Below the pieces are notes generated by a model. It saw only the letters and a program-made list of their open reading frames with translations. It did not search any database and was not told the DNA's origin. Positions 1 to 40,743 of a stretch of DNA of 40,743 nt are shown here, piece by piece. Both the position numbers and the translations under genes were made by a program. This stretch comes from Treponema sp. GTDB taxonomy: Bacteria; Spirochaetota; Spirochaetia; Treponematales; Treponemataceae. The DNA lies in NCBI GenBank assembly GCA_018385315.1, contig JAHAZJ010000141.1:1-40743 (forward strand). Direction: 5' to 3'. How positions within the stretch are numbered: the stretch's first letter is position 1; every line of letters begins with the position of its first letter.

Positions 1-379
1 GAATAAAATTAATTGATTCTGTAGAACATACCATAAAAACTTTATCTTCAAAACGACAAATATATATGCCCTTAATTTTATCTTTCTGATTAAATGAAAA
101 CAATTGAAAAAAAGGAACCATTTCAGAATTTGTAGTAAAAGAATACCATTTATTGGGATTATTTATAGTTCCATCCCAAAAATCATTAGTAGAAATGGAA
201 GAAATAATTGAAATACCGTCAAATCCAACAGAATTAGTTATTAAATAATTGTTGTCAACTTTAGAAAACACAGCACACAAAGAAATATTAAATTTCTTTG
301 TGAACTGAATAAATGAGATTGTTTTTTCTGATAACTTTTTTTCTTGAGAAAGACTTAATGTTCTAGATAGAAGTCCCAT
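1..379 (-). CDS. Conserved hypothetical protein, 3' part cut off by window edge
   Basis: An open frame runs from an ATG at 379 to the left edge, giving 126 residues and no stop. The start overlaps the stop of the upstream giant acidic gene as TAATG, so the two are probably translationally coupled and in one operon. The visible part begins MGLLSRTLSLSQEKKLSEK and continues with alternating hydrophobic and polar stretches (for example an ISLCAVFSK segment and a KGIYICRFEDKVFMVC segment) that read as a cytosolic alpha/beta fold. There is no signal peptide or clear membrane helix. I do not recognise the family. The reading frame and the coupling are seen directly; any link in function to the acidic protein is inference from the coupling. 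Confidence 0.7.
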   Translation of the reverse strand, partial: MGLLSRTLSLSQEKKLSEKTISFIQFTKKFNISLCAVFSKVDNNYLITNSVGFDGISIISSISTNDFWDGTINNPNKWYSFTTNSEMVPFFQLFSFNQKDKIKGIYICRFEDKVFMVCSTESINFI

Positions 380-3216
380 TAATTAAGTCCTAGTTCATTA
401 AACAATTTTTTATATGTTATGAACTCTTCAGATTTTGCAAATTCAACAATCTTATCTTCTGGAAGGTTTTCAAGAAGCTGATCCATATAAAGAAGAACTG
501 ATTTTATATCTTTTTTCAATTCTGAATTTTCTTCTGCATCAGTCATTTCTGCAGGAAGTGTATCATCTGATGTAAGATAATTAATGTTGCTATCTGTTAA
601 AACTGGTTTTACATTTCCAGAATCAAATAAGTTGTCATCTGATTCAGGTTCTTCTGGAAGAATATTTTCTTCAATTAATGGTTCTTCTTCCGAAACAACA
701 TTAGTTTCTTCTGGAACAATGAAATCACTTGTTGTAGCAAAATCATCTTCAACTGTTGCAAATGAATCTTCTTCAGCAACTAATGAATCATCTTCAGCAA
801 CAATTGAATCATCTTCAACTGTTGCAAATGAATTTTCTTCAGCAACAAATGAATCTTCTTCAACAGGAAGGAAGGTGTCTTCTACAGCTTCAAAAGTATC
901 CTCTTGTGCTGGTTCTGATTCAAAAACATCTGTAAATGTTACTGATTCATTTGAAGGTTCTTCAGTGATTGTATCATCAGAAACTAAGGCTTCTTCAACC
1001 TGGGTAGAATCATCACCTGGAATTTCTTCAATTGAGTCTTGTACATCATTAATACTAGAAAAATCTTCTAAAGGATTTTCAGCAAAAGAATCTGCATAAG
1101 GTTCTGCAGTTTCAATTTCCTGAGAATTCAAAGTCTGGTCTGTTAATGTTGGTTCAGAAGAATCTGAAATAGAATCCATAAAATCAGATGATGAAGATTC
1201 TACCAGAATATCGTCTTTTTCAATTTCAATTTCTTGTGGTAAATCATCATTTTCTGAAATATCAATAGAGTCATTTTCTTCCATTGTTATATCAATGTTT
1301 GGTTCTTCAAGATGCTCTTCTGTAAAGTTTAATGATAATTCTTCATTAACAGGAGTTTCAAAATTAATTTCTTCATCAGAAACGGAAGTTTCTTCTATAA
1401 AATCAACAGGTGTTTCCTCAACAACTTCAACAGGAGTATCTTCAATAATATCAGCAGCTGTATCCTCAACAACTTCAACAGGAGTATCTTCAATAATATC
1501 AGCAGCTGTATCCTCAAGAATTGGAGTTTCTTCAACAATTGTTGAATCTTCAATAGCATCAACTACAGGTTCAGCTTCTACTTCAGTTGTTTCTATATCA
1601 CTTGTAATAGAAATTGTTTCATCATCAGGTTCTTCTACAATATCAATTCCTAAATTTTCAGCTGTTTCAAATTTAGGTTCTGCTTGTTCTTCATCACTAA
1701 GAGATGCAGATGTCATAATATTTGAAAGTTCATCTGTTGAAAGTGCAATTGTATCATCTGTATCATCACTTCCAAAGAATCCACCTTCATCTTTGTTTTC
1801 AATAATACCTAAATCTTCTTCAGTTTCTTGTGATTTAGGCTCTTTATTTTTCATTTCATTAAGATTTGATTTAAGTGAGTTAATTTCATCTTTAAGATTT
1901 GAAAGATCTGCAACAATTTGCTGTAAAAGAGACATATCAACAGCAGCAGTACCAGGTGCAGGTGTTGTATTTTCCTGTTCAATACCTGTATTATCTGATA
2001 CTTCTGAGTCTGTGTTTTTAATTTCGTTTACAAATGGAGCTGAAACAGTATTATCATTTTCTACTGTTAAATCATAGTCAATTTGCTGTTCTTTAATTTT
2101 TGAAGCTTCAATATCTTGTGTAACTGGTGTTTCTTCTGCATTAGCGTCAATTCCAAAATCTGAAAGATCAATTTCCTCAGCTTCGAAAGATTCAGATGAA
2201 TTAAGGGAAACTGTACTGTCAACAGTATTGGCTTCTTCCATTTCTGACTCTTCAATATCAGCGTCTTCATCAAAATTGTCATTTTCAATAGAGAAATTAG
2301 TTTCTGTTTTTACAGTGTCTGCTGAAGAATCAAATGTTATATCCATTTCTAATGGTTTTTCATCAATAATTTCTTCTTCTTTTTCTTTGTCTACATCAAA
2401 TCCACCATCAATAAAATCATCAAGGGAGATTTCTTCTGAATTTGATGTTGTAGGAATTGCTGATGGAGAATTTGGTGCTCCTGGTTCATATCCATTGTTA
2501 CCAGCTGCTACAGATTCGTCGGAGAATCCGCCATCCATAAAATCATCTAGCGAGATTTCTTCATCTTCACTGCTAGTTTCTTCTGTAACAGGAGTGTCAT
2601 CTAAAGAGAGAGAATCATCAGAAATAGTTGTATCATCCAAAGAAAGGGAATCATCCAAAGAGAGTGAATCATCCAAAGAGAGTGAATCATCCAAAGAGAG
2701 TGAATCATCAAAACTTAAAGAATCATCTAAAGAGAAAGAATCGTCAGAAATTGGTGTATCATCCAAAGAAAGGGAATCATCTGAAACTGGTGTTTCTTCT
2801 GAAGGAGGGGCATCGGTAACAGGTGTTTCATCCAATGATAGAGATTCATCAAAATTGAAAGAATCTTCTATATCTGTATTTGACAGTTCAGATTCTGTTT
2901 CAATTAAATCCGCACCGTTTGTAATATTCATAAGTTCATCAGAATTTAGTGTTGTATCATCGCTCTGAGATAATGATGAATCATCAGATAAAGAATCTGC
3001 ATCATTAAAAATATCATCCAAATCAGAGGTTGAAAAATCAGTTTCTGTATCAAAATCAGGCAAATCTAAGGCATCAGAAAAATCCAATGAATCAGAAATG
3101 TCTGTATCGTTAATTTCAGTTTCAACTTCAGGTGTATCAGTTGTTTCAGAAGGATTGTTTTTAACCCAAACTCCGTAACTGTCTAATTCGTTTGTATTTT
3201 CTGTTGAATCGTTCAT
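379..3216 (-). CDS. Giant acidic, repeat-rich, largely disordered protein
   Basis: This encodes 945 residues extremely rich in Asp, Glu, Ser and Thr, with almost no aromatic core, so most of it is probably disordered. The start is the ATG at 3216, preceded by a strong AGAGGGGAT ribosome site; an upstream in-frame extension to 3291 lacks one. Visible parts: six DDSLSL-type hexapeptides near residues 160-195; two near-identical EEISLDDF(M/I)DGGF motifs near residues 219 and 261, with a looser copy near 345; a probable coiled coil near 424-457; a GGFFGSDDTDDTIALS-type motif near 477-495; two copies of a 16-residue Val/Glu/Thr repeat near 567-598; and an ordered, helical last 47 residues ending KKLFNELGLN. 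There is no signal peptide, so it is probably cytoplasmic. The conserved islands and C-terminal helix suggest a scaffold, but no family function is known to me. Confidence 0.85.
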   Translation of the reverse strand: MNDSTENTNELDSYGVWVKNNPSETTDTPEVETEINDTDISDSLDFSDALDLPDFDTETDFSTSDLDDIFNDADSLSDDSSLSQSDDTTLNSDELMNITNGADLIETESELSNTDIEDSFNFDESLSLDETPVTDAPPSEETPVSDDSLSLDDTPISDDSFSLDDSLSFDDSLSLDDSLSLDDSLSLDDSLSLDDTTISDDSLSLDDTPVTEETSSEDEEISLDDFMDGGFSDESVAAGNNGYEPGAPNSPSAIPTTSNSEEISLDDFIDGGFDVDKEKEEEIIDEKPLEMDITFDSSADTVKTETNFSIENDNFDEDADIEESEMEEANTVDSTVSLNSSESFEAEEIDLSDFGIDANAEETPVTQDIEASKIKEQQIDYDLTVENDNTVSAPFVNEIKNTDSEVSDNTGIEQENTTPAPGTAAVDMSLLQQIVADLSNLKDEINSLKSNLNEMKNKEPKSQETEEDLGIIENKDEGGFFGSDDTDDTIALSTDELSNIMTSASLSDEEQAEPKFETAENLGIDIVEEPDDETISITSDIETTEVEAEPVVDAIEDSTIVEETPILEDTAADIIEDTPVEVVEDTAADIIEDTPVEVVEETPVDFIEETSVSDEEINFETPVNEELSLNFTEEHLEEPNIDITMEENDSIDISENDDLPQEIEIEKDDILVESSSSDFMDSISDSSEPTLTDQTLNSQEIETAEPYADSFAENPLEDFSSINDVQDSIEEIPGDDSTQVEEALVSDDTITEEPSNESVTFTDVFESEPAQEDTFEAVEDTFLPVEEDSFVAEENSFATVEDDSIVAEDDSLVAEEDSFATVEDDFATTSDFIVPEETNVVSEEEPLIEENILPEEPESDDNLFDSGNVKPVLTDSNINYLTSDDTLPAEMTDAEENSELKKDIKSVLLYMDQLLENLPEDKIVEFAKSEEFITYKKLFNELGLN
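1421..1516. repeat. Exact 48-bp tandem duplication in the acidic gene
   Basis: Two identical 48-bp units lie head to tail at 1421-1468 and 1469-1516. On the minus strand each encodes 16 residues (EDTAADIIEDTPVEVV in one register). The two copies show no mismatch, which points to a recent duplication or ongoing homogenisation. Confidence 0.9.
2633..2740. repeat. 18-bp tandem repeat array, six units, in the acidic gene
   Basis: Six consecutive 18-bp units encode the hexapeptide register SLDDSL on the minus strand. The three central units (2651-2668, 2669-2686, 2687-2704) are identical, TCATCCAAAGAGAGTGAA on the plus strand. Flanking units differ at a few bases. The period is a multiple of three, so gain or loss of units keeps the frame. 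Confidence 0.9.
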
Positions 3217-3312
3217 AGTTATCCCCTCTAATGGAAAATGAAAATATATATCTTTATTTAATATCGGAAGAAATTCTTGAAAACAACACAAATAAATTTA
3301 TATTTTTTTTTT

Positions 3313-3321
3313 ATTATATCA
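3313..3321 (-). promoter_or_regulatory. Candidate extended -10 promoter for the acidic gene
   Basis: On the minus strand the sequence reads TGATATAAT, an extended -10 element. The hexamer at about -35 is poor. This would give a leader of roughly 90 bases before the ATG at 3216. It lies in the 155-bp region between two divergent genes. Confidence 0.4.
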
Positions 3322-3353
3322 TACTTTTTTATTTCAGAAAATATAAATAATTA

Positions 3354-3361
3354 GCCGATAA
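3354..3361 (+). promoter_or_regulatory. GCCGATAA box, sigma-28-like -10, before FtsB-like gene
   Basis: GCCGATAA is an 8/8 match to the textbook sigma-28 -10 element and ends 10 bases before the ATG at 3372. The matching TAAA -35 is not at the usual 15-base spacing (that position reads CAGA; GAAA lies 13 bases upstream). In a sequence this size one such match by chance is not surprising. A TATAAA at 3342-3347 is an alternative housekeeping -10. Confidence 0.3.
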
Positions 3362-3371
3362 AAAATTAATC

Positions 3372-3872
3372 ATGAAATTTGCTAAGTATTTATTTGTTTT
3401 ATTAGTTGGAACTTTTGTTTATGTATCGCTGTCTCTCACAGTAGGGCAGAATAGTATTTCTTGTTTTAGAGCGATGGAAGAACAAAAAAGAATTGTAAGC
3501 AAACAGAAATCTGATTTGCAGAATATAAATAATGAATTAACGCTGGAATTAACTGCTCTTAAAAAAGATAAAGCAATAATTGCAGCCTATGCAAGAAAGT
3601 TAGATTATGTTACTGATGGTGAAAAATTAATTAAAATTACAGGATTAAAGCCAGTAACAAACACATTATATGAAACAGGTTCTGTGGTTAGACATGTTGA
3701 ACCAGAATATGTTTCTGAAGGTTTGTGTAAAATTTCTGGTGTATGTGCAGGTTTGCTTCTATTAATTATTTTAATGTTTGCAGATGTTAAAGCTGGAAAT
3801 TTTTCATCAACAAAAAATACAAAACAAACTGTTGTAAAAGGTATTCCAATTTACGATGTTCAACAAATCTAA
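3372..3872 (+). CDS. FtsB/DivIC-like septum formation protein with two membrane helices
   Basis: This encodes 166 residues. The N-terminal membrane helix (about residues 5-24) is followed by a coiled coil rich in Gln, Lys and Leu (about 36-66) and then YARKLDYVTDGEKLIKI, which matches the (A)R..LGYV..GE signature that follows the coiled coil in FtsB/DivIC proteins. That family bridges division proteins at the septum in the periplasmic space. A second hydrophobic helix near 121-138 is unusual, because classic FtsB/DivIC crosses the membrane once. No ribosome binding site is visible before the ATG. The 3' end overlaps the convergent secreted-protein gene by four bases (CTAA). The family call is from motif and architecture only; a general coiled-coil membrane protein remains possible. 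Confidence 0.65.
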   Translation: MKFAKYLFVLLVGTFVYVSLSLTVGQNSISCFRAMEEQKRIVSKQKSDLQNINNELTLELTALKKDKAIIAAYARKLDYVTDGEKLIKITGLKPVTNTLYETGSVVRHVEPEYVSEGLCKISGVCAGLLLLIILMFADVKAGNFSSTKNTKQTVVKGIPIYDVQQI

Positions 3873-4747
3873 TTCTTTCTGTTCCAGGTAACATTTACGG
3901 AACCTGCTCGAACTGTGTCGCCATCTGCAATAAGTGTAGATTTTGTTCCAGATAAAGTGTTATTGTCGATTAATGTAAAATTCCATTTTATTGGTTCAGC
4001 ATTTACAGCTTCTTTTAATGCCTGTTGTCTAGGAAGATCTGGATAGAAGGAAGCATTTGCTCTTGCATTTTGAACTATTTCAATCTGATCATTCTGATTT
4101 CCTGTAGAATTTACAAGAATATTCATAGATGCTCCATTCTTAAAAATTACAAAGCCTCTACCGCCACGCATTATAACAATTTTGTCTATAATATCTTCAC
4201 CAACCCAGGTGCCACTTAAATTTTCCGTAATTGAGAATACTTCTTCTTTTGATGGTTCAGTAGTATTTTCAATGGAAGTTGAAGTATTTAATTCAGAACG
4301 GTTGGAGCTGATTAATGATTTAATGGAAGCTTGTAAAACCGATTTTGGTTCCATAAGAATTTTATAATATGAATCGTATTCTTTTGTCTGTGACTTTTTA
4401 TCCCCATTGGATTTATTTATTACAGTTAATGTTGCGGCCCATTTTCCACTTGCATCTTTTTTTTCAATGACAGAATAAAAGCATAAAGAATCTGATGAAA
4501 TTTCTGAAACAGATGGAGCTGCTTTTAATGGAGTGTCGGTTCTTTTGTCAACAACAGAAAAATTATTTATTTCACAAAGCTGAGTGTAATATAAGTCGCT
4601 TGTAAGCTTATACATGTTTTCATCAATTTCTGATGAAATAACACCAAAGTAATCAATCTTTAGAATACCTTGTGCAAATGTATTTGCTGGCAGCATTGCA
4701 ATGAGAAGTATTAAAAATGTTTTTAATAACTTTCCTGATTTATTCAA
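3869..4747 (-). CDS. Secreted protein of unknown function, coupled to smpB
   Basis: This encodes 292 residues. I place the start at the TTG at 4747, one base after the smpB stop: an AGAGGG ribosome site lies inside the last smpB codons, and translation from there gives a clean signal peptide, MNKSGKLLKTFLILLIAMLP, with cleavage likely after the following ANTFA. A longer open frame upstream only overlaps smpB. The mature protein has a first half with a strand-rich region and Ser/Glu linker (about residues 160-175), then a C-terminal domain opening LSGTWVGEDIIDKI and alternating beta strands to VNVTWNRKN, suggesting a small lipocalin-like barrel. No lipobox Cys is seen. It is probably periplasmic. 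I do not recognise a named family. Confidence 0.75.
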   Translation of the reverse strand: MNKSGKLLKTFLILLIAMLPANTFAQGILKIDYFGVISSEIDENMYKLTSDLYYTQLCEINNFSVVDKRTDTPLKAAPSVSEISSDSLCFYSVIEKKDASGKWAATLTVINKSNGDKKSQTKEYDSYYKILMEPKSVLQASIKSLISSNRSELNTSTSIENTTEPSKEEVFSITENLSGTWVGEDIIDKIVIMRGGRGFVIFKNGASMNILVNSTGNQNDQIEIVQNARANASFYPDLPRQQALKEAVNAEPIKWNFTLIDNNTLSGTKSTLIADGDTVRAGSVNVTWNRKN

Positions 4748-4748
4748 A

Positions 4749-5213
4749 TTACCCTCTAAGTTTGTTTGCAAATTCTCGCTGAACTTCACGATTAATATCA
4801 CGGTCTTTAATGGCAGCACGTTTATCAAACTGTTTTTTACCTTTACAAACACCAAGACTGACTTTTATAAGTCCATCCTTTAAATAAAACCCCACAGGAA
4901 TCAAAGTGTAACCTTTTTCTTCAACTTTTCTTGTAATTTTTTTAATTTCTTCTCTGTGAAGTAATAGTTTCTTTGGTCTGTCTGGATTATGGTTGAAAAC
5001 AGAAGAAAATGAATATTCTGAGATATGGCAATTTTTAATCCAAATTTCATTATTTATAATTTCTGCAAAGCAATCTGGAAATGAAAGGTTTCCATTTTTG
5101 ATTGATTTTACTTCAGAGCCTTCTAATTGGATTCCACATTCATAAGTATCTTCAATAAAATAATCGAATCTTGCTTTTCTATTTTCTGCTATTAATTTTC
5201 TACCTTCTGCCAT
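4749..5213 (-). CDS. smpB: SsrA-binding protein SmpB
   Basis: This encodes 154 residues, the usual family length. SmpB binds tmRNA and delivers it to stalled ribosomes for trans-translation. Recognisable segments are the N-terminal ENRKARFDYFIEDTYECGI, the GSEVKSIKNGN loop, the RPKKLLLHREEI stretch and GYTLIPVGFYLKDGLIKVSLGVCKGKKQFDKR, followed by the basic tail DINREVQREFANKLRG, which becomes helical on the ribosome. The gene has a strong promoter (TTGAAA, 17 bases, TATAAT) placed so that transcription should begin at or next to the ATG, and there is no ribosome site, so the mRNA is probably leaderless. It heads a two-gene operon with the secreted protein downstream. Confidence 0.95.
   Translation of the reverse strand: MAEGRKLIAENRKARFDYFIEDTYECGIQLEGSEVKSIKNGNLSFPDCFAEIINNEIWIKNCHISEYSFSSVFNHNPDRPKKLLLHREEIKKITRKVEEKGYTLIPVGFYLKDGLIKVSLGVCKGKKQFDKRAAIKDRDINREVQREFANKLRG
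4752..4757 (-). promoter_or_regulatory. Ribosome site that sets the TTG start of the secreted protein
   Basis: AGAGGG on the minus strand lies within the final codons of smpB, four bases before the TTG at 4747. It is the only good ribosome site near the signal peptide. Confidence 0.6.
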
Positions 5214-5220
5214 AAATTAT

Positions 5221-5249
5221 ATTATAAGATATAGTTTCAATGGTTTCAA
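5221..5249 (-). promoter_or_regulatory. Strong housekeeping promoter of smpB, probably leaderless
   Basis: On the minus strand TTGAAA (5249-5244), a 17-base spacer and TATAAT (5226-5221) form a near-consensus sigma-70 promoter. Seven bases separate the -10 from the ATG at 5213, so the start point is predicted at about the A of the ATG. Confidence 0.7.
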
Positions 5250-5317
5250 GTTTTCAATTTTTCATATTGTAAGGTGTTTTTTTTTATGATATTTTAAAAG
5301 TGGAGTTATTTTTATTT

Positions 5318-6019
5318 ATGAATCGTAAATTATTTGAATATTCATATAAATTAAAAAAGGAAAAGCAAAGTCGTGATTTAAAAATTGCCCTTGCTGTTAT
5401 TTTATCTATTTTAGTAATTTCTGTCGTATTAAATTTTTTAATTTTTCCTGTTCATCAGACTTCTGTTTCTATGACTCCTGATATTTCAAACAATTCTATT
5501 CTTTTTGTTACTCCATTGGATAAAACACCTGAGCGTGGGGATGTTGTATTGATTAATCCTGTATTTAAAGAAAAGCTTAATTGGTTTGAAAAAGTAAAAA
5601 ATAGTTTTGTCGTGTTTTTTACAGGAAGACAAGTAAATCTTTATAAAAATTCAGAATTTCCTAATACAAAAGAAAAATTGCGAAGGATTGTTGCTGTTCC
5701 AGGTGACACAATTTATATGAAAGATTATAAATTGTATATTCGTCCTAAAAATGAAAAACACTTTTTAACAGAATTTGAACTTTCCTTAAAACCATATAAT
5801 ATTGATATAACAAAAGCTCCTGTAGATTGGGATGTTTCAATTGGTATTAGTGGACAATTTGATGAAATTACCCTTGGTCCTAATGAATATTTTGTTCTTT
5901 GTGATAACAGATATGCTACAGATGACTCCAGATTGTGGGGAAAAATAAATAGAACAGCTATTGGTGGTAAGGCTTTGTTTTGTGTTTTTCCATTCAATAA
6001 AATGAAGATTATGTTTTAA
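5318..6019 (+). CDS. lepB: Signal peptidase I-like protein with altered catalytic lysine
   Basis: This encodes 233 residues. I prefer the ATG at 5318 to the GTG at 5300 because GGAG lies at 5302-5305 and nothing precedes the GTG. One N-terminal membrane helix (about 22-43) is followed by the box with the nucleophile, TSVSMTPDI (Ser51), then the LRRIVAVPGDTIYMKD box, the CDNRYATDDSRLWG box and a C-terminal GGKALFCVFPFNKM. Signal peptidase I cleaves exported preproteins on the outer face of the cytoplasmic membrane using a Ser/Lys pair. The lysine normally stands at the first position of KR before the (V/I)xxPGD motif; here that position is Arg122 (RR). Either this is a treponemal variant or it is not active in the usual way. 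It is directly followed by hemW. Confidence 0.85.
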   Translation: MNRKLFEYSYKLKKEKQSRDLKIALAVILSILVISVVLNFLIFPVHQTSVSMTPDISNNSILFVTPLDKTPERGDVVLINPVFKEKLNWFEKVKNSFVVFFTGRQVNLYKNSEFPNTKEKLRRIVAVPGDTIYMKDYKLYIRPKNEKHFLTEFELSLKPYNIDITKAPVDWDVSIGISGQFDEITLGPNEYFVLCDNRYATDDSRLWGKINRTAIGGKALFCVFPFNKMKIMF

Positions 6020-7234
6020 ATGATTGAGTTTGCTGGTGATATAAAATCTATATATATTCACATTCCATTTTGTCTTTCAAAATGCAAATATTGTGATTTT
6101 TTTAGTATCTCTTGTGATAATAAAAAAAATCCTGTTCCAGATGATTATATTTCAGCCATACTTAATGAATTAGCTTTCTATATTAATCAATATGAGATTA
6201 AGAATATTCGTACAATTTATATTGGTGGTGGTACACCAAGTTTATTGAGTAAAAATCAATTAAATCAGATTTTTTCTTTCTTGCAAAATAATTTAAATTT
6301 TAATGATGAGTATGAATTTACAATTGAAATGAATCCTGATGATGTGACAGAAGATTTTATTCAATTTCTGCAAAATTCACCTGTGAATAGAATTTCTTGT
6401 GGTATTCAATCTATGAATCAGAAGGTCCTTAAAAATGTAAATAGAAGAGCTGGTGTAAAAGAAAATTTATATGCATTAAATATTTTTAAAAAATATTGGA
6501 AAAAAACTTTATCTCTAGATTTTATTTGTGGTCTTCCTCTTGAAAAAACAGATGAGTTTATTGAAGGTATAAAATCTATTTTAGATTATGAACCTCATCA
6601 TATTTCTATGTATTCCCTAACAATAGAAGAAGAAACAGCTTTGGGACAGGATTTAGAAAATAATATTTTTGAATACGATTTTGATTATGCAGATGAGATG
6701 TGGTTAAAAACTAAGTCTATGCTGGAAGAAAAAGGGTATTTGCAGTATGAAATTTCTAACTTTTGTAAAAAAGGCTTTGAGTGCTTGCATAATCTGTCTT
6801 ATTGGAATCATGAAAATTATTTAGGCATAGGTGCTGGTGCCGCTGGATCTTTATATTATAAAGATGGAAGTGGTGTTAGATTTTTTAATCAGAATAATAT
6901 TAATGATTATATTGATTTCTGGCTTAATAAATGGAAAGAATCAGAAGCGTTTCAAAATAATTTAGCTACAATTTGCCAAAAAGAAATTGTTGATATTCAA
7001 ACAAGCCAGTTTGAATTTTTTATGATGGGATTAAGAAAAGCAAAGGGGATTTCTGAAATTGAATATCAAAAATGTTTTAATAAAAATATTCCTGAAAAAG
7101 TTGTAAAACAGTTTGAAAAATGGGTAAAAAAAGGTCTAGCACATATTTCTAAATCAGAAAATGATGTAGTTTATTCATTAAATAGAGAAGGCCTTTTGTT
7201 TTTAAATCCTTTTCTGGAAGAACTTGAATTTTAA
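6020..7234 (+). CDS. hemW: HemW-like radical SAM protein
   Basis: This encodes 404 residues. The radical SAM cluster motif is CLSKCKYC (Cys18, Cys22, Cys25), preceded by IYIHIPF as in the HemN/HemW family and followed by the GGGTPS SAM-binding loop and NPDDV segment. The C-terminal half carries the HemW-type winged region (FMMGLRKAKGIS). HemW is thought to bind and deliver heme; older annotations call it oxygen-independent coproporphyrinogen oxidase. Absence of the HemN N-terminal extension favours HemW. Its ATG follows the lepB stop with no gap, so the two are cotranscribed. The 3' end overlaps the convergent histidine kinase gene by four bases (TTAA). Confidence 0.9.
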   Translation: MIEFAGDIKSIYIHIPFCLSKCKYCDFFSISCDNKKNPVPDDYISAILNELAFYINQYEIKNIRTIYIGGGTPSLLSKNQLNQIFSFLQNNLNFNDEYEFTIEMNPDDVTEDFIQFLQNSPVNRISCGIQSMNQKVLKNVNRRAGVKENLYALNIFKKYWKKTLSLDFICGLPLEKTDEFIEGIKSILDYEPHHISMYSLTIEEETALGQDLENNIFEYDFDYADEMWLKTKSMLEEKGYLQYEISNFCKKGFECLHNLSYWNHENYLGIGAGAAGSLYYKDGSGVRFFNQNNINDYIDFWLNKWKESEAFQNNLATICQKEIVDIQTSQFEFFMMGLRKAKGISEIEYQKCFNKNIPEKVVKQFEKWVKKGLAHISKSENDVVYSLNREGLLFLNPFLEELEF

Positions 7235-8589
7235 TTTTTTAATGGAATTGTAATTATAAAGCAAGTTCCTTTATCTTTTTCAGATTTTACTTCGATATTC
7301 CAGTTGTGGGTTTCCATAATGTTTTTGACTACGGAAAGCCCAATTCCCATTCCTTCTTCCCGGCGAGAGTTTGTGCCTCGATAGAATAAATCGAAGATTT
7401 GATTCAAATCTTTTTCGTCAATTCCAATTCCTGTGTCGGCAATTGCAACTTTGATTTCTGAATCATTTATTTTGTATGCAGAAATTGTTATTGTATCATT
7501 TTCTTTTGTATATCTTAGTGCGTTGCTTAAAAGATTTTCAAAAGCTCTTGAAATTAAAGTTTTATTCATTGGAACAAGAATGTCTTCGGATAATTCATTA
7601 TTGCAGCAAACTTTTCTATTGAAAACATTTCCTGAAACCTTTGCATCTTGGAAAAATTCATTTATCAATTTTGTAATGGATTCATTTGAAAGGGTTTCTC
7701 TGAAGTCCGCATAATTCATTTTCATAAAATTAATTAAGGAATTTATCATGTTGTCTAATTGAGCTGTCTTATTTCCAATTAAAGAATAAGTGTTTGAAAT
7801 TTCTTCAGGTTCAGAAATAATTCCATCAGATAAAGCTTCTGTGTATCCTTTTATGATTGCAACAGGGGTTCTTAAATCGTGGCTGATACCCATAATAAAT
7901 TTTGTTTGCTGGTTCTGTGCTTCAAGTAAAGACTGGCGCATTTTTTCAAGACTTAATGAAATAGAGGTTATTTCATTTGAATAAGATTCTTTGTAGTTGG
8001 TATTGATTTTTACTGAAAGATCTCCTGCCGCAATTTCCTGGGTTTCCTGTTCAAGTGTAGAAATGGATTTGTTAATATTTTTAAAGATTAATAGAAGAAA
8101 AATGAAACAAATTAAAACAATAATAAATAAAAAGAATAATAGTGAAGGGAAAATACCTATTTTATTTGTTTTTTCTTGTTTATTTTTAGAAACACGGGTA
8201 ACAAGCAGCATTTTGCTTGTGGAAATATCTATAATTGAAAATTGATAATAATTTTTTTTATGAGGGATATTTTGAATTTGCCATAAAAAACCAAAGCTGA
8301 TTTCAGTATCTACAGGAATTTCTGGAATTGTTGAAATAATAACAGTGCTATTTTCAGAAACAAGGGCAGCTTCAACATCAGGGGGAAGGTTATTTATAGA
8401 TGAATAAATTGTTTTCCAATCCTCTTTATTATATAAAGAAGATTGATTCTTTTTTAATTCAGTATATTCTTTTATAAGAAGTCTATCCGATGATTTCAAA
8501 TAGTTATATATGAAAATAAACGCAATACATAAAATTGGTATTGTAATAATTATTGATGCTAAAAGTGTAAATTGTTTTTTTAATGTCAT
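7231..8589 (-). CDS. Membrane sensor histidine kinase
   Basis: This encodes 452 residues. Layout: membrane helix about 7-30, an extracytoplasmic sensor of about 115 residues with no recognised ligand fold, membrane helix about 148-169, HAMP linker about 170-222, HisKA with MGISHDLRTPVAI (phospho-accepting His237), and HATPase_c with the N box ENLLSNALRY (Asn356), DTGIGI (Asp385) and GMGIGL (413-418). All catalytic boxes look intact. It overlaps the response regulator gene by four bases (ATGA), so the two are translationally coupled partners. The signal sensed cannot be told from sequence. The pair lies divergent from the flagellar operon, which raises, but does not show, a link to its control. 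Confidence 0.93.
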   Translation of the reverse strand: MTLKKQFTLLASIIITIPILCIAFIFIYNYLKSSDRLLIKEYTELKKNQSSLYNKEDWKTIYSSINNLPPDVEAALVSENSTVIISTIPEIPVDTEISFGFLWQIQNIPHKKNYYQFSIIDISTSKMLLVTRVSKNKQEKTNKIGIFPSLLFFLFIIVLICFIFLLLIFKNINKSISTLEQETQEIAAGDLSVKINTNYKESYSNEITSISLSLEKMRQSLLEAQNQQTKFIMGISHDLRTPVAIIKGYTEALSDGIISEPEEISNTYSLIGNKTAQLDNMINSLINFMKMNYADFRETLSNESITKLINEFFQDAKVSGNVFNRKVCCNNELSEDILVPMNKTLISRAFENLLSNALRYTKENDTITISAYKINDSEIKVAIADTGIGIDEKDLNQIFDLFYRGTNSRREEGMGIGLSVVKNIMETHNWNIEVKSEKDKGTCFIITIPLKN

Positions 8590-9296
8590 GATTTTATTGT
8601 TTCTTTATTAAAAATATATCCTTTTCCAAATTCAGTACGAATGAATTCTGAATTTGCAGGATCTTTTTCCAGTTTTTTTCTTAATCTCTGAATATATACT
8701 GCAACAGCAGTAATGTCTCCAAATTGAACTTTCCAAACTTTTTCGTAAATGAATTCTGGTGAAAGAATTTCACCTGCATGTTTTAAAAGAAATTCTAATA
8801 CTTCATATTCTTTTGTTGAAAGAGGTATTTTTATTCCGCCTTTTTTTAATACACAACTATTTAATAATAGAGTAAAATCACCAAAATTAATGGATTCTTC
8901 AGGTGTTGAAGAATAGGATAATCTGCGAAGATTTGCTTTTACACGAGCAACTAATACGCTTGGAGAAAATGGTTTAGTAACAAATTCATCAGCACCAAAA
9001 CCCAGTCCTTGAATAATATCTTCGTCTGAATCTCTTGCTGAAACAATTAAAACTGGCACTGTATTGTTGTATAATTTACGCATTTCCTGAAGAAAATCAA
9101 AACCACTCATACCAGGGAGGTTTAAATCTAAAATGATTAAATCAGGTAAAGAATTTGAAGATAATGAATTTAATGCATCTTCTGCAGTTTCGAAGCTTTT
9201 AGTATTCATGTTTGATTTTTCAAGATACATACAAACAAGTTTTGAAATGGATTGTTCATCTTCTATTACGTAAATCAGCGGTTTTACTTCAGTCAT
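8586..9296 (-). CDS. OmpR/PhoB-family response regulator
   Basis: This encodes 236 residues. The receiver domain (about 1-120) has the acidic pair Glu12/Asp13, phospho-acceptor Asp57 in DLIILDLNLPG, Ser86 and Lys108 in VTKPF. A winged-helix DNA-binding domain follows (about 135-230), with LSTKEYEVLEFLLKHAGEIL and the recognition-helix segment VAVYIQRLRKKLE, then the wing RTEFGKGYIF. A good AAAGGAAA ribosome site precedes the ATG. It is the first gene of a two-gene operon with the histidine kinase. Target genes are unknown. Its divergent neighbour is the flagellar operon, with 235 bp between the two start codons, so this region is the first place to look for its binding sites. Confidence 0.93.
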   Translation of the reverse strand: MTEVKPLIYVIEDEQSISKLVCMYLEKSNMNTKSFETAEDALNSLSSNSLPDLIILDLNLPGMSGFDFLQEMRKLYNNTVPVLIVSARDSDEDIIQGLGFGADEFVTKPFSPSVLVARVKANLRRLSYSSTPEESINFGDFTLLLNSCVLKKGGIKIPLSTKEYEVLEFLLKHAGEILSPEFIYEKVWKVQFGDITAVAVYIQRLRKKLEKDPANSEFIRTEFGKGYIFNKETIKS

Positions 9297-9325
9297 TAGG
9301 TTTCCTTTGTTGTTTTTATACTTTA

Positions 9326-9331
9326 ATTATA
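9326..9331 (-). promoter_or_regulatory. Candidate -10 for the two-component operon
   Basis: TATAAT on the minus strand, about 30 bases before the response regulator ATG. The -35 position (TACACT at 17 bases) is weak, 3 of 6, so an activator may be needed. Confidence 0.35.
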
Positions 9332-9454
9332 AACAATGACTCATAATTAGTGTAGATTATTTTATTTTAATAACGAAAATTTATAAAACTGCATAAAAGT
9401 GTTAATTTAAAAATAAAAAATACCGATTATAATAAAAATAGTTTAAAAAATAAC

Positions 9455-9460
9455 TATAAT
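9455..9460 (+). promoter_or_regulatory. Candidate -10 for the flagellar operon
   Basis: TATAAT on the plus strand, predicting a start near 9467 and a leader of about 65 bases that contains the 9469-9509 inverted repeat. No good -35 is seen at 16-18 bases. Confidence 0.35.
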
Positions 9461-9468
9461 GTGATAGA

Positions 9469-9509
9469 ATTAAGCATAATTTTAAATTTATACTTATATT
9501 GTGCTTAAT
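9469..9509 (+). promoter_or_regulatory. 12-bp inverted repeat in the leader of the flagellar operon
   Basis: The arms ATTAAGCATAAT (9469-9480) and ATTGTGCTTAAT (9498-9509) pair over 12 bases with one G-T wobble and a 17-base AT-rich loop. The structure ends eight bases before the AGGGTGGA ribosome site of flbD (9515-9523) and has no T-run after it, so it is not a terminator. It could be an operator or a leader hairpin affecting translation. Confidence 0.5.
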
Positions 9510-9531
9510 CATATTAGGGTGGAAAGATAAT

Positions 9532-9732
9532 ATGATTGATGTAATGCGGTTAGATGGGAAAATTTATTGGGTGAATCCGCACATGATTGAAAGTATGGAA
9601 ACTACTCCTGACTTGACTTTGACTATGTTGTCTGGTCGAAAAATCATTGTCAAAAATTCCCCAAAAGAACTTATAGATAAAATTATTGAATATCGAAGAA
9701 ATATCGGTATTGAGAGACAAGAGGTCTTGTAA
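9532..9732 (+). CDS. flbD: FlbD family flagellar protein (small)
   Basis: This encodes 66 residues. The ATG at 9532 is chosen because AGGGTGGAA lies just upstream; a TTG at 9499 falls inside the leader repeat and has no ribosome site. The sequence fits the short FlbD/SwrD family (MIDVMRLDGKIYWVNPHMIE, then a GRKIIVKNSPKELIDKIIEY helix). In Bacillus SwrD increases flagellar motor power, and the family sits directly before motA in spirochaetes and firmicutes, as here. The stop overlaps the motA start (TAATG). It is the first gene of the long flagellar operon. Confidence 0.88.
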   Translation: MIDVMRLDGKIYWVNPHMIESMETTPDLTLTMLSGRKIIVKNSPKELIDKIIEYRRNIGIERQEVL

Positions 9733-10514
9733 TGGATATAGCTACAATAGTTGGTATTATTGGTGGTGCTGCCATGATTGTTATGTCAGTATTAACATCT
9801 GGTGGTTCTATGAAGGGGATTTTGGACCCTGCATCTGCAGCCATGACAATTGGTGGTTCATATTTTGCCATGTTTATTGCCTGTCCTTTAAAAAAGGCAT
9901 TGGGTATGTTTAAAATTATGGCAAGAGCTTTTAAAATTCCTGATTTTGGTGAAAAAAATATTGTAATCAATATGCAAGCTTTGTCTGAAAAAGCTCGTCG
10001 TGAAGGTATTCTTGCTTTGGAAGATGGACTTGATGATTTGGAAGATCCTTTTATGAAAATGGGACTTCGTCTTGTAGTAGATGGTACTGATGGAAACATT
10101 ATTCGTGCAATTATGGAAAACGAAATGAACCAGACAGAAGCACGTCATATGGAATGGATTGGTATTATTAACGCCTGGTCTGGTTTTGCACCAGGTTTTG
10201 GTATGATGGGTACTGTAGTAGGTCTTATTGGTATGTTAAACAACCTGGAAGATAAGTCTTCTCTTGGTCCTAACATGGCCGTTGCCTTAATTACAACCTT
10301 GTATGGATCTATGCTTGCAAACTGGTTGATTGCTCCATTTGCTTCAAAACTCTTAGCACATAATGCACAGGAAATGCGATCAAAAGAAATGATTATTGAA
10401 GGTGTACTTGCTATTCAAGCTGGTGAAAACCCTCGTATTATGGCTCAAAAACTTCTTACTTATCTTGATCCAGTAACAAGAAAAGCAATTGAAGCTGATG
10501 TTCTTAAAGACTAA
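9732..10514 (+). CDS. motA: Flagellar stator protein MotA
   Basis: This encodes 260 residues. MotA forms the ion channel of the stator with MotB and pushes on the rotor. Four membrane segments are visible: about 5-22, 33-50, then a pair after the large cytoplasmic loop near 146-168 and 180-200. The loop holds RREGILALEDGLDDLEDPFMKMGLRLVVDG, and the channel-lining segment reads GFAPGFGMMGTVVGLIGML, equivalent to the conserved Pro region of the family. The start codon shares a base with the flbD stop. Confidence 0.96.
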   Translation: MDIATIVGIIGGAAMIVMSVLTSGGSMKGILDPASAAMTIGGSYFAMFIACPLKKALGMFKIMARAFKIPDFGEKNIVINMQALSEKARREGILALEDGLDDLEDPFMKMGLRLVVDGTDGNIIRAIMENEMNQTEARHMEWIGIINAWSGFAPGFGMMGTVVGLIGMLNNLEDKSSLGPNMAVALITTLYGSMLANWLIAPFASKLLAHNAQEMRSKEMIIEGVLAIQAGENPRIMAQKLLTYLDPVTRKAIEADVLKD

Positions 10515-10539
10515 ATAATTTAGGGAAATATAAAACGCT

Positions 10540-11268
10540 ATGGGAAAAAAAGCTAAAGAGCCTGAGAAACCATCCAACGCCTGGCTAGGTACTTATGGTG
10601 ACATGATTACACTTATGTTGTGCTTCTTCGTAATGTTATACAATCCTTCGGAAGTTGATGTTACACAGTTGGCAACAATTACTCAGAGTTTACAGATGCA
10701 GGAAACAGATTCAACATCTGGTGGTTTGTCATTGTCTGCAGGTATGCTTTCTGACCTTGGTAATAACATAAACTCTTTACCATCTACAGAAAAGGGAAGG
10801 TCTTTAGGTACTGCAAAGAAAAAAGCAGTTAGTCTTTTTGCTCCTGATAATAAATCAAACAGAATTACAGTAACAAGTGATGAAAGAGGTCTTGTCATTA
10901 CATTGCTTTCTGATAATTTCTTTGAACCGGGAAGTGCGGAATTAAATATTTCCGAAACAAGAGAAACTTTACTTCGTCTTACAGAATTTTTTAATTCTCC
11001 AGAGGTGGCTGACAGAAGATACAGAATAGAAGGTCATACAGATGATACTCCAGTTCCTTCAGATTCAAAATTTCCTAGTAACTGGGAACTTTCTGCTGCA
11101 CGTGCCGCTAATGTTTTACATTATCTTGCCGATTATGGAGTAAAGGAAAATAATTTTGCCATTGCTGGCTATGCTGATACACGACCGAAGTTTACAAATG
11201 ATACTCCGGAAGGTCAGGCATATAACAGACGTGTTGATATTATTATTCTAGACGAAGGACATTTTTAA
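10540..11268 (+). CDS. motB: Flagellar stator protein MotB
   Basis: This encodes 242 residues. The short cytoplasmic N-terminus leads to one membrane helix with the ion-carrying Asp in the [16 protein letters not shown] segment, then a plug/linker, then an OmpA-like peptidoglycan-binding domain (about 110-240) with the [12 protein letters not shown] and [16 protein letters not shown] motifs and NRRVDI near the end. MotB anchors the stator to the cell wall. The helix and following SEVD resemble sodium-type PomB proteins as well as MotB, so ion choice is left open. Ribosome site GGGAAAT lies 17 bases upstream, farther than usual. Confidence 0.95.
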
Positions 11269-11304
11269 TGTTATCATATATTGTATTATTTGCTGGAGGG
11301 GAAA

Positions 11305-11865
11305 ATGGCAGATGATGAAGAATTAGGCCTTGATGATGGTGGTTCAGCTGGAGCTGCACCTGCAAAAAAAAGTGGATTATCAGGTCTTTTACCAAATTTA
11401 TTAAAATGGATTATTATTGGTGTTGCAGCTATTATTGTTATTGTTGTAGTTTCTGTTATTACAGTTAAAATCGTAACGAAAAATAGCACAAAGGATTCTT
11501 TTAATCCTGCAAGCATCACTGAAGAAGAATCTGGTCCACGGGAATCATACGATTGGTATAAATCAATTGGTACAATCCAGACATTTACAAGTGACAATCC
11601 TCCTGCAACAGTTAGAGTAAATGTGTTGTTGGGCTATAAAAAAGAAGATAAAGCCTGTGCAACAGAAATTACTAGTTTTAGTGTTGAAATCAAAGAATTT
11701 TTAAGAAAATATTTTAGATCTAAATCAGCAAGTGAATTAAAGGTTGCTGAAAATGAGGCTAAATTTAAGATTGAAATTAAAAACGGTATTAATGATACTG
11801 TTTTAAGTAGTTCAAAAATTCGTTCAATAAGTTTTGATCAGCTTGATGTAGTTGAACAGAACTAA
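11305..11865 (+). CDS. fliL: Flagellar basal body protein FliL
   Basis: This encodes 186 residues from the ATG at 11305, which follows GGAGGGG directly; an in-frame earlier codon at 11281 has no such site. A short acidic/Gly/Ala N-terminus leads to one membrane helix (about 33-56) and a periplasmic domain beginning near TSDNPPATVRVNVLLGYKKE, typical of FliL. FliL forms a ring around the stator and supports motor torque. Position between motB and fliM is the canonical spirochaete order. Confidence 0.9.
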   Translation: MADDEELGLDDGGSAGAAPAKKSGLSGLLPNLLKWIIIGVAAIIVIVVVSVITVKIVTKNSTKDSFNPASITEEESGPRESYDWYKSIGTIQTFTSDNPPATVRVNVLLGYKKEDKACATEITSFSVEIKEFLRKYFRSKSASELKVAENEAKFKIEIKNGINDTVLSSSKIRSISFDQLDVVEQN

Positions 11866-11880
11866 AAAAGGTGGAAGTGC

Positions 11881-12918
11881 ATGAATGAGGTTTTATCTCA
11901 GGATGAAATTGACCAGCTTTTAAGTGCCATCAGTTCCGGTGATAACGAAACTGATGACTTTAAACCGGTTAATAATGCCCGTAAAATTAAAATATATGAC
12001 TTCAAACGTCCTGACAAATTCTCTAAGGAACAGCTTCGTACAGTCTCAAATATGCATGAGACTTTTGCACGTTTAACTACAACCTCCTTATCTGCACAGT
12101 TGCGTTCTTTGGTTCATGTTCATGTTGCTTCTGTAGACCAGCTTACTTATGAAGAATTTCTCCGTTCTATTCCAACACCTACAACATTGGCTGTTATTAA
12201 TATGGATCCGTTGAACGGAAGTGCAGTATTGGAAATTGATCCTGCCATTACATTTTGTATGATTGACCGATTGTTTGGTGGTAGAGGTGCTACTTCTGGA
12301 AATAAAAATCGGGATTTGACAGATATTGAACAGGAAGTAATGGAAGGTGTTATTGTTCGTATTTTGGCAAATATGCGAGAAGCTTGGACCCAGGTTATTG
12401 ATTTACGTCCTCGTTTTGCTCAAATTGAAACAAATCCACAGTTTGCACAGATTGTTCCTCCAACAGAAATGGTTGTTTTAGTAACATTGGATACAAAAGT
12501 AGGTGATGAGGAAGGTATGATGAACTTCTGTATTCCATACCTTACTATTGAACCTATTATTTCAAAATTATCTACTCAGTTCTGGTTCTCATCAGTTCGT
12601 AGAAGTTCAACAACACAGTACCTTGGTACTATTAAAAATCAACTTTCTGCTGTTGATATGGATGTTGTTGCAGAAATTGGTACAATCAATCTTCCAATTA
12701 GGGATGTTTTATCTCTTCGTTGTGGAGATGTTGTGCGTTTATCAAGTATAAAAGTTGGGGATCCATTAACCCTCAGCGTTGGAAATAAAAAGAAATTTTA
12801 CTGTCAGCCAGGTGTAGTTGGTAAAAAAATGGCAGTACAGCTTACAGGAAAAATGGAAGATCAGGATTCAGAAGAATTTGAAGAGCTTTCTGTAGAAGGA
12901 GACGATACATATGAGTGA
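11881..12918 (+). CDS. fliM: Flagellar switch protein FliM
   Basis: This encodes 345 residues. The N-terminal [13 protein letters not shown] is the CheY-P-binding motif. The CheC-like middle domain includes [17 protein letters not shown] and the [12 protein letters not shown] motif, and the C-terminal SpoA domain ends near the Glu/Asp-rich tail. FliM is the middle layer of the C-ring and receives the chemotaxis signal. A good AAGGTGGAAG ribosome site precedes it. It overlaps fliY by eight bases. Confidence 0.97.
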
Positions 12919-14146
12919 TGGTGCTATCTCACAAGACGAAATTGATGCTTTACTTTCTGGAGTTTCAATGGATGGTCTTAATTCAACTGGTCATGTTGGC
13001 AACGGTCCAAGTTACAGCATCGATGTACCAACAATGCAGAAACTGGCTGAAGATTTAAGAGAAAAACTTGAAGGAAATATTAATCAATATACTGGAGCCT
13101 CATTTAAAGTAGAAAAACCTGTTGTTGAATTGTCAGATCGTGATAGAGTTTTATCTAAACTGCCAGAAGTTGTTATTTCTGTTTCTATTGATTATACAGA
13201 AGGTGCAAAAGGAAGTCATATGTATCTTATGTCTTCTGATTTTGCTCTTAAAGTTTTTTCTTTAGTAAATAAAGAAGATACTACAGATGTTGACGATATG
13301 GTTCTTTCTGTTGTATCTGAGTTAGTTGCAACTCATGTTAGTGCCCAGATAAATGTTCTTGATTCAACAGGGAAATTACCAGGTTTAGCAAATGGTTCGG
13401 CACAATGTTCAAATGAGTCTAAAGCAATGATTATGTTCCCTCAGGGGGATTTTATACTTACAGGATATCCAATTACTTTGGATGGAAGTGCTTTTACTTT
13501 ATGGGAAATTCTTGGTGGCGATGTTTCTGAAAAAATGTCTAATGCATTAGGTGGAAATAAAGCAGATGATATTCCAATGATGGAAGCAGCTCCTATGATG
13601 CCAAATAACCAGATGAATATGGGAAATCAGATGGGAATGGGTGGCATGCAAATGGGTGGCCAAATGAACATGGGTGGAATGCCAATGGGAAATCCTATGG
13701 GAAATCCTATGGGAAATCCTATGGGAATGAATAATCAAATGGCTATGGGTGGAATGCAGCAGATGCCAAATATGGGAATGGGTATGGGAATGCCTGCTAA
13801 TATGGGTATGAACATGGGAATGAATGTACCAAATGTTCAGTCTCTTTCTTATCCAAGTCTTACTAATTCTATGAGTTCTTCTGAGCAGGGAAACATCGGT
13901 TTAATTATGGATGTTTTCATGGAAATGACTGTAGAATTAGGTCGTACAAAAAAATCTATTAAGGATATCTTAGGTATGGGTGAAGGTACAATTATTGAAT
14001 TGGACAAGCTTGCCGGTGAACCAGTTGATATTCTTGTAAATCATAAACCTATTGCAAAGGGTGAAGTTGTAGTCATTGATGAAAACTTTGGTGTTCGTGT
14101 AACAGAAATCCTTTCTCCAATGGAACGTGTTAATGATTTAAACTAA
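12911..14146 (+). CDS. fliY: Flagellar switch protein FliY/FliN with Met-rich linker
   Basis: This encodes 411 residues. The N-terminus [13 protein letters not shown] repeats the FliM-type CheY-binding motif. A CheC-like middle domain covers about 40-215, and the C-terminal SpoA (FliN) domain covers about 325-405 ([28 protein letters not shown], split here by family core residues). Between them residues 223-304 are an extraordinary Met/Gly/Asn/Pro linker with 30 methionines in 82 residues. FliN/FliY forms the base of the C-ring and docks the export ATPase complex. The fusion of CheC-like and FliN domains is the FliY type known from Bacillus and spirochaetes. The start lies eight bases inside fliM. 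Confidence 0.94.
13685..13720. repeat. 12-bp tandem repeat, three units, in the fliY linker
   Basis: ATGGGAAATCCT occurs three times exactly in a row (13685-13696, 13697-13708, 13709-13720), encoding MGNP each time. The surrounding ATGGG(A/T)ATG-type codons form a looser repeat from about 13610 to 13820. Confidence 0.95.
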
Positions 14147-14155
14147 AACCAATTT

Positions 14156-14164
14156 AAGGGTGGG
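14156..14164 (+). promoter_or_regulatory. Ribosome site that favours the TTG start of fliO
   Basis: AAGGGTGGG, the same GGTGG-type site used by flbD, fliM and flhA, ends four bases before the TTG at 14169. A GTG at 14160 would lie inside this site. Confidence 0.55.
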
Positions 14165-14168
14165 AAAA

Positions 14169-14780
14169 TTGGCTACATTAAAAAAATCTCTTCTTATTTT
14201 TGTAATTCTATTTGGACTTACAAATGTGTTGTTTTCACAGAATAATAACGATTCATTAAATGTTGAAAATTCAGTTTCTGTTTCAGAGGATTCAACATTA
14301 CTTCAAGATGATTATTTCTCGTCTAATAATGAAACCAGCAATTTAAATTTGAAACAGCCTTCTACAGCATGGACTTTCATAAAAATGATTTTGTTTTTAT
14401 GTCTTGTGGTTGCTGCTATTTACGCTGTAATGTGGTTTTTTAAGAAAAAGGTTAATAATACAAAAAGTGATGATAATTTTTTGCGCAGAGTATCATCATT
14501 AAATATTGGTCCTGGAAAATCTGTTGAAATTGTTACATTGCTTGATAATGCATATATATTAGGTGTTACTGATTCAAATATAAATGTAATTGATCAGATT
14601 GAAGATAAAGAATTGATTGAAGCACTAAATCTTAATTTTGATAAAAATCAAAATGTTAAAAAACCAATGAATTTTGCAGATGTTCTTGATATTTTTATGC
14701 CTAATGGACCTAGAAATAAAAATATTTATGAAGATGAAGAAAGAAAAGTAAATAATCTTTCACGAAAAAATAAAGAATAG
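14169..14780 (+). CDS. fliO: Flagellar biosynthesis protein FliO (FliZ)
   Basis: This encodes 203 residues from the TTG at 14169. An N-terminal signal-like helix (MATLKKSLLIFVILFGLTNV) is followed by a Ser/Asn/Asp-rich stretch, a second membrane helix near 70-92 (IKMILFLCLVVAAIYAVMWF) and a cytoplasmic FliO domain beginning FLRRVSSLNIGPGKSVEIVTL. FliO chaperones FliP assembly in the export gate. The position directly before fliP supports the call; the sequence itself is weakly conserved, as usual for FliO. Confidence 0.82.
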   Translation: MATLKKSLLIFVILFGLTNVLFSQNNNDSLNVENSVSVSEDSTLLQDDYFSSNNETSNLNLKQPSTAWTFIKMILFLCLVVAAIYAVMWFFKKKVNNTKSDDNFLRRVSSLNIGPGKSVEIVTLLDNAYILGVTDSNINVIDQIEDKELIEALNLNFDKNQNVKKPMNFADVLDIFMPNGPRNKNIYEDEERKVNNLSRKNKE

Positions 14781-14788
14781 GATTAGGT

Positions 14789-15610
14789 ATGAAAAAAAAT
14801 CGTTTTAGTTTTATTCTTATAATTTTAATCAGCATTTTTATCACCTCTCCTGTTGTTGCTCAGTCAAATTTTCCTAATGGGTCTGCACAGGGTACAACAG
14901 AAATGAATCCTAATGTTAGACCTATTCAGGTTCCAAATGTTGCAGTTCAGATTACCCAGCCAGAAAGTGGAAATGAGGTTGCTTTTTCTGTCCGATTGCT
15001 TCTGCTATTAACAGTATTAACTTTAGCTCCAAGTATTCTTATTCTTGTTACTTGTTTTTTAAGATTTTCAATTGTTCTGGACTTTATAAAAAGAGCTTTG
15101 TCTTTACAACAGGTTCCTCCTACTGCCGTTCTTAATGGAATTGCTTTTTTTATGACTATATTTGTTATGTGGCCTACCTTTACAAATATCTATGAAAAAT
15201 CTTTAAAACCTCTTTCTAATAATGAAATTAATATTCAGCAAGCTTATTCTGCTGCGGAAGAACCAATTCGTGAATTTATGTTTATTCAAATGTCTGATGA
15301 TACATCATATATTTCAAATTTCATGGGAATGGCAAAATTACCAAAGCCTCAGACTAGAAAAGATGTTCCAACTTATATTTTAATCCCAGCATATATTGTT
15401 CACGAATTAACGGTTGCATTTAAGATTGGTATTTTTCTGTATATCCCGTTTATTATTATTGATTTGGTTGTTGCCAGTATCCTTATGTCATTGGGTATGA
15501 TGATGCTTCCGCCTGTTCAAATTTCTATGCCTTATAAATTGATTTTGTTTGTTTTAATTGATGGATGGGGATTACTTACTCAGCAATTATTTGCATCAGT
15601 AATCAGATAG
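14789..15610 (+). CDS. fliP: Flagellar export gate protein FliP
   Basis: This encodes 273 residues. A cleavable signal peptide (about 1-25, ending VVAQ) precedes the FliP core. Family landmarks are LAPSILILVTCFLRFSIVL, QVPPTAVLNGIAFFMT and, near the end, YKLILFVLIDGWGLL. FliP forms the five-subunit core of the export gate with FliQ and FliR. Confidence 0.96.
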   Translation: MKKNRFSFILIILISIFITSPVVAQSNFPNGSAQGTTEMNPNVRPIQVPNVAVQITQPESGNEVAFSVRLLLLLTVLTLAPSILILVTCFLRFSIVLDFIKRALSLQQVPPTAVLNGIAFFMTIFVMWPTFTNIYEKSLKPLSNNEINIQQAYSAAEEPIREFMFIQMSDDTSYISNFMGMAKLPKPQTRKDVPTYILIPAYIVHELTVAFKIGIFLYIPFIIIDLVVASILMSLGMMMLPPVQISMPYKLILFVLIDGWGLLTQQLFASVIR

Positions 15611-15620
15611 GAGAAGAAAT

Positions 15621-15890
15621 ATGTCTATTGGTGAAATTGTTACATTAATGAGAGGTGCAGTAACACAAACTATTTCTTTAATTGCACCAGTTCTTATAGT
15701 AGCTCTTATAGTTGGTCTTATTATTGCAATTTTACAAGCTGTAACTTCTATTCAGGAACAAACATTAACTTTTTTACCAAAGCTACTTGCAATTCTTTTT
15801 ATGATTGCTTTGTTAGGTGGAACAATGATGGCATCTTTAAGTGAATATACAATTAGATTATTTAATCAGATTCCAAATTTGGCACGGTAA
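15621..15890 (+). CDS. fliQ: Flagellar export gate protein FliQ
   Basis: This encodes 89 residues with two membrane helices (about 17-39 and 52-74) and the family segment IAILQAVTSIQEQTLTFLPK between them. FliQ packs around the FliP/FliR core of the export gate. An AGGAGAAG ribosome site lies seven bases upstream. Confidence 0.96.
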   Translation: MSIGEIVTLMRGAVTQTISLIAPVLIVALIVGLIIAILQAVTSIQEQTLTFLPKLLAILFMIALLGGTMMASLSEYTIRLFNQIPNLAR

Positions 15891-15905
15891 AAACTGGAAT
15901 AATAG

Positions 15906-16712
15906 ATGTTTGACGCAGTATTACAAAGAGCTCCATTATTTCTCTTAATTGCAATTAGAGTTTTTGCTTTTCTAATGACAGTTCCTATGTTTTCTATGCG
16001 AACTGTTCCAAGAACTGCAAAAATTGCCTTAGCAGGATATATGGCTTTTTTTGTAATGGGAACGGTAGAATTTCCATCTTATGTTCCTTATATTTCTGGG
16101 GATGGTGCTTTTTCTATATATTTTATTTTACTTGCCTTAGGCGAAGGTTTAATAGGTATTATTCTTGGTTTTTATGTAACAATAATTTTTTCTGCTTTTA
16201 GTACAGCTGGTCAATTTACTGCTTTTCAAATGGGATTTAGTGCTGCAAGTACCTATGATGCATTAGCTCAGGTTGAAAATCCCTTAATGGGACAATTTTT
16301 TAATTTTGTTGCTACATTGATTTTTTTACAAAGTAAATGGTTTCAGAAGTTGTTTTTGCAGGGACTTGTAACTAGTTTTCAGACTATTAATGCAATAAAT
16401 ATTGTGCAGAATACAGATGGATTTATAAAGTTCATGCTTTCAGGTCTTACAAAATTATTTGCTGACGCTCTTGTAATTAGTTTGCCCTTAATGGGTACAT
16501 TGCTTTTAATTTCTGTCTGCACTGGTTTATTATCTAAAGCTGCTCCTCAAATAAATCTTCTTTCAGAAGGGTTCCCAATTATGATTTTGGTATCCTTTTT
16601 TCTGATTGCAACAATATTACCATATATGTGTGATTTCTTTATTGGTTCTTTTGCGAAAGGTTTTGATATTCTGCAACAGTTATTTATTAATACAGGAGGA
16701 AGTATAAAATAA
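15906..16712 (+). CDS. fliR: Flagellar export gate protein FliR
   Basis: This encodes 268 residues with six hydrophobic segments. Landmarks are the N-terminal RVFAFLMTVPMFSMRTVPRT, the LGEGLIGIILGF segment and the GQFTAFQMGFSAASTYD loop. FliR completes the FliP5-FliQ4-FliR1 gate. The stop shares a base with the flhB start (TAATG). Its own ribosome site is weak. Confidence 0.95.
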   Translation: MFDAVLQRAPLFLLIAIRVFAFLMTVPMFSMRTVPRTAKIALAGYMAFFVMGTVEFPSYVPYISGDGAFSIYFILLALGEGLIGIILGFYVTIIFSAFSTAGQFTAFQMGFSAASTYDALAQVENPLMGQFFNFVATLIFLQSKWFQKLFLQGLVTSFQTINAINIVQNTDGFIKFMLSGLTKLFADALVISLPLMGTLLLISVCTGLLSKAAPQINLLSEGFPIMILVSFFLIATILPYMCDFFIGSFAKGFDILQQLFINTGGSIK

Positions 16713-17773
16713 TGGCTGCTGAAGATGAAGGAAGAACGGAGGAACCTTCCGAGTATAAACTTGAAAAGGCCCGTAAAGAAGGCCGTGTCCCAAAAAGCCC
16801 TGAAGTAAGTGCTGCTTTAGTTCTTATACTTTCAGTTGTTACATTGATTTTTCTTGGAAAGTGGATTTTTTACCAGTGTTTATCCTTATATCAATTCTAT
16901 TTTGAACGATGTGGACAATATGATTTACAGGAACCGGCATTAATTACATTTTTTCTTTCTACATTTTTAAAAATTGTTATTCCAATTGCTATAATTGCTG
17001 CAGCAGGCGGATTTTTTGGTAATATTGTTCAAACAAGAGGCATTGTATTTAGTTTAAAACCTATTTCTCCAAAATTTTCAAATATAGTTCCTAAATTTGG
17101 AGAATTTTTTAAAAAAACAATTTTTTCTGCAAAGGGGTTATTTAATATTGCAAAATCTTTGGGAAAAGTTGCTGTTATTGTAATTATTGCTTTCATTTTT
17201 ATTAAAGGTGATCTTTTTGAGTTATTGGAAATTATAAAAAATGGGCAGATTGTTGTTGCAATTGGTAGAATAGCAACAATGGCAGCTCAGATTCTTTTGT
17301 TAGTTGCCTTCATTTTTCTTGTAATAAGTATTCCTGATTTTTTTATTCAGCGTCATGAATTTAGAGAATCAATGAAAATGACAAAACAGGAAGTAAAGGA
17401 AGAATATAAAGAAATGGAAGGAGACCCTGAAGTTAAAGGTCGACTTAAGCAAATGCAACAACAATTATTATCACAAAATATTCCAAAAGCTGTATCTGAA
17501 TCAGATGTTGTTATTACCAACCCTACACATTTTGCGGTTGCATTAAAATATGATCGATTTGAATCAGATGCCCCAAAAGTTACTGCAAAAGGTGAGGATG
17601 AATTAGCTTTTACAATTAGACGAATTGCAAATGAAAATAATATTCCTATTGTGGAAGATAAACCAGTTGCACGTGGACTATATACAGAAACGGAAGTTGG
17701 TGATATAATACCAGAAACGTATTATAGAACTATTTCTATTATTTATTCACATTTGAAAAATTATTCTAAATAA
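16712..17773 (+). CDS. flhB: Flagellar export substrate-specificity switch FlhB
   Basis: This encodes 353 residues. The N-terminus EGRTEEPSEYKLEKARKEG is the FlhB signature, followed by four membrane helices and a cytoplasmic domain with the self-cleaving loop NPTH at residues 270-273 (VVITNPTHFAVALKY). FlhB switches export from rod/hook to filament proteins after autocleavage between Asn and Pro. A strong AGGAGGAAG site precedes it within fliR. The length and all landmarks are normal. Confidence 0.97.
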   Translation: MAAEDEGRTEEPSEYKLEKARKEGRVPKSPEVSAALVLILSVVTLIFLGKWIFYQCLSLYQFYFERCGQYDLQEPALITFFLSTFLKIVIPIAIIAAAGGFFGNIVQTRGIVFSLKPISPKFSNIVPKFGEFFKKTIFSAKGLFNIAKSLGKVAVIVIIAFIFIKGDLFELLEIIKNGQIVVAIGRIATMAAQILLLVAFIFLVISIPDFFIQRHEFRESMKMTKQEVKEEYKEMEGDPEVKGRLKQMQQQLLSQNIPKAVSESDVVITNPTHFAVALKYDRFESDAPKVTAKGEDELAFTIRRIANENNIPIVEDKPVARGLYTETEVGDIIPETYYRTISIIYSHLKNYSK

Positions 17774-17800
17774 ACTTTGTAGATTGCTGGGTGGGGACTA

Positions 17801-19909
17801 ATGGCAAACGAAAGTCGAGGGAAATTTCTAGATTTTATTTTAAATAACTATGTAGCAGTTACTCTAATTATTGTTATTGCTTTTATAGTTATCCCAATCC
17901 CTAAATTACTTATTGATTTACTCATGATTTTAAATCTTGCATTTGCTTTTGTTGTTTTGCTTGCTGTTATTTATACTCCAAGAGCATCTGATTTTCAAAC
18001 TTTCCCAAGAATTATTCTTTTTCAGACCATTTTAGGAATGGGAATTAATATTGCATCTACAAGACTTATTCTTTTCAATAGTGGTGCTGATGCAAATGCT
18101 CAGAGTGATATGGTTCAAGCTTTTGCTAATATTGTTGCAAAAAATAACCTGGTTGTTGGTTTTGTAATCTTTATTATTATTATGGTTTTCCAGGTTGCAG
18201 TTGTAACAAAAGGTGCTGGCCGTATTTCAGAAGTTGCTGCTCGTTTTAGTTTGGATTCTATGACTCAAAAATATTTTGATGTGGATAACCGATTGAATTC
18301 TGGAATTATTACAGATGAAGAAGCAAGAGATTTGAAAGATGCAATTCGTAGAGAAGTTGATTTCTATTCAAATATGGATGGTGCGTCTAAATTCGTTTCT
18401 GGAAATGTTAAAGCAGGTATTTTTGTTACTGTTGTAAACCTGCTTGGTGGAGTTATTTCGGGATCTGTTTATTTTGACCTTGATATAGGACAAGCTTTTA
18501 GCAGTTATGCCTCTCTTACAATTGGTGATGGTTTACTTTCACAAATGCCAGCATTAGTTATTTCAGTTGCTACAGGTTTACTTGTAACTGGTAATAAATC
18601 TGATGAAAGTTTACCAGAACAATTGGCAAAGGATTTTACTCGTTCAGGCTATATTTACGAAATTGTTGGAGCTGTTCTTGTATTAATTGGAATTGCACTT
18701 AAAGTCTGGCTTGTAATTCCAGTTGGTGCATTATTCATTTTTATTGGATTCAGAATGACTGGCTCTCAAGAAAAACAGGCTGTTGCTCAACAGGAAGAAG
18801 AAAAATCAAAAGAACAGCAACAGAATTCTCTTGCAAATCAGGATTCAGAAAAAATTGCTTTATTAGATTCTCTTTCTTTGGAATTGGGATTTGGCTTGAT
18901 TCCTCTTGTTAGAAAAGAAAAGGGGGCAGAATTGCTTGAACGTATTACCCGAATCAGAAATGAAGCAAAACTTGATATGGGATTTGTTATCCCAAAAATT
19001 CGAATTCAGGATAATATGACTCTGGATCCAAATGATTATAGTTTTAAAATTAAAGGAATTGAAGCTGGTCGTGCAAATATAAGACTTGGTTATTATATGT
19101 GTATGGATACTGGTTCAGTTATAAATCCATTGAAAGGTGAAAAAACAAAGGATCCTGCTTTTGGTATGGATGCAATTTGGATTCCTGAAGATCAAAGAGC
19201 AGAAGCTGAAGAAGCGGGTTACGTAGTTGTAGACCCACCAACAATTATTGCAACCCATATTACAGAAATTATTCGTTCTCATGCTGCAGAAATGCTTGGT
19301 CGTGAAGAAGTTGCATCTATCATCAATACTGTAAAAGAGAAAAATCCTGTTCTTGTTGATGAAGTTTTGAATACTGCTAAGTTAACTTATGGACAAATTG
19401 AAAAAGTTTTGCAAAATCTTTTGGAAGAAAATGTTTCTATCAGAAATATTATTACAATTTTGGAAACTCTTGCAAATTATGCCAATGTTTCAAAGAATCC
19501 TTGGGATTTAACAGAAAAAGTTCGTGAGGCATTAGGATTACAGATTTGTATGCAATATGCAGATCCTGATGATAAAAAACTTCGGGTTATTCCTGTTTCT
19601 CAGGATTATTCAGAAATGATTCAAAATCATGCTTATTATCCACAGGATGGTTCAAGACCACAAACTTTGCTGGATCCTGTAGACAGACGAAATTGGCTTA
19701 ATAGTGTAAGTGGTGCAATTGCCCGGGTAAAAGATAAGAATTTACAGCCAATTTTAATATGTCCTGCCCAAATTCGACCATTGGTAAAAGTTTCAATAGA
19801 TCGAGATATGCCTGGAATTATAGTTCTTTCTGATGCAGAAGTTAATGCGGCAGGAAGAAATGTTACTGTAGAGTTTATTGATCAGGTTTCTGAAAATGAG
19901 GGAGCGTAG
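17801..19909 (+). CDS. flhA: Flagellar export protein FlhA
   Basis: This encodes 702 residues. The N-terminal membrane half (about 1-330, around eight helices) contains the conserved FHIPEP loop VVTKGAGRISEVAARFSLDSM and NMDGASKFVSGN. A Gln/Glu-rich linker (about 326-350) leads to the cytoplasmic domain that binds export chaperones. FlhA is the nonameric ring of the export gate and is thought to couple ion flow to export. The ribosome site GGGTGGGGA is the GGTGG type that recurs in this operon. Confidence 0.97.
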   Translation: MANESRGKFLDFILNNYVAVTLIIVIAFIVIPIPKLLIDLLMILNLAFAFVVLLAVIYTPRASDFQTFPRIILFQTILGMGINIASTRLILFNSGADANAQSDMVQAFANIVAKNNLVVGFVIFIIIMVFQVAVVTKGAGRISEVAARFSLDSMTQKYFDVDNRLNSGIITDEEARDLKDAIRREVDFYSNMDGASKFVSGNVKAGIFVTVVNLLGGVISGSVYFDLDIGQAFSSYASLTIGDGLLSQMPALVISVATGLLVTGNKSDESLPEQLAKDFTRSGYIYEIVGAVLVLIGIALKVWLVIPVGALFIFIGFRMTGSQEKQAVAQQEEEKSKEQQQNSLANQDSEKIALLDSLSLELGFGLIPLVRKEKGAELLERITRIRNEAKLDMGFVIPKIRIQDNMTLDPNDYSFKIKGIEAGRANIRLGYYMCMDTGSVINPLKGEKTKDPAFGMDAIWIPEDQRAEAEEAGYVVVDPPTIIATHITEIIRSHAAEMLGREEVASIINTVKEKNPVLVDEVLNTAKLTYGQIEKVLQNLLEENVSIRNIITILETLANYANVSKNPWDLTEKVREALGLQICMQYADPDDKKLRVIPVSQDYSEMIQNHAYYPQDGSRPQTLLDPVDRRNWLNSVSGAIARVKDKNLQPILICPAQIRPLVKVSIDRDMPGIIVLSDAEVNAAGRNVTVEFIDQVSENEGA

Positions 19910-19912
19910 AAA

Positions 19913-21133
19913 ATGCCAATTGAAAATGCAATAAGAAAAAAGATTGAAGGCGCTACATTAAACGAGTGTAAAGAAAAATTATTTAAATTATATGGTACTG
20001 GTTATACAATTGTAGAAAAATTTGTTGATTTTCGTCCTTCAGGATTTTTGGGATTAAAACAGAAACCCGTTACTGTTGTTACCTATGTTTTAAATAATGA
20101 TACTACAGTCGAAACAGTATTCAAGAAAACACAAACTGAAAGTGAAAAGCTTGAAGAAAACAGAAAGGCAATTATAGAAAAGCAGAAAGATATTTTATTG
20201 AATGCCCAAATGAATAAAATGGCTTCTATGATGGAGCAATTAAATGAAAAAATAGATAATTTTTCCACACAACCTGCAGTTTCTTCAGATACTCATGAAA
20301 CTATTTCAAGAATAGAAGAATTGCTTTCCGAAAATGAATTTTCTTTTTCATATATAAAAATGATTACGGATAAGATTCGTTCTCAGTTTTCTCTTGAACA
20401 ATTAGATGATTTTAGACTAGTTGAACGTTATGTTGTTGATTGGATTGGTGAATCAATCGAAATCAAAAAAGATAAACATGTTCGTCCTCCTAAAGTTATT
20501 ATTATTGTTGGACCAACGGGGGTTGGAAAAACAACTACAATTGCAAAGCTTGCTGCAACTTCAATTCTTGATGCAAAGAATAATGGTATGAAGAAACCTG
20601 AGCTTTGTATTGTTACAATTGATACTATGCGTGTCGGTGCATTGGAGCAGCTTGCCAAATTTGGTGAAATTTTAGGCAAAAATGTTTTAAAAGCTGAAAC
20701 TGCTGAGGATGTGGCAGAGATTTATTCTGATTATAAAGAACATGTGGATTACATCTATATTGATACAAGTGGTTATAGTCCTAATGATTCAAATCATATT
20801 GGTGAAATGAAAAATATTCTTGATGTAAAAATGAATCCTGAAATTTTTCTTGCTGTAACTGCAAGTACAAAAGCTAGTGATTTACAGAATATATTCAGAA
20901 ATTTTGAGCCATTTGCCTATGAGTCTGTAATTATTACTAAGTTTGATGAATCTCAATGCTACGGAAATATAATTAGTGTACTTTGGGATAGACATAAGAG
21001 TATTTCTTACATCACTGATGGACAGGGTGTACCAAGAAATCTTAAAAAAGCAAATATTGTAGATATTTTAATAAATTTAAAAGGATTTGATATTGATAGA
21101 GTTCATATCGAAGACAAATTTGGAGAACAATAA
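19913..21133 (+). CDS. flhF: Flagellar SRP-like GTPase FlhF
   Basis: This encodes 406 residues. An N-terminal domain of about 60 residues carries a GFLGLKQKP motif. A Gln/Glu/Lys helical linker follows (about 70-140), then the NG domain with P-loop GPTGVGKTT (200-208), [23 protein letters not shown] and IITKFDES. FlhF positions and numbers flagella together with FlhG. The stop shares a base with the flhG start. Its ribosome site lies inside the end of flhA. Confidence 0.96.
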
Positions 21134-22011
21134 TGGAAGAACAGGCAGAAGAATTGCGTAAGTTGATGAATGGAGATGAAGATAACTCTAAATCAACAAA
21201 AAAACATAATACAAGAATTATTGCTATTACCAGTGGTAAAGGTGGTGTTGGAAAAACAAACTTTGCTGTAAATATGGCTATTGCTTATGCTCAGCTTGGT
21301 AAAAAAGTTATTCTCATTGATGGTGACTTGGGAATGGCTAATGTAAATGTTCTTTTAAACATTGTTCCTACATATAACTTAATGCATGTTATTAATCAGA
21401 AAAAAACAATGAAAGAAATCATCATTGATACAGAATTTGGTATTAAGTTTATTGCAGGTGCAAATGGTTTTTCAAAAATTGCCAATCTTACTGTAGATGA
21501 ACTTGATGAATTCGGAAAGCAATTTGCTTCATTAGGAAATGCAGATATCATTATTATTGATACTGGTGCTGGTATTGCAAATAACGTATTACAATTTGTT
21601 GCAGCTGCAGACGAAGTTTTTGTTGTTACAACACCTGAACCAACAGCTATTACAGATGCCTATGGTATTATTAAGATTATTACAACTGAAATTGTTGGTC
21701 GGCAGGTTGATATAAAATTAATTGTAAACCGTGTTCACTCTGCGGATGAAGGAAAACGTATTTCTGAACGTATTATTAATATTGTTGGACAGTTCTTAAA
21801 CTATAAAGTTGAATATCTTGGTTTTGTATATGAAGATCCTGTTGTTCAGGCTTCTGTTATTCGCCAAAAACCTTTTATGATTGTAAATCCAACTTCTAAG
21901 CCTTCTGTATGTCTTAAACATATTGTTGGTAAAATTGAAAAAACTGAACCTGAATATAATGATGGAGTTTCAAATTTCTTGAAAAAATTTCTTAGTAAAA
22001 AATCAAAATAA
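21133..22011 (+). CDS. flhG: MinD-like ATPase FlhG (YlxH)
   Basis: This encodes 292 residues. The N-terminal region has the short Gln/Glu stretch thought to activate FlhF ([12 protein letters not shown]), then a deviant Walker A GKGGVGKT (35-42), the switch segment [14 protein letters not shown] and IIIDTGAGI. FlhG restrains flagellar number and stimulates FlhF GTPase activity. A Lys-rich C-terminus likely supports membrane contact. Confidence 0.95.
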
Positions 22012-22080
22012 AGCATAAAAAAAAGTGCTATGATTTTTTAAGTTTATAAGTTATAATAAACTATTATAGTGGGAGGTATA

Positions 22081-22824
22081 ATGAAGAACATAAAATTTGT
22101 TTCTTTTTCTGCTGGTGCAGGATTCATATTATCTCTTACTTTCGGTATTTTTTCAAAATCAGGTATATTAAAAGTTTTTCTTACTGCCTTGGTTTTTGCA
22201 TTAATTTTTGCTGTTCTTGGTTTTGGATTAACATTTGTTTATGAAAAATTTCTTTCATTAGATTCAAGTGAAATTGATTCAACTAAAAGTACAGAATCAA
22301 AAACAGTTTCATCTAGTGTAGGAAATAATGTTGATATTGTAATTGAGGATCAGGAATTAGAAAGGAGTGGCAGCAATAATAGATTTAATGTTGGTGAAAA
22401 CAGGTCAATGTTAAATACAAGCGATGTTGTTACTTCTAATAATTCTTCATCTGTTAATAGTAGTATTGCTGAGGACTCAAAATCAAACTTTGTTCCTGTC
22501 CGTAATCTTGAAACATTAACAAATATTTCTGGAACAGAAGCTGTTAAGCCATCAGCTGTAGCGAATAAGTCAGCAGAAATATCTGAATCTTCCTCTTCAA
22601 AAAATGATGATTTAGATGTATTGCCGGATTTTGGAAATTTGGGGATGCCTGCAACTCCAATGTCGAGTTTCAGTTCTTCTGCAAATGATTCAATTGATGA
22701 ATTCTCTGATACTGAAAGCTCATCTGTATATACAAGCAAAAGAAATGATGTAGATACAGATAAGTTTCAGAATACTGAGTTAATTGCAAAAGCAATAAGT
22801 ACAGTTTTATCGGATGAAAGTTAA
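22081..22824 (+). CDS. Membrane protein of unknown function between flhG and whiG
   Basis: This encodes 247 residues from the ATG at 22081, directly after GGGAGG; an earlier GTG is inside that site. Two membrane helices at the N-terminus (about 7-24 and 29-51) are followed by about 165 residues rich in Ser, Asp, Asn and Glu that look disordered, and by a short conserved-looking C-terminal helix, NTELIAKAISTVLSDES. I recall an unnamed gene at the same place in Treponema pallidum, but cannot compare the sequences here. A membrane tether with a flexible arm is the plain reading; a role in flagella is inferred only from position. Confidence 0.75.
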   Translation: MKNIKFVSFSAGAGFILSLTFGIFSKSGILKVFLTALVFALIFAVLGFGLTFVYEKFLSLDSSEIDSTKSTESKTVSSSVGNNVDIVIEDQELERSGSNNRFNVGENRSMLNTSDVVTSNNSSSVNSSIAEDSKSNFVPVRNLETLTNISGTEAVKPSAVANKSAEISESSSSKNDDLDVLPDFGNLGMPATPMSSFSSSANDSIDEFSDTESSSVYTSKRNDVDTDKFQNTELIAKAISTVLSDES

Positions 22825-22842
22825 TAAAAAAGGGTGATTGTT

Positions 22843-23625
22843 ATGCCGATTAATGATTTACAAGAAGAAGACGACCTTTGGGAAGAATTCAAGAAAACAA
22901 AATCTCCTTCAATAAGAGAAAAATTTATCAGACAATACATGCCTTTGGTTAAATATGTAGCTGGAAAAGTTGCAGTAGGGATGCCAAGTAATGTTGAATT
23001 TGATGACCTTGTAGGTTACGGTCAATTTGGATTATTAGACGCAATTAATAAATATGATACTTCAAAGAACGTTAAGTTTAAAACTTACGCTGTAACAAGA
23101 ATTCGTGGTGCTATTTTTGATGAACTTCGTCAAATAGACTGGGTTCCTCGTTCTGTAAGACAAAAATCCCGGGAAATTGAAGATGCAATTGCTTCTCTTG
23201 AATCAAGATTGGGAAGAACTGCTTCAAATGCAGAAATTGCCGAATCCTTAAATATGACAGAAGAAGATTACAATAGAACTGTAATGAAGGTTTCTGGCAC
23301 ATCTATTTTATCACTTAACGATGTTTGGTACGCTGGTGATGATAACGATAATATGTCTATTGGCAATAATATCGAAGCTCCATCAAGTTTAAATCCGGAT
23401 ATTATGGCAGAAAGAGAAGCTGTCAAAAAAGTAATTGCTGAAGCTATTAATGAATTACCAGAAAAAGAAAAAATGGTAATTGTTCTTTATTATCATGAAG
23501 ATTTAACTTTTAAAGAAATTGGTGAAGTTCTTGAAGTAAGTGAATCTCGTATTTCTCAGTTACATACAAAAGCAAATTTAAGACTACGGGCTAAGCTCAC
23601 AAATTTAAGAAAGGGTATCTTATAG
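22843..23625 (+). CDS. fliA: Flagellar sigma factor (FliA/WhiG family)
   Basis: This encodes 260 residues. The ATG at 22843 follows AGGGTGAT; an earlier GTG at 22834 overlaps it. Region 2 is clear (YMPLVKYVAGKVAVGMPSNVEFDDLVGYGQFGLLDA, shown here only as a landmark split), with the TYAVTRIRGAIFDELRQIDW motif typical of sigma-28. Region 3 (RTASNAEIAESLNM) and region 4 (LPEKEKMVIVLYYHEDL with an HTH ending SRISQLHTKA) follow. It directs RNA polymerase to late flagellar and chemotaxis genes. No anti-sigma FlgM is in the window. Confidence 0.96.
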   Translation: MPINDLQEEDDLWEEFKKTKSPSIREKFIRQYMPLVKYVAGKVAVGMPSNVEFDDLVGYGQFGLLDAINKYDTSKNVKFKTYAVTRIRGAIFDELRQIDWVPRSVRQKSREIEDAIASLESRLGRTASNAEIAESLNMTEEDYNRTVMKVSGTSILSLNDVWYAGDDNDNMSIGNNIEAPSSLNPDIMAEREAVKKVIAEAINELPEKEKMVIVLYYHEDLTFKEIGEVLEVSESRISQLHTKANLRLRAKLTNLRKGIL

Positions 23626-23631
23626 AAAAAT

Positions 23632-25599
23632 ATGGTAACACTAGACACTATTCGTGTTGAAATGAAAAAACGTCTCCAAATGGATAGTTTGCTTCATTGT
23701 GTTGAAGTACATGCAGATACTATTGATGAAGCTTTGGCAGATGCGGCGGTTCAGTTAGAAACTGTTGTAAATAATCTTCAATATGAAATTGTAGAAAAGG
23801 GTAGTGATGGTTTTCTTGGAATGGGAAAAAAGCCTTGGAAACTTAAAATATATCAGGATCCTGCTACAATTAAAAAAGATATCAAACTTGCATCAGAAGG
23901 TCTTATTTTTGATGATGAAGCTGAAGAGCAGAGTGTTGCAAAAAATCAAGATGGATTATTTTATGTACGTCATTTTGGTGGAGATATTGTTCTTAAAATT
24001 GTACTCCCAATTGGCAATGGATCACCTATAGATTTAAAAGATGTTATTGCAGAAATAAAAAGACCTGATACTTTGGAATTTGATGAAGGACTTGTAAAAA
24101 AATATCTTAAATCTGGAACTAATGGCGAATACAATATTGTTGGAAAGTATAAACATGTTCAGGCAGGGGATGTTTTAGTTTCTGTTGATACTACTAAAGA
24201 TGAGATGAAAGCTTCTATCATTGTTTCTCCTCCATCAATGAGTGGTGCCGAAGCTAGTAAAGAATTGATTGTCAGAGCATTAACTCAGCAAGGTGTTATT
24301 GAACAGTGTATTGATCATTATAAAATTGAAGAATTTGTTGATAATCCTGTTTATAATATTCCTTTTGAAGTTGCAACTGCCATTAAACCAGTTGATGGAA
24401 AAGACGCATATCTTTCTTATAATTTTGAAACTGATCCTAAAAAACTTAAGGCAAAAGTTTCAGATACAGGACAGATTAACTATAAGGAACTTAATCAGAT
24501 TCAGAATGTTATTGCAGGTCAGCCTTTAGCCCAGAAAATTAATGCTGAAAGAGGTAAGGGTGGAAAGACTATTTTTGGCCGCTATCTGGAAGCAAAAAAT
24601 GGAAAAGATGTCCAAATTCAGTTAGGACCAAATGTGCGTTTTGATAGAGATGGTGTCACAGTTATTGCCGAAATTGATGGTGAAGTAATGCTTGTTAATG
24701 GACGAATTACTGTAGAACCAGTTAAATATCTTGATGCTGTTAATGTTAAAACTGGTGATATTAAGTTTGTTGGTACAGTTATTATTAAAGGTTCTGTTGA
24801 AGAAGGCTACAAGGTTGAAGCAACAAATATTGAAGTTAATGGAATTGTTGATAAATCTCGTCTCGAAGCAACTGGAAATATTATTGTACGCCAGGGTGTT
24901 TTTGGTAAGGGCGAAGGTTACATCAAAGCAGGTAAATCACTGTGGGCCAAATTTATTAATGATACAACAGTAGAAGTAGAAGAAAATGTAATTGTAAATG
25001 ACAGTATCGTAAACTCTAACGTTACTGCAATGAAAAATATTGTTCTAAAAGGCAAAAAAGCACAGATTATTGGTGGCCATTTGCTTGCAACTGAAGAAAT
25101 TTGTGCAAGAAAAGTTGGTTCCCCAGGTGGTGGTACAGAAACAATTCTTGAAGTTGGCATTGATCCACGTGCTAAAAAACGCCTTGAAGTTTTACAGAAA
25201 AATCAGGCTGATTGTTCTAGAGATTATGAAAATATTGAACTTGATATTCAGACTTTGGAACAGCAGAAAAAATTAAGAAAGAAATTACCTCCAGATAAAG
25301 AAGAAAAACTTGCTACTCTTAAGGAGAAAATTAAGAGTCTTGCAGATGACTTAGTTCAGATTAATGAAGAAATTGAAAAAATTCAGGAACATTTACGTGA
25401 ACTAAAAGCTGTAGGAAAAGTTAAAGTTGAAGATGTTGTTTATTCTGGTGTAAAAATTTATGTTCGTGATGTTCTTGATGAAATCAAAATGGATTGTAAG
25501 GCTACTACATTCTATTACGATCGTAGTTTCTGTAAACGCGGACCTTACGAACCTCCTGCATTAGAAATGGAGGAACCAGATGGCTATACAGCCGATTGA
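23632..25599 (+). CDS. fapA: FapA (DUF342) flagellar-associated protein with Jag-N domain
   Basis: This encodes 655 residues. The N-terminal 60 residues fit the Jag-N fold (AL..A...L, then EKGSDGFLGMGKKPWKLK). The middle (about 90-520) is the DUF342/FapA region with beta-helix-like repeats in its second half (GTVIIKGSVEEGYKVEA, GNIIVRQGVFGKGEGYIKAG). A Lys/Glu coiled coil covers about 522-597, and the end has the CKRGPYEPP landmark. In Vibrio vulnificus FapA couples glucose signalling to flagellar polar placement; elsewhere the function is unclear. It follows the sigma factor by six bases and overlaps the next gene by 20. Confidence 0.88.
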   Translation: MVTLDTIRVEMKKRLQMDSLLHCVEVHADTIDEALADAAVQLETVVNNLQYEIVEKGSDGFLGMGKKPWKLKIYQDPATIKKDIKLASEGLIFDDEAEEQSVAKNQDGLFYVRHFGGDIVLKIVLPIGNGSPIDLKDVIAEIKRPDTLEFDEGLVKKYLKSGTNGEYNIVGKYKHVQAGDVLVSVDTTKDEMKASIIVSPPSMSGAEASKELIVRALTQQGVIEQCIDHYKIEEFVDNPVYNIPFEVATAIKPVDGKDAYLSYNFETDPKKLKAKVSDTGQINYKELNQIQNVIAGQPLAQKINAERGKGGKTIFGRYLEAKNGKDVQIQLGPNVRFDRDGVTVIAEIDGEVMLVNGRITVEPVKYLDAVNVKTGDIKFVGTVIIKGSVEEGYKVEATNIEVNGIVDKSRLEATGNIIVRQGVFGKGEGYIKAGKSLWAKFINDTTVEVEENVIVNDSIVNSNVTAMKNIVLKGKKAQIIGGHLLATEEICARKVGSPGGGTETILEVGIDPRAKKRLEVLQKNQADCSRDYENIELDIQTLEQQKKLRKKLPPDKEEKLATLKEKIKSLADDLVQINEEIEKIQEHLRELKAVGKVKVEDVVYSGVKIYVRDVLDEIKMDCKATTFYYDRSFCKRGPYEPPALEMEEPDGYTAD

Positions 25600-25915
25600 C
25601 CTGCAAAATATGTATTCCCAAATTCAGAATGTTGCTAGAAATGAAGCTGGAAATCAATTATCACAAGTTGCGTCCAGTATTCAACAGGTGACAAAAGCTG
25701 AAAAGAATTTGGAAAATTCTACAAAAGTTCAAAACACAAGTAATGATAACTCAAAGGCTGATATGATTAATTCAAATGGCAGGGGAAACAGTTCATCTGG
25801 TGGTTATAAACAAGGTAATTCTAAACATCATAATAATGATGATGAAAATGATTTACCTCCTCCAAAAGCTGCTCCTGCACCTTATATTGGTTCTATCATT
25901 GATATTACGAGGTAA
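25580..25915 (+). CDS. Small hypothetical protein in flagellar operon tail
   Basis: This encodes 111 residues. The ATG at 25580 lies 20 bases inside fapA and is preceded by a strong GGAGG site, which makes it convincing despite the overlap. The N-terminal half is helical (IDLQNMYSQIQNVARNE, then SQVASSIQQVTKAEKNLE); the middle is Asn/Ser/Gly/His-rich and disordered, and the C-terminus ends in a Pro-rich stretch and YIGSIIDITR. There is no signal peptide or membrane helix. I do not recognise it. Confidence 0.75.
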   Translation: MAIQPIDLQNMYSQIQNVARNEAGNQLSQVASSIQQVTKAEKNLENSTKVQNTSNDNSKADMINSNGRGNSSSGGYKQGNSKHHNNDDENDLPPPKAAPAPYIGSIIDITR

Positions 25916-25917
25916 AA

Positions 25918-26685
25918 ATGACATATCTAATAGTATTTCTTACCTTTTTTAATATTATTTGTTGGATAATCTTTTTTATTCGATTTAAAAAAATTTTCTC
26001 AACAGACAAAATAGTTGAAAAAACAAAGAATCAAATGAATAAAATGATTCAAGATATAGATCAGGTTACTGATCGAGATATGTATCTTGTAAGAGAAGCA
26101 TCCAGAAATATTAAAAAATTAATGGAAGATGCAGATAAAAAAATGGAAGAATTTAGTGTGGCTGGAGACAGGTTACGCACTATGATTGCCGAGACGGATA
26201 AAATTAATAAATCTAATTCTGGTATTCATAATAGTGATCTTTTTAAGGAGCCAGCCCCTACTCCTATAAAGAGAAAGACATTAACAAATCCTCAGATTAA
26301 TTCTTATTTAAAAAATACAAAAGCGGCTCAGAAAATTAATCCGGATTCTTCTTTTGAAGTAACACCAATGGTGCAGGGGGATTTATTCAGTTCTGAAGCT
26401 TCGCAATCATCTTCTATTTTAAAAGATGAAACTACAATTACATCTGATGGTGCTGCTTACAAAGAAGTTCCTTTAATCATTACAGAAGTTTATGAAGATA
26501 AACCAGCAGAAGAAACAGATTCAACTGAAAATAATCCAGTTTATGAAAATAAAAAGCCAAATAAAACTACAACTTTACAGGAAAATGTCATTCTTATGCA
26601 TAATCAGGGATATGAAAATGATGAAATTGCATTGGCTTTATCTTGCTCAAGAACCGAAGTTGATTTTATAATTGACATGCTATAG
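25918..26685 (+). CDS. SwrB/DUF6115-like membrane-anchored protein
   Basis: This encodes 255 residues: one N-terminal membrane helix (about 2-22), a basic segment, a coiled coil (about 35-95, rich in Lys, Met, Asp), a variable linker, and a C-terminal helix-turn-helix-like segment (ENVILMHNQGYENDEIALAL, then SRTEVDFIIDML). This layout is that of Bacillus SwrB, which sits directly downstream of sigD in that fla/che operon and activates assembly of the flagellar export apparatus. Here the gene also lies downstream of the flagellar sigma factor. The match is by architecture and position, not proven homology. The GAGGTAAAA ribosome site overlaps the previous stop. Confidence 0.7.
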   Translation: MTYLIVFLTFFNIICWIIFFIRFKKIFSTDKIVEKTKNQMNKMIQDIDQVTDRDMYLVREASRNIKKLMEDADKKMEEFSVAGDRLRTMIAETDKINKSNSGIHNSDLFKEPAPTPIKRKTLTNPQINSYLKNTKAAQKINPDSSFEVTPMVQGDLFSSEASQSSSILKDETTITSDGAAYKEVPLIITEVYEDKPAEETDSTENNPVYENKKPNKTTTLQENVILMHNQGYENDEIALALSCSRTEVDFIIDML

Positions 26686-26698
26686 AAGAGGAAAAAAA

Positions 26699-27760
26699 AT
26701 GAAAGTAACTAAACAAACTTTTGGTGTACTTTGTGATGGAACAGAGGTAAATCTTTTTACAGTTAAAAATGATAATATGTCATTTTCTGCAACAGATTAT
26801 GGCTGTACTTTAACAAGTATTGTTTTGAATAACAAAGATGGCTCTAAGACTGATGTACTTGCCGGTTTTTCAACATTAGAAGGATATATCAATCTTAAAT
26901 ATTGTTTTGGAGCAGTTGTTGGTCGTTTTGCAAATCGTATTGGGGAAGCAAAATTTAATTTAAATGGTAAAGAATACCAGTTAGATAAAAATGATGGTCC
27001 AAATACACTTCATGGTGGCTTTGATGGTTATGACAAAATGATGTGGAATGGAAAAGCAATTAAGGGTAAAAACTATGCTGGCGTTAAATTCACAAGATTT
27101 TCTCCAGATGGTGAACAGGGGTTTCCTGGAAATGTAACAATTTCAGTTTCTTATATTCTTGATAACAATAATAATCTTACATGTTATTATACTGCAGAAA
27201 CTGATGCAGCTACTCCAATTAATATTACAAACCATGCATACTTTAATCTTGCAGGAAAAGGTCAGATTACAGAGCACACAGTTCAAATGAATTCAACTAA
27301 AGTGCTTGAAGTAAGTGAAAAATTGATTCCAACAGGAAAATTACTTGATGTTGCTGGAACTCCATTTGATTTTACAACTGAAAAAGCTATTGGAAAAGAA
27401 ATTGCACAGGTTGGTGTAGGTTATGATCATTGTTATGTTACAGAAATGTATGATCCAGAAGATGAACAGTGTGGACTTCCCCTGGATGCAACAGATTTAG
27501 TTGAATTCTGTACTGTAAAAGAACCTGAAACTGGACATGAAATGACAGTATTTACAAATATGGAAGGATGTCAGTTCTATACAGGAAATTACATTGGTGG
27601 AATTCTTGGTAAAAATGGTATTACATATGCTTCTCATGATGCATTCTGTTTAGAAACACAGTGTTTCCCAGATACACCAAATCAGAAGGATTTCCCAACT
27701 TGTATTTTGCAACCAGGACAAACAATGAAGGCTAAAACAATTTATTCTTTTAAAATTTAG
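26699..27760 (+). CDS. galM: Aldose 1-epimerase (galactose mutarotase)
   Basis: This encodes 353 residues from the ATG at 26699, which follows AGAGG. Family landmarks are VVGRFANRIGEAKF (substrate Arg), LHGGFDGYD (the first His of the motif), NITNHAYFNLAG (catalytic His) and, near the C-terminus, FCLETQCFPDTPN (catalytic Glu). The enzyme interconverts alpha and beta anomers of galactose and glucose in the cytoplasm; no signal peptide is seen. It begins 13 bases after the SwrB-like gene with no terminator between, so it is probably read from the flagellar operon, an odd partner. A hairpin terminator closes the transcript after it. Confidence 0.93.
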   Translation: MKVTKQTFGVLCDGTEVNLFTVKNDNMSFSATDYGCTLTSIVLNNKDGSKTDVLAGFSTLEGYINLKYCFGAVVGRFANRIGEAKFNLNGKEYQLDKNDGPNTLHGGFDGYDKMMWNGKAIKGKNYAGVKFTRFSPDGEQGFPGNVTISVSYILDNNNNLTCYYTAETDAATPINITNHAYFNLAGKGQITEHTVQMNSTKVLEVSEKLIPTGKLLDVAGTPFDFTTEKAIGKEIAQVGVGYDHCYVTEMYDPEDEQCGLPLDATDLVEFCTVKEPETGHEMTVFTNMEGCQFYTGNYIGGILGKNGITYASHDAFCLETQCFPDTPNQKDFPTCILQPGQTMKAKTIYSFKI

Positions 27761-27791
27761 TTTTTATTATATTAAAGTTTGATTTTCTATT

Positions 27792-27849
27792 AAAATGTCA
27801 TTTCAGAAATAATTCATAATGAATTTTTTTGGTATGACATTTTTTTTTC
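27792..27849 (+). terminator. Nested-hairpin terminator after galM
   Basis: An outer stem AAAATGTCAT (27792-27801) with ATGACATTTT (27834-27843) encloses an inner palindrome AATTCAT-A-ATGAATT (27811-27825). A run of nine T starts at 27840 and is soon followed by more T after one C. It ends the flagellar operon transcript. Confidence 0.75.
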
Positions 27850-27880
27850 TTTTTTTATGTTATATCTAGCAAATATATTA

Positions 27881-27909
27881 TTGAATTCTCATATATTTAG
27901 GAGTAAAAT
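27881..27909 (+). promoter_or_regulatory. Promoter of the V-ATPase operon
   Basis: TTGAAT (27881-27886), a 17-base spacer and TAAAAT (27904-27909) predict a start near 27916 and a leader of about 34 bases with the GGTGAGG ribosome site. A second TATAAT at 27916-27921 has no -35 partner. Confidence 0.45.
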
Positions 27910-27949
27910 ATTACGTATAATTTTTGATTATTTTAGGTGAGGTAATGCA

Positions 27950-28570
27950 ATGGATGTTCAATTACAAGAACTGATTGATAAAATCAAAAAAGACGGTGTA
28001 GCCGCTGCAGAAGCAGATGCCGCTAAAATCGTTGCAGAAGCAGAAAAAAAAGCAGAAAGCATTATAGCTGAAGCTGAGAATAAAGCTGCAGAAATTATAA
28101 AAAGTAAAAAATCAGAGACAGAGAAAATGGAAAAATCCAGCGAAGAAGCAATTATTCAGGCTGGACGAAACATGCTTTTGTCTTTTAAAGATTCTATTGT
28201 TGCTCAGTTAGATGCAATTATTAATGCTGAAACAGAAAAAGCCATGTCAAAGGATGTTTTGGTGAAACTTATCCCTGAAACTGTAAAAGCCTGGGTAAAA
28301 AACTCAGATGCTTCAGAATTGTCAGTTTTGCTTAGCGAAAAAGATTTGAAAGAATTAAATTCTTCTTTAACATCAGAATTAAAAGCTGAAATTTCTAAGG
28401 GTTTGGAAATTAAACCTGATAAAACAATGGCTGCTGGATTCAAAATTGGCGTAAATAATGGTGCAGCATATTACGATTATTCGGCAGATAGTCTTGCTCA
28501 GATGTTTGCAGCATATCTTAATCCAAAGGTTGCAGGTTTAATGAAAGAAGCTGCAAAAGGACAGAACTAG
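27950..28570 (+). CDS. atpE: V-type ATPase subunit E
   Basis: This encodes 206 residues. The first half is a long Ala/Glu/Lys coiled coil (residues about 10-70, with AAKIVAEAEKKAESIIAEAE-type heptads) and the second half is a small alpha/beta head, as in V/A-type subunit E, which forms the peripheral stalk. It heads a seven-gene operon and its stop shares a base with the next start. Confidence 0.88.
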   Translation: MDVQLQELIDKIKKDGVAAAEADAAKIVAEAEKKAESIIAEAENKAAEIIKSKKSETEKMEKSSEEAIIQAGRNMLLSFKDSIVAQLDAIINAETEKAMSKDVLVKLIPETVKAWVKNSDASELSVLLSEKDLKELNSSLTSELKAEISKGLEIKPDKTMAAGFKIGVNNGAAYYDYSADSLAQMFAAYLNPKVAGLMKEAAKGQN

Positions 28571-29109
28571 TGGCTTATTATTATTTGGTTTCACAATTAC
28601 CAAATATCTCTCCTTCAGAAGGCAAATCTAATCTACCATTAAGTGGTGATTCCTTTAGAGAGCTTTGTTCTAGATTTGTTTCTGAAAAAGAAAAGGTTAT
28701 TTTGAATGAACTTTCCTTAGTTCCACCAAAAGATCTTTGTGCTACAGGTTCAGAATTCCTTGATACTTGGTATGAAAAAGAACGTAATTTACGTTTTGCC
28801 TTGGCTCAAATTAGAGCTCAACGTATGAAAAAGGAATCATATACTTTGCCAGCTGGTTGTACTGCTGATATTATTGGTGCGGCAAGAACAGCTGTTGGTA
28901 TGGATAGTCCTTATTCGGCAGAACAGTTTTTATACGAATATAGAATTAAACTATTGGAAGAAATTAAACCCTTAGATAGTTTTTCTATTGATGCAGTTTA
29001 TGCTTATGGTCTTAAACTGCTGCTTGTAGAACGTATGCGTAAGTTTGAAGTTGAAAACGGAAAGGCTTCTTATCATAAAATTTACGACGAAATACTAGGA
29101 GAAAAATAG
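28570..29109 (+). CDS. DUF2764 protein of the V-ATPase operon
   Basis: This encodes 179 residues from a GTG at 28570, which overlaps the TAG of the E subunit gene. It begins AYYYLVSQLPNISPSEGK and ends KASYHKIYDEILGE, mostly helical, with a central FALAQIRAQRM segment. DUF2764 proteins lie between subunits E and A in spirochaete, chlamydial and Bacteroidetes V-ATPase operons, and have been suggested to replace the missing C subunit that joins rotor and stalk. That role is inference from position and fold, not shown here. Confidence 0.85.
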   Translation: MAYYYLVSQLPNISPSEGKSNLPLSGDSFRELCSRFVSEKEKVILNELSLVPPKDLCATGSEFLDTWYEKERNLRFALAQIRAQRMKKESYTLPAGCTADIIGAARTAVGMDSPYSAEQFLYEYRIKLLEEIKPLDSFSIDAVYAYGLKLLLVERMRKFEVENGKASYHKIYDEILGEK

Positions 29110-30879
29110 ATGACGGATACAAAAGCAAAGGTAGTCGGCATTAATGGAAACATGGTAACCATCGAATTTGAAGGTTCTGTTTCTATGAATGAAGTAGGCT
29201 ATGTTAATGTTGATGGAAAAAAGCTTAGAGGTGAAATTATCCGTATTCGCGGAAATAAAGCCCAGATGCAGATTTTCGAAATGACACAGGGAATTAAAGC
29301 AGGGGATACTGTTGATTTAATTGGAGATCTTCTCTGTGCTGAATTAGGACCTGGCCTTCTTGGACAGACTTTTGATGGTTTACAGAACCCACTTCCATTG
29401 GTTGCTGAAAAAGCAGGCTTCTTCTTGGAAAGAGGTGTTTATGTAGATTCACTTCCAAGAGATAAAAAATGGGAATGGACACCTGCTGCAAAACCTGGTG
29501 ATAAAGTTGTTAGAGGAGATTCTATTGGTTCTGTACCAGAAGGTCCTTTTACACATAAAATTCTTGTTCCATTTGATTTACTTGGAATGTATACAGTTAA
29601 ATCTGTAACTCCTGCTGGCTCATATACAATTGAAGATACTGTAGCTGTTGTAACAGATGAAAAAGGAAATGACCACCAACTTAAAATGGCATTCAAATGG
29701 CCTGTAAAACGTGCAGTAGACTGTTATGCAGAACGTCTTGCTCCATCTGAACCAATGGTAACTCAGGTTCGTCTTATTGATACATTCTACCCAGTTTCAA
29801 AAGGTGGAACATATTGTATTCCTGGTCCTTTTGGTGCTGGAAAAACTGTATTACAGCATACAACATCTCGTAATGCCGATGTTGATATCGTAATCATTGC
29901 TGCTTGTGGTGAACGTGCCGGTGAAGTTGTAGAAACAATTAAAGAGTTCCCTGAACTTAAAGACCCAAGAACTGGTCGTTCATTGATGGAAAGAACAATC
30001 ATTATTTGTAATACATCATCAATGCCTGTTGCTTCTCGTGAAGCTTCAGTTTATACATCAGTAACTTTGGCTGAATATTATCGTCAGATGGGCTTACATG
30101 TATTGTTGCTTGCAGACTCAACAAGCCGTTGGGCACAGGCTCTTCGTGAAATGTCTGGTCGTTTGGAAGAAATTCCTGGAGAAGAAGCATTCCCTGCTTA
30201 CCTTGAATCATATATTGCTGCATTCTATGAACGGGCTGGTATTGTTCGTCTTCGGGATGGTTCAACAGGTTCTGTAACAATTGGTGGTACAGTATCTCCA
30301 GCTGGCGGTAACTTTGAAGAACCAGTAACACAAGCTACTTTGAAGGTAGTAGGTGCTTTCCATGGGCTTTCCCGTGAACGTTCTGATGCTCGTAAATATC
30401 CAGCTATTGACCCAATTATTTCCTGGTCAAAATATAAATCAGTACTTCCAGAAGAATGGGTTGCATATGCACGTAAGGTATTCCTTGCCGGTGTTGAAGT
30501 AAACCAGATGATGAAAGTAGTTGGTGAAGATGGTACAACAACAGAAGATTACATCGAATATCTTAAGAGCGAATTCCTTGATGCTGTTTACATGCAGCAG
30601 AACTCATTTGATGAAATTGATGCTGCTGTTAGCGTAGAACGTCAGAAATATACATTCGCAAAAGTTCTTACTGTTCTTGGTTCGGATTTCGAACTTGCTG
30701 ATAAAGATACAGCACGTAACTTTTTTAACCAGATGAGACAGAAATTTATTGACTGGAACTATTCTTTGTGGAACAGCGATAAATTTAAGGATGCTGAAAA
30801 AGCAGTTGAAGCACATTATGCATCTGCAAATGGAAAGATTCGTAGTGATGTTGCAACTATGTTAAAGGATGGTGAATAG
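29110..30879 (+). CDS. atpA: V-type ATPase catalytic subunit A
   Basis: This encodes 589 residues, the usual length. The P-loop is GPFGAGKT (239-246), followed by [17 protein letters not shown] and [17 protein letters not shown]. The non-homologous insert specific to V/A-type A subunits lies upstream (about 115-200). It hydrolyses or makes ATP at the A/B interface. Ribosome site AGGAGAAA lies at the end of the DUF2764 gene. Confidence 0.97.
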
Positions 30880-30881
30880 TT

Positions 30882-32177
30882 ATGAACAAAGTTTATAGTA
30901 AGATTGAATCCATCGTTGGTAGTGTAATTACAGTTAAAGCTGATAATGTTGCTTACGGAGAACTTGCTGAAATTGAAACACGTTTTGGAAAATCTCTTGC
31001 AGAAGTAAACAAAATCGAAGGCGATGTAGTTAGTTTACAGGTATTTGCTGGTGGTCGTGGTATTTCCACAGGTGACCATATTAAATTCCTTGGACATCAG
31101 ATGGAAGTTTCTTTTTCTGATGATTTACTTGGACGTATTTTTAATGGATCTGCTCAGCCCCGTGATAATGGACCAGCTCTTTCTGATTCATTGGTTACAA
31201 TTGGTGGACCTTCAGTAAATCCATCAAAACGTATTATGGCTCGTCGTATGATTCGTACTGGTATTCCAATGATTGATATGTTTAATACATTGGTTGTTTC
31301 TCAGAAACTTCCAATTTTCTCAATCTCTGGTGAACCATATAACCAGCTTTTGGCTCGCATTGCTATGCAGGCTGAAGTTGATGTAATTGTACTTGGTGGT
31401 ATGGGTCTTAAATATGATGACTATCTGTATTTCAAGAAAACTCTTGAAGATGGTGGTGCTCTTTCAAAAACTGTTATGTTCATGCATACAGCAGCTGACC
31501 CTACAGTAGAATGTCAGAAAATTCCTGACCTTTCACTTGCAGTTGCAGAACAGTTTGCTCTTAAAGGAAAAGATGTACTTGTACTTCTTACAGATATGAC
31601 AAACTATGCCGACTCAATGAAGGAAATTGCTATTACACAGGAACAGGTTCCTTCTAATCGTGGTTATCCTGGTGATTTGTATTCACAGTTAGCTGCTCGT
31701 TACGAAAAAGCTGTAGACTTTGATTCTGCAGGTTCTGTAACAATTCTTGCAGTTACAACAATGCCTGGTGATGATGTTACTCACCCAGTACCAGATAACA
31801 CAGGATATATTACAGAAGGTCAGTATTATCTTAAAGGCGGACGTATTGAACCATTCGGATCCTTGTCACGTCTTAAACAGAATGTAAACGGTTCTACCCG
31901 TCCTGACCACCGTGCCCTTATGGATGGTATGATTCGTCTTTATTCAAGTTACAAAGATACTCTTGAAAAAAAATCAATGGGTTTCAACTTGTCTAAATGG
32001 GATGAAAAACTTCTTGCATACGGTGTAAAATTTGAAGATGGTATGATGGACCTTTCAAAGAATATTTCTTTGGAAGATGCTTTGGATTTAGGTTGGAAGA
32101 TTCTGTCAGAATGTTTTGAACCTGAAGAAACAGGTCTTAAATCTTCACTTATTGAAGAATACTGGCCAAAAAATTAA
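30882..32177 (+). CDS. atpB: V-type ATPase regulatory subunit B
   Basis: This encodes 431 residues. It has the B-subunit pattern [12 protein letters not shown] in place of a P-loop, and the family signature [20 protein letters not shown], followed by [19 protein letters not shown]. The start is two bases after the A subunit stop, and GGATGG supplies a ribosome site. It completes the A3B3 head. Confidence 0.97.
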
Positions 32178-32208
32178 TTGTGTTTGGATTTAGCTAGGAG
32201 AATATTGA

Positions 32209-32832
32209 ATGGCAAAAATCAAGCTGACAAAAAATGAGCTAAAAGTACAAAAAGATGCACTTAAAATGTATAAGCGTTATCTTCCTACATTGCAGCTCAA
32301 GAAACAACAGCTTCAAACAGAAATCCGCACAATTGATGCTAAAGCCAAAGAAGTACGTGCATCCCGAGTGGCTCTGGAAAAAGAATTTGATCAGTGGATT
32401 GCGGTATTTGGTGAAAGAGAAGCATTTACTCCAGATATGGTTACTGTAAAAAATATTAAAAAGGGATATGGAAACATTGCTGGTGTAACAATCCCTGTTT
32501 ATGAAGGTGCAGATTTTGGTCGTGGTGATTATGATCTTTATTCAGCACCTTTATGGATTGATATGGCTGCAGACCGTATGGAAAAAGCTTTATCTTTAGA
32601 TTTGGAAGCAGAAGTTCTTGATGAACAAGTACGTTTGCTTTCACAGGAATTAAGAACTACAACACAGCGTGTAAACCTGTTTGAAAAAGTAAAAATTCCT
32701 GAAACTAAGGCTAATATTAAAAAAATCTCTGTTTATCTTGGTGATGAACAGACTGCTGCGGTAGTTAGAAGTAAGATTTCTAAAAATAAATTGCAGGCAA
32801 AAATTAACGAAGAACAGGAGGCTAAAAAATGA
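32209..32832 (+). CDS. atpD: V-type ATPase central-stalk subunit D
   Basis: This encodes 207 residues. It has the two long helices expected of subunit D: an N-terminal basic helix (LTKNELKVQKDALKMYKRYL) and a C-terminal helix with TQRVNLFEKVKIPE, the family landmark. It is the rotating shaft. TAGGAGAA lies upstream; the stop overlaps the I subunit start (ATGA). Confidence 0.94.
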   Translation: MAKIKLTKNELKVQKDALKMYKRYLPTLQLKKQQLQTEIRTIDAKAKEVRASRVALEKEFDQWIAVFGEREAFTPDMVTVKNIKKGYGNIAGVTIPVYEGADFGRGDYDLYSAPLWIDMAADRMEKALSLDLEAEVLDEQVRLLSQELRTTTQRVNLFEKVKIPETKANIKKISVYLGDEQTAAVVRSKISKNKLQAKINEEQEAKK

Positions 32833-34757
32833 TTGAACCAATGAAAAAAGTCTCTATTGTTCTTTTAAATAAAGAAAGAGAATCTGCCTTAAAAAGTTTA
32901 AGAAAAATCGGATTAGTTCATCTTGAAAAAGTTGAAGGCTCATCTGAAACATTAAATGCTTTTAAGGAATACACAAATAATGCTGTTATTAGTGAAAGCA
33001 TTCTTGGTGAAATTAAACTTCCAAAAAAACAGAACAAATCAGAAGCTCTTTCTAAAGAGCAGGTAATTCCTCTTTGTGCTACAATCGTTGCTAAAAATGA
33101 AAGAAAAAAGCAATTGATGGAAGAAATTAGCGCAGATGCTAATGAACTGGAACGTTTTGCTGGATGGGGTACAGTTTGTAATGAAGATTTTGATTATCTT
33201 AATACAAAAAACATTCAGCTGAAAATGTATGAAGTTCCTTGTGATAAATACCATCAGATTGATGACAAAATTAAAACAATTCTTGTTAATAATGACAAAA
33301 AAACTGTTAGATTTTTAATAATCAATGGTGGTGAAGGAAGACCTGAAAATCTTATTCCTGAAGCTTTTGAAGTACCATTTCCAAGAATTACTACAACTGC
33401 TTTAGAAGAAGAAATTAAAAGAGATGAAGCAGAAATTGCAGAAATAGAAGCATTCTATAAAGAATCTGCTGTATATCTTGAATCAATTAAGGCATTTAGA
33501 ATTGCTTTGGAAAAAGACATTGAATTCGAAACAATCAATTGTGGTATGGAACATGAAGTTCTTGGCACAGAAAATGATTTGGCTTGGATTTCTGGTTTTG
33601 TTCCTTGTGCAGATATTGAAGAACTTAAAGCAAAATGCGCTGAAAACCAATGGGCACTTGCTTATGAAGATGCTGAAATTGATGATGCTACAGTACCAAC
33701 AAAATTAAAGAATAATAAATTTGTAAGTTTAATTTATCCACTTACAGACTTTTTGGGAACAGTTCCTGGATATAATGAATATGATATTTCTGGATGGTTC
33801 TTATTATTCTTTACTCTTTTCTTTGGAATGATTTTTGGTGATGGTGGTTATGGTTTATTGGTAACAATCGTCGCTTTAGCAATGATGATTAAGGGAAAAT
33901 TGAAAAAGGAACCTTTCTCGCCAATGTTAGGACTTGTTACTCTTGTAGGTTTTGCAACTGTAATTTGGGGTATGGTTACTTGTACCTGGTTTGGAATTGC
34001 TCCTGAACAGCTTCCTCTTTGGCTCAAGAATCTTTCTATTCCTTTAATTTCTAATGCCCATGAAACCAGACTCTGGACGCCTTTCTGGGTTACAGAACCT
34101 GGTGTTGGACTTTCAAAGAATCAGAATCTTCAGATTTTCTGTTTTGTACTTGCTTTAATTCAGCTTTCAATTGCTCATATTAAGGCAGCAAAAAGAAATA
34201 TATCAAACAAAAATGGACTAAAAGCTCTTGGTGATTTTGGTTCATTAATGCAGCTTATTGGTATGTTCTGGATTGTTCTTTCAATGGTAGTAAACTCAAA
34301 GGTTTTCCCAATGTTAGGTTCAATAGGAAATGTACCTGTAGGAAAAATTGAAATCAGTTTAATTGCAATTGGATTTGTATTAAGCTTTGTTTTTGCAAAC
34401 TATGAAGGAAGTATTAGACAGTCTGTACTTGAAAGTTGTAAAAACATTATTTCAGTTCTTCTTGGAGTTGTAAACGTATTCTCAGATATCGTATCTTATA
34501 TTCGATTATGGGCTGTAGGTTTGGCAGGTGCCGCAATTTCTGACACAGTAAATACAATGGCTGGTCCAATTTTAGGACACGCAATTTTGTTTATTGCAGC
34601 AATTGCATTACTTGTTTTTGGTCATGGCTTAAATATGATTTTGAACTTACTTTCTGTAATTGTACACGGTGTTCGTTTGAATACACTTGAATTCTCAACT
34701 CACTTGGGAGTTTCCTGGTCTGGAATTAAATATAGTCCATTCAAGGAAGATAAATAA
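32829..34757 (+). CDS. atpI: V-type ATPase membrane subunit I
   Basis: This encodes 642 residues. The cytoplasmic half (about 1-310) has two helical arms. The membrane half begins near YDISGWFLLFFTLFFGMIFGDGGYGLL and ends with seven to eight helices, including the half-channel segment YIRLWAVGLAGAAISDTVN with its essential Arg. The subunit forms the ion path next to the rotor ring. GGAGG at the end of atpD supplies the ribosome site. Confidence 0.95.
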   Translation: MIEPMKKVSIVLLNKERESALKSLRKIGLVHLEKVEGSSETLNAFKEYTNNAVISESILGEIKLPKKQNKSEALSKEQVIPLCATIVAKNERKKQLMEEISADANELERFAGWGTVCNEDFDYLNTKNIQLKMYEVPCDKYHQIDDKIKTILVNNDKKTVRFLIINGGEGRPENLIPEAFEVPFPRITTTALEEEIKRDEAEIAEIEAFYKESAVYLESIKAFRIALEKDIEFETINCGMEHEVLGTENDLAWISGFVPCADIEELKAKCAENQWALAYEDAEIDDATVPTKLKNNKFVSLIYPLTDFLGTVPGYNEYDISGWFLLFFTLFFGMIFGDGGYGLLVTIVALAMMIKGKLKKEPFSPMLGLVTLVGFATVIWGMVTCTWFGIAPEQLPLWLKNLSIPLISNAHETRLWTPFWVTEPGVGLSKNQNLQIFCFVLALIQLSIAHIKAAKRNISNKNGLKALGDFGSLMQLIGMFWIVLSMVVNSKVFPMLGSIGNVPVGKIEISLIAIGFVLSFVFANYEGSIRQSVLESCKNIISVLLGVVNVFSDIVSYIRLWAVGLAGAAISDTVNTMAGPILGHAILFIAAIALLVFGHGLNMILNLLSVIVHGVRLNTLEFSTHLGVSWSGIKYSPFKEDK

Positions 34758-34801
34758 AATATTAATTAATAAAAGCGAATTAGCTTATAGGAGATAATAA
34801 T

Positions 34802-35236
34802 ATGAACGCAGAATTTTTTGGTATGCTTGGTGCTGCTATTTGTATGGGTATTGCTGCTATCGGTTCAGCAATTGGTATTGGAATTGCAGGACAGGGTGCA
34901 ATTGGTGCTTGGAAACGTTGTTATGTAAATAATAAACCAGCTCCATTCATCTTGACAGTATTTGCTGGTGCTCCTTTGACACAGACAATTTACGGTTTCC
35001 TTTTAATGACAATTAAATTGAACTCTCTTGGTGCTGAAAACCCAGGCAAAGCTCTTGGTCTTGGTCTTTGTTCAGGTTTGGCAATGTGTTTCTCTGCTAT
35101 TGCTCAGGGTAAAGCTGGTGCAGCCGGTTCAGATGCTCTTGGCGAAACAGGAAAAGGCTTTGCCCAGTACATCATGGTAGTAGGTCTTTGTGAATCAGTA
35201 GCCTTATTCGCTATGGTATTCAGTATGATCGCATAA
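34802..35236 (+). CDS. atpK: V-type ATPase rotor subunit K with Na+-type ligands
   Basis: This encodes 144 residues in four membrane helices, arising from two fused hairpins. In the Enterococcus hirae Na+ rotor the ion is held by Thr64, Gln65, Gln110 and Glu139; the matching positions here appear to be Thr60 and Gln61 (APLTQTIYGF), Gln102 (SAIAQGKAG) and Glu131 (GLCESVALF). This suggests Na+ transport. The ring rotates against subunit I. AGGAGATAA lies before the ATG. Confidence 0.93.
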   Translation: MNAEFFGMLGAAICMGIAAIGSAIGIGIAGQGAIGAWKRCYVNNKPAPFILTVFAGAPLTQTIYGFLLMTIKLNSLGAENPGKALGLGLCSGLAMCFSAIAQGKAGAAGSDALGETGKGFAQYIMVVGLCESVALFAMVFSMIA

Positions 35237-35258
35237 GTACACTATTGTGTACTTATGC
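35231..35258 (+). terminator. 12-bp perfect hairpin spanning the atpK stop
   Basis: GCATAAGTACAC (35231-35242) and GTGTACTTATGC (35247-35258) are exact inverted repeats with a TATT loop, and the atpK TAA lies in the left arm. No T-run follows, so it may stabilise the 3' end or block read-through rather than terminate. The intrinsic terminator lies just downstream. Confidence 0.6.
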
Positions 35259-35261
35259 AAT

Positions 35262-35300
35262 AAAAAATACCCCGAACTTGCTTCGGGGTATTTTTTTTTT
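35262..35300 (+). terminator. Intrinsic terminator of the V-ATPase operon
   Basis: ATACCCCGAA (35267-35276) pairs with TTCGGGGTAT (35282-35291) around loop CTTGC. An A-run precedes it and ten T follow, so it could also work on the opposite strand. Confidence 0.92.
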
Positions 35301-35304
35301 AACG

Positions 35305-35333
35305 TTACTATACCTCTTAAAATATGATATAAT
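35305..35333 (+). promoter_or_regulatory. Extended -10 promoter of ispG, probably leaderless
   Basis: TGATATAAT (35325-35333) is an extended -10; the -35 position TTACTA (35305-35310) matches 3 of 6. The ATG begins seven bases after the -10 and no ribosome site precedes it, so transcription and translation should start at the same base. Confidence 0.6.
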
Positions 35334-35339
35334 TAATAT

Positions 35340-36425
35340 ATGACAAAGAAAGTATTTTTAGGTGGAAAAGGAATCACTAAACGCATTTCTATTGGTGGTG
35401 ATTCTCCTGTTAGTTTACAAACAATGTGGAAGGATTCTATTGTTGATATTCCTTCAAATCCAGAAAAATTAGATAAAATCCTTAAACAAATTAATGATTT
35501 GCAGCTGTTAGGGTGTGATATCATTCGGTTTGCCGTACCAGATATGGAAAGTGCAGCTGGTTTGAATCTTATTGCAAGTAAGACAAATATGCCTCTTGTT
35601 GCAGATATTCATTTTGATTATAAATTAGCATTGGAATGTTTAAAAGGAAATGTAGCCGCAATTAGAATTAATCCTGGTAATATTGGTTCAATAGAAAATA
35701 CAAGAGCTGTTATTGAAGGTTGTCGTGAAAATGGTGTTGCAATACGAATTGGTATTAATTCTGGAAGTTTGCCTCAGGATTTGCAGCAGCAAATTGCAGA
35801 AGGTAAAATTAGTCGAGCCCAGGGCTTATGTGAAACAGCAGTTCGAGAGGCAGAGATTTTTGATAAATTTAATTTTGATCAGTATGTAGTTAGTATGAAA
35901 TCATCAGATGTGCAGGAAACTATTGATTGTAATCGTTTTTATGCTCAAAAATATAATAACCCACTTCATCTTGGTGTAACAGAAGCTGGTCCTTTAATTG
36001 GTGGAATTGTTAAATCTTCTATTGCATTTTATACACTTTTAAATGAAAGTATAGGGGATACTATTCGAGTAAGCTTGTCTGCACCAGAAGAAAATGAAGT
36101 TGTGGCAGGATTAAATATTCTTAAAGAATGTGGAAAGAGAGCTGGCGGAATTAAACTTGTAAGTTGTCCTCGTTGTGGTCGTATTGGTTTTGATGTCCAT
36201 TCTTTTGTTGATCGCTGGCAAAATAAACTTTTGTCAATGAATAAAGATATAACTGTTGCTGTAATGGGTTGTGTTGTAAATGGACCTGGTGAAGGACGTC
36301 ATGCTGATTTAGGAATTGCCGGAACAAAAGACAAAGTAATTATTTTCAAAAAAGGAAAAATAGTTCAAACGGTTGATGCAAAAGATGCCGATAAAGTATT
36401 TGAAGAAGAATTAAATTCTTTGTAA
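35340..36425 (+). CDS. ispG: 4-hydroxy-3-methylbut-2-enyl diphosphate synthase IspG
   Basis: This encodes 361 residues, the short bacterial form. IspG makes HMBPP in the MEP isoprenoid pathway with a 4Fe-4S cluster. The N-terminal (beta/alpha) barrel has IGGDSPVSLQTMW, VADIHFDYKLAL and AIRINPGNIG; the C-terminal cluster domain has SCPRCGRIGFDV with two of the three Cys and MGCVVNGPGE with the third Cys and the Glu ligand. The start fits the family N-terminus even though no ribosome site is seen. It is set apart from the V-ATPase operon by a terminator. Confidence 0.96.
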   Translation: MTKKVFLGGKGITKRISIGGDSPVSLQTMWKDSIVDIPSNPEKLDKILKQINDLQLLGCDIIRFAVPDMESAAGLNLIASKTNMPLVADIHFDYKLALECLKGNVAAIRINPGNIGSIENTRAVIEGCRENGVAIRIGINSGSLPQDLQQQIAEGKISRAQGLCETAVREAEIFDKFNFDQYVVSMKSSDVQETIDCNRFYAQKYNNPLHLGVTEAGPLIGGIVKSSIAFYTLLNESIGDTIRVSLSAPEENEVVAGLNILKECGKRAGGIKLVSCPRCGRIGFDVHSFVDRWQNKLLSMNKDITVAVMGCVVNGPGEGRHADLGIAGTKDKVIIFKKGKIVQTVDAKDADKVFEEELNSL

Positions 36426-36437
36426 AAAGGTACTTTC

Positions 36438-37523
36438 ATGAAAAAAACTTTATTTATTTTTATTTCATTTTTTACTTCATTATTATTTGCTCAAACAAAA
36501 ATCAATTCTGATTATGCTTCTGCCTATAGACAGGCTCTTATTAGTTTTGAAAATAAACAATACGGAACTTCATTAAAATATGCACAAGAGGCTATTAGAC
36601 TTAAAAAGGAAAATGTATTAAAAGAAGTAAATAAACTGGAACGTAGTCTTGCTACTAGAGAGGTAAGAGCTGCGGGAGATGAAATAAATAAAGTTATAAA
36701 AGCATTACAAGACAGAGATGAATTTGATATTGCACAGATTATTGAATATTATGTTGAAAAAAAAGGAAATGATTATTTTAACAATTCAATAAAAAAATTA
36801 ATTGCATATATTAAAACGCAGGAAGAATATCCTGAAGCACAAAAACTAATTGGTGATATTTACAAACTAGAAGGTGAATATGCTTTAGCAGAATCATTTT
36901 ATCAAAAGGCTTTGGAATATAGTGAAGTTTTAGATGTAAATGATGAAAAATATTCGATTTTATATTTAATGGCTGATTTAAGCCGACTTTCTGGTGACAC
37001 GAATGAAATGGAAGTTCGACTGCTAAATATTACAAGTACAGAAACAATTGAAAAAAGAACAATGCTTATAAAATCAATGGTAAATATAATAAAAAGAGAT
37101 AACCCAGGTACAGTAGATCGTTTCTTTGATATGTATCGATTTGAAGATTATTATAGCTTGAATGCTTATTGTCAGTTAGCTGAATATTACAAGGAATGTG
37201 GGGAACTTGATAAAGCTTTAGGTTTTAGTGCTCTAGCTGTTATTACAGGTTTTTCGAAAATGGATTATGTAATTTCAAAAAGAGAATTAAATTATGAATA
37301 TAAAGATATTCAGTCTTTTCTTGAAAATGTAGTTAATTATCACGATTTAGTAGAATGGGGCGAGACAAATAATATTTGGAAAAGTTTTGATTTACTTTGT
37401 GAGTTAAGTAATAAATGCGGTGGAAAAACTTTTTCAAATGATTTATTAAAAGTTCTTGCCAGATACTCTCCAAGTGAATACTGGCAGCACACCGCAGTTA
37501 TTAAACTGGATAGTCTTAATTAA
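36438..37523 (+). CDS. Secreted TPR-like repeat protein
   Basis: This encodes 361 residues. A signal peptide (MKKTLFIFISFFTSLLFAQ) with cleavage likely after LFA leads to helical repeats. TPR-like pairs are AYRQALISFENKQYGTSLKYAQEAI near the start, then KLIGDIYKLEGEYALAESFYQKALE and CQLAEYYKECGELDKALGFSAL. No lipobox Cys is present, so it is probably a soluble periplasmic adaptor. It lies 12 bases after ispG and is likely cotranscribed. Its stop overlaps the convergent outer-membrane gene by four bases (TTAA). The function is unknown. Confidence 0.85.
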   Translation: MKKTLFIFISFFTSLLFAQTKINSDYASAYRQALISFENKQYGTSLKYAQEAIRLKKENVLKEVNKLERSLATREVRAAGDEINKVIKALQDRDEFDIAQIIEYYVEKKGNDYFNNSIKKLIAYIKTQEEYPEAQKLIGDIYKLEGEYALAESFYQKALEYSEVLDVNDEKYSILYLMADLSRLSGDTNEMEVRLLNITSTETIEKRTMLIKSMVNIIKRDNPGTVDRFFDMYRFEDYYSLNAYCQLAEYYKECGELDKALGFSALAVITGFSKMDYVISKRELNYEYKDIQSFLENVVNYHDLVEWGETNNIWKSFDLLCELSNKCGGKTFSNDLLKVLARYSPSEYWQHTAVIKLDSLN

Positions 37524-39079
37524 TAGTGTAATCCAATACCAATTGAAATTTCTTTTTTATTTACTTCTTCTCGCCATTCAGTATTCAAGAAATCAGAAAG
37601 TAACCATCTTCCAATATCCACACCAATAGATCCACGTACTACAAAACTTGACCATTTACGTGGATAAACAAGTACTTCAACACCTGCTGCATAAAAACCG
37701 TCTTTATAGTCAAAAAGTTTTTCTGTAGCTTTATTGTATGTTAATGCAAAGTCAACAAAAGGAGAAACTTGTAAATCAAAATTAAAATGTCTCATAAATC
37801 CTTTTGAAAAGTTTGTAGAAAAAATATGAACTGGGAAATCAAGATTTACAACAAAAGCGGCAGGAACTGTTGTTGAATTACCAGATGCAGGATTATTAGA
37901 ATAACCTTGAGAATCTTTAATTCCTCTTAAACGAGAACCAATAGATTGTCCATCTGATGATGCATAAGGAGATTTTTTATCATTAAAATAATAGAATCCA
38001 TAAATATCAGAACAAATTCCAAGTCTATTAAAATAATTAAAATTATCAAATAATGTAAAACCTTTAAAAGCTCGAACTTCTGAAGTAATATAAGGATTTA
38101 CTGTTTTTCTCTGTAAATTGTAATCAACCTTTGTAGCAAGGTTTGCACTTAATCCGCTTCTGAAATTGTTATGCCAGTTTATACGAGAAGTTCCAATTGT
38201 GTTACCAACAGTAATAAATGGACTTGAAAGGCCAGTATTATTTGAATCAATGCCATCCATATCCCAGTTATACGTAGCAGAAATACTTGGAGTTGTAGTT
38301 ACTTTTCCAAAATAATTTATTTCGCCCAGTGTTATAGGCATAGAAAATGTAGCATATTCAGTAAAATAAAGTTGGTCGCCGTAAGATTTATAGCTTCCAG
38401 AATAAGAAACTTTTTGATAAAGCTCCAGAATGTAGGAAATGCCAGGTTTAGGTAATTCAAATTTTAAACCAGTTTTTCCAGACCAATCAGGTAAGTCTTC
38501 ACCAAATGTATAATCAATAGAATAAGAGTTTACCCAAGTAGCGTTAAAAATTCCGGCTTTAAATGGATAATCATAATCAAAATTAAATCCAAGAGCAAAT
38601 TTAGTTTCATCACCTGTTGTGTCTAAAGAAAGATTTAAATCTGTAGACATAGTATTCATGGTTCCAAGAAAGTTTGAATCCTTAGCTTTTAGTTTAAGAA
38701 CAGCTCCACTGTTTGAATCATATTTTGGATAGGGAACAGCAAGAAGGTGAACAGTATCAGTTGTTGTAACATAGAGAGTAACTTCATTTAAATCAGAAGT
38801 TTCATTAATTTTATATTCAACAGAATAATCATCAAAGGCACGTGTATTATCAAGTCTCTGTTTATAATCATTAATGTAAGCTTCCAGGTCTTCTAAGGTT
38901 TCAAATTTTTTTGATTTATTAACTTCAACATTATTTTCTAAAGCAAATTGCTTTGTTGTACCAAGGAACTTCCAGCTGGAAGGATTTAATGTATATTCAA
39001 CATTAGTGATTTTATAATCTTTAGCAAAAGAAATAGTAGTAAATAACAATGTACACACAACTAAAGCAAGTTTTTTCAT
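37520..39079 (-). CDS. Outer-membrane barrel protein with POTRA-like N-terminus
   Basis: This encodes 519 residues from the ATG at 39079, preceded by AAGGAGC inside the end of the sugar transferase gene; an upstream in-frame start lies within that gene. A signal peptide (MKKLALVVCTLLFTTISFA) is followed by about 95 residues that resemble one POTRA domain (LEAYINDYKQRLDNTRAF, then VTLYVTTTDTVHLLAVPYPKYD), then SNFLGTMNTMSTDLNL, as at the start of an Omp85 barrel. The rest is alternating aromatic/polar beta strands ending ISIGIGLHY, a typical outer-membrane barrel terminus. It is compact for Omp85. Sorting or export is a guess from fold; a plain porin-like barrel is possible. Confidence 0.7.
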   Translation of the reverse strand: MKKLALVVCTLLFTTISFAKDYKITNVEYTLNPSSWKFLGTTKQFALENNVEVNKSKKFETLEDLEAYINDYKQRLDNTRAFDDYSVEYKINETSDLNEVTLYVTTTDTVHLLAVPYPKYDSNSGAVLKLKAKDSNFLGTMNTMSTDLNLSLDTTGDETKFALGFNFDYDYPFKAGIFNATWVNSYSIDYTFGEDLPDWSGKTGLKFELPKPGISYILELYQKVSYSGSYKSYGDQLYFTEYATFSMPITLGEINYFGKVTTTPSISATYNWDMDGIDSNNTGLSSPFITVGNTIGTSRINWHNNFRSGLSANLATKVDYNLQRKTVNPYITSEVRAFKGFTLFDNFNYFNRLGICSDIYGFYYFNDKKSPYASSDGQSIGSRLRGIKDSQGYSNNPASGNSTTVPAAFVVNLDFPVHIFSTNFSKGFMRHFNFDLQVSPFVDFALTYNKATEKLFDYKDGFYAAGVEVLVYPRKWSSFVVRGSIGVDIGRWLLSDFLNTEWREEVNKKEISIGIGLHY

Positions 39080-39080
39080 T

Positions 39081-40541
39081 TTAATAAGCTCCTTTTCCAA
39101 TTAAAACAACGCCAACAGTTTTTATTAAAATCCAAATATCCAGCCAAACAGACCAGTTTTGAATGTAATATGTATCGTAATAAATGCGTTCTTCGTAAGA
39201 TGTTTCTGAACGACCAGAAATTTGCCACATGCCAGAAAGTCCGGGTGAAACAGATAGAACATAGTCCTTATAAGAACCATATTTTTCAGTTTCTGATTCT
39301 GTTACCGGACGAGGGCCAACAAAACTCATTTGACCAAGCAAAACATTTATAAGTTGTGGTAGTTCATCAAGACTTGTTTTACGAAGAATTTTACCAAATT
39401 TAGTTACACGAGGATCATCCTTGAATTTTCTTTCAGCTTCCCATTCAGCACGACGCACAGGATCTGTGGCAAGAATTTCTTCCAGCATTTCCTGGGAGCG
39501 GATATTCATAGAACGGAATTTCCAGCATTTAAATTCTTTACCGTCTTTCCCAACACGTTTATGACCATAAAATATTGGTCCTTTAGATGTGATTTTAGTA
39601 AGAAGCATTAGGATAAGGAAAACAGGCACTAAAATAGGAGAGAAAAATAAAATTAAACCAATATCAATTAATCTTTTTACAATAAGGTTTGATTTAAAAG
39701 TAAGGTTGTGAGTTGATGCAAAACCAATAATTCCATCAATATCTTTAATATGTTGAGTACTAGTAAAAGAATTTTGAGATTTTGTAACAGAGATTGTATA
39801 GCGATAGTTATTCATGATTTGAGAAATATCACCCTTGTAGTCACAAATAACAGCATTTTTTACATTGTATTGCTTAATAACCTTTAGAATTTCAATATTA
39901 TCAGGTGAAAAAACAGGAATACCTTTATATTCCTGGCATTTTTGTTTTGAATCAATAATGGCACAAGGAAAATAACCAAGATAACGTTTTGTTGTAAGTT
40001 TATCGATTACATGATCAGCAGCCATATTATTTGTATAAACTACAGCAGGAACACCATACAATTTGTATTTTGCAACAATCTTCCGTGATAAATCTCTAAA
40101 TCCTGGAAGAAGGAATAGTGAAAAAATAAAAGCAATGATAAATGCAAAAAGCAATGGAATATCCCCAGTGTAAGATACAATGGAGTGGATAAAATTCCAG
40201 TTTTGTGAATGAGAAAAAATTGCAGAAAAAATAATAAATGCGAAAGAAAAGAAAGTTCCCGTTGCATATTTACGAACTTCTTCAGCTGGAGAAATCATAA
40301 TGCCTGGGTAGAGGCCAAGTAAGGCAAAAATAATCACCATTACTGGAACAAAAACAATGTAGTTCATAAAAGAACGGAATTCAATATCATGACTGGAAAT
40401 AAGATTAACAATAAAGAAACCTAGACAAAGACAAAGCATAATAACAATGATGTCAACAATGAATGCAAGCAGACCAGTTACAAAAGTACTTGTATGGGGG
40501 TAATTTTTCTTTAAATAAGATTTATATTCTTCCGATGTCAT
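39081..40541 (-). CDS. Polyprenyl-phosphate sugar phosphotransferase (WbaP/ExoY family)
   Basis: This encodes 486 residues from the ATG at 40541. The N-terminal part has four to five membrane helices (about 20-140), then a soluble CoA-binding-like domain (about 145-260), another membrane/re-entrant helix (IDIGLILFFSPILVPVFLIL), and the catalytic domain with KRVGKDGKEFKCWKFRSM, RKTSLDELPQLINVL, FVGPRPV and GLSGMWQISGRS. These enzymes move a sugar-1-phosphate, often galactose or glucose, from its UDP form to undecaprenyl phosphate to begin surface polysaccharide synthesis. The stop is one base before the outer-membrane gene start. No ribosome site precedes the ATG; a promoter sits just upstream. 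Confidence 0.92.
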   Translation of the reverse strand: MTSEEYKSYLKKNYPHTSTFVTGLLAFIVDIIVIMLCLCLGFFIVNLISSHDIEFRSFMNYIVFVPVMVIIFALLGLYPGIMISPAEEVRKYATGTFFSFAFIIFSAIFSHSQNWNFIHSIVSYTGDIPLLFAFIIAFIFSLFLLPGFRDLSRKIVAKYKLYGVPAVVYTNNMAADHVIDKLTTKRYLGYFPCAIIDSKQKCQEYKGIPVFSPDNIEILKVIKQYNVKNAVICDYKGDISQIMNNYRYTISVTKSQNSFTSTQHIKDIDGIIGFASTHNLTFKSNLIVKRLIDIGLILFFSPILVPVFLILMLLTKITSKGPIFYGHKRVGKDGKEFKCWKFRSMNIRSQEMLEEILATDPVRRAEWEAERKFKDDPRVTKFGKILRKTSLDELPQLINVLLGQMSFVGPRPVTESETEKYGSYKDYVLSVSPGLSGMWQISGRSETSYEERIYYDTYYIQNWSVWLDIWILIKTVGVVLIGKGAY

Positions 40542-40550
40542 AGATTTATT

Positions 40551-40579
40551 ATTATACAACAATGTAAAGTTTAAGTCTA
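40551..40579 (-). promoter_or_regulatory. Promoter of the sugar transferase, almost leaderless
   Basis: On the minus strand TAGACT (40579-40574, 4 of 6), a 17-base spacer and TATAAT (40556-40551). Nine bases separate the -10 from the ATG at 40541, so the leader would be about two or three bases. Confidence 0.55.
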
Positions 40580-40596
40580 TGAAAAGTATAATATAG

Positions 40597-40625
40597 TAGA
40601 AAAGATAAGAATTATTCTGTATAAT
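40597..40625 (+). promoter_or_regulatory. Candidate promoter of the right-edge gene
   Basis: TAGAAA (40597-40602, 4 of 6), a 17-base spacer and TATAAT (40620-40625), giving a leader of about 40 bases with an AGAGGGA ribosome site. Another TATAAT at 40587-40592 is possible. Confidence 0.45.
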
Positions 40626-40670
40626 AATGTGGTTAAATAAATTTTTGTTATTTTTAGAGGGATTTTTTTT

Positions 40671-40743
40671 ATGAAAAAGTTTTTTGCTTTATTGGTACTT
40701 TTTTTATGTTCTGTGAGTGTTTTTTCACAGAGGAATGTTACGG
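40671..40743 (+). CDS. Secreted protein, only the signal peptide in the window
   Basis: The ATG follows AGAGGGA. The 24 residues visible are a signal peptide, MKKFFALLVLFLCSVSVFSQ with cleavage likely after VFS, and the first mature residues. Cys13 is within the hydrophobic core and not in a clear lipobox. The rest lies outside the window, so no family can be named. Confidence 0.7.
   Translation, partial: MKKFFALLVLFLCSVSVFSQRNVT

Follow-up and report, generated by a model that had tools for sequence, protein, structure and literature searches.

The window analysed here, the whole 40,743-nucleotide stretch at positions 1-40,743 of the forward strand of contig JAHAZJ010000141.1 (Treponema sp., Spirochaetota; GCA_018385315.1), carries a gene for a very large acidic protein, and the question it raises is what such a protein is for. 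A preliminary description made from the letters alone had pictured a mostly disordered, flexible scaffold with repeated docking motifs and an ordered end, and knew of no described function for it. The open reading frame given there is confirmed and lies on the minus strand (Table 1); we refer to its product as the hub protein, or hub. Aspartate and glutamate make up 31% of its residues, arginine and cysteine are absent, the calculated net charge is about -269 and the calculated pI about 4.05, which is the calculator's floor. No signal peptide or membrane segment is visible in the sequence, and inspection revealed no hydrophobic segment, the N-terminus MNDSTENTNELDSYGVWVKNNPSE included. Three long open reading frames (584-1099, 1295-2077 and 2228-2968, all on the plus strand) run antisense within the gene; we do not take them as genes, since they mirror its biased codon use.

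Table 1. Features of the hub locus, with positions in the window and residue numbers of the hub protein
Feature	Position	Strand	Basis or remark
Acidic hub protein gene, 945 aa	379..3216	minus	ATG at 3214-3216, stop TAA at 379-381
Partner gene (MGLLSRTLSLSQ...), co-transcribed	2..379	minus	cut by contig end
Conserved C-terminal helical domain (residues 894-945)	382..537	minus	conservation and domain model
Phylum-wide island GFF...TIALSTDELSNIM (residues 479-501)	1714..1782	minus	conservation and model
Long helix, probably coiled coil (residues 424-457)	1846..1947	minus	pLDDT 75-81; I434 invariant
Degenerate island EEIDLSDF (residues 347-354)	2155..2178	minus	sequence
Island EEISLDDFIDGGF (residues 261-273)	2398..2436	minus	sequence
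Island EEISLDDFMDGGF (residues 219-231)	2524..2562	minus	sequence; short helix 224-227
Low-complexity SLDD tract (residues 123-218)	2563..2850	minus	sequence
DEL motif, weak first copy DTTLNSDELMNI (residues 87-98)	2923..2958	minus	missed in the preliminary description
N-terminal motif LDSYGVWVK (residues 11-19)	3160..3186	minus	conserved within Spirochaetia; Y14, G15, V16, W17, K19 invariant
Shine-Dalgarno-like GAGGGG	3223..3228	minus	sequence; 7-12 nt 5' of hub ATG
sigma28-like -10 element CCGATAT	3261..3267	minus	45-51 nt 5' of hub ATG; -35 half unrecognisable here
Divergent DivIC/FtsB-like gene	3372..3872	+	intergenic region common to hub gene
Flagellar operon (motA, motB, fliL, fliM, fliY ... 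flhF)	9732..21133	+	6.5 kb from hub gene

A full-length AlphaFold model, built from 32 orthologues, agrees with the expectation that most of the chain is disordered, with pLDDT below 50 for 796 of the 945 residues. It also recovers the ordered helical C-terminus (about 48 residues) as three helices at 894-916, 920-927 and 930-941 with pLDDT of 74-80, a value that becomes 91-92 when the C-terminal domain is modelled alone, in a model of the last 60 residues that has three helices and 34 residues at pLDDT of at least 90. The best-predicted internal part, absent from the preliminary description, is the helix at 424-457. The island described there as DDTIALSTDEL is present at residues 489-500 (TIALSTDELSNI) and belongs to the ordered parts of the model, with a helix predicted at 494-503 within DDTIALSTDELSNI. 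Short stretches also rise above the disorder level at 96-99 and 224-227, the latter a helix within the first EEISLDDF. The sequence bears out two EEISLDDF islands, at 219 and 261, and a degenerate third copy. The pair forms an exact repeat of eight residues, against a maximum of seven in 200 same-composition shuffles, and the longest exact repeat with the SLDD tract left out is 16 residues; overall, the repeats of the hub stand above the level of such shuffles.

Conservation shifts the emphasis among these islands. In an alignment of Treponema orthologues, invariant or near-invariant positions fall in YGVWxK (14-19), the helix at 424-457, the GFF...DEL stretch (479-500) and the C-terminal domain. 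The EEISLDDF islands singled out in the preliminary description are real but local: at least one copy occurs in 29 of the 70 full-length loci of the Treponema scan and two or more in 17, and this restriction to close relatives rules them out as the key feature. The deeply conserved motif is instead IALSxDELxNI, the IALS motif, found in 66 of the same 70 loci. Its pattern [IV][ATS]L[ST]x[DE]EL..I gave 180 matches in 156 orthologues, with 0.18 expected from shuffles; the 417,000 residues of neighbouring reading frames contain one match, which falls in an orthologue fragment produced by a frameshift. Proteins that have the motif carry 1-11 copies of it. Searching 183 orthologues with a motif profile recovered it in 152, and contig ends truncate several of the others; it is missing from Brachyspira-type orthologues and some other families. 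A profile search detected the C-terminal domain in 210 of the 296 Spirochaetota genomes and a single-sequence search in 202; it forms the very end of long acidic reading frames, with the consensus VLxYLDxLLExLPEdKIkEFAxSEyFdxYKkLFeELGi across the phylum. Brachyspira-type genomes have divergent copies, acidic proteins ending in ...SYFKNIVEKLPxDxLNEFSKTEFYDIYSxLFRKFGE. The C-terminal domain and IALSxDELxNI are thus the widely conserved parts of the hub.

Neither part matched a family in Pfam, NCBIfam or the PDB, so the C-terminus was not assigned to any family of unrelated role, and no described function was found in the databases and literature searched. In particular, NCBIfam gave no match at E≤1 for the hub or its C-terminus, a Pfam search with 30 members of the C-terminal alignment gave scattered weak matches, none of them consistent, and Foldseek against the PDB gave no match for the domain at E≤0.001. 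The best fold comparison for the domain reached Z 5.6, a level uninformative for helical bundles, and candidate relatives among solved structures came to nothing meaningful by sequence or by fold.

The picture of a lone scaffold is compatible with this anatomy but misses that the gene is half of a conserved pair found in flagellar contexts. The hub stop codon and the start ATG of the partner gene share one base, and in orthologous loci the partner lies directly downstream, usually within 0-20 bp, as a nearly constant companion. Partner proteins start with MGL[LR]xKA (the MGLLxRA type), often with further GLLxRA copies near the N-terminus; GL[LR]xKA motifs number 1.09 at the N-terminus compared with 0.05 per 200 residues further on. 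In other classes the partner is a GAF-(GAF)-degenerate GGDEF protein by Pfam. For the shorter form in Treponema, Pfam gave no match, and a profile alignment to the GAF/GGDEF form has an hhalign probability of 89 and an E-value of 2.4e-6, in a single comparison. We also considered co-evolution of motif copy number between hub and partner and set it aside as weak (Spearman rho 0.27 to 0.40, p of about 0.03, uncorrected for phylogeny).

The genes around the pair point to the flagellum. One or two Maf-type genes (PF01973) come next in line in nearly all Spirochaetia loci, and Maf also lies downstream in four families of other classes (f19, f24, f25 and f37); one Maf outside Spirochaetia also carries the Maf N-terminal domain. 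These Maf/MptE-like flagellin glycosyltransferases are neighbours that co-occur almost perfectly with the hub and are not homologous to it, the hub having no enzyme domain. FliS is found 3-39 bp upstream of the hub in nine loci (families f30, f40 and f47), FliM about 2.6-2.9 kb downstream in six (f32, f49, f51 and f54), and in Brachyspira-type genomes FliL and then FliM follow within 1.4 kb. By hand count, FliS, Maf, FliM or FliL is nearby in 11 of the 28 families outside Spirochaetia, for which the binomial probability is 1e-13 to 1e-10 at an assumed chance of 1.4-3% per family; this chance is itself an estimate, and the families are not wholly independent of one another. The flagellar operon in the window, whose gene names come partly from reading of translations, is context outside the hub-partner pair. 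Since its folded end and its IALS motif are kept across nearly the whole phylum and the gene adjoins flagellin-handling genes, the hub is probably a flagellar accessory of spirochaetes that has gone undescribed, and not a lone oddity, and we regard its flagellar link as strong.

Some loci would also suit a role unrelated to the flagellum, such as one in cell division or in signalling at the envelope, with the gene merely carried in flagellar loci. In four families (f21, f34, f42 and f45) the pair sits beside F1-ATPase genes and not flagellar ones, DivIC is the neighbour in Spirochaetia, and one genome (G267) keeps the hub domain without FliM, FliS or Maf. Such a role seems unlikely to us, because the gene lies beside FliS, Maf, FliM or FliL repeatedly and independently of lineage and because several flagella-less lineages have lost the hub.

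The phyletic pattern follows Maf closely. Among the 296 Spirochaetota genomes FliM was found in 269 and Maf in 252, and Maf was present in 209 of the 210 domain-positive genomes, the exception being G267. A draw of 159 genomes by class, in a table that leaves out three sub-threshold domain matches, gave 92 with domain and Maf, three with the domain only (G267, G324 and G351), four with Maf only and 60 with neither, so that Maf accompanies the domain in 92 of 95 genomes. The three genomes with the domain only have no Pfam-detectable Maf or FliS and lack the IALS motif; FliM is divergent in G324 and G351 and missing from G267. In G274, Maf, FliS and FliM are present and the domain is not detectable. 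FliM-negative lineages (f13, f56, f62 and G373) are without the domain, G267 and incomplete MAGs being the exceptions to this pattern, and they are also without Maf save for one weak Maf-family match in f13 (G278), the flagella-less family that we take to be Sphaerochaetaceae.

A further family, f7, which we recognise as Borreliaceae, keeps FliM and FliS and lacks both Maf and the domain. The glycan on T. denticola flagellin is essential for filament assembly (PMC9481697), and Borrelia flagellin is reported not to be glycosylated (Sterba 2008, as cited in PMC6236881). The Borreliaceae pattern fits this report of unglycosylated flagellin and fits the missing sigma28 equally well: the loss does not single out Maf, because sigma28 is also missing there (PMC11607428) and it is one evolutionary event.

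Sequence upstream of the hub gene bears on the second of these possibilities. Of 101 Spirochaetia hub upstream regions, 81 have CCGATA[ATC] on the sense strand, and the longer CCGATAA precedes 47 of the 101 hub genes compared with 2 of 213 Maf genes. Against the full two-part sigma28 consensus, 48 of 93 upstream regions reach a score of 10 of 12 or better, compared with 4% of shuffles. A sigma28-like promoter is nonetheless a suggestion, since it has a weak -35 half and the divergent DivIC gene accounts for part of the antisense signal. With such an element before the gene, the hub could be a disordered, FlgM-like regulator of the sigma28 regulon, linked to export or transcription. We hold this to be quite improbable: the hub is far larger than FlgM, a protein of about 100 residues, it matches no Pfam family, FlgM included, and its steady linkage is to Maf and the GAF/GGDEF partner, not to fliA. 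The model of the hub, disordered with helical ends, would suit a regulator of this kind, as would its absence from Borreliaceae, where it could have been lost together with sigma28 (PMC11607428).

Our preferred explanation, held tentatively and put a little short of an even chance, is that the hub is a late flagellar cytoplasmic protein that handles flagellin before export, acting with its partner. It builds on observations, namely the anatomy and conservation of the protein, its gene neighbourhoods, the promoter-like element and the co-occurrence with Maf. A three-helix C-terminal domain and one to eleven IALSxDELxNI peptides, strung along a long negative disordered chain, would allow the hub to gather flagellin, the chaperone FliS and the glycosyltransferase Maf in the cytoplasm before export, and the degenerate GGDEF partner would supply regulatory or positional input. 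The islands may bind FliS, Maf or flagellin, and the C-terminal domain may bind the partner. Of the flexible scaffold with docking sites proposed in the preliminary description, the acidic chain, the conserved peptide islands and the one folded end stand; the scaffold role, like the mechanism outlined here, we infer. The connection between FliS, Maf and the hub is plausible given the preference of C. jejuni FliS for flagellin that is glycosylated (PMC5466977). In addition, the f58 genomes G324 and G351 hint, in small numbers, at a division in which the domain belongs with the partner while the IALS motif belongs with flagellin handling, since the partner persists there without Maf, FliS or the motif. 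A fuller version, which we advance as speculative and rather doubtful, is a spirochaete-specific two-protein system of flagellin maturation, in which the variable-copy peptides would gather complexes of flagellin with its chaperone and complexes of Maf, and a catalytically dead GAF/GGDEF protein would hold the C-terminal domain, so that the selection of flagellin for glycosylation and export would come under spatial or second-messenger control.

The main rival to flagellin handling places the hub at the cell pole or basal body. In the Caulobacter polar organiser PopZ, a short conserved motif at the N-terminus and a helical region at the C-terminus are joined by an acidic, disordered linker, a layout that the hub shares; PopZ is, however, under 200 residues long, compared with 945 for the hub, and the hub has no Pfam match to the PopZ oligomerisation domain. 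Closer is HubP/FimV, likewise a very large acidic chain with a small conserved helical C-terminal domain. The Shewanella protein PdeB uses its inactive GGDEF domain to bind the FimV domain at the C-terminus of HubP (PMC9061725). In form this closely resembles the present pair, although it is one studied case and the link here is genetic. As a landmark of this kind, the hub would use its acidic chain as a tether and its C-terminal domain to recruit the degenerate GGDEF of the partner to the flagellated pole, and the flagellin-gene neighbours would reflect co-regulation only. The partner with its degenerate GGDEF is indeed the most constant companion, FliM and FliL neighbours suit a basal-body role, and in G324 and G351, where Maf and FliS have disappeared, the partner persists; by eye it looks membrane-anchored, with a C-terminus resembling GGDEF. 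Against this stand the flagellated Borreliaceae, which lack the hub, and a co-occurrence that is tighter with Maf than with FliM. The window protein also differs from HubP/FimV in having no LysM domain, membrane segment or match to the FimV C-terminal model, in belonging to another phylum and in its linkage to FliS and Maf. On balance we consider a polar landmark possible, with a probability well below that of flagellin handling; if it were true, the hub would extend HubP-like polar organisers beyond proteobacteria.

The IALS motif itself invites one more comparison. By eye, it shares L-S-x-D-E-[LI]-[DN]-x-[IL]-L with the CheY-binding peptide at the N-termini of spirochaete FliM (e.g. locus L205) and of FliY, and a multivalent hub mimicking this peptide could buffer CheY-P. 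The motif profile scores at background against FliM (E of about 2200, with a very short peptide), so that the profile does not support this comparison. Furthermore, LSxxEL is a common helix cap, the hub motif differs from the FliM/FliY peptide in being present up to eleven times along a disordered chain, and Borreliaceae are flagellated, with FliM present, yet lack the hub. CheY binding is the least probable of the explanations considered.

The cytoplasmic organisation of flagellin modification and export is not described in the Treponema literature that we found, and the hub is a concrete candidate for it: single-copy, kept across the phylum, with a fixed partner, in flagellar contexts and in none of the family databases searched. 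The orthologue in a 1.14-Mb genome (G094, locus L078) adjoins TP0183-family and smpB genes, matching the place of TP0179 in T. pallidum, which is therefore likely to be the hub orthologue, its number following from gene order. Published work on TP0179, on the genes around it and on the T. pallidum interactome was searched, and no function was found; TP0179 is listed as a 'hypothetical protein' among genes with lineage-fixed changes (PMC11371664). The G094 orthologue has about 600 residues (627 from the first start codon) and carries one IALTNDELNNI copy and no EEISLDDF.

The DEL peptide VIALNMDELSNI is also present in the acidic linker of a second protein, unrelated to the hub, in genome G064 (locus L259, C1:2240466-2240528; E 0.002). 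The N-terminal part of this protein is membrane-anchored and its end is GAF-like. Because an unrelated protein carries it, this peptide may serve as a docking site for more than one protein.

Divergent and minimal forms of the hub and of its downstream partner gene also occur. At two loci (L290 and L291, in genomes G324 and G351), the partner gene has turned into one whose product reads as a membrane protein and ends in a GGDEF-like part; this lineage has a divergent FliM and FliP, and neither Maf nor FliS is detectable in it. A minimal hub form (L280, genome G267) is only 207 aa long, yet both its C-terminal domain and YGVW are preserved. No partner gene lies downstream of it, and FliM, FliS and Maf are all undetectable in that genome. 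Partners of most lineages have a single GLLxRA-type copy at the N-terminus, whereas those of L221, L097 and L222 carry many GLLxRA/GLMHRA repeats in tandem.

Further features of the window are listed in the table. The antisense ORFs are attributable to codon bias, being a Ser-rich mirror of Asp/Glu codons. No family was found with confidence for the small membrane protein. The TP0183_fam gene, together with SmpB, ties the window's gene order to the T. pallidum region. DivIC in other Treponema loci is likewise preceded by elements resembling GCCGATAA.

Additional features of the window and their positions
Feature	Position	Strand	Remark
Long antisense ORF	584-1099	+	faces the acidic gene
Long antisense ORF	1295-2077	+	faces the acidic gene
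Long antisense ORF	2228-2968	+	faces the acidic gene
GCCGATAA	3330-3372	+	just 5' of the divergent DivIC/FtsB-like gene, in addition to the hub-side element
TP0183_fam gene (NCBIfam; named DNA metabolism protein)	3869-4855		neighbour in the window
Small membrane protein, long Ser/Asn-rich tail	22069-22824		between flhG and a sigma factor gene
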